This document shows, piece after piece, positions 1 through 64,000 of a DNA stretch of 64,000 nt. The position numbers and the translations under genes are program-made. Within the stretch, counting starts at the first letter, position 1. Every line of letters begins with the position of its first letter. This DNA comes from Lachnospiraceae bacterium (GTDB lineage: Bacteria; Bacillota; Clostridia; Lachnospirales; Lachnospiraceae). The stretch covers positions 58,756 to 122,755 of the forward strand of contig JAEEUS010000004.1 in NCBI GenBank assembly GCA_016290615.1. The letters are read 5' to 3'. Under the pieces are notes generated by a model, which saw only the letters and a program-made list of their open reading frames with translations, did no database searches and had not been told where the DNA came from.

Positions 1-277
1 TTATGACTCTGCTTACTTTATCTTTGTTTGCCAGATAATTTAGAGCATCAACCGTGAAATCCTCTTCGTCTTCTATGACTTCAAGGATAGTGTTGGTCCT
101 TTTTAGCGTTTTGGGATCATACTCCTGCTCACCTTCCTCACATAAGATTAGCAGTGTCCTTTCTCCTGTTCTGAAATAATCCTGACTTATGGTAAATGAA
201 ATGAAATCAGTCTTCCCGCTTTCCAAAAATCCGTTGATCATATATACGGGAATCTTTGTATTTGTCTTGCCAAACAT
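1..277 (-). CDS. CobW/G3E-family GTPase, N-terminal part (runs off window start)
   Basis: Reverse-strand reading MFGKTNTKIPVYMINGFLESGKTDFISFTISQDY...; Walker A GFLESGKT as in G3E GTPases. Confidence 0.75.
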   Translation of the reverse strand, partial: MFGKTNTKIPVYMINGFLESGKTDFISFTISQDYFRTGERTLLILCEEGEQEYDPKTLKRTNTILEVIEDEEDFTVDALNYLANKDKVSRVI

Positions 278-279
278 TT

Positions 280-1473
280 TTATACTCCAAACAGTTCTTC
301 TATCTCATGTTCATTAAGATTTGAGCCTATAACACATAACTTGCCTGTAACGTCAGCCTTTCCGGTACGGATATTCTTTTCACCCGGTACATAGTCAAAA
401 TAGATCCATGTTCCGTCATTTGACGCAACCATGCCCTTGGCTCTCAGTATAATGCCATATTTATCCGCATCTTCCAAAGAATCAAGTGCAGAATCAATAT
501 CCGCTTTTTCAAACTTCTTAGGTGTCTCAACACCCCAGCTTGTAAATATCTCATCGGCATGATGATGTCCCTCATGATCATGATGGTGATGGTGTTCATG
601 CTCTTCATGGTGATGATGCTCATGGTCTTCGTGTCCATGCTCTTCATGATGATGATGCTCATGTTCTTCGTGTTCATGCTCTTCATGATGATGGTCGTGT
701 TCTTCATGTTCGTGATGATGATGTTCATGCTCTTCATGCTCGTCATCGTCATCGTGGTCATGATGATGATGGTCGTGATCATGACATCCGCATGTGCAAT
801 CCTCTCCGTGTTCATGATGATGTTCATGCTCATGATGTTCTTTCAAAGCCTGTTCCATAAGCTCTTTTTCAAGGTCTGTTGCACCTTCAAAAGTCCTGAG
901 TATAGTTTCTCCATCAAGCTGATCCCACGGCGTTGTTATGATAGTTGCTTTCTCATTGTGCTCTCTTATAAGCTCGATTACATTATCAAGCTTTTCTTCA
1001 GAGATATCCTGTGTACGGCTGAGTACGATAGTACCAGCATGCTCGATCTGGTTATTGAAAAATTCACCAAAGTTCTTGATATACATCTTTGCCTTGTTTC
1101 CATCGACTACAGCAACAGCACTGTTTAATACCACATCTGTGCCTAAACCGGCATCGTTTATGGCCTTCATAACATCACTTAATTTGCCGACACCTGAAGG
1201 TTCTATGATGATCCTTTCAGGATGATACTGATCTATTACATCCTTGAGAGCTGTTCCAAAATCACCAACAAGCGAACAGCAAATACATCCTGAATTCATC
1301 TCCTTTATCTCGATTCCAGCTTCCTTAAGGAATCCTCCGTCGACACCTATCTCACCGAATTCATTCTCAATAAGAACAGTACTACTCCCATTCAAAGCCT
1401 CAGATAAAAGCTTTTTAATAAGAGTAGTCTTTCCTGCTCCTAGGAATCCTGAAACAACATCAATTTTAGTCAT
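280..1473 (-). CDS. CobW/G3E-family GTPase (metallochaperone-like) with very long His/Glu/Asp-rich segment
   Basis: GFLGAGKTTL Walker A, EIKEMNSGCICCSLVGD CxCC motif, C-terminal CobW_C-like region; about 95-residue H/E/D tract. Confidence 0.92.
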   Translation of the reverse strand: MTKIDVVSGFLGAGKTTLIKKLLSEALNGSSTVLIENEFGEIGVDGGFLKEAGIEIKEMNSGCICCSLVGDFGTALKDVIDQYHPERIIIEPSGVGKLSDVMKAINDAGLGTDVVLNSAVAVVDGNKAKMYIKNFGEFFNNQIEHAGTIVLSRTQDISEEKLDNVIELIREHNEKATIITTPWDQLDGETILRTFEGATDLEKELMEQALKEHHEHEHHHEHGEDCTCGCHDHDHHHHDHDDDDEHEEHEHHHHEHEEHDHHHEEHEHEEHEHHHHEEHGHEDHEHHHHEEHEHHHHHDHEGHHHADEIFTSWGVETPKKFEKADIDSALDSLEDADKYGIILRAKGMVASNDGTWIYFDYVPGEKNIRTGKADVTGKLCVIGSNLNEHEIEELFGV

Positions 1474-1512
1474 TGTATTAACGCCTTCTTTCTAAAATAA
1501 ACTGAATATATA

Positions 1513-1850
1513 AAACAAGCAGAACTGTAAGCCGGGTTATGTCTTGGATGATCATCTATCTAGGACGGTCGTTGCCGACCGCCTCAAGCGACCTACCTGG
1601 AAGCTCGCCGGGCAAGGTCAACGCTTCCTGCTTGGTCTTGCTTCAGATGGAGTTTACATGTGCCCTGTCTGTTACCACACAGGCGGTAGTCTCTTACACT
1701 GCCATTTCACCCTTACCCCGAGGGGCGGTATATTTCTGTTGCACTGGTCTGGGAGTCACCTCCACCGGACGTTATCCGGCATCCTGCCCTATGAAGCCCG
1801 GACTTTCCTCGTCAGCTATTGCTGCCGCGATCACCCGTCCTGCTTGTTTT
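1513..1850 (-). ncRNA. rnpB: RNase P RNA (bacterial class A type)
   Basis: Reverse complement contains GAGGAAAGTCCGGGCTTCATAGGGCAGGATGCCGG, ACAGAAATATACCGCC, and a terminal P1 stem (AAAACAAGCAG / CTGCTTGTTTT). Confidence 0.93.
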
Positions 1851-1857
1851 AAGCATA

Positions 1858-3528
1858 TTAAACTTTGAATATAGATCCACCGACAAATTCTCTTGCGATC
1901 GAATTGATCGGAATCTTGTCGGAAGGTATACTAACAAAATATCCGAGGAATTTCAACAGACGCTGAGCCTCAAGATATTCGGGTTCATCTTTTTCGATCT
2001 CATGAAGCAGAGGTTCTGCATAAAGTTTCAGAGCAGCAAGCTCATAGATCATTGCAGAGTTAAACATTACATCTGCGCTTTCCTGGAACGGGAAGATATT
2101 CTCCTCTTCGCCCCTTCTTACACTAGGCCACATCTCTATAGTACGCTTAGCTAGATTTCCTCTTGTACGAGCATCTCTTACTATACGTCTCAATAATCTT
2201 CCGTCAGTAGTCGGTATTCTGTTATGGCCATCTATATTTAGACAAGTAAGAGCACTTATATATATCTTAAACTTGCTCTCTGTAGGCAGTTTATAGCTCA
2301 TCTTGTCATTAAGTCCGTGAATACCCTCTATTACAAGAATGTCATCCTCTCCAAGCTGCATGTAATGTCCGTTATACTCTCTTTTGCCTGTCTTGAAGTT
2401 AAATGTAGGCATCTCGACTCTCTTGCCCTCAAGAAGAGCCACCATGTCATTATTAAAGCCTTCAACATCTATTGCTTCCAGACACTCAAAATTATAATTT
2501 CCATTTTCGTCAAGAGGCGTATCCTCTCTGTTTACGAAATAATCATCAACTCCGATGGGATGCGGCTTAAGGCCGTGAGTGCGCAGCTGTATTGAAAGTC
2601 GGTGAGAAAAGCTTGTCTTTCCTGAAGAGCTGGGTCCGGCTATCATGACAAACTTGACTCCGTCACGTGCCGCAATCTCTCCTGCGATCTCAGCGATTCT
2701 TCTCTCCTGAAGAGCTTCCTGGACAAGTATCATATCCTCAAGCTCACCATCACAGATCTTGTTGTTCAGATCACCGACTGTTCCTATGCCCATAGCATTT
2801 CCCCACTCCGTAGTGGTATCCATGCTCTTGAAGAGCTTCTCTCTGGGCTCGAATGTTTCGAGATTGAACGGATCGTTCTTATCGGGTAGCAGAAGAAGGA
2901 ATCCATCCTCATATGCCATAACAATAAATGATTTGATATATCCTGTGCTCGGGAGCATATATCCGTAGAAGTAATCATTATAATCCTCTATCGAATAAAC
3001 ATTTACAGACGAACTCATACGATACTTGAAAAGATTGACTTTGTCGATCATTCCCTGCTCTTCAAACAGAGCTATCGCCTCTGCTATCGGATATGTCTTT
3101 TTAACGATCGGAATATCCTTTTCAACAAGTTCCGTCATTCGCATATTTACATGCTCGACTAGATCGTCTGTAACCTTATAATCACCCTGTGGCGAACAGT
3201 ACAGACCTTTTCCGATTGAGAACTCAACCTTTACTCTGCCATTTATCTTTGAACCTACAACATCGCTGAGAGCCTTTACAAAAAGCATTGTTGCACTTCT
3301 CTCGTATGTCTTGTGTCCAATGCCGTCTCTAAGTGTAATAAACTCTAACTTCGCATCTTTCTTAACAGTCTTGTAAAGCTCTCTTATCTTGCCATCTTCT
3401 ATAACGAGTGCGATCTCACCGTTATACTTCTCCTGGTATTCATTTGCGATCTGCTCAAATGTAGTACCCTCGTTATACTCTTTTGTAATCCCCTCAACCG
3501 TAATTTTTGCCATATTGGCTACCTCCAT
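1858..3528 (-). CDS. Uridine kinase-like nucleoside kinase with N-terminal TGS-like domain
   Basis: MIAGPSSSGKTSFSHRL P-loop, GVDDYFVNREDTP, IEGIHGLND; N-terminal ITVEGITKEYNEGTTFEQIA TGS-like. Confidence 0.9.
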   Translation of the reverse strand: MEVANMAKITVEGITKEYNEGTTFEQIANEYQEKYNGEIALVIEDGKIRELYKTVKKDAKLEFITLRDGIGHKTYERSATMLFVKALSDVVGSKINGRVKVEFSIGKGLYCSPQGDYKVTDDLVEHVNMRMTELVEKDIPIVKKTYPIAEAIALFEEQGMIDKVNLFKYRMSSSVNVYSIEDYNDYFYGYMLPSTGYIKSFIVMAYEDGFLLLLPDKNDPFNLETFEPREKLFKSMDTTTEWGNAMGIGTVGDLNNKICDGELEDMILVQEALQERRIAEIAGEIAARDGVKFVMIAGPSSSGKTSFSHRLSIQLRTHGLKPHPIGVDDYFVNREDTPLDENGNYNFECLEAIDVEGFNNDMVALLEGKRVEMPTFNFKTGKREYNGHYMQLGEDDILVIEGIHGLNDKMSYKLPTESKFKIYISALTCLNIDGHNRIPTTDGRLLRRIVRDARTRGNLAKRTIEMWPSVRRGEEENIFPFQESADVMFNSAMIYELAALKLYAEPLLHEIEKDEPEYLEAQRLLKFLGYFVSIPSDKIPINSIAREFVGGSIFKV

Positions 3529-4239
3529 TTAATCTTGTATTTTATCCAGCAATCCTCTTATAAGCTCTATTTCCCCGTTAACCTCATCTGCTCGAGTGTT
3601 GTTCTTTCCGGTTTTTAGCTCAGACCCTGTATCGATCCTTTCAATAATATCCTCAAGTTTGACAAGCCTGTCTTTCAGGTAATCGATAAGTACAGGATGT
3701 TTCTTTTTTATCAGAACCGGTCCGTAGAGAGCCTGTACATCATTAATCTGTCTTGTGAAATCTGCATCATATGAGCACTTAATGATCACATAGAACTTTG
3801 ACTCGTCATATACCATGTCCTCATCTATGATCTCAAATCCGTTTTGAACAAGAAAACTTCTTACATGATCGATCTCAGATTGAGGCGATAGTATCATCTC
3901 ATCCATCTTTTGAAATACTTCGATAGAATCTGAAATGATCCGTTCAGTCAGCCTGCCACCCATTCCGGCAATGACAGCACCGTCTGCATCTCCCGGCTCA
4001 AGAGCCTTTGCCCCGTCAGACTTAATAACATCGATTCGTTCTGACATGCCATAATCATTAACGTGTTCATGTGCGCGTTTCAGAGGGCCGTCGTTGATGT
4101 CCATCGCAAATACATGATCGACATTTTTTTCCTTGATAAGATATATACTGACAAATCCATGATCGCATCCTATATCGGCAACGCGTTTGGCACTTACCAT
4201 ATCTGCGATCTTTTTCATTCTTTTGCTTACCGGAACCAT
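3529..4239 (-). CDS. trmK: tRNA (adenine(22)-N1)-methyltransferase TrmK
   Basis: RVADIGCDHGFVSIYLI SAM motif, GAVIAGMGGRLTERII; next to rpoD as is common in Firmicutes. Confidence 0.88.
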   Translation of the reverse strand: MVPVSKRMKKIADMVSAKRVADIGCDHGFVSIYLIKEKNVDHVFAMDINDGPLKRAHEHVNDYGMSERIDVIKSDGAKALEPGDADGAVIAGMGGRLTERIISDSIEVFQKMDEMILSPQSEIDHVRSFLVQNGFEIIDEDMVYDESKFYVIIKCSYDADFTRQINDVQALYGPVLIKKKHPVLIDYLKDRLVKLEDIIERIDTGSELKTGKNNTRADEVNGEIELIRGLLDKIQD

Positions 4240-5378
4240 CAGTCGAGATAATCCTTTAACTTGCGAGATCTTGAAGGATGACGAAGCTTGCGCAGTGCCT
4301 TAGCCTCGATCTGACGGATTCTCTCACGTGTTACATTGAACTCTTTACCTACTTCTTCAAGAGTACGTGCTCTTCCATCATCAAGACCAAATCTCAGTCT
4401 TAATACCTTCTGTTCCCTGTCTGTCAATGTGCTTAAAACCTCAAGCAACTGCTCCTTTAAGAGTGTAAATGCAGCCGCGTCAGCCGGTACGGGAATATTG
4501 TCATCCGGTATGAAATCACCAAGATGGCTGTCTTCTTCTTCACCGATAGGTGTTTCGAGTGAAACAGGTTCCTGACTTATCTTCAGTATTTCTCTTACAC
4601 GCTCAACAGGCATGTTCATCTCTTCTGCAATCTCTTCAGGGGTAGGTTCACGACCAAGTTCCTGAAGCAGCTGTCTTGAAACGCGGATGAGCTTGTTGAT
4701 GGTCTCAACCATATGAACAGGTATACGTATAGTCCTTGCCTGATCAGCAATAGCTCTTGTTATAGCCTGTCTGATCCACCATGTTGCATATGTAGAGAAC
4801 TTGAATCCTTTGCGGTAATCAAACTTCTCAACAGCCTTTATAAGGCCAAGGTTTCCTTCCTGGATTAGATCAAGGAACAGCATTCCTCTTCCCACATATC
4901 TTTTAGCAATGGAAACTACAAGTCTTAAGTTTGCCTCTGCAAGTTTCTTCTTTGCCTCTTCATCGCCTTCTTCCATTCGAAGAGCCAGTTCGATCTCTTC
5001 TTCGGCTGAAAGTAACGGCACCTTTCCTATTTCCTTAAGGTACATACGAACAGGGTCTTCTATACTTACACCGTCCGGAACCGAAAGATCGATATTCTCC
5101 ATATCAATCTCTTCTTCATCGCTCAGCATGATCTCTTCATCATCAATGATATCAATATCATCAAGCGACATGTCATCTTCAACAGGATCGATCTTCATAA
5201 CATCGACACCTGCCGCATCCAATGTCTCGAGCAACTTATCCATCTGCTCCTCGTCAAGATTGAATTCCGCAAAAGTATCCAGAACTTCGTTGTACTCTAC
5301 AACGTTTTCCCTCTTCTTTGCGGAATCGAGGAATCCTTTCAGTTTTTCCTCAAATTTTGGTTGTAATGATTCGTCCAT
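4239..5378 (-). CDS. rpoD: RNA polymerase primary sigma factor RpoD/SigA
   Basis: Region 2 [37 protein letters not shown] and region 4 [25 protein letters not shown]. Confidence 0.98.
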
Positions 5379-5390
5379 GTTATAAATCTC

Positions 5391-7187
5391 CTATCCCAGT
5401 TTTATTTTTGTCTTTTTTAAATCTTCAAGAAGCTTCTTTCCTTCAACGACTCTTGTGATCGCATTCGGATTGCTTCCGATATTTCTTGAATAATACTCAA
5501 GACTTCCAGTCTTGACGCTGACCAGTATATCATGCAGTGTTTTTTCTCTTTCCCTGATATCATCTATCTCAGCCGGTAATCCGTCAGAATTAAGAAGCTT
5601 TGTGTTGAACAGTTCGGCAACTCTTTTCTGATCCTCTTCATCTTCGAAAGCGGATATGAATGATGCAGGTTCGATCTTATTGTCATCTTTCAGGCTCTCA
5701 AATAGCTTTTCAGCTATCTTTTGATACATCTCGTCCGTGAAATCATGCGGACTTATATATGGTGAGATCTTTTCGAATATGCTGTTATCCTCACTGATCC
5801 AGGTGATGAGCAGTCGCTGTGATCGTTTTCGTCCCTCTTCAGGATCAGCCTTCTTTATAGCCGGTTTGACAGCCATTTGTTCTAAGGGTCTTGATATCCC
5901 CGCAGCGGCATATCCGATGACCATCTTCTTCATTGCATCCGTCGAGATACTGTACCTTTCGCATATGGCATCGATATAATTATTTCTCTCGACCTCATCA
6001 GCAAATCCGCAGATCCTTTTAGCTATCTCTCTATAAAACGCCGTCTTTGAATCCGGATCCTTAAGATCATATCCTCTTTCAAGGACCTCTATCTCAAAGA
6101 AAAAGCTGTTCTTAGCATTATCTATTCGTTCCTGAAGCTTTTCGCTTCCCAGATTCTTTATGAATTCATCAGGATCCTTATAGGGATTAAGATCAAGTAC
6201 CTTTGCCGTAAGTTCAACTTCTCTTAGTATCCCGATAGCTCTCAATGCCGCATTGGTTCCCGCTCCGTCGCTGTCATAACTTAATATAACGCTGTTGCAG
6301 AATCTTTTTAAAAGATTTGCCTGACCTGATGTAAATGCCGTTCCAAGTGAAGCCACCGCTTCCTTGAATCCAGCCTGGTGCATGGATATTACATCCATAT
6401 AGCCCTCGCACAGTATCAGGTAATCCTTTCTTGATGATCTGGCAAAATTTAGTCCGAACAGATTTCTGCTCTTATCAAATATTGGTGTTTCCGGACTGTT
6501 TAAATACTTGGGTTCTCCCTCTCCCATGACTCGTCCGCCAAAACCGATCACCCTGTGATTGATATCCTGGATTGGGAACATCACTCTGTTCCAAAACTTG
6601 TCATGTGTCCCTCTTTTTTCATCATGGGATGCAAGGCCTGCTTTTACTATCAGTTCGTCCGTATAACCCTTTTGTTTCAGATATTTGACCAGATCATCTG
6701 AATACGGCAGAGAAAAGCCAAGTCCGAAACTGTTAATCGTATCAGAGGTGAGCTTTCGGTCCGTAAAATATTTCATACCCAGCTCTCCGGGTTTTCCCCT
6801 TAGCTGATAATAAAAATACTTGGCTGCCTCTTTATTTATCTCAAGCAGGATCGATTTCTCGCTCATCTGCTTTTTCTGTTCTTCGTTAAGCTTAAGCTCA
6901 GGCAGCTTTACTCCTGCTCTGTCCGCCAGTTTTTCTATGGCTTCCTGAAATGTCGCATTCTCATGCTTCATTAAGAAAGTAATGACATTTCCTCCGGTAT
7001 GGCAGCCGAAGCAGTAAAACATCTGCTTTGTGGAAGAAACCATGAACGACCCTGTCTTCTCATTATGGAATGGGCACAGGCCGACATAGTTGGCTCCCTT
7101 TTTTTGGAGTCTGACATAACCAGAAACAATATCCACTATATCATTTTTACTTCTGACTTCTTCTATGATCTCATCCGGATAATACAT
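5391..7187 (-). CDS. dnaG: DNA primase DnaG
   Basis: Zinc-binding CPFHNEKTGSFMVS...FYCFGCHTGGNVITF, TOPRIM LILCEGYMDVISM. Confidence 0.97.
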   Translation of the reverse strand: MYYPDEIIEEVRSKNDIVDIVSGYVRLQKKGANYVGLCPFHNEKTGSFMVSSTKQMFYCFGCHTGGNVITFLMKHENATFQEAIEKLADRAGVKLPELKLNEEQKKQMSEKSILLEINKEAAKYFYYQLRGKPGELGMKYFTDRKLTSDTINSFGLGFSLPYSDDLVKYLKQKGYTDELIVKAGLASHDEKRGTHDKFWNRVMFPIQDINHRVIGFGGRVMGEGEPKYLNSPETPIFDKSRNLFGLNFARSSRKDYLILCEGYMDVISMHQAGFKEAVASLGTAFTSGQANLLKRFCNSVILSYDSDGAGTNAALRAIGILREVELTAKVLDLNPYKDPDEFIKNLGSEKLQERIDNAKNSFFFEIEVLERGYDLKDPDSKTAFYREIAKRICGFADEVERNNYIDAICERYSISTDAMKKMVIGYAAAGISRPLEQMAVKPAIKKADPEEGRKRSQRLLITWISEDNSIFEKISPYISPHDFTDEMYQKIAEKLFESLKDDNKIEPASFISAFEDEEDQKRVAELFNTKLLNSDGLPAEIDDIREREKTLHDILVSVKTGSLEYYSRNIGSNPNAITRVVEGKKLLEDLKKTKIKLG

Positions 7188-7208
7188 CCGATCAATTCCT
7201 CATTTCAT

Positions 7209-8213
7209 CTATAAATGCCATGATTTAGGTATAAACAGCTCATCATATAATGCTATGGCATATCTGTCGCTCATCGCTCCTACAAAGTCGCATACGATTC
7301 TTTCCTTTGGCTCGCCTCTGTTCAAAAGAGCAAGCAGTTCAGAAGGAAGAAGATCAATATGATTCATGTAGTAAGTATATAGCGTCTCCATAAGCCTTTC
7401 AGCCTTGCCCTCTTCAGACTTGGCTTCAGGATTCTTATAAACATTCTCAAACATGAACTCTCTAAGTTCCTTCATCGCCTGTGCAACAGGCTCAGACTGT
7501 AATATATCGTCTTTTTCAAAGCTTGTTGTGACTACATCATGTATGAAGTGATCGAGACGTTCACCAGTTGTATAACCTATTACTTCCCTTATGCTCTTTG
7601 GGACGTCGGCTTCGGTTAGGATACCGGCTCTTATCGCATCATCCATGTCATGATGTATATAAGCAATCTTATCGGAAAGTCTAACTATCTTTCCTTCAAG
7701 AGTAGCCGGATTGCCGCTTGTCTGATGATTGAGTATGCCGTCTCTTACCTCCCAGGTCAGATTAAGTCCCTGACCATCTTTTTCCAAAACATCCACGGTT
7801 CTTAAACTCTGTTCATGATGTTCAAATCCAAGAGGACATATCTCATTTAAGGCTCTTTCTCCTGCATGTCCAAAAGGCGTATGACCGAGATCATGTCCGA
7901 GAGCTATGGCTTCGACAAGATCCTCATTAAGTTTCAAAGCCTTGGCTATGGTACGCGCATTCTGGCTTACCTCTAAAGTATGTGTGAGTCTTGTCCTGTA
8001 ATGATCACCCTCAGGTGATAAGAAAACCTGAGTCTTATCCTTAAGCCTTCTGAAGGATTTACTGTGCAATATCCTGTCTCTGTCTCTTTGAAAGACCGGT
8101 CTTATATCGCACTGCTTCTCCTCTCTTTGCCTTCCTCGTGTATTTACACTAAGAGTTGCATAAGGACTGAGCGTTATTTTTTCTCTGTTTTCGAGTTCCT
8201 CTCTAATAGTCAT
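7209..8213 (-). CDS. dgt: dGTP triphosphohydrolase (HD domain)
   Basis: TRLTHTLEVSQNARTIAKAL...ALGHDLGHTPFGHAGE; upstream of dnaG. Confidence 0.93.
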   Translation of the reverse strand: MTIREELENREKITLSPYATLSVNTRGRQREEKQCDIRPVFQRDRDRILHSKSFRRLKDKTQVFLSPEGDHYRTRLTHTLEVSQNARTIAKALKLNEDLVEAIALGHDLGHTPFGHAGERALNEICPLGFEHHEQSLRTVDVLEKDGQGLNLTWEVRDGILNHQTSGNPATLEGKIVRLSDKIAYIHHDMDDAIRAGILTEADVPKSIREVIGYTTGERLDHFIHDVVTTSFEKDDILQSEPVAQAMKELREFMFENVYKNPEAKSEEGKAERLMETLYTYYMNHIDLLPSELLALLNRGEPKERIVCDFVGAMSDRYAIALYDELFIPKSWHL

Positions 8214-8323
8214 GCTGATACCTCATATTAACCTCATATTTTTATTATTCAGCATATATTTGTTTTTTCCTTTATCTGAAAATATAAAATTTTTATTAAC
8301 TTGCCTGTAAAAGTCAAATACTG

Positions 8324-8352
8324 TTGAAACTTAAAATCCAACTCTGTATAAT
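8324..8352 (+). promoter_or_regulatory. Sigma-70 type promoter: TTGAAA-17 nt-TATAAT
   Basis: TTGAAA at 8324..8329 and TATAAT at 8347..8352, 17-nt spacer, upstream of ATG 8400. Confidence 0.75.
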
Positions 8353-8399
8353 AGTTAGGATTGCAAAAACAGACATATATAAAAATAAAGAAAAAAGAC

Positions 8400-11300
8400 A
8401 TGAAATACACATTAGGAATCGATATAGGTTCAACAACCGTTAAAATAGCCATATTGAATGAAGATCACAAGATCCTATTCTCTGATTATGAAAGGCATTT
8501 TGCCAATATTCAGGAAACACTTACAGATCTTCTTAAAAAAGCCAAGGAAAAACTCGGAAGCATGACTGTTCATCCCATGATAACGGGATCCGGCGGTCTG
8601 ACTCTGGCCAATCACCTCGAGGTGCCTTTTACCCAAGAAGTTATTGCTGTATCAACTTCTCTTGAAGAATTTGCGCCAAAGACTGATGTAGCCATTGAGC
8701 TAGGTGGTGAAGATGCTAAGATCATCTATTTTGATAACGGAAATATCGAACAAAGAATGAACGGCATCTGTGCCGGTGGTACAGGTTCATTTATAGATCA
8801 GATGGCAGCTCTGATCCAGACGGATGCAAAAGGGCTTAATGAATATGCAAAGAATTACTCATCACTATATACTATTGCGGCTCGTTGCGGTGTATTTGCC
8901 AAAACTGATATACAGCCGCTTATAAACGATGGTGCGACTAGAGAAGATCTTTCAGCTTCGATCTTCCAAGCCGTTGTAAATCAGACAATTTCAGGTCTTG
9001 CCTGCGGTAAACCGATAAGAGGTCACGTTGCTTTCCTTGGCGGTCCACTGCACTTTCTTTCAGAACTTCGCGCTGCTTTTATACGTACACTCAAACTCGA
9101 TGATGAACACATAATAGATGTCGATAACTCACATCTGTTTGCTGCAATCGGTTCAGCACTGAATGCTAAAGAAGACGTAAGCGTATCTCTAGATGAGATG
9201 ATCGCAAGATTAAGTAGCGGAATCAAGATGGAATTTGAGGTCGCACGTATGGAGCCTCTTTTTGCATCTGAAGAAGAATATGACGAATTTGAAAGAAGAC
9301 ACGCTAAAGCCCAGGTAAAAAAAGCTGATCTTGCAACATATAAAGGCAATTGCTTCATGGGTATCGATGCAGGTTCCACTACAACTAAGATCGCAGTTGT
9401 CAGCGAGGAGGGTGATCTTCTATATTCGTTCTACGATAATAACAACGGAAATCCCCTTCAAACAGCAATAGATGCCATCATCGATATTTATAAAGTTCTT
9501 CCAAGCGATGCTCATATTGTAAGATCATGCTCTACCGGTTACGGTGAGGCTCTTATGAAAGCGGCATTCCTTCTTGACGATGGTGAAGTTGAGACCGTTG
9601 CGCACTACTATGCCGCTGCATTCTTCAAACCTGACGTAGACTGCATCCTCGACATAGGCGGTCAGGATATGAAATGCATCAAGATCAAAAATCAGACCGT
9701 TGACAGTGTACAGCTGAATGAGGCATGTTCTTCAGGCTGCGGATCATTTATCGAAAACTTCGCTGAATCACTCAATTACAGTGTTCAGGATTTTGCGAAA
9801 GAAGCTTTGTTTGCTCCTCATCCGATCGATCTTGGTACACGTTGTACCGTATTTATGAATTCAAAGGTTAAGCAGGCACAGAAGGAAGGAGCAAGTGTTG
9901 CCGATATATCAGCTGGTCTTGCTTATTCTGTTATCAAAAATGCACTGTTCAAGGTTATAAAGGTATCAGATGCCTCAGAACTTGGCAAAAACATCGTTGT
10001 TCAGGGCGGAACCTTCTACAACAATGCTGTACTGAGAAGCTTTGAAAAGACAGCGAACTGTGAAGCGATACGTCCTGATATCGCCGGTATAATGGGTGCT
10101 TTCGGAGCCGCTCTCATATCAAGAGAAAGATATGAAGCCGGTTATCGTACTACAATGCTTGATCAGAAGTCTATCGAAAGTTTCACATTTGAAACAAGCA
10201 TGTCAAAATGCAAAGGTTGCACCAACAACTGCCGTCTGACAATAAATCGATTCCCCGGCGGCAGGAACTATATCTCCGGCAACCGTTGCGAACGCGGTAT
10301 CGGCAAGGAACGCAACAAAAACAACATTCCAAATCTTTTTGATTACAAGCTCAAAAGGTTCTTTGATTACGAACCTCTGTCAGCCGAAAAAGCCACTCGT
10401 GGAACCGTAGGTATTCCGAGAGTATTAAACATGTATGAAAACTATCCTTTCTGGTATACATTTTTCACAGATTTAGGTTTCAGAGTGATCCTGTCTCCTC
10501 TTTCAACCAGAAAGATTTATGAACTCGGTATAGAATCTATACCTTCTGAGTCGGAATGCTATCCTGCGAAACTTGCTCACGGACATATCATGTGGCTGAT
10601 CAATCAGAAGGTTGATTTTATATTCTACCCTGCTCTTTTCTATGAAAGAAATGAGTTTAAGGATGCAAACAATCACTACAACTGTCCTATTGTTACCTCC
10701 TATTCCGAGAATATCAAGAATAATGTCGAAGAAATAGGAAGAGGCGAAGTTAGATTTGTAAATCCGTTTCTCTCATTTATCAGTGCTGATGTGATCGCTA
10801 AGGCTCTGGTCAAGGAATTTAGTGATCTGCCTGCTCAGGAAGTTATCACGGCAGTTTATGATGCATGGCGTGAACTCGAGGCAGCTCATCATGATATACA
10901 GAAAAAAGGCGAAGAAGTTATAAAGCAGATTGAGGAAACCGGTATAAGAGGTATAGTCCTTGCCGGTCGTCCCTATCACCTCGACCCGGAGATCAATCAC
11001 GGAATCCCTGAAATGATCACTTCGTACAACATTGCAGTATTAACCGAGGACAGCGTTTCACATCTGGCACAGCCTGAAAGACCGCTAATAGTTTCCGATC
11101 AGTGGATGTACCACTCAAGGCTATACGCAGCTGCAAGTTTCGTTCGAACTACCGATAACATAGATCTTGTTCAGCTTAATTCATTCGGTTGCGGTCTTGA
11201 TGCGGTAACTACAGATCAGGTCAATGACATCCTTTCAAATGCGGATAAGATTTATACCTGTCTTAAGATTGACGAAGTTAACAATCTCGGTGCTGCAAGG

Positions 11301-12623
11301 ATCAGGATCCGTTCTCTAATCTCTGCACTGAATGTAAGAAAACGCCTGAACAAACAGAGAACTGTTCGTCCAAGTTCAATAAACAAGATTGAATTTACCG
11401 AGAAGATGTTTGATGATCGTTATACCATTATATGTCCTCAGATGTCTCCGATTCATTTTGACATCATGGGGCCTGCCATGGCAAGCTGCGGCTACAATCT
11501 TGTAGTCCTTGATACAAACTCACGTGCTTCCATAGACATGGGACTTAAATACGTCAATAATGATGCCTGCTATCCTTCTCTCTTGGTTGTGGGCCAGCTC
11601 ATGGAGGCGCTTTTCTCCGGGAAATACGACCTCAACAAAACTGCTCTTGTAATTACCCAGACTGGTGGCGGATGCAGAGCTACCAACTATATTGGATTTA
11701 TCAGAAGAGCACTTAAAAAAGCCGGTATGGAATATATTCCCGTTATATCCATGAACTTAGGCAATATAGAGACTAATTCCGGCTTCAAGATGAATGTAGA
11801 CTTCTTAAAGAGAGCTGCCATAGGTGCAGTCTTCGGTGATATATTCCAGAAGGTCGTATATCGTATGCGTCCTTATGAACTCGAAGCCGGAAGTGTGGAT
11901 AAGCTTCACGAGAAATGGAAAGAAAAGTGTATAGAGTTTGTAACTCAGAAACACCTTTCAATCCCTAAGATGTATAAGCTAATGAAGCAGATCATAAAGG
12001 ATTTTGATAATATACCGATTGATGAGAACCTTAAAAAGCCTCGTGTTGGAATAGTAGGCGAGATCCTAGTAAAATACTCTCCTGCCGGAAACAACAGACT
12101 CGTAGAACTTCTTGAAGCTGAAGGTGCAGAAGCTGTAGTACCTGAACTTATGGGCTTCATGCTGTACTGTTTCCATGATCAGGTTTATAAGAATGAGCAT
12201 TTCTTTACCAGCAAAAAGAGCGCCATGTTATCTCAGCTCGGAATAGATGCCATAGAATTTTTAACAAAACCGATTAACAAGGAATATGCAAAGAGCAAAC
12301 ACTTTGATCCAGCTCCACCGATATCCACATTGATAAAGTATGCTGAAGAATATGTATCAATCGGCAACCAGACAGGCGAAGGATGGTTCCTGGTCGGTGA
12401 AATGGTCGAACTCATCCATTCTGGTGCTCCCAACATTGTTTGTACTCAGCCGTTTGGATGTCTGCCCAACCACATAGTTGGCAAGGGTGTTATCAAAGAA
12501 CTTCGCAGAACGCATCCTGAGGCTAATATCGTTGCGATTGACTACGATCCCGGTGCTAGCGAAGTAAACCAACTAAATCGTATCAAGCTTATGCTCTCTG
12601 CAGCAGTCAAGAAAATGAAATAA
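8400..12623 (+). CDS. 2-hydroxyacyl-CoA dehydratase activase-type protein (duplicated BadF/BadG/BcrA/HgdC ATPase domains plus dehydratase-like region)
   Basis: [10 protein letters not shown] and [10 protein letters not shown] repeated ASKHA phosphate motifs, [13 protein letters not shown] and [13 protein letters not shown] cysteine motifs; start at ATG 8400 preferred over the ORF-track start at 8361. Confidence 0.9.
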
Positions 12624-12644
12624 GACTTAAGTTTTATCAAAAAA

Positions 12645-12683
12645 TACAAACAACCCCCGACAAAAAGTCGAGGGTTGTTTGTA
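12645..12683. terminator. Bidirectional terminator between convergent genes
   Basis: tacaaacaacccccgac-aaaaa-gtcgagggttgtttgta hairpin, A-rich and T-rich flanks. Confidence 0.85.
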
Positions 12684-12707
12684 TATATTCAAAGTCACTT
12701 ATCAAAC

Positions 12708-12968
12708 CTAATCTATCTTAGTACGCATTCTCTTGAACAGAATACTGACGACCACTCCAAAAACAAAAGCCAGCAAAGCAACCAGCACATAACCACCAGT
12801 TTCAGGTCTCATCAAAAATGAACCATATACCGTTTCATTTGTATATGTGACGTCACCGCTTACATTAGGAACCAATACTATAACAGTCACCAGGCTAATG
12901 AATAACATACAGCTAATCACAGACAGAAGCATATTAGTTCTCTTTATTTGTTTGAGAGATCCTTTCAA
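12708..12968 (-). CDS. Small two-TM membrane protein of unknown function
   Basis: 86-aa ORF with two hydrophobic segments; start overlaps the upstream sigma ORF by 35 nt. Confidence 0.65.
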   Translation of the reverse strand: MKGSLKQIKRTNMLLSVISCMLFISLVTVIVLVPNVSGDVTYTNETVYGSFLMRPETGGYVLVALLAFVFGVVVSILFKRMRTKID

Positions 12969-13239
12969 GTTGTTCTTTTAAGGCCTTTTGTCCTCTTTGC
13001 ACAAGATTGTATGTCTGTTTTCTGCTCTTACGCATAACTCGACCAGCCTCTTCATGAGACATGTTCTCAAAATATATCAAGATTAGGATTTCGCGATACT
13101 GAGGCGTTAATTTCTCAAGTGCTGAATATAGCTGTCTGTTTCTTTCATCTTTTAGAATATCAAACTCAAGATTCTCAGATGCTACAATATCTTCATCATC
13201 GCAAAGTGATACCTCTCTTGATAGTTTTCTTAGACGCAT
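12934..13239 (-). CDS. Sigma-70 family factor, C-terminal (region 4) half
   Basis: ALEKLTPQYREILILIYFENMSHEEAGRVMRKSRKQTYNLVQRGQKALK; begins directly after an in-frame TAG. Confidence 0.8.
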   Translation of the reverse strand: MRLRKLSREVSLCDDEDIVASENLEFDILKDERNRQLYSALEKLTPQYREILILIYFENMSHEEAGRVMRKSRKQTYNLVQRGQKALKEQLERISQTNKEN

Positions 13240-13500
13240 CTAAGAAAGATTTCTTCCCACTGAAAAAAGCCAGGTTTTAAATGAGCTTCTTTCAGAAAAC
13301 AGTGTCGGTCCTGCAACAATCTGAGCAAACGTATCGATCAATAACTCTTCGGCATCATCAATGTTATGAACTATACCTTTTATAAACAATAAAAGAGATT
13401 CCTTATACCTCTCATAAAGTATAAGGATATCTTTCTCATCTCTTTCATTTAAATATCGATTGTATACCTGTTCGTCAGTTTCGTGCATATGTATGGTCAA
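13240..13500 (-). CDS. Sigma-70 family factor, N-terminal (region 2) half, ending at in-frame TAG
   Basis: YNRYLNERDEKDILILYERYKESLLLFIKGIVHNIDDAEELLIDTFAQI...SSFKTWLFSVGRNLS*; same frame as the downstream half. Confidence 0.8.
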   Translation of the reverse strand: MTIHMHETDEQVYNRYLNERDEKDILILYERYKESLLLFIKGIVHNIDDAEELLIDTFAQIVAGPTLFSERSSFKTWLFSVGRNLS

Positions 13501-13502
13501 AA

Positions 13503-14489
13503 TCAGACATCGTTTCCTGTCTGTATTCCTTTTAGAGCATCAATCATGTTGTTGAGAGTGGTATCGGCTATAGCTTCCAGAGCTTCAAGTGTATAGAATC
13601 CCTGATGGGAAGTCATCATAACATTCGGAAACGACAGAAGCCTTGCAGTAACCGAATGCTGCATTATCTCGTCAGATCGATCTTCATATACATTTCCGGT
13701 CTCTTCCTCATATACATCAAGACCTATTCCAAGGAATTTATTAAGTCTAATTCCTTCTATCAGCTCATCAGTATCAATAAGAGCTCCTCTTGAGGTATTT
13801 ACCAGTATGACACCATCCTTCATCTTCTTAATGCTCTCAATATTGATCATATGATATGTTGAGTCAAGAAGCGGGCAATGGAGCGATATAAGATCACTGG
13901 TCTTAAGAAGTTCATCAAGAGAAACATATTCAACAAAATCCTTAAGATCGGGATTCTGATATACGTCATAGGCTATTACCTTCATACCGAAGCCTCTGCA
14001 TATACGGCACATAGCAGCACCGATCTTTCCTGTTCCGACTATACCGGCAGTCTTTCCATAAAACAGGACGCCTCTTAATCCTTTAAGAGTATAATCATTC
14101 TCTCGTACTTTGTTGTAAGCTTTGTAAAGCCTTCGATTAACGGCCATCGCAAGCGCCATAGCCAGTTCTGCTACTGATTCCGGAGAGTACGCCGGTACGC
14201 GTTTTACAGCGATACCTAATTCTTTAGCCTTATCAACATCTACATTGTTATATCCAGCACATCTCATTAAGACTGCTTTTACTCCGCATCCTGAAAGGAT
14301 CTCCAGAGTCTGAGCAGAAACATCAGCACTTACAAATGCACAGACAGCATCGTAATCCTTTGCCAGTATTGCAGTACGCGGCTCAAGTTCATGCTCGATA
14401 TAATCTATCTCTATATCAGGAAAATTCGATAGTATTGAATCGAACGATTTGATATCATATGTCTTTGCTGCGTAAAATAATAATTTCAT
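13503..14489 (-). CDS. D-2-hydroxyacid dehydrogenase, D-lactate dehydrogenase type
   Basis: VGTGKIGAAMCRICRGFGMKVIAYD NAD motif; LVNTSRGALIDTDELIEGI; MMTSHQGFYTLEAL. Confidence 0.9.
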   Translation of the reverse strand: MKLLFYAAKTYDIKSFDSILSNFPDIEIDYIEHELEPRTAILAKDYDAVCAFVSADVSAQTLEILSGCGVKAVLMRCAGYNNVDVDKAKELGIAVKRVPAYSPESVAELAMALAMAVNRRLYKAYNKVRENDYTLKGLRGVLFYGKTAGIVGTGKIGAAMCRICRGFGMKVIAYDVYQNPDLKDFVEYVSLDELLKTSDLISLHCPLLDSTYHMINIESIKKMKDGVILVNTSRGALIDTDELIEGIRLNKFLGIGLDVYEEETGNVYEDRSDEIMQHSVTARLLSFPNVMMTSHQGFYTLEALEAIADTTLNNMIDALKGIQTGNDV

Positions 14490-14501
14490 CTTTACCTCCC
14501 A

Positions 14502-17500
14502 TTAATGTGAAATTTTGAAATATCTCATCAAAATATCTTTAATATAGTTATATCTTCTAGCATAGGTATTTTCAACTCTTATAAGCTGCAAGTTATGCTC
14601 TTGACATATTTTATTCTTCTGGGCATCACGTCTTCTAACTACTTCATCTAGCAAGTGTTCTTTCCCATCAAGCTCTATGGCTAAAACCGGTATTTCCTTC
14701 TCTCCATGCTTCTCATACACAACAAAATCAAATCTGCCGGTATAAAACAGGCTCTCATAGCCAGAATTATTCTGAAACACCTGAGAAATTGCTACTTCTT
14801 TGTGGATTATATATTTTGACTGTGTAAGCCAGATATTCTCTAATGCATGAGTTAGATTCGCAAGGAATGCGCTCTCAGTTTCTGTGCTGAACGGTTTTAT
14901 TCCGAGAGCACGTGAATTCGTTTCCTTTGGAGTTACTACTGTCTTTCCTTCTTCTTTTACGTATCCTAGAAGTTCGTAAAAATCATCATCTCCATCGCTA
15001 CACTGCCTGTGAAGTCGTTCGACATTTTTCATATCAGCCAAAACAATTAGTTTATCCTTTGGTCTGGAAGTAGCAACATTAATCAATTCATGATTTGCCT
15101 TTAGCCACTCATATGTTCCCGAATATGTTCCATCGCCAATCGCAGTAGAGAATAGAATAATATCCTTTTCATCTCCCTGAAATGAATGCACCGTACCACA
15201 AACTACATCATCTATACCCTCAGCTTCCAAAGCCATATTTATCAGGTTTTTCTGGTTTGTAAACGGAGTGATTATTCCAATACTCTTGTCTCTGTTAGCT
15301 TTTGTGTACTCAAGAATCCTTTCCATTTCACTATAAGACGTGTTCTTGGTTACTGATGATTTATTCTCTATATCCACAAAAACTAACGGATTAGAATTAT
15401 TATCTTCTGTCTTTATGCTTAATTGAGAATTATAATACTTACGATTGTTGAATCCTATTATTCTCGGATTACATCTATAATGATTGTGTAATAGTATCTC
15501 ATCGCTGACCGAATCACTTGCTAAAAACACTTTATAGATTGAATTCTTTCTATAATCATATTCATCTGGTACATTATATTCTCTTAGTAATCTTTTGTTT
15601 GTAAATTCATCCAAAACAATTACCGGATTTAATTGCTGAGGATCTCCTACCAGCATAAGGTTTTCCCCCCTTATGACTGGCAATAACGATGTAGCAGTAT
15701 TACACTGACTTGCTTCATCTATAATAGTCATATCAAATAAGATTTCTGGTTTTCCCAATTTATGTGTAGAAATACAAGTAGTTATTATTATTGGAAAAAC
15801 TTTTTGAAGCTTTTTGACATTTTCACTGCTAGAAAGATATTTTGATAGAGCCGTAACAGCTTCATCTCTATTGGGATTTTCGATTATCTTTAATAGTTCA
15901 GAATATTTTTCTTCTTGAAGTTTCTGAATATGCTTAGCTGAAGTAAAAAACAGATATTGCAAAAACTCATCTTCATTTCTATCTAGTAATTCCAATGCGT
16001 CTTTTTCCGTAATTCTTGATTTTTCTTCAATCGCCTTTTCTATCTCTGGTAATTGCCTTCCTCTTAAATCGATTTCAAATGGTAACAATGCCGCAGAAGA
16101 GGAATCATTTTCCAACAAGCGTTTTAGTGTTTCTTTCCGTTCTTCAAGGTCAAGGTAGTCTTCATACACTTTTAGCAACTCTGTAAGTCGCTTAGCTCTA
16201 GCAACTCGATCCTCTTTTCGTCTATCTAGCGTGCTTTCAAATACCTCTATATCTTTTACAGTAGAAAACAGCATTTTTATATAATCTATCGCAGAATTTA
16301 ATTTCTCATAATTACCTACTCTCAATACAGGAAAAGGTATCTTTCTCCCTTTATATTCCAATTGTCGAAGCTTATCAAAAACAGTATCTAATGGATGATT
16401 GTTATTAGATGCAAAAAGGACTGATCTATCATTAAAATATGCTGTTACTATTGTATTTATAATAGTATTAGTTTTTCCCGTTCCAGGTGGGCCTTGTATA
16501 TATGCAGTTGGATACTGCATAGCTTTATTAATTGCCAGCAACTGATCCAAATTGATCTTATTATCTATTAATGCTATTGGGTAACTCTTTATTCTTCTTG
16601 GTTTATCCAAAAGATCCCCGAAAAATGCTTTAATCGGAAATGTTACTTTTCCACTTTCATACATTTTTATAATTGCCTGATACTCACTATGAAGATCGAG
16701 TATTATATCCATGCCAATAGATAAAACATATGGTATATCATCAACTATAACTTTATCACCATAGTTTTTCGTTATAGCATCCTTTATCAATTCTTGATTT
16801 TTCTCGAAATTATCAAGAAGTTCATAATCATCCGCATCAATATATTGTCGTATGCTCTCCTTACGAGAGCCATCAATTAGAAATTCCGTACATATTGTAA
16901 TATCATCATCCGGTCTTAAAAGTCTATGTTCAACATCAAGTTTGAGCTTTTTATATGCTAACACAAATAGGCCATTCGGTTTCTTAATACTCAAAACATT
17001 CATGGCCAATTGCTTAATTCTAATATTTGTACTCTGATTATTCTTATTCTGTGATTTTATTGAAAAGTTTTTTACTATATCCTCAAATTGCTGCTTTTTT
17101 AGAAAATATCTATCTCCTGCTAATGTATCGCGATCCAAGTATTTTATGAGCTCATATTCAGTACAATAGCTAATAACATCAAGCTTATTACATATTTCCA
17201 AATAACTAAGAATCTTGAGATTTGCAACATTATCAAATAAACTGCGATACTTATCCGGATTAAACTCTATATCTCTGATCAAATTAGCATTTACAGGGCA
17301 ATATGTTCCATCTACTATCTCGGTTGATATGATTGAATCAATATAAATATTGAGTTTTGTAATACTATAGGTTCCTAAATGCATTCCAATAACATTTAGC
17401 ATACGCTTCATAACATCAATATTTTTAATACAAATCCAATAATTCGTTATATCATCTGATTTATTTCTGTATTCAATTTTTAACCATTTACCTTCATGTA

Positions 17501-17534
17501 CGGCTTTAAAAATATCTTCACATACTGGAGTCAT
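14502..17534 (-). CDS. Large SF1 (UPF1/DNA2-like) helicase with C-terminal DUF2726/PD-(D/E)xK-like domain and WYL-like N-terminus
   Basis: QGPPGTGKTNTIINTI Walker A, MTIIDEASQCNT, LVGDPQQLNPVI, GTVHSFQGDEKDIILFS; C-terminal DFVVYEKHG..VLAIELDGKEHLLDEVVRRRDAQKNKICQ. Confidence 0.87.
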   Translation of the reverse strand: MTPVCEDIFKAVHEGKWLKIEYRNKSDDITNYWICIKNIDVMKRMLNVIGMHLGTYSITKLNIYIDSIISTEIVDGTYCPVNANLIRDIEFNPDKYRSLFDNVANLKILSYLEICNKLDVISYCTEYELIKYLDRDTLAGDRYFLKKQQFEDIVKNFSIKSQNKNNQSTNIRIKQLAMNVLSIKKPNGLFVLAYKKLKLDVEHRLLRPDDDITICTEFLIDGSRKESIRQYIDADDYELLDNFEKNQELIKDAITKNYGDKVIVDDIPYVLSIGMDIILDLHSEYQAIIKMYESGKVTFPIKAFFGDLLDKPRRIKSYPIALIDNKINLDQLLAINKAMQYPTAYIQGPPGTGKTNTIINTIVTAYFNDRSVLFASNNNHPLDTVFDKLRQLEYKGRKIPFPVLRVGNYEKLNSAIDYIKMLFSTVKDIEVFESTLDRRKEDRVARAKRLTELLKVYEDYLDLEERKETLKRLLENDSSSAALLPFEIDLRGRQLPEIEKAIEEKSRITEKDALELLDRNEDEFLQYLFFTSAKHIQKLQEEKYSELLKIIENPNRDEAVTALSKYLSSSENVKKLQKVFPIIITTCISTHKLGKPEILFDMTIIDEASQCNTATSLLPVIRGENLMLVGDPQQLNPVIVLDEFTNKRLLREYNVPDEYDYRKNSIYKVFLASDSVSDEILLHNHYRCNPRIIGFNNRKYYNSQLSIKTEDNNSNPLVFVDIENKSSVTKNTSYSEMERILEYTKANRDKSIGIITPFTNQKNLINMALEAEGIDDVVCGTVHSFQGDEKDIILFSTAIGDGTYSGTYEWLKANHELINVATSRPKDKLIVLADMKNVERLHRQCSDGDDDFYELLGYVKEEGKTVVTPKETNSRALGIKPFSTETESAFLANLTHALENIWLTQSKYIIHKEVAISQVFQNNSGYESLFYTGRFDFVVYEKHGEKEIPVLAIELDGKEHLLDEVVRRRDAQKNKICQEHNLQLIRVENTYARRYNYIKDILMRYFKISH

Positions 17535-17585
17535 ATCGCCTGCTCTTTAACCCATTGAATATTACACAAGAAATAATATCAAAAA

Positions 17586-17621
17586 ATAAAAAACAACCGC
17601 TCAGCTTATCTGTGCGGTTGT
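17586..17621 (-). terminator. Intrinsic terminator downstream of the 17629..17916 gene
   Basis: acaaccgcacag..ctgagcggttgt hairpin followed by TTTTTTATTTTTT on the minus strand. Confidence 0.85.
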
Positions 17622-17628
17622 ATAGCGC

Positions 17629-17916
17629 TTACACCCACGACATACTGAGTGCTTTTTCCCATAAATCCTTTTGAACATCCACCTGTTCGTTTAACCAGTC
17701 AACACAAGTATCCTTGCCATCTGCCGACAGTGGAAATCTGTTGTACTGCTTTAATTCATCGGCAGTCTTTATATAATTATATGGTTCCGGCCAGATACAA
17801 GCTTCTATTTCATCGCCTGATCTAGACAGTCTGTATCTCATACCCTTGTAGCTTCCGGTCATTGGCTCCTTTTTTATAAATTCAAGAGCTATTGAAGATT
17901 TAAGTATATATTCCAT
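17629..17916 (-). CDS. Hypothetical protein, 95 aa, coupled to the upstream kinase-like gene
   Basis: ORF starts immediately after the stop of 17917..19035; terminator follows. Confidence 0.7.
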   Translation of the reverse strand: MEYILKSSIALEFIKKEPMTGSYKGMRYRLSRSGDEIEACIWPEPYNYIKTADELKQYNRFPLSADGKDTCVDWLNEQVDVQKDLWEKALSMSWV

Positions 17917-19035
17917 TTATAATTCAAACTCCACCCTGAACGTTGTACCCATGTCTTCCTCTGAATCAACCGAAATCTCTCCGTTTAAGAGTTCAACAAG
18001 ACGTTTTACAACTGTCAGTCCAAGTCCAGTACCTTTACCGTATTTATTGGGGTTACGCTTCTCCTGAGAAAACTCATCATATATTCGAGGCAAAAAATCC
18101 TCGCCAATTCCGCATCCGCTGTCTTTTATCTTGAACTTTACCTTTAGTTTGTCGCCATCCTCATGAGCGTGTACATCAAACTGTATCTTGCCTTCATCCG
18201 TGAATCTGACCGAATTTAACAGAATATTGATTGCTATCTGCTGAACTCTTCCTGGATCGCATACAAGTCTCTTAAAACGATCATAATCTCGAGTAACTAC
18301 AAACTCTATACCCTTTTCTTCAGTCATAGGACGGATAACAGTCTCAATACCGTCGACTATCATCTCGAACGCACACTCTTTTTCCTCAAGTTTGAGGTTT
18401 CCACTCTCAATAGCATTTATATCTACAAGTTCCTGTGAAAGAGTCATCAGATAGTTACTGGCAGCATGAACGCGTCTCATATCATACGAAAGCATATCAA
18501 CATCTTCAGAATATCTGTCCATATATGAGATAGAATAGATCGCATTGAGCGGATTTTTCATCTCAAGTCTGAGTCTTGCGATCAGTTCATCATTACGCCG
18601 TTTAGCCTTCTTTTCATTGCGCAGAGATTTTTCAAGATTTTTCTTAAGCTGTTCTATTTCACGTTCCTTGTTCTTAACATCAGTAACATCGACAAAACTG
18701 CCTGCAAGTCCGTCAATCTTCCCGTTATCATCATAAACGGGAGCCTTTGAGATATAAATATCTCTTTCTTCCCCATCTATCCTGCACTTTTCAAGAACCA
18801 TGTATGTATTCTCTCCAAGCAGAACTCTTTGTTCGTCAAGATTTGAGGATTCGATATCCTTCAGCCAGTTAAGGTCTTCATCAGTTTTTCCGATTATCTC
18901 ACTCTGAGATTCAAATCCGAAAAATTCCAGAAATGCCTTGTTTACTCCTTTATAACGATGGTCATTATCCTTCCAGAAGATGCTTTCCTGTGCAGTATTC
19001 AAAATCTTATCAAATATCTGATTTTCTTTTGACAC
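17917..19035 (-). CDS. PAS-domain sensor histidine kinase-like protein lacking the canonical phospho-acceptor His
   Basis: PAS (FWKDNDHRYKGVNKAFLEFFGF), N-box ILLNSVRFT, G1 DSGCGIGEDF, G2 GKGTGLGLTVVKRLVE; H-box region reads ARLRLEMKNPLNAI. Confidence 0.88.
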   Translation of the reverse strand: MSKENQIFDKILNTAQESIFWKDNDHRYKGVNKAFLEFFGFESQSEIIGKTDEDLNWLKDIESSNLDEQRVLLGENTYMVLEKCRIDGEERDIYISKAPVYDDNGKIDGLAGSFVDVTDVKNKEREIEQLKKNLEKSLRNEKKAKRRNDELIARLRLEMKNPLNAIYSISYMDRYSEDVDMLSYDMRRVHAASNYLMTLSQELVDINAIESGNLKLEEKECAFEMIVDGIETVIRPMTEEKGIEFVVTRDYDRFKRLVCDPGRVQQIAINILLNSVRFTDEGKIQFDVHAHEDGDKLKVKFKIKDSGCGIGEDFLPRIYDEFSQEKRNPNKYGKGTGLGLTVVKRLVELLNGEISVDSEEDMGTTFRVEFEL

Positions 19036-19073
19036 CTATACATTCCTCCACCATTCACTTCATTCAGCCAAGG

Positions 19074-20000
19074 TTATGCATGATCTTTAAGCACATCTAT
19101 ATACCATTGGCAAGCTTCCCTCAGATCCTCCTTCGAAAAATCCTTGATCTTGTCACACTCTGGAATAAATGATGCGCTTGTTTCATCTCTGTTGGATATA
19201 TTCCACATGATATATCCTACTTCATATCTGTCAGCCAGTTCGATCCATTTTTTTGTTTCAACGAAATTGTTATACAGATTACCGTTCGCATTGCAGCATC
19301 CGAATTCTGTTATGAAAAGAGGAAGTCCATTATTTGCAGCATCCTCAAATTTCTTTCTAAGTTCGTCCTTATGTGTATCTGCATAAAAATGCAGGACATA
19401 CATCAGGTTTTTATCTATTGTTATCGGATCAGCAAGAGCCTCATCAACATCCTGTGACCACCTGGGTGTACCACACAATATAACTGCATACTCATCATAT
19501 TTTCTTATGACAGGAATGATTTCTTGTGCGTATTCCTTGATATCTGCCCACGTGCAGTCCACATTAGGCTCATTGCATATCTCATAGAACACATTCCCGT
19601 ACGCGTGATACTTCTGCGCCATAATTTCAAAGAATTTGATTGCCTCATCTTTATGAATGAGCGGATTTGAATCAAGAAGGATATGCCAATCAATGATCAC
19701 ATACAATCCAAGTTCTGTAGCATATCTGACTCCTTTATCAATTAATTCTATAAGCTTATTCTTGTTGTCTTCATCACCTACACAATATCCGTCTTCCTCA
19801 GCAGTATACATGGCAAGACGGATAACATCCACCTTCCATTCATCGCTCATCTGCTCAAAGAAATCCCTGTTTACATACTGTGGATACCACGATAAGCCGT
19901 GTGTTGAGAGACCATGAAGAGCCACAACCTCATTATTGTGATCAACAAGTTGTCCTTTGCTATTTACGTGTAGTGCACCATGCTTTTCATATTTAGTCAT
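19074..20000 (-). CDS. Glycoside hydrolase family 5 (cellulase-like), no obvious signal peptide
   Basis: VIIDWHIL, VFYEICNEPN (acid/base), LFITEFGCCNANG (nucleophile). Confidence 0.92.
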   Translation of the reverse strand: MTKYEKHGALHVNSKGQLVDHNNEVVALHGLSTHGLSWYPQYVNRDFFEQMSDEWKVDVIRLAMYTAEEDGYCVGDEDNKNKLIELIDKGVRYATELGLYVIIDWHILLDSNPLIHKDEAIKFFEIMAQKYHAYGNVFYEICNEPNVDCTWADIKEYAQEIIPVIRKYDEYAVILCGTPRWSQDVDEALADPITIDKNLMYVLHFYADTHKDELRKKFEDAANNGLPLFITEFGCCNANGNLYNNFVETKKWIELADRYEVGYIMWNISNRDETSASFIPECDKIKDFSKEDLREACQWYIDVLKDHA

Positions 20001-20040
20001 AAATCAATGATTCCTTTTATAACTTCATTTAATATAATAA

Positions 20041-20069
20041 AAAAGGTGAGCGATATCAGCTCACCTTTT
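20041..20069. terminator. Intrinsic (bidirectional-looking) terminator
   Basis: aaaaggtgagc-gatatca-gctcacctttt hairpin. Confidence 0.85.
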
Positions 20070-20082
20070 AACAATTAAAGTA

Positions 20083-21456
20083 TTATTTCTTCTTATTGCC
20101 TGAAGACTGCTGTTTTACATCTTTTGATACCTTGTCAGCCTTTTTATTCACAGCTTCCTTAATATCTTCTTTTTTTTCTTCTACGGCTTCTTTAACTTCT
20201 TCTTTCTTCTGAGCTGCCTCTTTAGCAACTTCCTTCACTTCTTCTTTTACTTCTTCTTTTTTCTCTGTAGTAGCACCCTTAAGTTCTTCTTTCTTTTCCT
20301 GAACCGCTTCCTTGGCAGCTGCTATCTTCTCTTCAACTGTTTCCTTTGCTTCTTCAGCTTTTGCTTGAACTACATCTTCAGGCTTCTCAGCTGAATAGTC
20401 AACGATCTCATTGGGAATCTCGGCTGCTTTTGTAACAGCTGTATCATCCTGCTTCTTTGGCTCTTTATGATAAATCCATTCTCTCTTTTCGATCATAGCT
20501 GCTGACTCAAGAGTCTCGTCTGAAGAAAGATCCTTATGCCAATGGCTCTTATATATCTTAGTGATGATTGCTGCGATTGCTGCTATAAGAAGCAACAGGA
20601 TTAAAAGTGCAACACCAAACTCAACATAGTAAAGAGTTGTTCCGGGTGTAGCTATCTGAGTCTTGGCATCAAACTCTGTCTGACTTGACTGAACGAATGA
20701 GAACAGATTGAATACTCCGGCTACACCGCTCATAAGTCCAAGCCACATGCTTGCGAATATGTTCTCAGAAGCTCTTGACTGGAAGACAAGCATGGTAGCT
20801 ATGATAAGCGCAATGATGGGACCAATGAACTTATTAGAGTTGCCATACATATAGTCAACAGGTGCATTCTCGTCTATCTGACTGTTATCAGCAAGTTTTA
20901 TAGCATTTGCAACGTATGCACGAATAAGAACGAATGCAAAGAATGCAATACATATCAGACATACAAATGTTGCAAAAAGAGAATACTTTGCTCCAAGCGC
21001 TACATCTCCAAGACCTTCCTTGGGAGGCAGAGCAACTTTTGTTGCAGCATAATCAACATAAGCAAATATGAGCAGGAATACAGAGCACGATGCAACATGG
21101 ATGACTCCGTATGATTGATTCTTCTTTTTGTAGAAATCATTCATATCAATTACCAAAAGAAGTAATGCAAATCCTGCAATCATGTATTTATGAATTGAAG
21201 CACCATAAGGCAGATAGAACGCTATCGCCAATAAAATGATATGCGCAACCAGCGAAACCGGAAGCTGATTAACAAACAATCTGATCATTGTGAAAGCAAA
21301 CAGAATAATCGCTGACATCAATGCATACTGCCATGAGAACTTATCATATCTAGCCAATGCTATGATACCCAAGGACGCTGCAAGTCCCAGCAGGTATATC
21401 AACATGCAGTTTGAAACCTCAAATACTGTTTTATATCTTCTACTAATCATTCTCAA
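20083..21456 (-). CDS. Multi-pass membrane protein with long Lys/Glu-rich repetitive C-terminal tail
   Basis: Multiple hydrophobic segments in the N-terminal two thirds; KEAVQEKKEELKGATTEKKEEVKEEVKEVAKEAAQKKEEVKEAVEEKKEDIKEAV tail. Confidence 0.8.
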   Translation of the reverse strand: MRMISRRYKTVFEVSNCMLIYLLGLAASLGIIALARYDKFSWQYALMSAIILFAFTMIRLFVNQLPVSLVAHIILLAIAFYLPYGASIHKYMIAGFALLLLVIDMNDFYKKKNQSYGVIHVASCSVFLLIFAYVDYAATKVALPPKEGLGDVALGAKYSLFATFVCLICIAFFAFVLIRAYVANAIKLADNSQIDENAPVDYMYGNSNKFIGPIIALIIATMLVFQSRASENIFASMWLGLMSGVAGVFNLFSFVQSSQTEFDAKTQIATPGTTLYYVEFGVALLILLLLIAAIAAIITKIYKSHWHKDLSSDETLESAAMIEKREWIYHKEPKKQDDTAVTKAAEIPNEIVDYSAEKPEDVVQAKAEEAKETVEEKIAAAKEAVQEKKEELKGATTEKKEEVKEEVKEVAKEAAQKKEEVKEAVEEKKEDIKEAVNKKADKVSKDVKQQSSGNKKK

Positions 21457-22441
21457 CCACCCACTTTACAATCTTTTCTTTGTCATCTTCGTATGGTGTA
21501 ATATCAACTTCTTTGAACTCAGGAATAATAAGCTTTACGCTGTGGCCTTTAGCAATGAATTCATCAAGCTGCTTAACAAAGTCTGACTTTCTGTTATTTG
21601 ATATAACAACGAAATCCGTACTGCCGTCATCCAGTCTCTCAGCATCACCGAGAATATGCTTGAATGCTCTGGGTGATTTTGTTACATCTATTCTTGCGAT
21701 CGTCTTCTGAAGTGAGTTTTTGTCATCAACATCTGAGACCGCATCAAGCTTACACTCTTCACCGGTTATCATATCAATACCGTTTGTGAAGAACTTGACC
21801 GGGATATTATCTTTATAGCATCTCTCTACAAAGTAGTCTGCGATTCTTACGCCGTCCTCAACAAGTTCATCAGCTCTTGACATAGAGTTAAGCTCTGTGT
21901 TGAGAAGTACAACGCACTTTCTATCTTCGCCCTCTTCTTTGATCGAGCTCATTACGTTATCTATATTCTCCGGAACACTCATGTCATGAATGGGCTTGGG
22001 AAGAACATACATGAGCCTTGGAGTCTTTAACGTCATACGTCTTGCTTTAGATATGAAGAAGTCCATACCAAAAACATCAATGCTTGCCAACTGATAGCAT
22101 CCGCGCTTTGTACACTTGAACGGATAATATCTTGTTACTTTCTGATAAGGCAGAACTGAGAAATAGTCACTTCTGTATATCTGGTCGGTAACAGCAGAAC
22201 TCTTCTTTACTTCAGCGAATTTGAATACCTTAGGTAATGCAAATCTGATCTGAAGGATTGAAATCGGCAATACCTTATCATTGGATATCTTCTCGATCAG
22301 GTTGTTGTCATCTCCCTCTCTTACCATATCATTCTCAAATTCTACTGAGATGTTCAGACCCTTATGCCAGAATCTCTTGTAGATCAGGCTTACAAGGAAG
22401 TACAGAATAATTCCCACCAGTAGTACTATCAATAATTTCAT
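21443..22441 (-). CDS. DUF58-like membrane-anchored protein (degenerate)
   Basis: N-terminal TM and EREGDDNNLIEKISNDKVLPISILQIRF..RGCYQLASIDVFGMDFF, DUF58-like; overlaps the downstream ORF. Confidence 0.65.
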   Translation of the reverse strand: MKLLIVLLVGIILYFLVSLIYKRFWHKGLNISVEFENDMVREGDDNNLIEKISNDKVLPISILQIRFALPKVFKFAEVKKSSAVTDQIYRSDYFSVLPYQKVTRYYPFKCTKRGCYQLASIDVFGMDFFISKARRMTLKTPRLMYVLPKPIHDMSVPENIDNVMSSIKEEGEDRKCVVLLNTELNSMSRADELVEDGVRIADYFVERCYKDNIPVKFFTNGIDMITGEECKLDAVSDVDDKNSLQKTIARIDVTKSPRAFKHILGDAERLDDGSTDFVVISNNRKSDFVKQLDEFIAKGHSVKLIIPEFKEVDITPYEDDKEKIVKWVVEND

Positions 22442-22498
22442 CTTCTCAAACCCTCACTTAAATAAGTTTATTCGGTTTCCATACAATATACCGAATCA

Positions 22499-22507
22499 AT
22501 TATACCA
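22499..22507 (-). promoter_or_regulatory. Extended -10 (TGG-TATAAT) upstream of the DUF58-like gene
   Basis: Minus strand TATGGTATAATTG; 7-bp inverted repeat directly downstream (22470..22496). Confidence 0.5.
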
Positions 22508-22557
22508 TACTTTTTTTCAATTGTGTATACAATCTGACAAATTTAAATATAAATAAA

Positions 22558-22827
22558 TCAATTATTTTTCAGCTTTTCCTGGTATTTTTTTGAGATTTCC
22601 AAAAGGCCTCTGAAAAAATCAAGATAATACTCTTTTAACATATCATTTTTTATGTATGAGCTGTTCTTTTCAATCAGAGTTTTTTCCCTCGTAGCATCAT
22701 AAATCGGGATATTGTTTTCCTTCTTGTAGATTGCTATTTCTCTCGAGCATTCCATTCTCTTCTCAAAGAGCTTTGCCATCTGTTTATCAATATCTTCTAT
22801 ATTTTCTCTTGCCTGTGAAAGATCCAT
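22558..22827 (-). CDS. Chorismate mutase (AroQ type), monofunctional
   Basis: ARENIEDIDKQMAKLFEKRMECSREIAIYKKENNIPIYDATREKTLIEK. Confidence 0.88.
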   Translation of the reverse strand: MDLSQARENIEDIDKQMAKLFEKRMECSREIAIYKKENNIPIYDATREKTLIEKNSSYIKNDMLKEYYLDFFRGLLEISKKYQEKLKNN

Positions 22828-22928
22828 TTCTTAATTCCTCTCAATCTGAATTCCATTGGATAATTTATCATATCTTATCACATCCGTCCAACAAAAAAAT
22901 AAAATCCGAAACAACTGCCATAAAATTG

Positions 22929-22952
22929 AAAACCGCGGACTTTTGTCCGCGG
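22929..22952 (-). terminator. Intrinsic terminator of the PEBP-like lipoprotein gene
   Basis: ccgcggac-tttt-gtccgcgg hairpin followed by TTTTCAATTTTA on the minus strand. Confidence 0.8.
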
Positions 22953-22956
22953 CATC

Positions 22957-24261
22957 TTATCTGAGAATGTTCTCCTCATCCGGGCTCGGTTCATAGAACC
23001 CTTTTATCATACCGTAAGATATGACATTTCCCGTATCACCGTTTTGTGATTTGTTAAGATTATTAAGCTTGTCACCTATATCGGTTCCTGTTGCATCCAT
23101 ATTGAAAGCTATCGCTTCAGGTTCACCTTTTAGTGCGATCACATACACATCATATTCATGTTTTTCAGGCGGATAAGGTCCTACATATCCGGCTTCCTTG
23201 CCGTCGTATCCACCCTCTTCAAGTCCGTTCTTATCCGTCATTACATACATATGAAGCCAGTTACTAGCATCCTTGTCTAGCATGAACACTGCATACTTAT
23301 TGGCACCCTCCACAGCTTCCCAGCTAATCTTAGGTGAAACATTTCCGTGTCTTGATCCGCATTCCTTTTTCCACATATCACCGTCAAGGCTTGATGTGCT
23401 TACATCAAATGTATTCAGTTCCTCGATATACAGAGTATCACCTATGGCTCCTCCATTCAAAGCTTCATCATATTCTCTGTCTGAAATATGTGTAGCATTT
23501 GCTGTAAATATCATATCACCCTCCCCATTGTCAGAGCTAAGTTTCAGAGTAAGCGCTCCCTCATCGGTAATGATTCCTTCCATGCATTTAAAGTTCTGTT
23601 CTACGATACCGTTATCTCCTATCCATGTAAATACGCCGCTCGCATTTGTGAAGAAAGGCTGTTGTTTAGGGCTGGTGTTCTCATCGTTTATAGCTATAGC
23701 AAAGAAACCCATTTTCTTTTTGAATTTTATAAACAGCTGTCCGTTCTCGTCTGCCTCGCTTTCGTTACCTATCCATGTCTTCATGTCAGATAACTTAAGC
23801 GTTTCGCTTTTCCAGCAGCTTCCCGGTAATGCCTCATTGTTTACTGTCCATGCAGTACAGATCTCGTTTCCCACAACCCACTGCGCATCATCTGCATCAT
23901 ACAAGAATTCCACATTCTTGCTGATGTTCTGCGGTATCATGCCACTGGGATTCCCCGCATCAATATCCATACTGACAGTATCCTTTGCAACATAATGTCT
24001 GCCATCCTCAGTAGTATCAATGGTTTCAAAGCTGTGTCCAGTGATCGTTAATAAGTTGTATGCATCCTTCATGCAATCACTCATTACCTGATCATCCGGC
24101 ACAGAATCCGGTATTTCTGTCTCCGTTTCATGAGTCTGAACATTATCTGTGTTTACAGTCTGAACATCAGTATTCTCATTAGCAGTACACCCGGTAAAAA
24201 ACATGCTTCCCGCTACTAGTATCGATAATATAATAAATCCCGATAAAGTTCTTCTTTTCAT
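22957..24261 (-). CDS. Lipoprotein with C-terminal PEBP/YbhB-like domain
   Basis: MKRRTLSGFIILSILVAGSMFFTGCTANE lipobox; C-terminal HGNVSPKISWEAVEGANKYAVFMLDKDASNWLHMYV..GYVGPYPPEKHEYDVYVIAL. Confidence 0.82.
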   Translation of the reverse strand: MKRRTLSGFIILSILVAGSMFFTGCTANENTDVQTVNTDNVQTHETETEIPDSVPDDQVMSDCMKDAYNLLTITGHSFETIDTTEDGRHYVAKDTVSMDIDAGNPSGMIPQNISKNVEFLYDADDAQWVVGNEICTAWTVNNEALPGSCWKSETLKLSDMKTWIGNESEADENGQLFIKFKKKMGFFAIAINDENTSPKQQPFFTNASGVFTWIGDNGIVEQNFKCMEGIITDEGALTLKLSSDNGEGDMIFTANATHISDREYDEALNGGAIGDTLYIEELNTFDVSTSSLDGDMWKKECGSRHGNVSPKISWEAVEGANKYAVFMLDKDASNWLHMYVMTDKNGLEEGGYDGKEAGYVGPYPPEKHEYDVYVIALKGEPEAIAFNMDATGTDIGDKLNNLNKSQNGDTGNVISYGMIKGFYEPSPDEENILR

Positions 24262-24329
24262 AACACACCTCCTGTTGTTGGATTTTGTATGTTAATCATA
24301 AGTCCTTTTCGGGATATAAAAATAGAAAT

Positions 24330-24362
24330 ATCTGCACATACATCTGTAAAATCTGCACATAC
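24330..24362 (-). promoter_or_regulatory. Candidate AraC-type operator: two GTATGTGCAGAT direct repeats, 21 bp start to start
   Basis: atctgcacatac at 24330..24341 and 24351..24362, exact 12-bp repeats. Confidence 0.55.
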
Positions 24363-25255
24363 TACTGATTTCTGAATGCCTTTGGTGACATGCCTTCATG
24401 TTTTTTGAAAACCTTGGTAAAATAGTTCGAATCCTCAAATCCCACTCTCGCGCTCACCTCTCCTATTGGTATCTGAGTTGTCGATAGCAGTACTTTTGCC
24501 AGGTCAAGACGCAACTTGAGAAGATAATTCATACACGTCATTGATGATTCATTCATGAATATATCATTGAGCTTGTTTCTGTTTATCAGAAACTCTTTTG
24601 TAAGTCTCTCTAGATTGATATTCTCTCCGATATGTTCATTCAGGTATTCAACTATTTTAGAAAATGTCACATCAGATTCTGAATCCTTATCATCACCTGA
24701 AGACACAATTACATATGAATAATTGATAAAGTAGAGCAGCTCCATCAGAAAAGACCTGCTCCTGCATGGCCAGAATCCGTCTTTCTGTCCCTTTAGCTGA
24801 ACATCAAGTGAGCTTATTATACTCTTGACCCTCTCAAGGCTGTTTAGGGATATCGGTATGACAGGTTGGGTAACGTCCGCATCAGTAAACGGAAGTATCA
24901 TAACAAAATCCTGATAAACGATCGTACCAATCTGACTGTCAAAATCATGTGCATCAATCCGTTCGTACGAAAACTCATCTCTGACAGCTGTTGGATTAAA
25001 GAATACAATATCAGCTTTGATCTTCTCCATGATTTTGAAGTCAGCTTTATTCTTGTTGGACAGCATAATGATCGCCGGAGCCTTTACAGTATAATCTCTT
25101 TTATCTATCTTAAGTCCAAACGTTCCCTTCTCAACAACAACTATCTTGTATGTTTTCTCATCATTGATATACTCAGGTACTCTGTCACTCTTTTCAACAT
25201 ATATATCAACGATCCTGTCCCAATCATCCCAGAAGCACTCTGTGTACAGCTTCAT
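24362..25255 (-). CDS. AraC-family transcriptional regulator
   Basis: C-terminal HTH: INLERLTKEFLINRNKLNDIFMNESSMTCMNYLLKLRLDLAKVLL..VSARVGFEDSNYFTKVFKKHEGMSPKAFRNQ; start could be 25285. Confidence 0.9.
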   Translation of the reverse strand: MKLYTECFWDDWDRIVDIYVEKSDRVPEYINDEKTYKIVVVEKGTFGLKIDKRDYTVKAPAIIMLSNKNKADFKIMEKIKADIVFFNPTAVRDEFSYERIDAHDFDSQIGTIVYQDFVMILPFTDADVTQPVIPISLNSLERVKSIISSLDVQLKGQKDGFWPCRSRSFLMELLYFINYSYVIVSSGDDKDSESDVTFSKIVEYLNEHIGENINLERLTKEFLINRNKLNDIFMNESSMTCMNYLLKLRLDLAKVLLSTTQIPIGEVSARVGFEDSNYFTKVFKKHEGMSPKAFRNQ

Positions 25256-25268
25256 GTCATACCCCCGA

Positions 25269-26027
25269 TCATTTACGGCTTTCAAAAAAGTTGTTCAGTT
25301 TTGTAAGCAGCTCATCCTTCTCGATAGTTTTTAAAAAATACCCTTCCGGTTTTAGCGCTACCACAGCCATAACGCTTTCCTTGTCACCTTTTCCTGTAAG
25401 GAATATAACAGGAATATTCTTGGTCTCCTCATCGCTTCTTAACATCTCCAGGACCTGAGGCCCCGTTGTCACCGGCATCTCATGATCAAGAAGTATAAGG
25501 TCAGCCTTGTTCTTTCCCAGCCACTTAATAGCCTGAAGTCCGGAATTAGCCATAGCGACCTTATATGTTCCTTTTAGCCATTCTCTTACAAGCCCCAGAT
25601 ACCCTGGATCATCATCAACGATCAGGATCGTCTTTCTGAATTCACCTGACTCAAGCTTTCTGAACATATCGCTTACATGATCAACAAAAGCAGCATTGTC
25701 TATTGGTCTTTCAAATACAGCATATACAAGATCTCCCGATACACGATCTTTTATGAATCTGATAGCATTCTTGTCCCCTATAGGTATCATCTGAACACCA
25801 TCCTCAATCATCTTTTCGCAAAGGAAATGCAGCGCTGCATCCTGAGGAGTCTCTCCTTCATCCATATACATAACAACTAGTTTTGTTTCGTTCCATTTAG
25901 AATTGATCTCGTTGACACCCCAGTGAGCAAATTCGCATACCAGGCCTGCATCCTGCAGTTTCTTAAGTAATACCCTTACGAGAAATGATTCTTTTTCTCC
26001 AGTGAACAGTACTCGATTCATCGACAA
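25269..26027 (-). CDS. Response regulator with C-terminal receiver domain and no DNA-binding output
   Basis: TILIVDDDPGYLGLVREWL..DLILLDHEMPVTTGPQVLEML..VIFLTGKGD. Confidence 0.88.
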   Translation of the reverse strand: MSMNRVLFTGEKESFLVRVLLKKLQDAGLVCEFAHWGVNEINSKWNETKLVVMYMDEGETPQDAALHFLCEKMIEDGVQMIPIGDKNAIRFIKDRVSGDLVYAVFERPIDNAAFVDHVSDMFRKLESGEFRKTILIVDDDPGYLGLVREWLKGTYKVAMANSGLQAIKWLGKNKADLILLDHEMPVTTGPQVLEMLRSDEETKNIPVIFLTGKGDKESVMAVVALKPEGYFLKTIEKDELLTKLNNFFESRK

Positions 26028-26042
26028 GATTCTCCTTTACAA

Positions 26043-29000
26043 CTATACAAATAACTCTTCCATGGCATCCCAGTCAAGTTTCTTCATGAGTTTTTCAAGC
26101 TCTTTAAATCTCTCAGCATCGGCTTTGGGCAGTTTATATTCATTAACCTGGTTTATGATCATCTCCACTGAATCATAATCCATCTGAGGGATCACTTCTT
26201 TCAATGCATCGTATGCGTCCTTTAGTACATCCTCATGAATCGCCTCTTTGTCATTGTCTTTATCATCGGCTTTCTTTATCCGCGAAAGCTTTTCTTTAAA
26301 TTCCATATACATAGACATAAGCTTTTCATTGTTTTCATCAATGAATTCTCTGTCATCTTTCTTTCCGGCTTCCTCCATCCTTTCACAGAACACCGACAAT
26401 TCGTTTGCTCCAATAATACGAGCACTGGTCTTGAGGGCATGCACTTTGATGGTGTACAGATTGATATCATCTTCTTTATATGCACCATTTATAACTTCTG
26501 CATTGCTGTCAATAGTATCAAAAAAGCTTTCCAGTCCGCTTATGTACGTAGTAACACCACCACTGCATCTTATTCCGTCATCTACAGATATACCCACAAC
26601 ATCCTTAACCCATTTCAGATCATCTGGTAGTTCTGTTGGCTCATGCTCTGCTTCATCTTGGGCAGGCTTCATCATAATATCCTCAGGTATATGCTTCATT
26701 ATTGCCTTCTCAAGAGCAATACTGTCAATAGGCTTTGCAAGGTATCCGTTAAATCCCTTTGATTTGTAGAATTCTTCACCACCAGCAGTTGCATTTGCCG
26801 TTAATGCATAGACAGGCAGATCAGGATCATTTTCCCTGATCCTGGCCATTGTCTCGATGCCATCCATTCCCGGCATCATATGATCAAGCAAGACGACATT
26901 GAAGTTTCCATGCTTGATCTTTTCCAAGCACTCTTCTCCGCTAGCCGCTGTCGTCACATAAACCTTCGTTGCCTTTAGAAGTCCCTTGATAACGGTGAGA
27001 TTCATCGGATTGTCATCAACAACCAAAACCTCTGCATCAGGAGCTATAAACTGCGGCACATACGGTCCTCTGGCCTGCTCGTTTTCACGTTCATTGAATA
27101 CACCGATTCCCGTCGGATCAGCAATCGCCTGTTCAAGGTTAAATATAAACTCCGAGCCTTCTCCATATACACTCTCGCACTCGAGCGACCCGTTCATCAT
27201 CTGAGCGAATCGTCTTGATATATCAAGCCCGAGTCCCGTACCCTGTATACCGCTGTTCTTTTCTTCGTCAAGTCTCTCATAAGCGGTAAACAGCTTATCC
27301 ATATCCTCCGGCTTTACTCCTATGCCGGAATCTCTAACAGATATCTTAAGATCACAGACTTTTTCTCTTATTTCCTTGACAGTTACAGTCAAGGTAAATC
27401 CGCCAATATCAGTGTACTTAACAGCATTGGTCAAAAGATTCAGGCATACCTGCTTTATCTTGCCCGAATCACCGTAGAGCCTCCTCGGGAGTTTTTCATC
27501 AATATCAACCGCAAATGTCAGGTCTTTCTGGGTACTTCTTACCCTGATCATGGAAATGATCGAGCGCAAAAGATCCGCCGTATCATATTCCTGTTCAACC
27601 AGATTCATCTTTCCCGATTCGATCTTCGACATGTCTAAAAGATCATTTATAAGATCCAAAAGTGATTCGGAGGCATGTCTGATATCAAGTGCATATCCTA
27701 TAACCGACATGAAATACGGTTTGGGAACATCCGACGTATCTTCTCGCAGTATCATTTCATCCATACCCATAATGGTATTGATCGGAGTTCTTATCTCATG
27801 TGACATGTTCGCCAAGAATCTGGACTTGGCAGTATTTGCACGTTCAGCTTCTTCCTTGGCCTGCTGGATCTCGTTATACTGTCTGCGAATGATGGTACCA
27901 GCCATAAAGCGCCAAACGATTATTCCGACAAGCGCAGCAATAAGAGCCACTATAAGTATCTTGAACACCAGAAGTTCAAATAATCTCGGAGTCTTTACAA
28001 TACTAAATGTTTCATCCTGAAGTACTTCGCCCGTTCCTCTGTCAAGGACTTGGATATGAAGAACATAATTACCGTATTTTAGACCTGTATATTCAAGTTG
28101 TGTAAGTTTGCTCTGCTGTGCCGTTATGCCCGAATCCTCGAGTCCTTCAATATACATCCTGATCGTAGGATTTGACATCGTGTAATCCAGTATGGCAGGA
28201 CTGATCTGTATACGACCCTTTGAGGCAGGTATCACATATTTTCCGGATTCATCCGGAAGTATACTAATATCATCGCATGTGACTGAACGGACTGCCAGTT
28301 TGATCTTTACGGATTCTTCAAAATAGTGATTGATGTTTACTTTGCTGACTCCGCTTCTTCCAGAAACATATAAGTATCCATCTTTATCAAGCGCGCTGTA
28401 TGAATTGCTTGAGGGAGTGCTCGTAAGACCGTTCGCTATAGTGTATAAGCCGTATTCCTTGATAGAATTATCGATCATATCCTGAGCTTTTACATAGTAT
28501 ACTCCGTAAGATGACAATATCCATATATTGCCGTTGTCATCAAAATACATATCGAAGTTATTGTTATATGGGAAAGAGTCCACATTTGTAATAACTCCGT
28601 CACGAAGATATTCAATAGAATTTGATGTAATGATCCAGATGACTCCTCTTATCTCATCCTTTTTTATCCTAAGGACAACGTCACTCGTAAGACCGTCTTC
28701 ACGTCCGAACCTGCTTACTTTGGAACCTTCGATGACATATATCCCGTCACCGTCACTTCCCGCAAAAATCTCATCATTAAAACCTTCTTCGACCGTGAGA
28801 AATACTGTGTTTTCAACACCCTCTTTTGAACCTATTACCTTTACTACCTTATCATCTTTTATAACAGCCAGACCGCCGTTGGTTCCAGCCAGTACAGTAC
28901 CGTCATCTGTTATTCGTGTACATCTGACACTGTTATCCGGCATTCCGTTATCCTTGGTAAAGCTTACCAGTGTGTTATCAGGTTTAACACATACCAAACC

Positions 29001-30242
29001 TTTATCATTCGTATATGTCGATATCCAGAGATTGCCTTTTTTATCTTCCATTATGCAGCGAATCCTGGTATCTTCAAAATTCTTTGACAGCATCTTTTCG
29101 ACTTCTATCATATCACTGTCTATGATATGTAATCCGGTATCCGTTCCGATATACAGCATATTGTTATGTATACACGTCGCATTTACAGAGATGTTTTCTA
29201 TTCCTGCCATATCATTTACATCAAGAAAGTTATTCGCAACTATCTTCATGACGCCTTGACGTGAAGAAGCAAACCAGAGATTCCCCTGATAATCAGCCGT
29301 TACCATATCGATGGAATTATTCATGGGTACATCCCTCAGGACACGAAATCTGTTATGTTCATCTATATATCCGGCATAATGCTCTGATGTGATCCATATT
29401 CTGTTACATGCATAGGTTATGCAGTATATATCGTTAGCAGGTGAAACAGTGATCCTCTCAAGATTACCCGCTTTATCACCAAAGTTGCCATAATATACGC
29501 CATCTGATTCCGTTCCGATATAAACATGTCCCAGATCATTCGGGTCAGCAAATATACATGAAATCTTCTCAATTCCAAGCTCTTCGTTTGTATAAAACGC
29601 AGTTACTGTTCCGTCTGCTATCGAGAATATCTCTCCATCTTTTGTATTGGCATATATGGTTCCCTGCGAGTCCGAACTCATATTTTCAATCGTTTTGCTG
29701 TTAATTCTGTCATCATTAAGATTTACAAGCCCTGCATCATCTACATATGATATTCCGCTTGTAGAACCGATATATACTTGTCCTCTGTCATCTTCCGCAA
29801 ATGAACGTATGGAAGATGATTGCAATCCGTCCTTGTATGTGAATCTTATAGTCTCTCCATTATCCAAAACAACCACACCGTTATCATTGGTTCCAACCCA
29901 GAGACGTTTTTTGCTGTCTTCAAACATGGTCCTTCCGCTGGTAAGGCCGTTTGAAGCATCCATTCTCTCAAACAGTGTTCCGTCATATCTTATGATCCCG
30001 CTATAACCACCTATCCAGACATATCCATCACTTGTACTATATATGAAATTGGCATCACTTGTAGGCAGCCCGTTTGTAGCATCATAAAGGACACAGGAAT
30101 ACCCGACACCCGTCAGCTGTCCAGTTACGGCGTATCCTCCTCCGACATTTTCCTCTATTTGAGATGCATATGCACCATTTCCCAATAACAGAAAAATACT
30201 CAGATAGATAAGAGATGAAATTTTCTTGAACTTCTTAACCAT
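26043..30242 (-). CDS. Hybrid two-component sensor: periplasmic beta-propeller/Y_Y_Y sensor, histidine kinase, receiver, Hpt
   Basis: Repeated GL.S..V..I propeller blades, [66 protein letters not shown]; start at 30242 ([10 protein letters not shown] signal sequence) preferred. Confidence 0.93.
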
Positions 30243-30256
30243 CAATGATGCCTCCG

Positions 30257-32401
30257 CTATCCTATATCGTGGTATTTCTTGAGTACCAGTTTGACTTGTG
30301 GCAATGAATCCATGAATACTTCCACGCATTTGGGATCAAAATGAGCCCCGGCGCCCTCTTCTAATATCTCGAGTGCCTTTTCAATCGGGAAAGCAGGTTT
30401 ATAAACTCTCGGTGATGTCAGCGCATCAAAAACATCAGCAACCGCCATGACACGTGCCGATAAGGGGATGGTCTGACCTTTTAACCCTTCAGGATATCCC
30501 TTTCCGTCCCATCTTTCATGATGGTATGCAGCCATATTCCTTGCTTCTTTAAGGTAATTCTCACCGTTAACAGTACTTATAGCCTGTTCCATGATCTTCT
30601 TGCCGGCCGTAGTATGAGTCTTCATTATGGCAAACTCTTCATCCGTAAGCTTTCCAGGTTTGTTAAGAATCGCATCTGATATATTGATCTTTCCTACATC
30701 ATGCAGCGGAGCCGACATCTCAACATCCGCTATATACTTATCAGTAAGTTTTTCAACGTAATATCCGTGTTTTTTTAGTCCCTCAAGAATTATCCTTACG
30801 TATGCCGCTGTCTTCTGGATATGTGCTCCAGTATCGGAATCACGATTTTCAACCATGTCCGCCATGGTTATGATAAGTCCGTTCTGCATCTTTGCGGTGG
30901 CATCCGCATAATATCTTATCTCACGCAGCTGTTCCGCAGTCGATCTTGCCATTCCGCACATAGCCTTATAGAGCTTCTCAACCTCATCTCCTGTGTTAAT
31001 TCCGAGATTTCCCAATTTTCTTACATTTTCATCGAGATGCTCCTGATCGTCGCTACCGATCATAAATGCTTCAACAGAATGAGCCATGCTTCCTATCGGA
31101 TAAATCAGATAATGTCCGGACACCCAAAGACCATATCCCAAGATCATGATGAAGAATCCCGAAAATACCATCAGGGCTTTTCTGGCAAATTCTCTCACAT
31201 ACCCTGTCAGATATGACATTGAAACGTCAGCTCCTGCATAAGCTACGGTCCTTCCTTTGGAATCACGCACTGGATAATAAGCAGTTAATAGCCACCCAAA
31301 TGTATCATTTGACTCTATAGGCTCAATTTCTTCACCTTTTATCAGAGCATCCATCTGATCCTGGAAAGCCTCTTCAACCTCTACTCGCGTTCCGGGTTCA
31401 TTTCCCATTACATTAGCTTCCGGATTATCCACATCAAATACGAAATAGCATCCATCCTGCCTAATCTTTACAACGTACAGATACTCTACTCCGTTAGCGT
31501 TGTCGCGGATCTTTTCGAGCATTTCAAGAGTCTCTTTATAACCTGAAGCATCTCTTCCGTTCTCCAGATACTCATTTATCATATCTGCATCAACTTCCGA
31601 TGCTGCAAATTTTGCAGCATTGATCGCATTGATCGTATACTCCTGTCTGGTATTCTCAAACTGCAGGTTGATACTGATAGTAGCCATTACTATAGTCAAC
31701 GTTACCGTAGCAAAAGTCAGCAGCACAATGATCCTGATTCTAAGAGAATGAATACCGCCTTTACCAGACTGTCTATTAATATCATCAACTTCTTCATTGG
31801 TCAGCGGATTCTGCTTCCAGCTGCTGAACCATATCTCCTTGATAGTATCTTTAGGTAAAAATCGAATGATCAGAACAGCTATAAGAATTGAGGCAGTCTT
31901 GTCAAGAAGATTTAAAACTATATTGAGAAACATCGAGCTTATGAAATAGCCGACATTTGATGATCCTGCCATGATCCTTGCAGATTGAGCCACATCATCA
32001 AACTGCGGCCCTCCAAGAAGAAGCCACTGGAAGCATGTTCCTATTCCGCCTCCGATAAATGCCAACAGCATTATCAGTAAAACCGATGTTGCTTTCTTTT
32101 TATACTTTTCTTTTCTGACAAACGATGAAACACACATCGCAATCAGTACTCCGATCAGTACATAATAAAGCGAATACGGATTAAAGAAACTGCAGAAAAA
32201 GCTGGTCACCACCGCAGTCAGAATACCCGGTATCGCTCCTGCAAGCGATGCCACGATTATAGTTCCTATGGTATCCATATATAATGGCAAATCCAGACTA
32301 TGACATACGAAAGCAAGCAGAACATTTATACATATACCAGCGGTCTCGATCCCCAAACGTCTGGTCAGGTTTTTATCGGGTTTGTTTATGAGGCTTTTCA
32401 C
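30257..32401 (-). CDS. HD-GYP domain protein with multi-TM/Cache-like sensory region
   Basis: [64 protein letters not shown]; likely GTG start with GGAGGA RBS. Confidence 0.93.
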
Positions 32402-32648
32402 CTTTTATTCCTCCGTATCATTCCTCTTTATAAAGGAAATCCCTTGGCTCATAAATCTGCATATAGCATTAATAGTTACATAGACTGCATTTATTGATTT
32501 TGAATCACTTTTGCATATAGTCAAAACTGTGTCATAGTACAACAAATAATTCTCAAAACACAGCTGTTAAGCTCCCCGAGCGTTCCAAATTATTAACCTT
32601 TTTTTATCAAATCTTTAATGTTTTATTATACCACAAAAACATCAAAGA

Positions 32649-34250
32649 TTAGAATTTATCTATAACTCCTTCAAGCCCTTTTTCATCATAAATCTGCTTG
32701 TAATAATCCACTTCTTTGCTTATGATCGCATCGATGGCTTTCATGCTGAGCAGTTCAACCGGTGCTTTGTCATCCGTAAGCAAATGATCTCCTGCCTCGT
32801 ATGCAGTCAGAGCCCCATCCACTCTCTCCATCATGTTTCTCAGACTGCCCTCCTCTTCAAGGCTATATCCTATTTCAAACCGCTCAATAATATCTGTATT
32901 GCAAGAAGCATACAGTTCCCTGTTGGTTCCGTTGTATACATCTGCAGTATAAACTGTCGGAAATACTCTTGATATCGTATCAGCTAGATAAGAATTGATC
33001 CCGTCATCACCGTCAGAGATCATATTCATATTAACAACCATGACACCCTCATCCGTGAGATGTTCTTTAACAAGCTGAAAGAATTCAATCGAAGCCATTT
33101 GAAAAGGGATCGTTATATCCTGATATGCATCCACCATTATAACGTCATATTTTTGTTCTTTATCCAGTCCATGAAGATATGCACGTCCGTCATAAGTAGT
33201 GACTTTTATATCATCTGGTAGTTCAAAATACTCATGAGCCAGATCAGTTATCCTCTCATCTATCTCTACTCCCTCGACGTTCACATTGGTAAAAAATCTA
33301 TTGCACTGAGTTGCGAACGTACCTGTACCCATCCCCAGTATAAGTACATTAAGATCTTCCTTCTCCCCTACTCCTGCCATGAAAGGCGCCGCCATCGCAT
33401 AGTCATAGTACATTCCTGTCAGAGTCTTTTCTTTTCTGTATACTGATTGAACCCCAAACAGCACGTTTGTTGAGAATACAACCTTTGAGTCATCCTCATA
33501 TACCTGAAGATAATTATAAATCGATTCTCCCTCATAAGTCAGATCATCCCTCCAGAATGCGAACGAATCGCCATGACCCAAGACGCATGAAGTCGCAAAT
33601 ATGATTATAGAGATCATTGCTACAGTCGACCTCTTTTTGCTTGAAGCAAAATATATTATTGCAAGCAGGAGCAGTATTCCCGAAAATATCAGGAAAGTAA
33701 TGTTTGTTCCTACAGCTGGAATACTGATAAACGTCGGTACAAATGTACCTATTATACTTCCGATTGTATTAGCAGCATTCAGATAGCCGACAGTCTTTCC
33801 GCTGTCATCGAGACTGTCAACAGTGTATTTGACCAAAGATGGGGTGACTGTCCCGAGCAAGAAAAGAGGAAACACAAAAACAACCATACAAGCCGCAAAC
33901 GCAGCTATTACCAAAAAGTTTGTGTTAATGGTAAATACCAGTAATGCGCTTATACCCAGTATGATGTACTTGCCGACAACCGGTATCAATCCTATCCAGA
34001 CAGCTGCTATGATAATTCTTTTATATAACCTGTCCGGGTTTGGATCTTTATCAGCCCATCGTCCTCCCATTATATTTCCCAGGGCCATTGCGATCATAAT
34101 AGTACCTATGATAATGGTCCATACAATCTGAGATGAACTGAAATAAGGAGCAAGCAACCTGCTCGCTCCCAGTTCCACTGCCATAACAGACATTCCGGCA
34201 AAGAATTCCGTAAGATACAGATAAGTTTTATTCTGCAATATTTTGTTCAT
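32649..34250 (-). CDS. Fused MFS-like membrane/spermidine synthase-like protein
   Basis: Hydrophobic N-terminal half; VLILGMGTGTFATQCNRFFTNVNVEGVEIDERITDLA..YDVIMVDAYQD. Confidence 0.87.
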   Translation of the reverse strand: MNKILQNKTYLYLTEFFAGMSVMAVELGASRLLAPYFSSSQIVWTIIIGTIMIAMALGNIMGGRWADKDPNPDRLYKRIIIAAVWIGLIPVVGKYIILGISALLVFTINTNFLVIAAFAACMVVFVFPLFLLGTVTPSLVKYTVDSLDDSGKTVGYLNAANTIGSIIGTFVPTFISIPAVGTNITFLIFSGILLLLAIIYFASSKKRSTVAMISIIIFATSCVLGHGDSFAFWRDDLTYEGESIYNYLQVYEDDSKVVFSTNVLFGVQSVYRKEKTLTGMYYDYAMAAPFMAGVGEKEDLNVLILGMGTGTFATQCNRFFTNVNVEGVEIDERITDLAHEYFELPDDIKVTTYDGRAYLHGLDKEQKYDVIMVDAYQDITIPFQMASIEFFQLVKEHLTDEGVMVVNMNMISDGDDGINSYLADTISRVFPTVYTADVYNGTNRELYASCNTDIIERFEIGYSLEEEGSLRNMMERVDGALTAYEAGDHLLTDDKAPVELLSMKAIDAIISKEVDYYKQIYDEKGLEGVIDKF

Positions 34251-34438
34251 AATATTTCTATATCCTCCGTCTCGATCTGATCAATGCTCATAGTCTGAGT
34301 CGCATCATCAATATACTGTTCGAACCCGACAAGAGCAGCAAACGGCGAAAACTGCGCTGCTCTGTTAAGCATTGACATATGCGGTCTTGTTTTTGACTGA
34401 TAATGCTCATGATCTATTATATCACTGTAATCACTCAT
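34247..34438 (-). CDS. YolD-like family protein
   Basis: HEHYQSKTRPHMSMLNRAAQFSPFAALVGFEQYIDDA; directly downstream of the Y-family polymerase gene. Confidence 0.75.
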   Translation of the reverse strand: MSDYSDIIDHEHYQSKTRPHMSMLNRAAQFSPFAALVGFEQYIDDATQTMSIDQIETEDIEIL

Positions 34439-34453
34439 TTTATATCCTTCAGA

Positions 34454-35884
34454 CTATTCGGCGTTATGTCCGCCTATCTGTCTATTCCTTTCTCTTGCTG
34501 TGGCTTCATCGCGAAAACTCGTTCCTTTTACGATGGCATTCTTTCCATATTTCTTTTTTATCTCAAGAGTGGCTTTTTGGAGGTTTTTTTCTCTGCTCAA
34601 CCTTTCCTGAAGTTCTTCTTTCTTTTTCTGCTCTTCTTCAAAATCAGAAAAAAGATCGAGCTGTACATACTCATCTTCTTTTCTGGCATCCTCTTCCGTC
34701 ATGAGTCTGCAGGATGTTACCGAAAGCCTCCTGATAAAAAGACTTTCATCAACAACCTTGTCATATTCCTTTATAAAGGCATCGGTAATTAAGGATGATG
34801 CCGATGTTTTTATACTAAGATTTATGTTTCCTCCCGCATGTTTTGGAACATCCCTTCCATATCTGTCCTTTTTTATTTCTCCGTCATACTCCTTACTGTT
34901 TTTAAATGTGTTTGCATCATAACCGACATAAAGATTAAGCTGATCGGTCACAAGCCCCTTCTCCACAAGATCAAGCGAAAGCTGATCTGCCATCTCCATG
35001 ACAACAGTTCTAGCTTCATCCTTAGAATATGGCCTTTTAAGTACCTGTCCTGTTGAATAAGATGTTTCCTTTGGTCTGTATTTTTTTATGTATTCGATCG
35101 TACACGGCTCCCATCCCCATGCATGATCGATAAGAAGTTCCGCATTCACCCCGAATTTTTTATACAATGCATCCTCATTATGCTCTGAGTATGCTGCTAT
35201 ATCCCCCATGGTGTACAATCCCATCTGTGCCAGGCTTCTCGCTGTTCCGCCTCCTACTCTCCAGAAGTCGGTGATTGGTTTATGAGACCAGAGTTTCTCT
35301 CTGTAACTGCGCTCGTCCAGTTGAGCTATCCTGACACCGTTTTCATCTGCAGGTATATGCTTCGCCTCTACATCCATCGCTATCTTAGCCAGATACAGGT
35401 TAGAACCTATTCCTGCAGTTGCAGTTATTCCTGTATTCTTCAATACATCATTTATGATCGTTCTTGCCAGTTCATGCGAATTCATCTTGTAGGTATCAAG
35501 ATATGCCGTAACATCCATAAACACCTCATCACACGAATAAACATGAATATCCTCGGGAGCAACATATTTCAGGTATATCTTATATATGTTGGTGCTGTAC
35601 TGCATATAAAGCGACATTCGCGGCTTGGCTACTATGTACTCGATCTTGTCCTTTCTCACTGAATTGAGCTGACCAATTTTTTGAACAACCTCAAAAAGTC
35701 TGGCTCGCCCCGGGATTCCATAGGCCTTTAATGACGGTGATACAGCCAGACAGATTGTCTTCTCAGTTCTTGAACTGTCAGCAACGACCAGATTGGTAGT
35801 GAGAGGATCAAGATTTCTTTCAACGCACTCGACTGAGGCATAGAACGATTTCAGATCGATAGCTATATAAGATCTATTCCTCAC
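34454..35884 (-). CDS. Y-family (UmuC/DinB-like) DNA polymerase
   Basis: YIAIDLKSFYASVECVERNLDPL, VYSCDEVFMDVTAYL, GITATAGIGSNLYLAKIAMD, DFWRVGGGTARSLAQMGLYTMGDIA. Confidence 0.93.
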   Translation of the reverse strand: MRNRSYIAIDLKSFYASVECVERNLDPLTTNLVVADSSRTEKTICLAVSPSLKAYGIPGRARLFEVVQKIGQLNSVRKDKIEYIVAKPRMSLYMQYSTNIYKIYLKYVAPEDIHVYSCDEVFMDVTAYLDTYKMNSHELARTIINDVLKNTGITATAGIGSNLYLAKIAMDVEAKHIPADENGVRIAQLDERSYREKLWSHKPITDFWRVGGGTARSLAQMGLYTMGDIAAYSEHNEDALYKKFGVNAELLIDHAWGWEPCTIEYIKKYRPKETSYSTGQVLKRPYSKDEARTVVMEMADQLSLDLVEKGLVTDQLNLYVGYDANTFKNSKEYDGEIKKDRYGRDVPKHAGGNINLSIKTSASSLITDAFIKEYDKVVDESLFIRRLSVTSCRLMTEEDARKEDEYVQLDLFSDFEEEQKKKEELQERLSREKNLQKATLEIKKKYGKNAIVKGTSFRDEATARERNRQIGGHNAE

Positions 35885-38064
35885 TTATGTCTCCTTTTTA
35901 TCATCTGTTTCAATACATATCTTTTAAGCAGGGCATTGCAGCTCTCAAAATGAACAGTATCATCATGATCCACCTGTTTGTCGGCATAGATTATCTTTTC
36001 AAATATTCCAATATATGATACAAGATCATGTGCAACGCTTTGCTGTGCTCTGTTTTCAAATTCCGTCAGTGTTTCGCCTTCCCTCAGCCTAAGTCCGACA
36101 TGTCTTAACAGTTTTAGGTTTCTATTCCACATAGTCATTACTTTTTCTCTATGACTCATCCTGCTGTATCTTATTCTTTTGTAAAGCGAGTCAAAAATCA
36201 AAAAGAGAATGACAAACGTAGCGACCATCAAAAGAGGCATGTACAATAATCTGAGATCAAAAGATCGTTTATCCATTATCGCATTATCAAGATCAGCCAA
36301 ATCAGTCATCGCATTATCGTATGCAACATTCTTGTATTTTTCACTGTAATAATCTGTTTGGACACTTGCAGTCTTATTACTTACTTCCCATCCAGAAGAC
36401 TTCTTAAATCCGGGCGTTGGTTCAAAATCGAGCCATCCGAATCCTTCAATATAGGCTTCTGCCCAGGCATGGGCTCTATCCGACATGACTTCATCTTCCC
36501 TGCCTGTAGTCATGCAATCATAACCCTGGATATATCTTGCAGGTATCCCCTGAGACCTGGCCATAAGAACAAAAGTCGTTGCAAAGTGAGTGCAATACCC
36601 CTCCTTTTTGTCAAATATCAGATAGTCCACAAAATCTGAACACGATCTTATATTCTCAGGAAGTTCACCCGGCTGCGTAGTATATTTGAGTTTTAGGAGA
36701 TAATCTTCAATACGTTCAAGCTTTTCATAGTCTGAGTGCGTTCCTTCTAATATTGCATCAAGTTCTCTCATCGCCCTGTCAGACAGTTTCGGATTTTCAG
36801 CATAGACATCATAGATTTGCTGTCTGTAACTGTTATATCCCTCAATAGTATAGCCTGACATATCTGCAGATGTTAATTCAGCCTTTGCTCTATCAAGTAC
36901 TTCCTTGTCTAATATAATGTTTTCATTTATAAGCTCATCAAAGCCTTCAAAGCTTCTGTTTATCCTGTAATATCTTATCTTGTATAAAAGCTTCTTCCTG
37001 CCTATAAAACTAACATCTCCGCCCACCTGCTTGGTCTGAGCGTCATCAATCCCCGGCAGCGATTTTGTCGGAGTAAACGCATGTGTTGTTCTGACACCGA
37101 CACAGTTGATATATATATAATCATTTTTCAGATAATCATTTATGCTTGCAGGATCATGTCTGATAACAGCACCAAGCGTCTCAAGTACATCATACATCTT
37201 GTAATCTATCAAAGACTCATCATTCTTTACCCATCTTCTTCCGTCAAATGAATCAAATGACTTTCCTCCAAGATACAGAGCACCCTTGCTCATAGTATTT
37301 CTTGATATATCCAAAACCTTGTACGGATCAGCTGTGATTCCACTTCCTATCCCGCCGTTATCTGAAAATCCTATCTTTGCTTCTTCATTATCCCAGCTTT
37401 TCTTTATATCAAGAGATTGGACAATGATCTCATACCTTATCCTGGCAGCCTTGGCAAAGCTTTTGACAAATCCCCAGTCATAAGGCTTGTCAGGAAACCT
37501 TATCAGAAACAATAAAAGAAACAAAACAGCTACGAACGGAAAAACATAAACAACATGCGGCTTGAGTTTTGTGTCTCCTTCCTTGTTCCATCTAAGCTGT
37601 ATTTCCTCTATAAGTGTAACACTTGTATAGAGCAAAAACATCAGTACTATGCATTTTGAGACCGTTATCTGTTTAAAAAGAAAGATCACAAGGACAATAA
37701 ATCCGGCTGCTAATAAAATCAGCTTTATCATTCTGTATCTTTCTGCGATCTTCTCGATAAAAAAGCAGCCTATGCCAATCAGAAGTACCCATAACCCCCA
37801 CTTGTACTCATGAATCAACTTTGTTCTCGTCTCATCACCAATTGTGATCAGAATTCCAACGATGCCTGTCAATATGACACCGATCACTATCGTACGCAAT
37901 CTGGATTTTATATGCAGATACACTACGGGAATAGTTCCAGATATCAGAGAAAGAACGTATATAAGAATACCCGTCTCATTATTCGAGCGAAAAAGCACAG
38001 ATAAAACAGCTATAAGGCAAAGAGGAATCACATGAATAAGATCATATACAAAATCTATCATCAC
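35881..38064 (-). CDS. Multi-TM transglutaminase-like domain protein
   Basis: EGYCTHFATTFVLMARSQGIPARYIQGYD..DRAHAWAEAYIEGFGWLDFEPTPGF Cys-His-Asp motif. Confidence 0.92.
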   Translation of the reverse strand: MMIDFVYDLIHVIPLCLIAVLSVLFRSNNETGILIYVLSLISGTIPVVYLHIKSRLRTIVIGVILTGIVGILITIGDETRTKLIHEYKWGLWVLLIGIGCFFIEKIAERYRMIKLILLAAGFIVLVIFLFKQITVSKCIVLMFLLYTSVTLIEEIQLRWNKEGDTKLKPHVVYVFPFVAVLFLLLFLIRFPDKPYDWGFVKSFAKAARIRYEIIVQSLDIKKSWDNEEAKIGFSDNGGIGSGITADPYKVLDISRNTMSKGALYLGGKSFDSFDGRRWVKNDESLIDYKMYDVLETLGAVIRHDPASINDYLKNDYIYINCVGVRTTHAFTPTKSLPGIDDAQTKQVGGDVSFIGRKKLLYKIRYYRINRSFEGFDELINENIILDKEVLDRAKAELTSADMSGYTIEGYNSYRQQIYDVYAENPKLSDRAMRELDAILEGTHSDYEKLERIEDYLLKLKYTTQPGELPENIRSCSDFVDYLIFDKKEGYCTHFATTFVLMARSQGIPARYIQGYDCMTTGREDEVMSDRAHAWAEAYIEGFGWLDFEPTPGFKKSSGWEVSNKTASVQTDYYSEKYKNVAYDNAMTDLADLDNAIMDKRSFDLRLLYMPLLMVATFVILFLIFDSLYKRIRYSRMSHREKVMTMWNRNLKLLRHVGLRLREGETLTEFENRAQQSVAHDLVSYIGIFEKIIYADKQVDHDDTVHFESCNALLKRYVLKQMIKRRHK

Positions 38065-39233
38065 ATCACCTCCGTCAGGTCACACTCTGTGGATATTCTG
38101 ACCATATTTGTCCTTGTCATAAGCTGTGATGAATAATCATCTTTCACGTTGTTCGATATTATGTAAACTACTGCTGGAATATTGTTTTTACTTAACTCTG
38201 AAGCTGTCTGGGCCATTGCATCATCCCATTTATGAACAACCATAAATACAGCTTTCTTCAAAAATACGGTCTTACTGTCCAAAAGGTTGCGACACAAAAG
38301 CTCATTATTATGAGATTCATCAAAAGCAATCGAGGACATTCTCTCATAGAATTCTTCAAACCCTTTGTTCTTATCAACAGAATCCTCTTCAAATGACGCA
38401 CCTTCGTAATATGTAGATACTTGTATTCCTCTCTGTGAAAAGTACAGATTAAGTGCTATTGCAGCCTCAAGTATCTTATTTTCAAGCGGAAGATACTCTT
38501 CAATCCTGTTACTTACTCTGTGAGTATCAACAATTATGCCCACCCCCTGTTGCTGCTCTCCTATTCTTTCGCGGACCATGAACTTGCCTATATTGGCACT
38601 GACTTTCCAATTCATCATCCTTACATCATCTCCGGCAACATATTCGCGCGATATAACATCAGGCTCGTTCTGATTGACTCTTGAGTCTCTGACAGCACTC
38701 AAAGCAATATCAGCATGCGCAAGATTAGAAAGGTGAACCACATTGGGCCTGACGGTAACTCGAAAAGGTTCCCTGTTTTTATATGTAATCGAAAACAGTC
38801 TGAAGAAATCCTGTATCACAACTCTTTTGATTCCAACTTCGTATTCTCCTCTGTATTTACATACAATATTGGTCTGTTTTTTTATACCGCTCATTGGTCG
38901 AAGCTCATATTCAGTTTTATCATCAAGGCCGCTTATCGTGGAAAAAGTTGAATAAAATAAAACCCTGACACCGGAGAAGTTGATCCTGCTCTCATTTTGC
39001 AGAGTAAAATAGAACGTGGCCGTATTGTTGCATACGATGTCACGTGCATCGATATTCTGATATATCTTAAACAAAAGATATACGCACATTATGTACAGAA
39101 GGGATATTATCGGAATGAGTGAAAAGAGCATAAACAGCCCATAGCTAATCAGCCCTCCGTAGAAAGAAATGCCAATCAGTGACAATACCCACAAGATCAA
39201 TAATATGATACGGTTTCTTTTCATGAGGATCAC
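38061..39233 (-). CDS. DUF58 domain protein
   Basis: ISREYVAGDDVRMMNWKVSANIGKFMVRERIGEQQQGVGIIVDTHR. Confidence 0.92.
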   Translation of the reverse strand: MILMKRNRIILLILWVLSLIGISFYGGLISYGLFMLFSLIPIISLLYIMCVYLLFKIYQNIDARDIVCNNTATFYFTLQNESRINFSGVRVLFYSTFSTISGLDDKTEYELRPMSGIKKQTNIVCKYRGEYEVGIKRVVIQDFFRLFSITYKNREPFRVTVRPNVVHLSNLAHADIALSAVRDSRVNQNEPDVISREYVAGDDVRMMNWKVSANIGKFMVRERIGEQQQGVGIIVDTHRVSNRIEEYLPLENKILEAAIALNLYFSQRGIQVSTYYEGASFEEDSVDKNKGFEEFYERMSSIAFDESHNNELLCRNLLDSKTVFLKKAVFMVVHKWDDAMAQTASELSKNNIPAVVYIISNNVKDDYSSQLMTRTNMVRISTECDLTEVM

Positions 39234-40150
39234 TCCATGGGAATCTTTGCCTTAATGACCAGACTCTTTACTATACTGTCGATATCCTCTTTTCGTATCT
39301 TCGCTTCTGGAGTTAGTGTCATCCTGTGATGAAGTACATTTACAGCAACAGCTTTAACATCATCCGGCTTAACAAAATCACGACCGTCAAGAAACGCTTT
39401 AGCCCGTGAGGCAGCCACAATAAAAAGCATCGCTCTTGGACTGGCGCCAAGAACAAATCTGCTTTCGTTTCGGGTGAGGTCTATTATCTCCTGAATATAT
39501 TTAAGCACGGCATCACTTACATGAATATCATTGACTGCTTTTCTGAGCGCAAGAATATCCTCACCGTCACATAAACTCTTTACTTCATCAATAGTCTTTC
39601 CTTCGATATGGTTCTTAGCAAGCCGTATCTCCTCTTGTGCTGTAGGATAACCTATAGACAGCTTCATCATGAATCTGTCCATCTGAGCTTCCGGAAGAGG
39701 ATATGTCCCAAGATATTCGACAGGATTCTGCGTTGCGATCACCATAAATGGTTGGGGAATCTCTAGATCCACTCCATCCACGGTAACCTTTCCCTCCCCC
39801 ATAGCCTCTAACAGACTTGCCTGAGTTTTGGGAGATGTCCTGTTTATCTCATCTGCAAGTATCATCTGGTGCATAACAGCACCTTCTTTATACTCAAATT
39901 CGCCTGTCTTCATGTTGTAGATTGATATGCCAACAACATCCGAAGGAAGAGTATCAGGTGTAAACTGTATTCTGGCAAAGCTTAAATCTATGGACTTTGA
40001 GAGTATTTTTGCAAGTGTCGTCTTACCAACCCCCGGAACATCCTCAAGCAGGACATGTCCACCTGCCAAAAGACAGGTCAGTACATCTTCAATCACATCT
40101 TCCTTGCCGACAAAATACTCACTTATCTGATCTCTTAATCTGTTAATCAT
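39230..40150 (-). CDS. MoxR-family AAA+ ATPase
   Basis: LLEDVPGVGKTTLAKILSKSI, ILADEINRTSPKTQASLLEAMGE, VIATQNPVEYLGTYPLPEAQMDRFMMKL. Confidence 0.96.
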   Translation of the reverse strand: MINRLRDQISEYFVGKEDVIEDVLTCLLAGGHVLLEDVPGVGKTTLAKILSKSIDLSFARIQFTPDTLPSDVVGISIYNMKTGEFEYKEGAVMHQMILADEINRTSPKTQASLLEAMGEGKVTVDGVDLEIPQPFMVIATQNPVEYLGTYPLPEAQMDRFMMKLSIGYPTAQEEIRLAKNHIEGKTIDEVKSLCDGEDILALRKAVNDIHVSDAVLKYIQEIIDLTRNESRFVLGASPRAMLFIVAASRAKAFLDGRDFVKPDDVKAVAVNVLHHRMTLTPEAKIRKEDIDSIVKSLVIKAKIPME

Positions 40151-40304
40151 TCTGTTTTCCCCCTTAATTTCTATAGTATCATTATAGATGAAAACTATTA
40201 CTGGTGATAGCTTTTTGATATATATTTTTGGTCAAATTGATATTTCAATCCTGCATGTTTTGTATTATACTTCTTAAAAACATTACTCAACGAGGTACAA
40301 CAAA

Positions 40305-40826
40305 ATGACTAAAACAAGATCGACTACACTCAGGATAACACTTACAGCCGTTTTTATGGCTCTAAACATAATCATGTCATCTTTTGGCATTCCCGTCCCG
40401 GGCGGACATCTTTATCTGTGTGATGCCGTAATATGCCTGGCAGCAATTCTTTTGAATCCGTTAGAAGCGTTTGTTGTAGGAGGTGTGGGATCATTTTTAG
40501 GAGATATGCTTTTTTATCCTCTTCCGATGTTCGTCTCTCTCGTTACGCATGGTCTGCAGGCTGTTGTGATCTCACTGATCTCGCATAAGACATTTAAATC
40601 TCACCCGAGGATCGCATCATCCATCGGAGTAACGATTGGCGGCATAATCATGGTAACAGGCTACACACTTGGAAAGATTTACGTTTACAGCACGTTTGAA
40701 TACGCAATGCTCAAACTCCCTTATGAGATCGCACAGGCTGCCTTAGGTGCCGTACTTGGCTCTGTTCTGTGCTGGCATGCCGGTATCCATAAGTTCTTTA
40801 ACAGAATCACTGAGAACGCAGATTAG
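40305..40826 (+). CDS. ECF transporter S component family membrane protein
   Basis: TLRITLTAVFMALNIIMSSFGIPVPGGHLYLCDAVICLAAILLNPLEAFVVGGVGSFLGDML. Confidence 0.82.
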   Translation: MTKTRSTTLRITLTAVFMALNIIMSSFGIPVPGGHLYLCDAVICLAAILLNPLEAFVVGGVGSFLGDMLFYPLPMFVSLVTHGLQAVVISLISHKTFKSHPRIASSIGVTIGGIIMVTGYTLGKIYVYSTFEYAMLKLPYEIAQAALGAVLGSVLCWHAGIHKFFNRITENAD

Positions 40827-41739
40827 TGTTTAATCTGGCATTGCTCACCACAATACCTGCTATAACGAGTAATGCCCCGATAATAACACTTACAGACAGG
40901 TCTTCTTTATACCAGACTATACCTATCAAAGTCGCGGCTACAGGCTCGATCGAAGCGATGATCGATGCCTGCCCGTTCTCGACTTCCTTAAGTCCTATCG
41001 TATAAGTCAGATACGGAATTATCGTAGATACAAGTACAAATATGACAGCCAGTACAATGCTTTCGGACGAAGAAGTAACAGTACTGGCTACTTTTATGCC
41101 ATCTGCAAAGAATACAGTTGTAAATGCAGCGAAAAGAAATGTATAAAAACTGATCGTATACGAATCATATCCCCGCTCTATGGCAAAGCGAGAAAATATC
41201 GAATACAGCGCATATCCGAGACCTGCACCGAGTCCGATAAAAAGAGTAGTCAAAGTCAGTCTTTCCGTATTTGAAAAAACTCCCGTAACAAAGATCAAAC
41301 CTATAAAGGCAAGAAGCAGCGCAATAATCTTAGGCTTCGTCAATCTTTCCTTGAAACAAATCGCCGATATGATCATTACAAATGCTGGAGCCGTATACAG
41401 AAGAATAGCCCCAACAGAAAGCGACGTAATAGTTATTTCCTTAAAATAGCACAGATTAAAGAATACTATACTTAGGATTCCTGTTCCGAAAAAGCACCAC
41501 AAGTCCTTTAATCTGATCTTAAAGAGTCTTTTATCTTTTATCAGCAAAACCACCGCCATAAAGACGGTGGTAAGAACTGCTCTCAAAAAAACTATATCCC
41601 ATGAATTAAGACCTTTATCATTAAACGGCCTTACAAACAAACCCATACATCCCCAAAGGATCCCGGCAGTAAGTATCAGTATCATGCTTACCATTTTCTT
41701 TCTGTCTTTCAATTTCTCGTCCCCTTGATCAGAAATCAA
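40807..41739 (-). CDS. EamA/DMT family transporter
   Basis: LTAGILWGCMGLFVRPFNDKGLNSWDIVFLRA..SIIASIEPVAATLIGIVWYKEDLS, about 10 TM. Confidence 0.9.
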   Translation of the reverse strand: MISDQGDEKLKDRKKMVSMILILTAGILWGCMGLFVRPFNDKGLNSWDIVFLRAVLTTVFMAVVLLIKDKRLFKIRLKDLWCFFGTGILSIVFFNLCYFKEITITSLSVGAILLYTAPAFVMIISAICFKERLTKPKIIALLLAFIGLIFVTGVFSNTERLTLTTLFIGLGAGLGYALYSIFSRFAIERGYDSYTISFYTFLFAAFTTVFFADGIKVASTVTSSSESIVLAVIFVLVSTIIPYLTYTIGLKEVENGQASIIASIEPVAATLIGIVWYKEDLSVSVIIGALLVIAGIVVSNARLNTNLRSQ

Positions 41740-42604
41740 CTATTGGCTTCAAACCATATTGCTCGAGCGAATCGCTGATATCGATTATATCATAATGTTC
41801 GTTTTCTATATAGAACTCCCATATCTTATCCTCGAGAATGCTTTCAGATATGGCATAGCCTGCTCGCTTAAGCATATCTTTGGTCTCATCCAGGTTAAGT
41901 TTAAGTCCGACACAAAACTGAAATGCAGTTCTCTTGTCAGGTTTGTAGATGTCCGGTTTCTTTTTAACATTGTGAACAATATGTTTGGAAACCCATGCCG
42001 TGCTCTCAAGTTCTGTCAAACTGATGCCTTTAGAATCTGACATATAAAGAAGATATACTCCAAACGGATCTGATATGTGTTTAAGTCTCTCCTTAAGCGC
42101 AGACTGATCTACAGGTTCAATATAATCTTCCTCATCACAAAATGCGCTTTCTTTTGCCGCATAAGAAATGCAGACATCTTCCAAAGCACCGGCTTTGGAA
42201 GATGATTTCATCGCTGCACCCCTGGCCATGAAAGCCTGTCCGAAGGCAGCCGTTATATTTAGTGCTCTTCTGTCTTTTTCAGGGTTTGTGAAAGGGGTCA
42301 GAATATTACGCAACTTATCAGCCAATCCAGTGTTACTCTTAGATGAAGGAACCACCAAAAAAACTTCAATGTCACGTTCTGTCATATGATCATTTATAAC
42401 ATCTATGGCAGTCCTCAGCCCATATGTTCTTTGCATACCTTCAGTATTCAATCTGATGACTATGGAAGTTAAATTCCTTTCATATGCAGACTCAAGGATT
42501 CCTGTACACTCGCTTCTTATCCTATCTGCATCAGAGCCTGTTAGTTCTTTTACAGTTACATTATTAAACGATATACTGTTATTTCTGATGATCTTTAATG
42601 ACAT
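41729..42604 (-). CDS. Macro-domain-derived protein with C-terminal helical domain; ADP-ribose-binding half apparently absent
   Basis: SAYERNLTSIVIRLNTEGMQRTYGLRTAIDVINDHMTERDIEVFLVVP resembles the C-terminal half of macro domains; C-terminal VKKKPDIYKPDKRTAFQFCVGLKLNLDETKDMLKRAGYAIS. Confidence 0.6.
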   Translation of the reverse strand: MSLKIIRNNSISFNNVTVKELTGSDADRIRSECTGILESAYERNLTSIVIRLNTEGMQRTYGLRTAIDVINDHMTERDIEVFLVVPSSKSNTGLADKLRNILTPFTNPEKDRRALNITAAFGQAFMARGAAMKSSSKAGALEDVCISYAAKESAFCDEEDYIEPVDQSALKERLKHISDPFGVYLLYMSDSKGISLTELESTAWVSKHIVHNVKKKPDIYKPDKRTAFQFCVGLKLNLDETKDMLKRAGYAISESILEDKIWEFYIENEHYDIIDISDSLEQYGLKPIVDF

Positions 42605-42617
42605 TTCCTACCTCGTG

Positions 42618-43286
42618 TCAGATTCTCTTATGTCTTTTCTTATAGTCTTCTTTAACAGGAGCCATACACTCATCAAGCGCCGTATCAAATTCAACGGATG
42701 CCTTGCAGCTTCTGAAAGCACTCACAGCACGACCAAGCGTTGCATAATTCAGTTTAGTCCCTGCACTGTCGCATTCATAATTGAAAGCCCTGCTTGCAGA
42801 TATTCCGAATTTTCCCGCTTCCTTAGCAGCATCGATATTTGCGCCCAAAAAAATGAATTCCCAACCGTTTTTCTGTTTCTTTTCTATCATCTTTTTTACT
42901 TTGTCATAATCATACTTATGGCTTGAATTCTCCATTCCGTCAGTCGTGATTATGAACATTGTCTTTTCAGGGACATCCTCATCTGCTGCTTTCTTATGGA
43001 TCTTTCCTATATGATGGATCGCGCCTCCAACAGCATCCAGCAATGCTGTGCATCCCCTTACATAGTACTGTTTGTCTGTCATAGGCTCTATCGTATCGAT
43101 AGAAACCCTGTCATATATGACATCGCTCACATCATCAAACAGCACCGTTGAAATATAAGCCTCTCCGTTTTCCTTTTTCTGTTTCTCAAGCATTGAATTG
43201 AAGCCGCCTATTGTATCAGCCTCAAGTCCCCTCATTGAACCGCTTCTGTCAAGAATGAAAACCACTTCTGTTAATCCTTTACGCAT
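42618..43286 (-). CDS. VWA domain protein
   Basis: FILDRSGSMRGLEADTIGGFNSMLEKQKKENGEAYISTVLFDDV..VRGCTALLDAVGGAI MIDAS-type motifs. Confidence 0.92.
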   Translation of the reverse strand: MRKGLTEVVFILDRSGSMRGLEADTIGGFNSMLEKQKKENGEAYISTVLFDDVSDVIYDRVSIDTIEPMTDKQYYVRGCTALLDAVGGAIHHIGKIHKKAADEDVPEKTMFIITTDGMENSSHKYDYDKVKKMIEKKQKNGWEFIFLGANIDAAKEAGKFGISASRAFNYECDSAGTKLNYATLGRAVSAFRSCKASVEFDTALDECMAPVKEDYKKRHKRI

Positions 43287-43348
43287 GTTGTATCCTCCTT
43301 TGATTGAATCATGTTTTATATATCTGATGATTCAACTTTACAACATGC
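43283..43348 (-). promoter_or_regulatory. Nested 5'UTR stem-loop whose outer stem contains the VWA-gene start codon
   Basis: Outer arms GCATGTTGTA/TACAACATGC and inner arms TTGAATCAT/ATGATTCAA, all exact; AAAGGAGGA lies between inner and outer stems. Confidence 0.55.
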
Positions 43349-43358
43349 ATAACCTGTG

Positions 43359-43381
43359 ACGGTTGTTTGTCAAACAACCGT
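43359..43381. repeat. Perfect 23-bp palindrome (11-bp arms, 1-nt centre), candidate operator
   Basis: acggttgtttg-t-caaacaaccgt; contains TTGACA on the minus strand; no flanking T-tract. Confidence 0.6.
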
Positions 43382-43383
43382 AT

Positions 43384-44301
43384 TCAGAATATCAGGATAT
43401 TAACAAGCAGACCGCACAAAACGGAAAAGAGTATCACATACAACCAGTAATATACAAAGTGTCTGATTCCCAGCACGACCTTAAGTGCGCCCAGATTGGT
43501 TATCTTTGTCGCAGGGCCTGTGATCATAAATGCAGCTGCACTTCCCAGACTCATACCGTTTGCAAGCCACATCTTAAGTATTGGGATCGTTCCTCCTCCA
43601 CATACATATAAGGGAACACCGACTGTGGAAGCCATTAGCACTCCCCAGGCTTCGTTTCCACCGAACATGAAAGTAACAGCATCCTGAGGAACGTATCTCT
43701 GAAACAGAGCCGAAAGGAGAACACCAACTAAAAAGTATCCTCCCGTTGCCTTAATGTTTCTATACAGATTCTTTAAAAAGCGAATGAACAAGTTTGGATC
43801 TGTGTCTTTGTTCTTTGGTTCATTAAAACTTGCAAATGTAAAAAAAGATTTCTTTTTATATAATATACGTATGATCACTCCTGCGCATATCCCGCATAAA
43901 AAACACGTTAATATCCTTATAGATAACACCTTAATGCCGAGTGCCGCACTATAAATAATTAGCTGTGGATTAAGTAGTATCGAGCTCATCATAAAGGCTG
44001 CCAGCCATTCATCTCTGATTCCACTTTTTGAAAAAGATGCTGCAATAGGAATAGTCCCGTACATACATAACGGGGAAGCCACTCCAAGCATTGAAGCTAA
44101 GACTATCCCCGAAAAACTGCCACCATCACTGTTCATTTTTCTCATGGCACCGTGTATCTTGTCCTTAAAGAATACAGATACTACACTACCTATGATCATA
44201 CCAGCTACCCAATAGCCGAATATCTGATGAAGCTGGACGGAGAAATAATACCAAATATATATAAACTCTCTGCTAATTATCTCCATCTTGTGCCTCATCA
44301 A
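43384..44301 (-). CDS. YraQ/DUF318-like permease
   Basis: MASTVGVPLYVCGGGTIPILKMWLANGMSLGSAAAFMITGPATKITNLGALKVVLG; likely start 44286. Confidence 0.85.
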   Translation of the reverse strand: MMRHKMEIISREFIYIWYYFSVQLHQIFGYWVAGMIIGSVVSVFFKDKIHGAMRKMNSDGGSFSGIVLASMLGVASPLCMYGTIPIAASFSKSGIRDEWLAAFMMSSILLNPQLIIYSAALGIKVLSIRILTCFLCGICAGVIIRILYKKKSFFTFASFNEPKNKDTDPNLFIRFLKNLYRNIKATGGYFLVGVLLSALFQRYVPQDAVTFMFGGNEAWGVLMASTVGVPLYVCGGGTIPILKMWLANGMSLGSAAAFMITGPATKITNLGALKVVLGIRHFVYYWLYVILFSVLCGLLVNILIF

Positions 44302-45346
44302 GATCTACTATCTCGTATGCTCTGTTGCCAAGTCCAATTTCTTCGGCATGTTTAAGTATATGTAACCCGTTAAGACTTGTTATTCTGTTCTGCAAAGACC
44401 CGCCGTCCGGAGCTTCAAATACCAGATCTATACAAGCCTGGTCAAGCGCAACAGGATCGTTTGAAGCCAGAATTCCTATATCATGCATATCAACTTCCGC
44501 CGGAGAAGATACACAGTCACAGTCTACTGACATTCGATTCATGACACTGATGAATGTGATATTGTCACCATGTCCTTCATAGTCATAAACAGATTTGGCA
44601 GCCTCTGCCATTGACTCGGTAAAAGTATCCTGATTTGTTGTAAGAGCAGCCAATGTTATCGTGGGTTTTTTAAGCATTCCACCTGAGTGTATTCTTACCT
44701 TACCTTCTCTGGAAGCTATACCGATCGAAATGTTTTTTAGAGCACCGCCAAATCCTCCCATCGGATGACCCTTAAAATGCGTTAGCACAAGAACATAGTC
44801 GTAATTAGCGAGATTTTTACCAACCCAGTTTTCTTTGAGATTCTTACCGCCTTCGACAGGTATTGATATGTAACCATCCCTGTCCATGATGTCCACATCT
44901 GCTATATCAGTAAAGCCATGATCTTTCGCAACCTGCATATGCATTGCCGTATCGGCTCTCTTGGAGCCAGAGTAAGCCGTATTGCATTCTATAATGGTCC
45001 CGTCAACGCTCTGAATGAGATTTTTTATCAGATCAGGATCAAGATGATTGGGATTCCCCGCTTCACCTGTTGAAAGCTTTATTGCCACATTTCCCTTAGG
45101 ATCCACATTTAAAGCCTCATATACTTTTTGCAGTCCTTCCGGACTTATATCCTTTGTCATATATACCACAGAGGAGGCAGAGAAATCTCTGCCTTCACTC
45201 TTCATGGTATCAACATCATAGAATTCATGTTCTTCAATGTCATAGTACATATGCATCTTATAGCCTACAGTAAGCGCTACTAATACGCAGACGATACATC
45301 CTATGACTTTTAAAACAATGTGTTTCTTTTTCACGCTAATCTCCAA
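44273..45346 (-). CDS. DUF362 domain protein with N-terminal membrane anchor
   Basis: GNPNHLDPDLIKNLIQSVDGTIIECNTAYSGSKRADTAMHMQVAKDHGF..GGFGGALKNISIGIASREGKVRIHS. Confidence 0.88.
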   Translation of the reverse strand: MEISVKKKHIVLKVIGCIVCVLVALTVGYKMHMYYDIEEHEFYDVDTMKSEGRDFSASSVVYMTKDISPEGLQKVYEALNVDPKGNVAIKLSTGEAGNPNHLDPDLIKNLIQSVDGTIIECNTAYSGSKRADTAMHMQVAKDHGFTDIADVDIMDRDGYISIPVEGGKNLKENWVGKNLANYDYVLVLTHFKGHPMGGFGGALKNISIGIASREGKVRIHSGGMLKKPTITLAALTTNQDTFTESMAEAAKSVYDYEGHGDNITFISVMNRMSVDCDCVSSPAEVDMHDIGILASNDPVALDQACIDLVFEAPDGGSLQNRITSLNGLHILKHAEEIGLGNRAYEIVDLDEAQDGDN

Positions 45347-45353
45347 GTCTTAT

Positions 45354-46871
45354 TTATTCTTCTGTTTTTGATGCATTAGCAACAACAGCCGCCTTAGCCT
45401 GGTCTTCGTTAAGACCTGTAACATTAATATTTCTGTTAACCTTTGCATCATACGTGTTTGCCTTCATGATATCAACGATATCTAAACCGGTCACTTCCTT
45501 TACTGTTTCAATAGTCTTGGCCAGTACATTAGGTACATATGAGCCAACGTTTGAAACACCGCCGTCACCGGCTGAACCGCCGTCGATGATGGTAACCTTA
45601 TCAATATTTTCAAGAGGTTTTGCTATAGCACCTGCCATTTCAGGCAAAGCCTTAACGATCATCTCAACCATAGCTGCCTGTCCGTATTTCTTCATAGCCT
45701 CAGCCTTCTTTTCAAGAGCTTCAGCTTCAGCGATTCCCTTAGCTTCGATGGCTGCAGCTTCAGCCTCACCTACCTTACGAATACCTTCTGCTTCCTGAGC
45801 CTTAGCGAACAGATCTGCCTCTGCCTGTATCTTTCTTGCTTCTGCTTCTTTTTCTCTCTCGAATTTTTCTGCTTCAGCCTTTCTCTGACGTTCAAATAGC
45901 TCTGCTTCGGCCTTCTGTTGTCTTGCGAACTTTTCAGCCTCGGCTTTTTTCTTGATCTCCGCCTCAAGAGTCTGCTCTGTAACCTCAACGTCTTTTCTCT
46001 TGAGTTCAATCTCTCTCTCCTGCTTAGCGATATTCGCATTTGCAGTCGTAACCTCTATTGTCTTACGCTGTTCCTGTTGCTGTATCTCATAAGCAGCATC
46101 TGCCTCAGCCTGCTTGATATCAGATTCACGCTTTAGTTCAGCCTGTTTGATACGAAGTTCATTCTGCTTTGCTGCGATCTCAGTCTCTGCTGCAACCTGC
46201 GCTTCATTAGCAAGTCTCTTTGCCTCAGCCTCTGCGATGGCAACATCCTTGTCAGCCTGAGCTTTTGCAATTGATGCATCCTTCTGGATCTGAGACATAT
46301 TATCCTGACCGAGTGCAATGATCAAGCCCTTTTCATCTTCTATCTTCTGGATATTGCATGAAATGATCTCTATACCGAGAGCGTTCATATCCTTCTGTGC
46401 TTTCTCCTGAACCTCATCACCAAATTTCTTACGATCGGTATTGAGTTCTTTAAGCTTAACGGTACCAATTATCTCACGCATATTACCCTGCAAAGAATCG
46501 GTAAGAGCAGAAATGATGTTTTTCTCGTCCATGTTAAGGAAGTTCTTCATGGCGATCTTGATACCTTCGGGATCTGTCTTAACTCTGACCTTTGCAACCG
46601 CATCAATATCAACACCGATGAAGTCAAGTGTAGGAACATAGCCGTTTGTTTTGATATCGATACTGATCTGCTTAAGTACAAGTGTATCCTTTCTTTCTAA
46701 AAAAGGAAACTTTATGCCCGCACGTCCAATAAGGATCTTAGGCTCTTTCTTCCATCCCGAAATGATAAAAGCTTTATCCGGAGGAGCTTTTACGTAACCC
46801 GTCACAATGATAAGAATTATCAATGCGATAACTAAAAAGATTGCGATTAATGCTGCAATTGTCATAATCAT
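45354..46871 (-). CDS. Flotillin-like SPFH domain protein
   Basis: SPFH region SIDIKTNGYVPTLDFIGVDIDAVAKVRVKTDP followed by a long Ala/Glu/Lys coiled coil (EAEARKIQAEADLFAKAQEAEGIRKVGEAEAAAIEAKGIAEAEAL). Confidence 0.93.
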   Translation of the reverse strand: MIMTIAALIAIFLVIALIILIIVTGYVKAPPDKAFIISGWKKEPKILIGRAGIKFPFLERKDTLVLKQISIDIKTNGYVPTLDFIGVDIDAVAKVRVKTDPEGIKIAMKNFLNMDEKNIISALTDSLQGNMREIIGTVKLKELNTDRKKFGDEVQEKAQKDMNALGIEIISCNIQKIEDEKGLIIALGQDNMSQIQKDASIAKAQADKDVAIAEAEAKRLANEAQVAAETEIAAKQNELRIKQAELKRESDIKQAEADAAYEIQQQEQRKTIEVTTANANIAKQEREIELKRKDVEVTEQTLEAEIKKKAEAEKFARQQKAEAELFERQRKAEAEKFEREKEAEARKIQAEADLFAKAQEAEGIRKVGEAEAAAIEAKGIAEAEALEKKAEAMKKYGQAAMVEMIVKALPEMAGAIAKPLENIDKVTIIDGGSAGDGGVSNVGSYVPNVLAKTIETVKEVTGLDIVDIMKANTYDAKVNRNINVTGLNEDQAKAAVVANASKTEE

Positions 46872-46942
46872 ACCCCTTTCATATGTCCATCAACTATTTG
46901 ATGTTGTTACCATTATACTACCGAGTCACATATCAGAAAACA

Positions 46943-46980
46943 AAAATAACAGCAAATTAAGATATCCTAATTTGCTGTTA
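46943..46980 (-). terminator. Intrinsic terminator of the GGDEF/EAL gene
   Basis: taacagcaaatta-agatatcc-taatttgctgtta hairpin with T-tract on the minus strand. Confidence 0.8.
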
Positions 46981-47010
46981 CATTGCAATTATTCATATTC
47001 TTTTTAAACC

Positions 47011-48753
47011 CTATGCACACACAAGTTTTCTTGCTTCCTCTGGCGGCAACGGACGTCCCCATATATATCCCTGAATAAAGTCACATCCGATATCTTTAAG
47101 CGTAGCAAGCTGATCATCGGATTCCACACCCTCAGAAATGACTTCAAGGTTCAATATATGTCCTATTGATATGATGGTTGCTACATACTGCTTTGATGAT
47201 TCACTTGTATTCATACCATCAATAAACGATTTATCTATCTTTAACAGATTTGCAGGAAATTTATTCAAATAACTGAGTGATGAATAACCTGTACCGAAAT
47301 CATCTATTGCCACTTTAATGCCCATATTCTTTGCATCGCGAACACACTCAAGTGCCTTCCCTGCGGAATCTATCATTATAGACTCGGTAATCTCTATCTC
47401 AAGGTTTTGAGGAGGTATACTGTTACTATCAAGCACCTCTTTTATCTCTTCAATAAAACTATTCTTTAACAGATGTCTTACCGAAACATTAATGCTTAAA
47501 GTAAGAGCATCAGATGAATTCTTGATGACCTCTCCGAAAAATGCTGCAGCTTTTTTGAAAATGCAAAGATCGAGAACATCTATAAGGCCAGCCTCTTCTG
47601 CAACAGGTATGAAATCCGCAGGACTGATAAAAGAACCGTCAGTATCCTTTAATCGTGCAAGTGCTTCAAATCCGCGAAGTTTATGATTGATATCAAACTG
47701 AGGCTGAAGGTTGAAAAAGACGGTATCATTTTCAAGTGCATTCCTGAGTTTTCTTTCAATATCCATCTTAAATTCGGTTTTATTAAGGTTCTGCGTATAC
47801 TGCAGGATGCAGTTGCTGCCATTTGTTCGTTTGATCTCATGCATGGCCGCATCCGCTGCGGAAAAAAGAGAACCTGCATTGTCAGCATCATCAGGATATA
47901 TAGAATAGCCAAAACATGCAGTCATGAAAAAATCGCACTCATCTATCGTCATCCTGTTCTCAAGTTCTTCCTTATATGCCCTGATAGAACGAAGCAGATC
48001 CAAATCCGTGTTAAACCCCCTGATGATCAGCGAATACTCATCAGCACTTAAACGAGAGACAAAATCAGAAGTTCCGGTCTGATTTGAATCAGCAAGATTT
48101 TTCCAGCGATTGGCAATCTCAACAAGGACCTTATCTCCTACAGCATGCCCCATTGTATCATTAATGCTCTTGAAATTATTAAGATCCACGGATACAAACG
48201 CAAATCTTTCATTTGCTGCCACAAGCTCATCCATGAATTCTTTTCCGGCAAACCGGTTCGGCAGGCCTGTCAGAGAATCGGTAACCGCCTCTTCACTCAT
48301 TCTCTGCTGGTATTTTTCAATCCTTCTGTTATTTAAAAATATTACAGATATCGCGATTATTGTTAAGATACTGGTGAAAATACCAGGTAGATTTGCATGC
48401 TGATGTCTCACGAATATATTGATAAAAAGTCCTGGAAACTGCACAATCAGCAACAGCATAGACATGACATAACCTGTTTTTCTGAAAAAAACGGTCAGAC
48501 ATATAACGCATATATTTGCAAGAGAAGAAAACACACCTATAATCGCAGTTGCCGGTACGCTAAACCCAAGGATGTTTAATATATCATTGGCTGAATATGT
48601 TGTCCTTATCCTTCCGATACAAGCTATGGCATATAATGCTAAAAGCATAAAGAAGAACCCTTTGTTAACTCCTTTATGAATAGAGATCAACTTTAGGGTA
48701 TCATCAATGTTCTTATTACTGTCAATGGCGTATCTGTCTTTGCTCATAGGCAC
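47011..48753 (-). CDS. EAL phosphodiesterase with degenerate GGDEF domain
   Basis: RGFEALARL, LEIEITESIMID, VAIDDFGTGYSSLSYL, VISEGVES; GGDEF site reads SADEY. Confidence 0.93.
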   Translation of the reverse strand: MPMSKDRYAIDSNKNIDDTLKLISIHKGVNKGFFFMLLALYAIACIGRIRTTYSANDILNILGFSVPATAIIGVFSSLANICVICLTVFFRKTGYVMSMLLLIVQFPGLFINIFVRHQHANLPGIFTSILTIIAISVIFLNNRRIEKYQQRMSEEAVTDSLTGLPNRFAGKEFMDELVAANERFAFVSVDLNNFKSINDTMGHAVGDKVLVEIANRWKNLADSNQTGTSDFVSRLSADEYSLIIRGFNTDLDLLRSIRAYKEELENRMTIDECDFFMTACFGYSIYPDDADNAGSLFSAADAAMHEIKRTNGSNCILQYTQNLNKTEFKMDIERKLRNALENDTVFFNLQPQFDINHKLRGFEALARLKDTDGSFISPADFIPVAEEAGLIDVLDLCIFKKAAAFFGEVIKNSSDALTLSINVSVRHLLKNSFIEEIKEVLDSNSIPPQNLEIEITESIMIDSAGKALECVRDAKNMGIKVAIDDFGTGYSSLSYLNKFPANLLKIDKSFIDGMNTSESSKQYVATIISIGHILNLEVISEGVESDDQLATLKDIGCDFIQGYIWGRPLPPEEARKLVCA

Positions 48754-48847
48754 TTATTAATCCTTTAATCCACTAAACATGTAATCCTTTACATGCATGT
48801 TCATTTTAGAGATTATATATCACTGACCGTAACCAAACAGTAAGTAA

Positions 48848-51499
48848 TCATAATTCGGGTGCAAACTCAAGGATCTCATCATCTAAATCTTCTTTATCAC
48901 CAAGGTCAATATGATCCCTAATCACATCCGCAACCTGTTCGTACATATATATCATTTTTTCATGGTTTTTATCTATAGTAGCTACATCTTCATTATCAGC
49001 AGCTGCTTCTGATTCGGCAGCCAGCTCAAAGAGTTCCTCAGCTCCTATAGTCTTAGATGAACTCTTTAATGAATGTACGTAAACACTGTAATTATTCCAG
49101 TCCTTTGCCTCATAGCTCTTTTGGATATTATTGGCTTTTGAATCATGTTCAAGAGCAAAGTCTCCAAGAACCGCTTTATACATTAAGTCATCATGGCCAC
49201 AAAATGCCTTGCCGCTTTCTATATCCACACAGACAGATTCAAGCGCAGCAACAAACGACTCGTCAAATCTGTGTTCATCGTTTTCTGATGCATCTTTTAT
49301 TCTTGATATCACAACTTTTTCATCCGGCAGATACTTTATCAGCATCTTTTCAAGGTCCATACCATCAACCGGTTTTGTAAGATAATCATCAAACCCCAGT
49401 TCTATGTATCTGTCTTTGGCACCTCTTATAACATCAGCTGTAAGACATATTATTGGTGTATTCTCATTCTTTTTGCTTTCAAGAGCCCTGATGTTTTTCA
49501 TTGCCTCAGTTCCGTCCATGCCGGGCATACGTTGATCCATAAGAATGACATCATAAGACTTCTTGTCAGCCAGCTCGATAGAATCTGGACCATTCAGCGC
49601 AGTATCTACCATTACACCGGTCTTCTTAAGAAGATTCTCGACTACCAGTATATTCATATTCGTATCATCAACAACAAGGATAGATGCATCCTTTGCATGG
49701 AATGATTCACTGTAAGATTCTACCGGTTCAACTCTTTCAATCGCTTCTCTGTAATCTCCAAGTGGCTTGCTGTTCTCTATCTTCTGCCACAATTCAAATG
49801 AGAAAGTGCTTCCTACACCATATTGACTGACAACCATAAGTTCGCTTCCCATCAGTTCCAGGAGCTTTCTTGTAATAGTCATGCCAAGACCAGTTCCCTC
49901 GATGTTCCTGTTCCTTACAACATCCAGCCTCTCAAACGACTCAAAAAGTCGAGCCATATCACTTTCCTTTATGCCGATTCCTGTGTCCTTGACCTCGACA
50001 TGTAACAGTATCTCGTTCTCATCATTCTTTATCTCTTTACCCTCGATCGAAAGGGTAACACTTCCTTTTTCAGTATACTTTACGGCATTAGTTAAAAGAT
50101 TAATGACAATCTGATTTATACGTGTATCATCACCATAAAGTTCGCATGGCAGATCAGGATCTATATTCAGATTAAACTTGAGTTTCTTTGCTTTTGCCCT
50201 GTCTGAAATTGTATTGATGTAATATCCTATCTGAGAGCTTACGCTGTAACGTACCGGCACAATCTCCATCTTGCCGTCTTCGATCTTAGAGAAATCCAAT
50301 ATGCCGTTTATCAATGTCAGAAGATTATGACCCGACTGCCTGATGTTCTGAGAATATCCGAGTATATCCTTATTGTCTGATTCGCGCATGATCATTTCAT
50401 TCATACCCAGAATCGCATTTATCGGAGTACGGATCTCATGTGACATATCCGCAAGGAAACGACTCTTAGCCTTGCTGGCTTCGTCTGCTGCCTGCTTCTC
50501 AAGTTTAAGTACCTTTGATTTGAATTCCTGCTCCTGTTTACTGTATTTATCAAGAACACGAGCAAGAAATATTGCTATCAGTACTCCTATCAGTGCTGCT
50601 GCTATCGTAGCGATAACAAAGCCTCTAACCAGATTGCTAACGCCCTTTGCAAGTTCATCTTTACTGGTAGCTATGCATACATACCATCTTGTATTGGTCA
50701 TCTGCGATGCAACTATTCCACGATTTACTCCATCGTAGTCGTCGATAAATACCATCTCATCAGGTTTGCCTCTTCTTATCTTCTCTATCAGCTGCCCGTA
50801 TGGTGAATTTTCTACCTCCATAACCTTCTTCGGAATATCTTCAAAATCATATTCCGGATTTGGATGTACTATCATCCTAAGATTCTGATCGATTAAAAAT
50901 GCATAGCTGTTCTCTTCAACATCCGCATTATTTATCATATCCACCAGGACATTGACAAATATATCTGCTGCCAAAACACCCAAAAGTTCATCATCTTTAT
51001 ATACAGCCTTGGAAATAGTGAAAACCGGTCTGTGAGTATCAGAATCAAGATAAGGTGTAGAATAGAATAGTTCGCCTGTCAGGGCTGAAGTGGTATACCA
51101 TTCTCTTTCATGTACAAAATCCACTGTTCCGTCTGCTACGAAATCAGAAGCGCACACCATGGTATTGTCAGGATATGTAAAATAAACGTCATAAACATAT
51201 CCGTTTTTGTTAAGTATCTCGTTACTGTGCTTTAGATAGTTGTGAAATGTATCGTAGTCCTTGGATGAAATATCATTTACTGCGATCTCAGCGGCAAGTG
51301 TATCTATTATCGTTCCGTTAGTATTGACCCATGATGTCAGTTCCAAAGCATACTTTTGCGCTGCAACATCATAATTATTCTCCATCTGAGTGATCAGACT
51401 GGTTCTTGCTCTTTGATAGCTGATAAAAGACAGCAGGATTGTGCTGCCCAGTACTACCAACACTATCGTTATTGTCATTTTGGCTCTGAAACTCTTCAT
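48848..51499 (-). CDS. Hybrid histidine kinase (Cache-type sensor, HK, receiver, Hpt)
   Basis: [73 protein letters not shown]. Confidence 0.94.
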   Translation of the reverse strand: MKSFRAKMTITIVLVVLGSTILLSFISYQRARTSLITQMENNYDVAAQKYALELTSWVNTNGTIIDTLAAEIAVNDISSKDYDTFHNYLKHSNEILNKNGYVYDVYFTYPDNTMVCASDFVADGTVDFVHEREWYTTSALTGELFYSTPYLDSDTHRPVFTISKAVYKDDELLGVLAADIFVNVLVDMINNADVEENSYAFLIDQNLRMIVHPNPEYDFEDIPKKVMEVENSPYGQLIEKIRRGKPDEMVFIDDYDGVNRGIVASQMTNTRWYVCIATSKDELAKGVSNLVRGFVIATIAAALIGVLIAIFLARVLDKYSKQEQEFKSKVLKLEKQAADEASKAKSRFLADMSHEIRTPINAILGMNEMIMRESDNKDILGYSQNIRQSGHNLLTLINGILDFSKIEDGKMEIVPVRYSVSSQIGYYINTISDRAKAKKLKFNLNIDPDLPCELYGDDTRINQIVINLLTNAVKYTEKGSVTLSIEGKEIKNDENEILLHVEVKDTGIGIKESDMARLFESFERLDVVRNRNIEGTGLGMTITRKLLELMGSELMVVSQYGVGSTFSFELWQKIENSKPLGDYREAIERVEPVESYSESFHAKDASILVVDDTNMNILVVENLLKKTGVMVDTALNGPDSIELADKKSYDVILMDQRMPGMDGTEAMKNIRALESKKNENTPIICLTADVIRGAKDRYIELGFDDYLTKPVDGMDLEKMLIKYLPDEKVVISRIKDASENDEHRFDESFVAALESVCVDIESGKAFCGHDDLMYKAVLGDFALEHDSKANNIQKSYEAKDWNNYSVYVHSLKSSSKTIGAEELFELAAESEAAADNEDVATIDKNHEKMIYMYEQVADVIRDHIDLGDKEDLDDEILEFAPEL

Positions 51500-51537
51500 A
51501 TATACCCCTGATACTATACATTACAATAATATCATAA

Positions 51538-52857
51538 CTAAACTATATTGGGTACTATCCCATGTTTTATATGTTTTCTGTAAAACAGATTAACACCAAA
51601 GTAGAACAGAGCTGTCAGTGGCCTTTTCCAGAAATTCCTGGTAAATATGGTTCTATTTAGGATGCATTTGTAAGAATATACTTCGTTGTACAACTCCCAG
51701 TATGCCTTTGTCAGTTCTTCGGGAGTCATGTTCTTCGGATAATGTACTGCCTCACAAGAGTTATATGAATACATATCAGTATTGTATATCCTGTCCTGCT
51801 CCTTCATTTCATCATAATACTGGGTTCCCGGTATCGGTGTGAGTATATAGAATCTCGGAACTGTTATCTTGTTATCTTCTATAAACTTAGCAGTCTCCTT
51901 TATGGATTCAAGAGTATCTCCTTCAGCTCCGACAACCATCTCTGTAGAAATATCTATCCCGTACTTGCGTATGATGTTAAGCTGCTCGCTGTATCTGTCC
52001 GGATGAGCCCACCCTTTCTGCATTCCTAAAAGACTCTCTCTGCTTATACTCTCTAGACCGAAGCTGAGTACATAGCAGCCACTTTCTGCAACGGTCTTTA
52101 AAAGCTCCTCGTCATTTGAAATGTCGATCGAACACTGGGTCATCCATTTCATCCTAAGCTTCTTTATCTCCCCACACAATTCAAGTGCATAATCCCTGTT
52201 CGAGAACAGATTGTCATCAAGTAGCAGGAACTGCTTAAATCCCAGTTCCTTAACTCTTTTTATATCCCTTATTACATCAGCGATCTCCCTTTTAAGGTAC
52301 TGTCCGTGATACAGGCAGTATATAGAACAGAAGCTGCATGTCTTCGGACATCCTCTTCCGGCCTGTACAGGAAGGAAGTTTCCAATCTTCTTGTTCAATA
52401 CAAGCTCATATCTCGGAAGCGGTGTTACAAGCTTTGTGAGCTTCTTTTTGTAGGTTTTCTTAAGGCATCCGTTAAGATAATCACTTAACATCTCTCCCCA
52501 AGTTTCCTCTGAATCACCTATCATTACCGCATCACAGTATTTCTGTGCCTCATCAGGCATTAAAGAGACCATATATCCGCCAAGTATCACCGTCTTTTTA
52601 AGTTCTCTGAACCTCTTTGCAATGTCAATAGTCCTCATTACGGCGTGACCCATGCTACTGATCCCTATCAGCTCGGCATCTGTATCAAACGGAACATCTT
52701 CGATCGTCTCATAACACAGTTCAACTTCAAAATCATCAGGTGTCAGAGCAGCAAGAAGCGGCAGGGCAAGCCCCACGAAGTACAGTCTGTTTTTCTTTAC
52801 CAGATTCCCGTATTGGTCATATGGTGTAGGTTGTATTAGTAATATCTTTTTATTCAT
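51538..52857 (-). CDS. B12-binding-type radical SAM protein (rSAM-1, most divergent)
   Basis: GRGCPKTCSFCSIYCLYHGQYLKRE CxxxCxxC; N-terminal Rossmann-like region with ELIGISSMGHAVMRTIDIAKRF and VILGGYMVSLMPDEA. Confidence 0.92.
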   Translation of the reverse strand: MNKKILLIQPTPYDQYGNLVKKNRLYFVGLALPLLAALTPDDFEVELCYETIEDVPFDTDAELIGISSMGHAVMRTIDIAKRFRELKKTVILGGYMVSLMPDEAQKYCDAVMIGDSEETWGEMLSDYLNGCLKKTYKKKLTKLVTPLPRYELVLNKKIGNFLPVQAGRGCPKTCSFCSIYCLYHGQYLKREIADVIRDIKRVKELGFKQFLLLDDNLFSNRDYALELCGEIKKLRMKWMTQCSIDISNDEELLKTVAESGCYVLSFGLESISRESLLGMQKGWAHPDRYSEQLNIIRKYGIDISTEMVVGAEGDTLESIKETAKFIEDNKITVPRFYILTPIPGTQYYDEMKEQDRIYNTDMYSYNSCEAVHYPKNMTPEELTKAYWELYNEVYSYKCILNRTIFTRNFWKRPLTALFYFGVNLFYRKHIKHGIVPNIV

Positions 52858-54230
52858 AACACAAATGCACGCTTTATCTTTATAAACAATACTTTAAATA
52901 TGTAAATGACTGCTCCAGGGTAATTGTTTTCGGAATAAAGAGCAGATTTTCTGTTATGCCATGCCAGCTTGAGCGATAACCTGTAATACAGTCTTGTAAA
53001 TGCTCTTACGCTCATATGCTCAGGCTTAAGCAGACAGTGAAAAAGATCCTGTTTGGTAACATCTCTTGTTATCATATCTTTTTCATATTCCTTGTAGGTT
53101 GCTGAGCCCTGCATTGGAGTAAAAACTGATACCGTCGGTATGATATCTCTTGCCGATATCCACTCGTACAGCTTTTTAAAGTCTTCTTTTGTCATATGCT
53201 GATGAACTATGAAAAGCCCTGCACAGAATATTGAATTCTCACTTAGAATACGAATACATTCCTCATTTTCTTCAAGAGAAGTTCTTTTATTATATGAGTC
53301 AAGCTCATCATCGTTAGTGGCTTCAAGTCCCACCATTACAAGTGAAAGTCCTATGTCTGCCAGTTCCTTTATAAGTTCCTCGTGATGAGCAATAAAATCC
53401 GCTCTTCCGTAAATAAGGAATTTCTTGTGAACATCTTTTATTCTTATCAGCCTGATAAATTCTCTCAGATACTCCTCATCTACCAAAAAATCATCATCTG
53501 TTATATGTATGGCTGGAACATCAAGAGATGCTATTTCATCCACCAGACTTTCCACATGTCTACACGCATATCTTCCGCTGTTTCGATTTGTGCAGAAGCA
53601 GAAATTGCATGCTTTTTTACAGCTGTAGGAATTTTTAACAAGTGCCAGCGGTTTAAAGCATAGATATCTAAACCTGTTTATATTGGCATAAAGATATGTT
53701 CTGTCAGGTATGGGAAGATCATCGGGAGTCTCGATTACCTTCTGATTCACTACCCACTTATCTTCCTTTCTGTAGCATATACCGGGTATGTCAGTCGGAT
53801 AATTACGCTCTTTTTGATCACCTTTAAGTTCACTGTCAATAAAGTCAACCAGTTTTACAAGATTTGAAAGTCCGCTCAGATGATACAGATAATCAGCCTG
53901 TGAATCAAAATAGTTTTCATAATTGATCTCAACATTAGATCCGCCGAGTATTATACGGATATTTTTGTCAAAAGATTTTATTACTCTGCAGTATCTTTTC
54001 ATGAGTTCCTGCTGAGTAATGTACCCGGTAATGCATACTACATCGGGTCTAGTGATCCTTATTTTCTTCTTTAAAGAACACAGTTCATAACGCCTGTCAT
54101 ATATGACAGTTTCATGACCGTTATTCTTAAAAACGGTATACAGATATTCCATTTCTAGGGGCTCATGTTCCACAAGATATGTGAAGCTGAATATTCCCAC
54201 CGTTTCTGGTTTTATCAAAAGGATCTTCAT
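52854..54230 (-). CDS. B12-binding-type radical SAM protein (rSAM-2)
   Basis: SYSCKKACNFCFCTNRNSGRYACRHV; VCITGYITQQELMKRY; ITDDDFLVDEEYL; YGRADFIAHHEELIKEL. Confidence 0.92.
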   Translation of the reverse strand: MKILLIKPETVGIFSFTYLVEHEPLEMEYLYTVFKNNGHETVIYDRRYELCSLKKKIRITRPDVVCITGYITQQELMKRYCRVIKSFDKNIRIILGGSNVEINYENYFDSQADYLYHLSGLSNLVKLVDFIDSELKGDQKERNYPTDIPGICYRKEDKWVVNQKVIETPDDLPIPDRTYLYANINRFRYLCFKPLALVKNSYSCKKACNFCFCTNRNSGRYACRHVESLVDEIASLDVPAIHITDDDFLVDEEYLREFIRLIRIKDVHKKFLIYGRADFIAHHEELIKELADIGLSLVMVGLEATNDDELDSYNKRTSLEENEECIRILSENSIFCAGLFIVHQHMTKEDFKKLYEWISARDIIPTVSVFTPMQGSATYKEYEKDMITRDVTKQDLFHCLLKPEHMSVRAFTRLYYRLSLKLAWHNRKSALYSENNYPGAVIYIFKVLFIKIKRAFVL

Positions 54231-54239
54231 TGTTTACCA

Positions 54240-55553
54240 TCAGTTGTTTCTGTATCGTTTGTTAAATGTATGAACTATACCTGCATAATATATTCTGGGA
54301 TAATTCACGTAATAGAGGAAATGAAACTCAAGCTTAAAAAGCCACATCGGAAGTTTGGAAGGCTTCATCAGAACGCTCGTTCCACCCGTTCTTCTGTATC
54401 TGTATTTATAGAGTCTGTCCTTGTTTTCCTCATATACTGCTGTTCCTTTAAACGGTATTAGTATACTGAACAGCACCCATATAAGTTTCTCCTTTTTTAT
54501 GAACTCATTTATATGCATGAAATCCCTGTGTGAAAAATCATAATTGATGACAAAAAGTCCCACGCAGAGCATGTTGTGTTCACGAAGTATCCTCACAGCG
54601 TTCTTATTTAGACTGACACTGGAATTCTTATTATACTTTTCAAGTGTTGAATCATCGACCGCCTCAAGACCTACAAGCATGTCCCTGATCCCTGCCTTGT
54701 ATATCAAAGGCATGATATCCTCGCATCTTACAATGCTGTCTGCTCTTGAAAAGATCATGAATGTCTTATGTATGCCAAGTTCCAAAAGCCGATTGCAAAT
54801 ATATGTGACGCGTTCCTTGTTTACCAGGAAATCATCATCAATGATAAATATCTTGTCGTTGTCTATACCTATTATCTCTTCAATGACAGAATCAGCATCA
54901 CGCTCTCTGTACTCGCAGCTGTTAAACTGTCTTGAAATACAGAACTTGCAGTTCTGTGGGCATGAAAATGCAGTCTTCATCATAGAAAAACAGCCTTTAG
55001 CCAAAACCTTGAATTTATCTCTGTTATCATAAAAATGGCTTCTGTCCGGCAGGATACCGTAATCACTTACGGGCTCTCCCTTGAGATTGCTCACCCATTC
55101 TCCGCTTTTTCTGTATGCAAGTCCGCTTACCTTATCAAGTATACTATCATCAAAGTCATGTCTTATCGCCAGTCTGAACGAATCAAGGCCATTGTCATAT
55201 GACACGTAATCGACTTCATCTAAAAGAAAATCCTCATGATTGATAACAACCTCCGGACCACCGACCATTATCTTTATATCAGGTCGCGCCGCCCTTAATT
55301 TCTTTATGAGTTTTAATACATACCATGCGGTGTTAGACATCACAGAAAAACCGACAATAGTTACATTATTATCGTCAACCTTCTTTAACAGCCTTAAAAA
55401 GCGGCCAAACGGACTCTCTATGCTCTCATCATATATAAAGCCTTCCCTGTTCTCGGCCTTGACACATGCCATGAGATACTCAAGTCCAAGCGGTTCCAGA
55501 CTAGCCACTCTCTTATCGTAATGTACTCGTACAAACATATACTTCTGTGTCAT
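54240..55553 (-). CDS. B12-binding-type radical SAM protein (rSAM-3)
   Basis: AFSCPQNCKFCISRQFNSCEYRERD; IVGFSVMSNTAWYVLKLIKKL; IIDDDFLVNKERV; start ATG 55553 separated by 1 nt from the upstream TGA. Confidence 0.92.
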   Translation of the reverse strand: MTQKYMFVRVHYDKRVASLEPLGLEYLMACVKAENREGFIYDESIESPFGRFLRLLKKVDDNNVTIVGFSVMSNTAWYVLKLIKKLRAARPDIKIMVGGPEVVINHEDFLLDEVDYVSYDNGLDSFRLAIRHDFDDSILDKVSGLAYRKSGEWVSNLKGEPVSDYGILPDRSHFYDNRDKFKVLAKGCFSMMKTAFSCPQNCKFCISRQFNSCEYRERDADSVIEEIIGIDNDKIFIIDDDFLVNKERVTYICNRLLELGIHKTFMIFSRADSIVRCEDIMPLIYKAGIRDMLVGLEAVDDSTLEKYNKNSSVSLNKNAVRILREHNMLCVGLFVINYDFSHRDFMHINEFIKKEKLIWVLFSILIPFKGTAVYEENKDRLYKYRYRRTGGTSVLMKPSKLPMWLFKLEFHFLYYVNYPRIYYAGIVHTFNKRYRNN

Positions 55554-55554
55554 A

Positions 55555-56880
55555 TCAGAACCAACCTTTTTTCTTAGTATCATAAGCGGTGCCCAAAAGA
55601 GTTCTGACCATGATCTTTGGATATGTTAAAACATGTATCCAGTAATACCTGAACATAAACTCAAATGAACTCATGTTGGTGGGCTTAATTGTAATGTGAG
55701 TACCATCTAGTCTGCTAGATCTGAAATTAATCAGCATGTCCTTGTATTCATCATATGCATCCGTTCCTTTGTAAGGAGTAAAGATACCGAATACTACCCA
55801 GAGCATGTTATTGTCCCTGACAAATTTCATCAGATTCCTAAAATCCTGTCTTGTTGCCGTATAGCTTATAACAAACAGACCGTCACATACTATGTTGTTA
55901 TCCAAAAGGTTCCTAATTGCAAGGATGTTTTCATTTTTCGATGTCTGCTTGTTATAGATATCAAGCTGTTCGTCGGTAATCGCTTCGAGTCCGACGAGTA
56001 TATCTCTGAATCCGGCCTCATATGCAAGAGGCAGAATATCAGGATTCGCAGCGATAAAATCTGCTCTTGCATAAGCCATAAAAGTCTTATTAATGCCCCT
56101 TGAGATTATCTCTTCACAAAATGCTCTGACTCTTTCCTTATCAAAGAAAAAGGTATCATCAACAAACCAGATCTTATCGTGCTTGATCTCCTCTACCTCG
56201 TCAACAACCTCCATTATGTCTCTTTCGGTATACTTTCCGCTGTTCATCTTGGTACAGTAGCAGAAACAACACCCGAACGGACACGAAAAAGAAGCCTTGC
56301 TGAGTGCATACTTTCCCTTCATGAAAATGAAGTTCTTCTTTAATCCCTTATAAAATGCACTCCTGTCAGGCTTATTGATAAATCCGCAGACAGGTTCTCC
56401 CTTCTCCTTGATGACCCATTTCCCTTCTTTTTTAAAGCATATGCCCGTTAGTTTTTCGAGTTTATCGGGTTCAAATCCGTTCTCCCACATGCTTTTAAGA
56501 GTCATCAGTCCGTTATCATGATAGATAAGATCCACATCATCACAGCAAAAGTCTCTGTAATTGAGTTCAGCCTCGGGACCTCCTACCATGATAGTAATAT
56601 CGGGAAATCTTTTCTTTAGCTGCCCTGCCCTCATCTTAATATAATCAACAGTATTGGCATTGGCATTGAATCCTATGAAGTTGTAGCCGCCCTTCTTTAT
56701 AAGCCTGCACATTCTGTTAAGCCTGCCGATCCATGAATACTGGAACTCATCATGAATCTCGCATTCTATCCCGAGCTCACCCGCAAGTCCCGAAAGATAT
56801 TCAAGTCCTAGCGGTTCAAGATTTGCAACTATAGAAGAGTATTTTGGCCTGATTAGTAAAACTTTGATCTTTTCGTTCAT
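55555..56880 (-). CDS. B12-binding-type radical SAM protein (rSAM-4)
   Basis: SFSCPFGCCFCYCTKMNSGKYTERD; FIGFNANANTVDYIKM; FVDDTFFFDKERV; YARADFIAANPDILPLAYEAGFRDILVGLEA. Confidence 0.92.
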   Translation of the reverse strand: MNEKIKVLLIRPKYSSIVANLEPLGLEYLSGLAGELGIECEIHDEFQYSWIGRLNRMCRLIKKGGYNFIGFNANANTVDYIKMRAGQLKKRFPDITIMVGGPEAELNYRDFCCDDVDLIYHDNGLMTLKSMWENGFEPDKLEKLTGICFKKEGKWVIKEKGEPVCGFINKPDRSAFYKGLKKNFIFMKGKYALSKASFSCPFGCCFCYCTKMNSGKYTERDIMEVVDEVEEIKHDKIWFVDDTFFFDKERVRAFCEEIISRGINKTFMAYARADFIAANPDILPLAYEAGFRDILVGLEAITDEQLDIYNKQTSKNENILAIRNLLDNNIVCDGLFVISYTATRQDFRNLMKFVRDNNMLWVVFGIFTPYKGTDAYDEYKDMLINFRSSRLDGTHITIKPTNMSSFEFMFRYYWIHVLTYPKIMVRTLLGTAYDTKKKGWF

Positions 56881-56889
56881 ATTAAGACA

Positions 56890-58254
56890 TCATTTCCCGA
56901 CAATTAATTTCTTCCAGTATTGATTGTTCACCTTAAAGGCACCCCAGCTTAGCTTGAGTGTATCGTGAAGTCCGTACTTTTTTATCATGTACCATGCACT
57001 GACAGGATTAGCTGTTATCCTGTAGTAAAGCACCATTGTATACCAGTAATATCTTCTTACTGAAATGTTATCTGGTCTGACTACAAGATGAGCCAGGTCC
57101 CATTTCTCATATTCATCTTCTCTTACGATAAACCTGGGTTTATACTTCTCATATATATCTGTTCCCCTAAGTGGAGTAAGCGGCTGTAGATTAACAAAGA
57201 CAAGTCCGAGCTTCTTTATCCATTTATACAGTGCATCAAAGTCAGCCCATATCCAGTCAAGTCCGAGAATAAATGTTCCGTAGCATTCCACATCATACTT
57301 TTTAAGTATCGAAACCGCTTTTTCATTTATATCGACATTAGTCCTCTTGTTGTAGTCATCGAGCTGTTTGCTGTCACATGATTCAAGTCCCACTATTACG
57401 GCTCTTAACCCTGCATCCTTAAATCTTGCTATCACATCTTCATTGGCAGCGATAAAATCGGCTCTGCCATATATCAGATATTTCTTGTTAATATTTCGCT
57501 GTTTGAGAAGTTCACAGAATTCCAGGATTCTTTTCCTGTCTACCAAAAAGTCGTCATCGACAATATATATTTCCGTTTCCTTTATACTCTCAAGTTCGTC
57601 AACAATGTTTTCAATATCTCTGGCAAAGTACTGATCATCCATGACCTGACGGCAGAAACAGAACTTGCAGTTATACGGACAGCCAAACGATGTTTTTATA
57701 AGACTGCAGTTTCTGTGAAACATGTAGTAATACTTTGATCTGTATCTGTCTACCTTTGCTCTGTCAGGGAAAAGATAGTCAAATGTCAGATCCTTCTTTG
57801 GTGCTGCCTTATCCCTTGAATACACACAGTCCATACTGCTTTCAGACTCTTTGCCCTCTATACAGTTTAAAACATCAATGAAAGTCCTAATGCCGTTTGC
57901 CCTGATTATATAATCGACATATTCTGACTCAAAATCCTGTGGATTAACCTCGGCATGCACACCTCCGATAACTGTCTTTACATCTGGGTTATATGCCTTT
58001 GCCTCATAAGCATACTGCTTCATAATATTTACATGGGAAATATATCCGGTGATACCTACAACATCCGGATCATACTTCTTCATAAAATATGTAACAGGTT
58101 TCTTTTCTATGATCATATCGACTATGACACAGCTATGTCCCAGCGTCTCTATATTGGCTGAAATGTATTCCAGCTCAAGAGGCTCGCAGATCATGACGTT
58201 CTGCAAGCCGATAGTTTCCTTATGAGGTCTTGGTCTGAATAACAGTACTTTCAT
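56890..58254 (-). CDS. B12-binding-type radical SAM protein (rSAM-5)
   Basis: SFGCPYNCKFCFCRQVMDDQYFARD; DVVGITGYISHVNIMKQY; IVDDDFLVDRKRIL; YGRADFIAANEDVIARF. Confidence 0.92.
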   Translation of the reverse strand: MKVLLFRPRPHKETIGLQNVMICEPLELEYISANIETLGHSCVIVDMIIEKKPVTYFMKKYDPDVVGITGYISHVNIMKQYAYEAKAYNPDVKTVIGGVHAEVNPQDFESEYVDYIIRANGIRTFIDVLNCIEGKESESSMDCVYSRDKAAPKKDLTFDYLFPDRAKVDRYRSKYYYMFHRNCSLIKTSFGCPYNCKFCFCRQVMDDQYFARDIENIVDELESIKETEIYIVDDDFLVDRKRILEFCELLKQRNINKKYLIYGRADFIAANEDVIARFKDAGLRAVIVGLESCDSKQLDDYNKRTNVDINEKAVSILKKYDVECYGTFILGLDWIWADFDALYKWIKKLGLVFVNLQPLTPLRGTDIYEKYKPRFIVREDEYEKWDLAHLVVRPDNISVRRYYWYTMVLYYRITANPVSAWYMIKKYGLHDTLKLSWGAFKVNNQYWKKLIVGK

Positions 58255-59315
58255 TATTGACTCTCTTTAAAGACATTGTAATCGGGAAAGTCATATCTGT
58301 ATTCAAGGACATGCCTTCCCAACATGGCAAATATATTTAAAACCGGGTTTGTATGATGCGCATAGAAATATCTCTTTTCAAGTACTGCACCAAACTTAAG
58401 CTTTGTATTCTCCGATGTCTGCCCGAAATCTATTGAATCGCAATCATTCCTGATCGCATAATCAACTATATTAAACAGCATGTAATAGTACAGATCGACA
58501 CAGCTAATCTTTCGATCATTCATTTCATAATCCATACCGCAGAACATGAAAACTAATCTTTTTGCTGTCTGTTTTAGCATGACAAATCCTACGGGTTTAC
58601 ACTGTTCAAAAAACACTATCTTTTGTGCATCTATCTCGTCAAAAAAGCTTTTTGAAAGCCTTTCTAGCTTATAATCTGATCTTTCATAAGTCTGTAGATA
58701 CAAGGGATATATATCGATGCTTGCATCACATATCTGCTTAAGCTCAATATCTGCACATCTCTTAATGGCAAGATTCATCCGTCGCCTGTACTGGCTTCTT
58801 AATGAAGACAGATAATCTTCCTTGTTATTAACCTTTGCATCCAGCTTAAGAACACAAGTCGGAAGTGTCTCTCCAAATGACATGCCATCTGCTTTTGCTA
58901 AAGAATCCACGTTGAGCACTAGTTTGCAGCCCTTTATGGTCTTTATGTAAGAAAGCATAAACTCTATATTATTAGTAAGATATCCGCCACAGCTTAATGA
59001 ACAAGGAAATGCAACAGTCTGTATATTCATAAAAAGACTTGCTTTTCCAAAAGTAAACAGATTCATCCTGTTGTCATATACGATAAAAAAGGCGTAGTCA
59101 CTTCCGTTATCTATGTAATAATATGTCTGACTTAACGGATTGCCGTTTTTCAGGATCTTTATGAGATCAGGTTCAAATGGAAAAGGCAAAAAATCTTCCC
59201 GGGTATATGGATAATCCTTTGTTATAGTTCCTTCCTTCAGTTCAGCAAACAACTCATCTGCATCATTTCCGATATATTTTGTCACATTATCAGATGCTTT
59301 TTTCATAAACTGCAT
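58254..59315 (-). CDS. GNAT/FemAB-like acyltransferase family protein (acyltransferase A)
   Basis: LRSQYRRRMNLAIKRCADIELKQIC..QKIVFFEQCKPVGFVMLKQT..YYYMLFNIVDYAIRNDCDSIDFGQTSENTKLKFGA; internal Met start (59315 or 59306) avoids the 140-nt overlap of the ORF-track start. Confidence 0.75.
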   Translation of the reverse strand: MQFMKKASDNVTKYIGNDADELFAELKEGTITKDYPYTREDFLPFPFEPDLIKILKNGNPLSQTYYYIDNGSDYAFFIVYDNRMNLFTFGKASLFMNIQTVAFPCSLSCGGYLTNNIEFMLSYIKTIKGCKLVLNVDSLAKADGMSFGETLPTCVLKLDAKVNNKEDYLSSLRSQYRRRMNLAIKRCADIELKQICDASIDIYPLYLQTYERSDYKLERLSKSFFDEIDAQKIVFFEQCKPVGFVMLKQTAKRLVFMFCGMDYEMNDRKISCVDLYYYMLFNIVDYAIRNDCDSIDFGQTSENTKLKFGAVLEKRYFYAHHTNPVLNIFAMLGRHVLEYRYDFPDYNVFKESQ

Positions 59316-60375
59316 AATCCTTGTAGTCTTTTTCACATATAGCCCTGCAGAAACTGTTTGAGTCATCGTTTTCATCAAGTATCCATGATGTCTCGACTCT
59401 TGTGCAACCGTAATCGGGCATAAGATCATAAACTTTGCTTATGAGTGCTATGGGCAATCCGCTGCCGCGGTATTCTTTAACAACACCGTATTCCATAACC
59501 TTAGCCGTATGTATCAAGCGCTTATTAAGCTTATATCTTAAATAATGGATCGCGCCGAATACTTCTCCCGGATCTGCCAGTTCATTATAATCGGGATACC
59601 ACATGATAAATCCTACCGGCTTATCATCACGGAAAGCAAAAATGATGGAATCCTCCTTCATAAACATAAAAAGCTCCTTAAGCATCTCCTTATCATGTTC
59701 ATATTCCCTGTGATAATAATATCTGTGATCTGTGAAACATACATTATTCAGATCAGTGTATATCCTCGAATAATAGTCAAACCTTTTCTTATCAAACACC
59801 CTGAACTCATAATTTCTGTTAAGCTTCTTTATTATTGCTGAGTATCTGTCCAGTCGGTTTTGCAGATTATCAGTTATATATGAATTAAGCTTTATAAGCT
59901 CACAGCCAAGATCAGAAAAATAATCGTTGTAAAATTTAGGATTCCCCGGAGATGAAAACGAATTGGATTCATCATAACGGGATGACTGAATCCCAAGTCC
60001 GTAATTTACATGTCCGTACAGGCCTATTACAAGTCTAGTGCATTTATGTTCTTTTCCGACTTTCACCGCTTCATCAACAAGCATTTTGACAGCATCTTTG
60101 CAGTCTTGCCTCGCTTCAAAAAAACAAAGCTGCACATATTCCTTAAGATCCTCTGTATAAGCTATGATTCCCTCACATAATATGCAGTCAGATTCATCCG
60201 TTATCATGACAGGTCTGATATCCATGTTCTCGGTAAACTTAAGCTTTCCTGCAAATATCTCCTGCAGCATAAAATAATTATTGTCTATATACAGTTTTCT
60301 TGACTTATATAACGCTTTTCGAAACAGCAAGAATTTCTTTTGCAGTTTTCTGCTGTCAGCAACACATACTTTCAT
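59290..60375 (-). CDS. GNAT-like acyltransferase family protein (acyltransferase B)
   Basis: DSIIFAFRDDKPVGFIMWYPDYNEL..RLIHTAKVMEYGVVKEYRGSGLPIALISKVYDLMPDYGCTRVETSWILDENDDSNSFCRAI. Confidence 0.75.
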   Translation of the reverse strand: MKVCVADSRKLQKKFLLFRKALYKSRKLYIDNNYFMLQEIFAGKLKFTENMDIRPVMITDESDCILCEGIIAYTEDLKEYVQLCFFEARQDCKDAVKMLVDEAVKVGKEHKCTRLVIGLYGHVNYGLGIQSSRYDESNSFSSPGNPKFYNDYFSDLGCELIKLNSYITDNLQNRLDRYSAIIKKLNRNYEFRVFDKKRFDYYSRIYTDLNNVCFTDHRYYYHREYEHDKEMLKELFMFMKEDSIIFAFRDDKPVGFIMWYPDYNELADPGEVFGAIHYLRYKLNKRLIHTAKVMEYGVVKEYRGSGLPIALISKVYDLMPDYGCTRVETSWILDENDDSNSFCRAICEKDYKDYAVYEKSI

Positions 60376-60600
60376 CTATTCTTCAATCAGTGTCTTAAGA
60401 TAATCACACATCTGGCCAATAGTGGTCATCTTCCTGTATTTCTCCTCATCAAGCTCTATAGAGTATCTCTCCTCGACTAAGCATACAAGATTCATCAGAT
60501 CAAACGAATTGAGTCCCAGATCCTTTTTAAAATCCGTATTTAGATCAATATCCTTTATTCCGTAGTTTTCTGACAGAATCTGTTTTATGTCCTCAAACAT
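60376..60600 (-). CDS. Acyl carrier protein
   Basis: FKKDLGLNSFDLMNLVCLVEERYSIELDEE; phosphopantetheine Ser at residue 32 (GLNS). Confidence 0.92.
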   Translation of the reverse strand: MFEDIKQILSENYGIKDIDLNTDFKKDLGLNSFDLMNLVCLVEERYSIELDEEKYRKMTTIGQMCDYLKTLIEE

Positions 60601-62170
60601 ACAAACTCCTCTTTATTTTTCTTGAGCTGTTCTTTTCAAATTCTTTGCTCATGATCTCAAAATCATCTATATGCATATAACCGGGCAAGGTTTCATTTAT
60701 ACTATCGATATCTTCCTTTATCTTCTCTTTTGAAGCATTTTCAGATAACACAATAAGCGCCGTAAGAATATGATTTCCCCTTTCAGTCTTTTTATCAACC
60801 ACTAGGCTCTCTTTCACATAATCTATACTGTTTATCTTGTCCTCAAGATACTCCGGCGCTACGTTTTTACCGTTTTCAAGTATTATAAGATTTTTCTTTC
60901 TGCCTGTCACATAGATGACACGCCCATCTGTGTATCCAATATCTCCGGTACAGAAATAACCGTCCTTCATGCACTGCTTTGTGGCGGTATCATCCTTGTA
61001 ATATCCGATCATGACACAGGGACCTTTTACCATGATCTCGCCTTCGTCGGAGATCTTTACATCTATGTTCTTCATGATCGTACCGGCACTGCCTGCAACA
61101 TTATTGTATACTCTGCTAACCGCTATCGTAGGAGAGCATTCAGTCAGACCGTACCCGTTCAGGATTGTTATACCCAGTTCGTCAAATTTCTCAACATATT
61201 CACTGTTTAATGCAGCCCCTCCATTAACAACAAGCCTCAGATTCTTATTGATGAAACTTCCAAAGAATATATGTCTAAGATCAATACCTACTTTAAGAAA
61301 GATCCTGCTTATAAAAAGCATTGTCCTAAATACTCTTTCCTTCTTTTGCCGTCTGACTTCTCTCAGGATATTGCTATACATCCCCTCTATGACCATTGGT
61401 ACGGCACCGAAAAAGAACGGATCAAAAGCCTTTAGATCTCTTGAAAGGTGTTTCAGTTCAAGGCACAGGCAAAGAGTTGTTCCATTATACAGAGTTGCCA
61501 ACATACACGGATTGAATCCATAGGTATGATTCATAGGCAGGAATGCGAGCGTCGGGTTTTCCAGTACGTTGTTTTCGAGAGTTCCACGAATGTTTGTTAT
61601 CACATTATACTGTGACAGCATGACTCCCTTCATTTTTCCGTCTGTTCCCGATGTGGACACCAGTATAGCAAACCTGTCTTTATCCGTATCTTTTACATCT
61701 TCGAAAAATGATGCCGTTTCATATCCGTCAGTCATGTTGCAGAAGCATTTATCTATATTGTAGAGCTTCACATCATCGGATACCAACGATATCCTTTCTG
61801 ACGTTTTATCGGTGTAGAAAAGAGCATCAACATCAAACCGTCTCATGCATTCAGCTACAGTCTGTTTGTCAAGCTCTTTATCTATTGGCACAATGACATT
61901 GCCAAATACACTTGCAAGATAAATGATTATGTACTCATAACGGTTTTCAGAAAGAATTGCTATATGGCTCCCTCTAAATCCTTCACTTTTCATAAAGCCA
62001 TAAACATAAGCTATCTGATCTATCATTTCATGATATGTGATATCTACAGTTTTATCACCTTTCATGAACCGGATAGCACATGTATCACTGCTTGCATCAT
62101 ATCTGGCCCTAAGCATTTCATAGAAGTTATCATATATAACTGTATCTAGATAAGGATAATCCATACTCAA
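60593..62170 (-). CDS. AMP-dependent acyl-CoA/acyl-ACP ligase
   Basis: FAILVSTSGTDGKMKGVMLSQYNV, LNGYGLTECSPTIAVS, CTGDIGYTDGRVIYVTGRKKNLIILENGKNVAPEYLEDKI, NSSRKIKRSLY. Confidence 0.94.
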   Translation of the reverse strand: MSMDYPYLDTVIYDNFYEMLRARYDASSDTCAIRFMKGDKTVDITYHEMIDQIAYVYGFMKSEGFRGSHIAILSENRYEYIIIYLASVFGNVIVPIDKELDKQTVAECMRRFDVDALFYTDKTSERISLVSDDVKLYNIDKCFCNMTDGYETASFFEDVKDTDKDRFAILVSTSGTDGKMKGVMLSQYNVITNIRGTLENNVLENPTLAFLPMNHTYGFNPCMLATLYNGTTLCLCLELKHLSRDLKAFDPFFFGAVPMVIEGMYSNILREVRRQKKERVFRTMLFISRIFLKVGIDLRHIFFGSFINKNLRLVVNGGAALNSEYVEKFDELGITILNGYGLTECSPTIAVSRVYNNVAGSAGTIMKNIDVKISDEGEIMVKGPCVMIGYYKDDTATKQCMKDGYFCTGDIGYTDGRVIYVTGRKKNLIILENGKNVAPEYLEDKINSIDYVKESLVVDKKTERGNHILTALIVLSENASKEKIKEDIDSINETLPGYMHIDDFEIMSKEFEKNSSRKIKRSLYV

Positions 62171-62682
62171 TAACCCGCTATTACACTCTCCCCGATCTTC
62201 TTGATATTATCATCGAGAACGGCAAAAACGATATCTATTTCATAATCGGGATTGCTTTCAATAAAATCATTGCAAGCCTTGATTGCTCTGTCCCATGCCT
62301 TATCTATAGGGTATCCGAATATCCCGGCAGATATAAGCGGAAATCCTATTGAATGAATTCCGTTCTCCTTTGCAATGATCAATGACTTCATGTATGCACT
62401 GTACAACAGTTTCGGCTCATTGTTATTGCCTCCTGACCATCTTGGTCCAACAGCGTGGATAACATACTTTGCGGGAAGGTTAAAGCCGGGAGTGATCACA
62501 GCAGAGCCTTCATCGCAATGTCCGATTGCATTACAGGCTTCAGTCATCTGCTTCGATCCCGCATCATGAAAAATATATCCGCAGACTCCTCCGCCTTCCC
62601 ACAGTCCGGAATTAGCTGCATTTACAACAGCATCCGTATCAAGCTTTGTAATACCTATCTTTTTTATTGATATACCACTCAT
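62167..62682 (-). CDS. Macro domain (ADP-ribose-binding/O-acetyl-ADP-ribose deacetylase family) protein
   Basis: VVNAANSGLWEGGGVCGYIFHDAGSKQM..AKYVIHAVGPRWSGG..SIGFPLISAGIFGYP. Confidence 0.92.
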   Translation of the reverse strand: MSGISIKKIGITKLDTDAVVNAANSGLWEGGGVCGYIFHDAGSKQMTEACNAIGHCDEGSAVITPGFNLPAKYVIHAVGPRWSGGNNNEPKLLYSAYMKSLIIAKENGIHSIGFPLISAGIFGYPIDKAWDRAIKACNDFIESNPDYEIDIVFAVLDDNIKKIGESVIAGY

Positions 62683-62686
62683 GATT

Positions 62687-63232
62687 TCAATCCTCTCCAG
62701 CCAGATGAACAGTTACATATTCATGTCCTGTAGCCGGCAAAAACTTATTAAGAACATCCTGTGTCTTGATCTTTAGGGATGATGTACAAACGCACGGATG
62801 ACACCCGATATATTCACTTTTAAGAACATCCTCATCTATTAAAAGCCTGACTTCGTTTTCTGAATCATTCATAAGTCCCATGACGCTGACAGCTCCGGGC
62901 TCGATATCGAGGAACTTAAGCATGTCTTCCTCTTCGGCAAATGAAAGTCTTGCAGAATTTATCTGTGAAGACAGCTCCTTGGTCTTGAATTTCTTATCTC
63001 CCGGCATCAACAGCAGATAAAAGCATGTCTTTTGTCTGTTGCACAAAAACAGATTCTTGCACATCACTACTCCCAAAACCTCATCTATCCTCGTGCATGC
63101 ATCCATAGTTGTAGCCGGTTCATGATCGGTCCTTTTATACTCTATACCGAGTTTATCCAGGAAATCATATGTCCTGATCTCTCTGTCAAGTCTTCCTTCT
63201 TCATTATCCGGTCTTTTATCAAATAGTTTCAT
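62687..63232 (-). CDS. YbaK/ProX (prolyl-tRNA deacylase-like) domain protein
   Basis: YKRTDHEPATTMDACTRIDEVLGVVMCKNLFLCNRQKTCFYLLLMPGDKKFKTKEL..EPGAVSVMGLMND. Confidence 0.9.
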   Translation of the reverse strand: MKLFDKRPDNEEGRLDREIRTYDFLDKLGIEYKRTDHEPATTMDACTRIDEVLGVVMCKNLFLCNRQKTCFYLLLMPGDKKFKTKELSSQINSARLSFAEEEDMLKFLDIEPGAVSVMGLMNDSENEVRLLIDEDVLKSEYIGCHPCVCTSSLKIKTQDVLNKFLPATGHEYVTVHLAGED

Positions 63233-63244
63233 TTTCCATGCCTT

Positions 63245-63892
63245 TCATAACAGCTCATTTAAGGATCTGATAACTCGTACAGATTCAATCTTAACATCTT
63301 TTTTTCTAGATATATAAACAGGCGTAATCCCAAGAAGCTTTGCAGGTTCAATATCAGAAGTAAGTGAATCACCGATATGTATAACTTCGTCCGGTCTAAC
63401 TCCGGCTATCTCCATTGCCTTCTCGAATATTGCACGATCAGGCTTACATGCTCGTGCCATCTCTGCAGATATGATTCCAGCAGGTTTTAAGCCCTTTATC
63501 TTCATTGATTCTTCAAGATAATACAGATCATCATTGGATAAAACATAAATCGGAAGTTTGGATCTTTCAAAAAACGGTTTGACATCATCAAACAAAGGAG
63601 CATGAACCCACACATTTCTCCAGATTCTGTGCATGTGTTCAAGATCGCCGTTAAGTCCGTATTCGTTTACGCAATATTCAAGTATCCTGTCAACCTTAAC
63701 GTCATTCTTTATAAATGCATCTCCATGGCTTTGGACCTCTAAAGTTTTTACCATTTCCCATACTATTCGAAGTATCTCTTGAGGATCATTGATATTACTG
63801 TGAGTCACAAAGTACTCAAGCAGTTGCCTGGTATATGGTTCATCCTCTTGAACCATTGTTCCGGTATAGTCCAAAAAATAAGCTTTAGTCAT
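63245..63892 (-). CDS. HAD-family hydrolase
   Basis: AYFLDYTGTMVQEDEPY, IYVLSNDDLYYLEESM, VIHIGDSLTSDIEPAKLLGITPVYI. Confidence 0.87.
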   Translation of the reverse strand: MTKAYFLDYTGTMVQEDEPYTRQLLEYFVTHSNINDPQEILRIVWEMVKTLEVQSHGDAFIKNDVKVDRILEYCVNEYGLNGDLEHMHRIWRNVWVHAPLFDDVKPFFERSKLPIYVLSNDDLYYLEESMKIKGLKPAGIISAEMARACKPDRAIFEKAMEIAGVRPDEVIHIGDSLTSDIEPAKLLGITPVYISRKKDVKIESVRVIRSLNELL

Positions 63893-63916
63893 AATCTTTG
63901 CGAGTTCTCTCCCTTT

Positions 63917-64000
63917 TTAGTCAACAACTATTTCCGTTACGCCTTTAGCCCAGTCAAGTATTGCCTTGCTGTCGCACGGGAACAATTCAACTGGAATATC
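63917..64000 (-). CDS. C-terminal end of a CDS running off the window
   Basis: Reverse frame ...DIPVELFPCDSKAILDWAKGVTEIVVD-TAA. Confidence 0.5.
   Translation of the reverse strand, partial: DIPVELFPCDSKAILDWAKGVTEIVVD

Follow-up and report, generated by a model that had tools for sequence, protein, structure and literature searches.

Organization of the locus

Within the window, the 64-kb stretch of Lachnospiraceae DNA analysed here, nine open reading frames lie on the minus strand between positions 51538 and 62170, each abutting its neighbour or overlapping it by a few bases (Table 1). A check of the open reading frames of the window retrieved all nine at the coordinates given by the initial annotation, which had described them as a nearly gapless series. 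Transcription would proceed from LIG, the first gene, through ACP, AT-B, AT-A, R5, R4, R3 and R2 to R1. The junctions reported earlier were recovered as well: an overlap of 8 nt between LIG and ACP, directly adjacent stop and start codons between ACP and AT-B (gap 0), TAATG with a 1-nt overlap between AT-A and R5, TGATATG between R4 and R3, placing the R3 start at 55553, and ATGA with a 4-nt overlap between R2 and R1. AT-B and AT-A overlap by 17 nt when AT-A is started at ATG 59306, the position favoured by the starts of its homologues over that of the longest open reading frame (59429). Spacings of 9 nt separate both R5 from R4 and R3 from R2.

Table 1. Genes of the cluster, in order of transcription, with predicted functions
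Gene	Position	Strand	Predicted product	Basis and remarks
LIG	60593..62170	-	Acyl-AMP ligase (probable acyl-ACP synthetase)	PF00501; ORF from TTG 62170, ATG 62164 alternative
ACP	60376..60600	-	Specialised acyl carrier protein	PF00550; GLxSFD motif, S32
AT-B	59290..60375	-	Tandem-GNAT N-acyltransferase, YghO/CerS type; core	PF00583; hhalign to YghO
AT-A	58254..59306	-	PF13480-type FemX/MprF-like transferase; core	PF13480 (weak); predicted fold
R5	56890..58254	-	HpnR-like B12-binding radical SAM protein; core	PF02310, PF04055
R4	55555..56880	-	B12-binding radical SAM protein, Lachnospiraceae-specific paralogue, sister of R3	PF04055, PF02310, tree
R3	54240..55553	-	B12-binding radical SAM protein, Lachnospiraceae-specific paralogue	Longest ORF starts 55583
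R2	52854..54230	-	B12-binding radical SAM protein; widespread, variable module	PF04055, PF02310
R1	51538..52857	-	B12-binding radical SAM protein, separate lineage (PhpK/BchE/HpnJ/ApyD side); core	PF04055, PF02310, tree

The cluster is bounded on both sides: 5' of LIG the genes are unrelated and change from one genome to the next (macro/YbaK/HAD in the window; UPF0029, FMN reductase-like or MATE elsewhere), and the neighbours downstream of R1 vary likewise. Independent promoters splitting the radical SAM (rSAM) genes from the ligase and carrier protein had been named beforehand as an argument against a single unit. Nothing in the cluster points to internal promoters or terminators: 44 promoter-like sites were counted against 49.7 in shuffled sequences, and terminators showed no excess over shuffles.

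Conservation of the gene set

The gene set recurs, with conserved order, in about 30 genomes, which represent 11 or more families of Clostridia-type Bacillota, and the arrangement is therefore more than chance. The initial proposal that these genes serve one pathway is sustained by their co-occurrence. The near-invariant core consists of AT-B, AT-A, R5 and R1. Variable modules are formed by the ligase and ACP, by R2, by R3/R4, by further rSAMs designated R6/R7 and by a class I methyltransferase. Orthologues of AT-A were found in 10 of 392 genomes of the order and in 7 further genomes of the phylum, those of R1 in 8 of the same 392 and in 8 further ones; across these two genome samples, 15 of the 16 genomes bearing R1 also carry AT-A. 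AT-B, AT-A and R5 occur together in the loci that are not interrupted by contig ends. The pairwise distances of AT-A, AT-B, R1 and R5 are correlated (r 0.86-0.96). A minimal cluster, LIG-ATB-ATA-R5-R1, is present in genome G460 (locus L059). Two exceptions were noted: G100 has a cluster devoid of R1, and R1 occurs unaccompanied by AT-A in G651, where the contig is only 2 kb long. The locus is well supported as one lineage's version of a pathway conserved in anaerobes.

The radical SAM proteins

R1 to R5 are predicted members of the B12-binding radical SAM superfamily. An intact CxxxCxxC motif and a B12-domain-like N-terminus had been ascribed to all five, and both features hold: the motif is present in each, PF04055 is significant throughout (44.9-62.3 bits), and so is the B12-binding domain PF02310, which exceeds the gathering score of 32.1 bits in three proteins and falls slightly below it in R1 (30.8 bits) and R4 (31.4 bits). 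The cobalamin motif DxHxxG is absent from all five. A cobalamin riboswitch elsewhere in the genome shows general B12 use; none lies within the 64-kb window, where RNase P is the sole RNA match. The PF02572 adenosyltransferase, sought as a sign of B12 use, was absent. Methylcobalamin enzymes do not need this adenosyltransferase.

None of the five reaches the cut-off of a known NCBIfam identity, and a characterised close relative was found for none of them. The hopanoid C-3 methylase HpnR (TIGR04367), a B12-dependent rSAM enzyme acting on an unactivated lipid carbon, is the best or near-best NCBIfam model for R2 to R5, but their scores of 105-170 bits stand against a cut-off of 650 and the cluster has no hopanoid context. 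The highest of these values, 170 bits, belongs to R5, which matches PF02310 with 62.9 bits and PF04055 with 62.1 bits and whose orthologues are monophyletic (SH-aLRT 97). R3 and R4 are sister groups with a support of 100. R1 is the most conserved protein of the cluster, with 57-89% identity across families and a mean column identity of 74%, and its orthologues are monophyletic with a support of 100. It shares a superfamily with BchE, HpnJ, PhpK and ApyD, its nearest models, but scores at most 92.7 bits (ApyD) where the curated cut-offs range from 481 to 750; similarity to MiaB/RimO is weak. At this level of homology, methylation, cyclisation, rearrangement and coupling are not told apart. R2-type genes occur in most clusters. 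In loci L118 and L119, an R2-like rSAM gene is found beside those of an AMP ligase, a PlsC-type acyltransferase and a CDP-alcohol phosphatidyltransferase.

Two transferases of different kinds

AT-A and AT-B had been taken for two GNAT-like acyltransferases, but neither is a generic GNAT and they differ from each other: AT-B is a tandem GNAT of YghO/CerS type, and AT-A looks FemX/MprF-like. By profile comparison, AT-B is a homologue of YghO, which belongs to the N-acyltransferase family of bacterial ceramide synthases (CerS): hhalign matched it over its full length to E. coli BL21 YghO at 99.4% (357 columns, E 4.7e-21), while AT-A, used as negative control, gave 0.6% and no match. This last value also ruled out AT-A as a second acyltransferase of the YghO family. 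A profile search of PDB sequences with AT-B returned only weak, generic GNAT matches; the solved folds nearest to its AlphaFold model (pLDDT 84) are thioester-dependent tandem GNATs, with FemX structures matching at lower rank.

The predicted structure of AT-A (pLDDT 87) displays a tandem GNAT fold with FemX-like topology. Its top Foldseek matches are Sbb17/Sba18, FemX and the lysyl- and alanyl-phosphatidylglycerol synthases (A-PGS/L-PGS/MprF), and ranks 1 to 23 are all FemX, Fem, Sbb17 or MprF entries (E 5.5e-10 to 1e-6, TM about 0.4-0.55), though identity to FemX, MprF and Sbb17/Sba18 is just 8-14%. A FemAB-like signal is likewise seen in the sequences: PF13480 is weak in AT-A of the window, but is found in 18 of 18 members (best 6e-9). 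Since the solved relatives of this fold use aminoacyl-tRNA, AT-A is a candidate aminoacyl-tRNA-dependent transferase, nearest to the FemX/MprF type. For neither transferase would the modelled fold alone disclose donor specificity.

Dihydroceramide synthesis depends on YghO/CC_1154 as well as on an ACP and an acyl-ACP synthetase of specialised type (PMC9386255; PMC11324152). The bacterial ceramide locus of E. coli B and Caulobacter (aasR-cerR-acpR-spt with yghO/cerS) thus has in common with our cluster an AMP ligase, a dedicated ACP and an N-acyltransferase of the YghO/CerS family. The cluster of the window, unlike it, lacks Spt and CerR and contains instead a FemX-like enzyme and B12-dependent rSAMs, two to five of which are found per cluster. 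A single query, E. coli Spt, run without a positive control, detected no homologue in the source genome at 1e-5. A sphingolipid pathway was ruled out on this ground, and the acceptor of AT-B is therefore probably other than oxo-sphinganine or sphinganine.

Ligase and carrier protein

LIG matches PF00501 with 168.7 bits; its orthologues are 46-86% identical and lie directly 5' of ACP in 10 loci. It shares 24% local identity with E. coli AasR, its solved relatives are CoA ligases, and it scores at least as well as a CoA ligase as it does as an acyl-ACP synthetase. The gene overlap and the co-conservation with ACP only suggest that LIG is an acyl-ACP synthetase loading its cognate carrier. ACP matches PF00550 (44 bits) and carries the phosphopantetheine-serine motif GLxSFD, S32 being invariant in 9 orthologues; its score lies below that demanded of the housekeeping type (TIGR00517, 51.5 bits against a cut-off of 70.45).

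In the lineage of the window, the pair and an acyltransferase are true pathway components, as first proposed. The central place then given to the carrier protein is contradicted by the other families, in most of which the clusters have no adjacent ACP; a motif scan of short open reading frames revealed no hidden ACP in these clusters, and the ligase is missing beside many clusters too. As part of a variable module, the carrier does not belong to the core.

Proposed pathway and alternatives

We give an even chance to a product that would be an acylated amino-acid (amide) lipid, or a lipid-like compound, remodelled by B12-dependent rSAM enzymes; we infer its amide and lipid chemistry, the use of aminoacyl-tRNA, the order of steps and the type of each rSAM reaction. 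LIG would charge the dedicated ACP with a fatty acid or other free carboxylic acid, and lineages lacking both would rely on the common acyl pool of the cell. AT-A would take up an aminoacyl group, probably supplied by aminoacyl-tRNA, and pass it to an acceptor amine or hydroxyl, and AT-B would N-acylate an amine with an acyl thioester. R5 and R1 would then act at unactivated carbons in two indispensable radical reactions, with R2, R3/R4 or R6/R7 and, in other lineages, the class I methyltransferase decorating the product according to lineage. This reading is favoured by the co-conservation of the core, by the YghO homology of AT-B and the FemX-like fold of AT-A, by the affinity of R5 for the hopanoid methylase model, by the lipid-gene setting of the R2-like rSAM in L118/L119, and by genes for a FeeM-type enzyme (N-acyl amino acid synthase) and a phosphatidylserine decarboxylase-like protein inserted between R1 and R2 in L114, L115 and L117. 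The cluster of the window has no counterpart of these two and, against this reading, no amine-generating or headgroup enzyme.

Less likely is that the cluster makes, in place of a membrane lipid, a diffusible natural product such as an antibiotic or a signal: the FemX- and CerS-type enzymes would assemble a small amide, an acylated amino acid or a peptide-like compound, which the rSAMs would decorate before its export. The FemX-like Sbb17/Sba18 function in antibiotic biosynthesis according to their structure descriptions, accessory rSAMs vary among clusters as they do in natural-product clusters, and the spread is patchy, AT-A being present in 2 of 20 listed genomes of the genus. Transporters adjoin some clusters (MFS in L010, an ABC exporter pair with a MerR regulator in L009, EamA in L120), but no transporter or resistance gene is common to all, and the conservation of the core, R1 above all, is unusually high for a secondary metabolite. 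We consider improbable the scheme of the initial annotation, in which ACP retains a fatty acyl group throughout its methylation or coupling by five rSAMs, and the two GNAT-like enzymes transfer it afterwards. Ligase and ACP do head the operon, are co-conserved in the ten loci with a dedicated ACP, and have precedents in specialised acyl-ACP synthetase/ACP pairs (PMC9386255). Nevertheless, clusters without a nearby ACP retain R1, R5, AT-A and AT-B, so that rSAM action on ACP cannot be general, and AT-A resembles aminoacyl-tRNA enzymes.

Butyrivibrio-type Lachnospiraceae are known for diabolic acid, and some B12-dependent rSAMs form C-C bonds. The joining of two acyl tails by the rSAMs into a membrane-spanning, diabolic-acid-like lipid would agree with a radical origin of the C-C bond, a proposal cited in PMC8941075. 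It is nonetheless very unlikely: the cluster is confined to a small minority of Lachnospiraceae, its core extends to many other families, and nothing was found that connects the core genes with diabolic acid. Least credible of all is a modified ribosomal peptide (RiPP), or a tRNA or cofactor modification. The score of R1 with the RiPP enzyme ApyD and its weak resemblance to MiaB/RimO would speak for it, but that score is far under the 750-bit cut-off, transferases of YghO and FeeM type are unsuited to such a role, and a RiPP pathway was ruled out because the gapless cluster of the window leaves insufficient intergenic space for a precursor peptide.

No description of the cluster was found in the open-licence full-text literature, a limited sample. 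Tentatively, in a proposal somewhat more likely to fail than to hold, the cluster could specify an undescribed, ancient and widespread class of lipids or lipo-amino acids of anaerobic Bacillota, assembled jointly by a CerS-type and an aminoacyl-tRNA-dependent transferase and afterwards reworked at unactivated carbons by an obligatory pair of B12-dependent rSAMs and lineage-specific additional ones. If true, the YghO/CerS family would be tied to something besides sphingolipids. B12-dependent rSAM enzymes catalyse reactions that rank among the most difficult in biology, and substrates are known for few of them. Because two to five orthologous members always accompany one constant pair of transferases in about 30 genomes, the cluster would offer a tractable route to a novel lipid or amide and a test of several uncharacterised families of these enzymes; the carriers include cultured strains, among them Acetoanaerobium noterae DSL2 and Lachnospiraceae AB2028, both isolates.

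Gene set and junctions

All nine minus-strand reading frames of the initial annotation exist in the order given there, namely acyl-AMP ligase (LIG), acyl carrier protein (ACP), the transferases AT-B and AT-A, and the B12-type radical SAM (rSAM) proteins R5, R4, R3, R2 and R1. Pfam backs every label, least strongly that of AT-A (PF13480, E 0.015). The true start of AT-A is almost certainly 59306 rather than 59429, because its homologues begin at that site; R3 starts at 55553, and after start correction the junctions from LIG to R1 measure -8, 0, -17, -1, +9, +1, +9 and -4 nt. CxxxCxxC and PF02310 are present in all five rSAM proteins of the window, and DxHxxG in none of them. The window reaches the end of its contig (122,755 bp), which belongs to a genome of 2.9 Mb.

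The macro-domain gene that stops 2 nt before the LIG ATG is probably a read-through neighbour and not a pathway member, since it is kept at that position only in the closest relative (L013). The RNase P RNA is the sole Rfam match, and the 1420-aa frame the only very long plus-strand gene, of an otherwise minus-strand window.

Conservation and cluster variants

The gene set is real, conserved and apparently undescribed, and the single pathway with B12-type rSAM proteins proposed initially is supported. Scanning with AT-A recovered 14 named loci, in Lachnospiraceae MAGs (among them the nearest named relative, RUG13505, with AT-A 81% identical), isolate AB2028 and MAGs labelled Butyrivibrio, Candidatus Epulonipiscium and Defluviitaleaceae, whose maps show the same genes in mostly the same order. 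Among 392 genomes of the order, R1 has eight orthologues of at least 58% identity (next match only 39%); AT-A is present in all eight (10/392 in total), and AT-B, AT-A and R5 adjoin R1. A separate draw of 398 genomes of the phylum added seven AT-A genomes from six families, each with AT-B, R5, R1 and a class I methyltransferase (MT) in one cluster, and one further R1 genome, G651, where R1 lies alone on a 2-kb contig. AT-A thus accompanies R1 in 15 of 16 genomes of both samples; conversely, G100 (77% complete) has a cluster lacking R1, and G288, a fragmented assembly, also has AT-A without R1. The cultured strain Acetoanaerobium noterae DSL2 carries ATB-ATA-R2-MT-R5-R1-R6, R6 being a further rSAM. 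For the four core proteins, pairwise distances show correlations of 0.86-0.96, a level reached in 0/2000 permutations. Phylogenetically the genomes are not independent, though they represent 11 or more family codes.

AT-B, AT-A, R5 and R1 make up the core, and G460 holds a minimal LIG-ATB-ATA-R5-R1 cluster whose ligase is just 27% identical to LIG. In the mapped loci, R3/R4 never occur together with the 209-aa methyltransferase, and R3/R4 clusters have no R6/R7 either; this exclusion may have arisen through one or two past exchanges. LIG and ACP go with the cluster in ten loci and do not adjoin it in L009, L010, L056-L058, L111-L113, L116, L117 and L120, where no ACP-like frame was found by ORF scan (L120 from the gene map only). 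The carrier protein is therefore an accessory of the window's lineage, and the proposal that all steps proceed on it does not hold generally.

In L016 and L020 the cluster itself contains a trio of ABC ATPase, HypB/CobW-like GTPase and PF04060 Fe-S motif protein, which might assist metal or corrinoid maturation of the rSAM proteins. A flavodoxin-like candidate electron donor beside the cluster is conserved within one genus. R5 in L058 and R1 in L115 are damaged, through assembly error or decay.

Features located in the window and in related loci
Locus	Feature	Coordinates	Strand
Window	RNase P RNA (RF00010)	1512-1846	minus
Window	1420-aa ORF	8361-12623	plus
Window	macro-domain (ADP-ribose hydrolase-type) gene	62167-62682	
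L114	FeeM-type and PS-decarboxylase-like pair	14817-16051	
L117	same pair	3904-5192	
L115	same pair (from matching gene map and length)	2987-4221	
L115 (G478)	R1 disrupted or truncated	4351-5583	
L118 (G236:C12)	HpnR-like rSAM with lipid genes	7471-12450	
L119 (G312:C5)	HpnR-like rSAM with lipid genes	6874-15690	
L016	ATPase/GTPase/Fe-S trio	7305-9435	
L020	same trio	17185-19279	
L010 (also in L057, L058)	286-aa flavodoxin-like protein, two 4Fe-4S motifs, upstream of MT	12960-13820	
L058	R5 broken into two ORFs	11572-12859	

TRANSFERASES

The two GNAT-like genes had both been called acyltransferases, which stands for AT-B, of ceramide-synthase (CerS) type; AT-A is a FemX-like transferase by fold. 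The AT-A model (pLDDT 87) lies nearest Sbb17/Sba18 and FemX, then lysyl/alanyl-phosphatidylglycerol synthases, all of them aminoacyl-tRNA enzymes, in part by their PDB descriptions; this likeness, at 8-14% identity, suggests an aminoacyl-tRNA donor.

The AT-B profile matches E. coli BL21 YghO with 99.4% probability over 357 aligned columns (E 4.7e-21), against 0.6% for AT-A. Thioester-dependent tandem GNATs are the nearest solved folds to the AT-B model (pLDDT 84). The yghO gene of E. coli B adjoins genes for a fatty acyl-AMP ligase, an epimerase and an ACP, and spt. Dihydroceramide formation needs the N-acyltransferase YghO/CC_1154, and the cognate ACP is the only one that the ligase AasR loads (PMC9386255, PMC11324152); LIG-ACP-ATB thus parallels AasR-AcpR-CerS. 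Whereas the ceramide locus has spt, a single query without positive control found no Spt-like gene in the window's genome, so the amine acylated by AT-B is probably a different one.

Radical SAM proteins and genomic context

In a quick tree of 99 rSAM sequences (SH-aLRT support in brackets), R1 (100), R5 (97) and R6/R7 (100) form single groups, R3 and R4 are sister groups (100) confined to Lachnospiraceae-type clusters, and R1 occupies a superfamily branch distinct from that of R2-R7. The best model for R2-R5 is HpnR, or HpnR level with BchE, at 105-170 bits against a cut-off of 650; R1 best matches ApyD, PhpK, BchE and HpnJ (at most 92.7 bits). Among solved structures, R5 has the relatives OxsB, CysS, AprD4, TokK and TsrM, and R1 has AprD4. 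The genome carries a cobalamin riboswitch.

The chemistry would be of lipid or amide type, as this HpnR similarity and two kinds of neighbour indicate. In L114, L115 and L117, R1 and R2 flank a phosphatidylserine (PS)-decarboxylase-like gene together with one for an N-acyl amino acid synthase of FeeM type; outside the clusters, in L118 and L119, an R2-like rSAM accompanies an AMP ligase, a PlsC-type acyltransferase (called from its sequence in L119) and a CDP-alcohol phosphatidyltransferase. Beside its rSAM, L119 also encodes PEP mutase, a TPP decarboxylase and a fused NTP-transferase/Fe-ADH protein, and the L118/L119 set has the look of a phosphonolipid cluster in which one step would be a radical SAM reaction.
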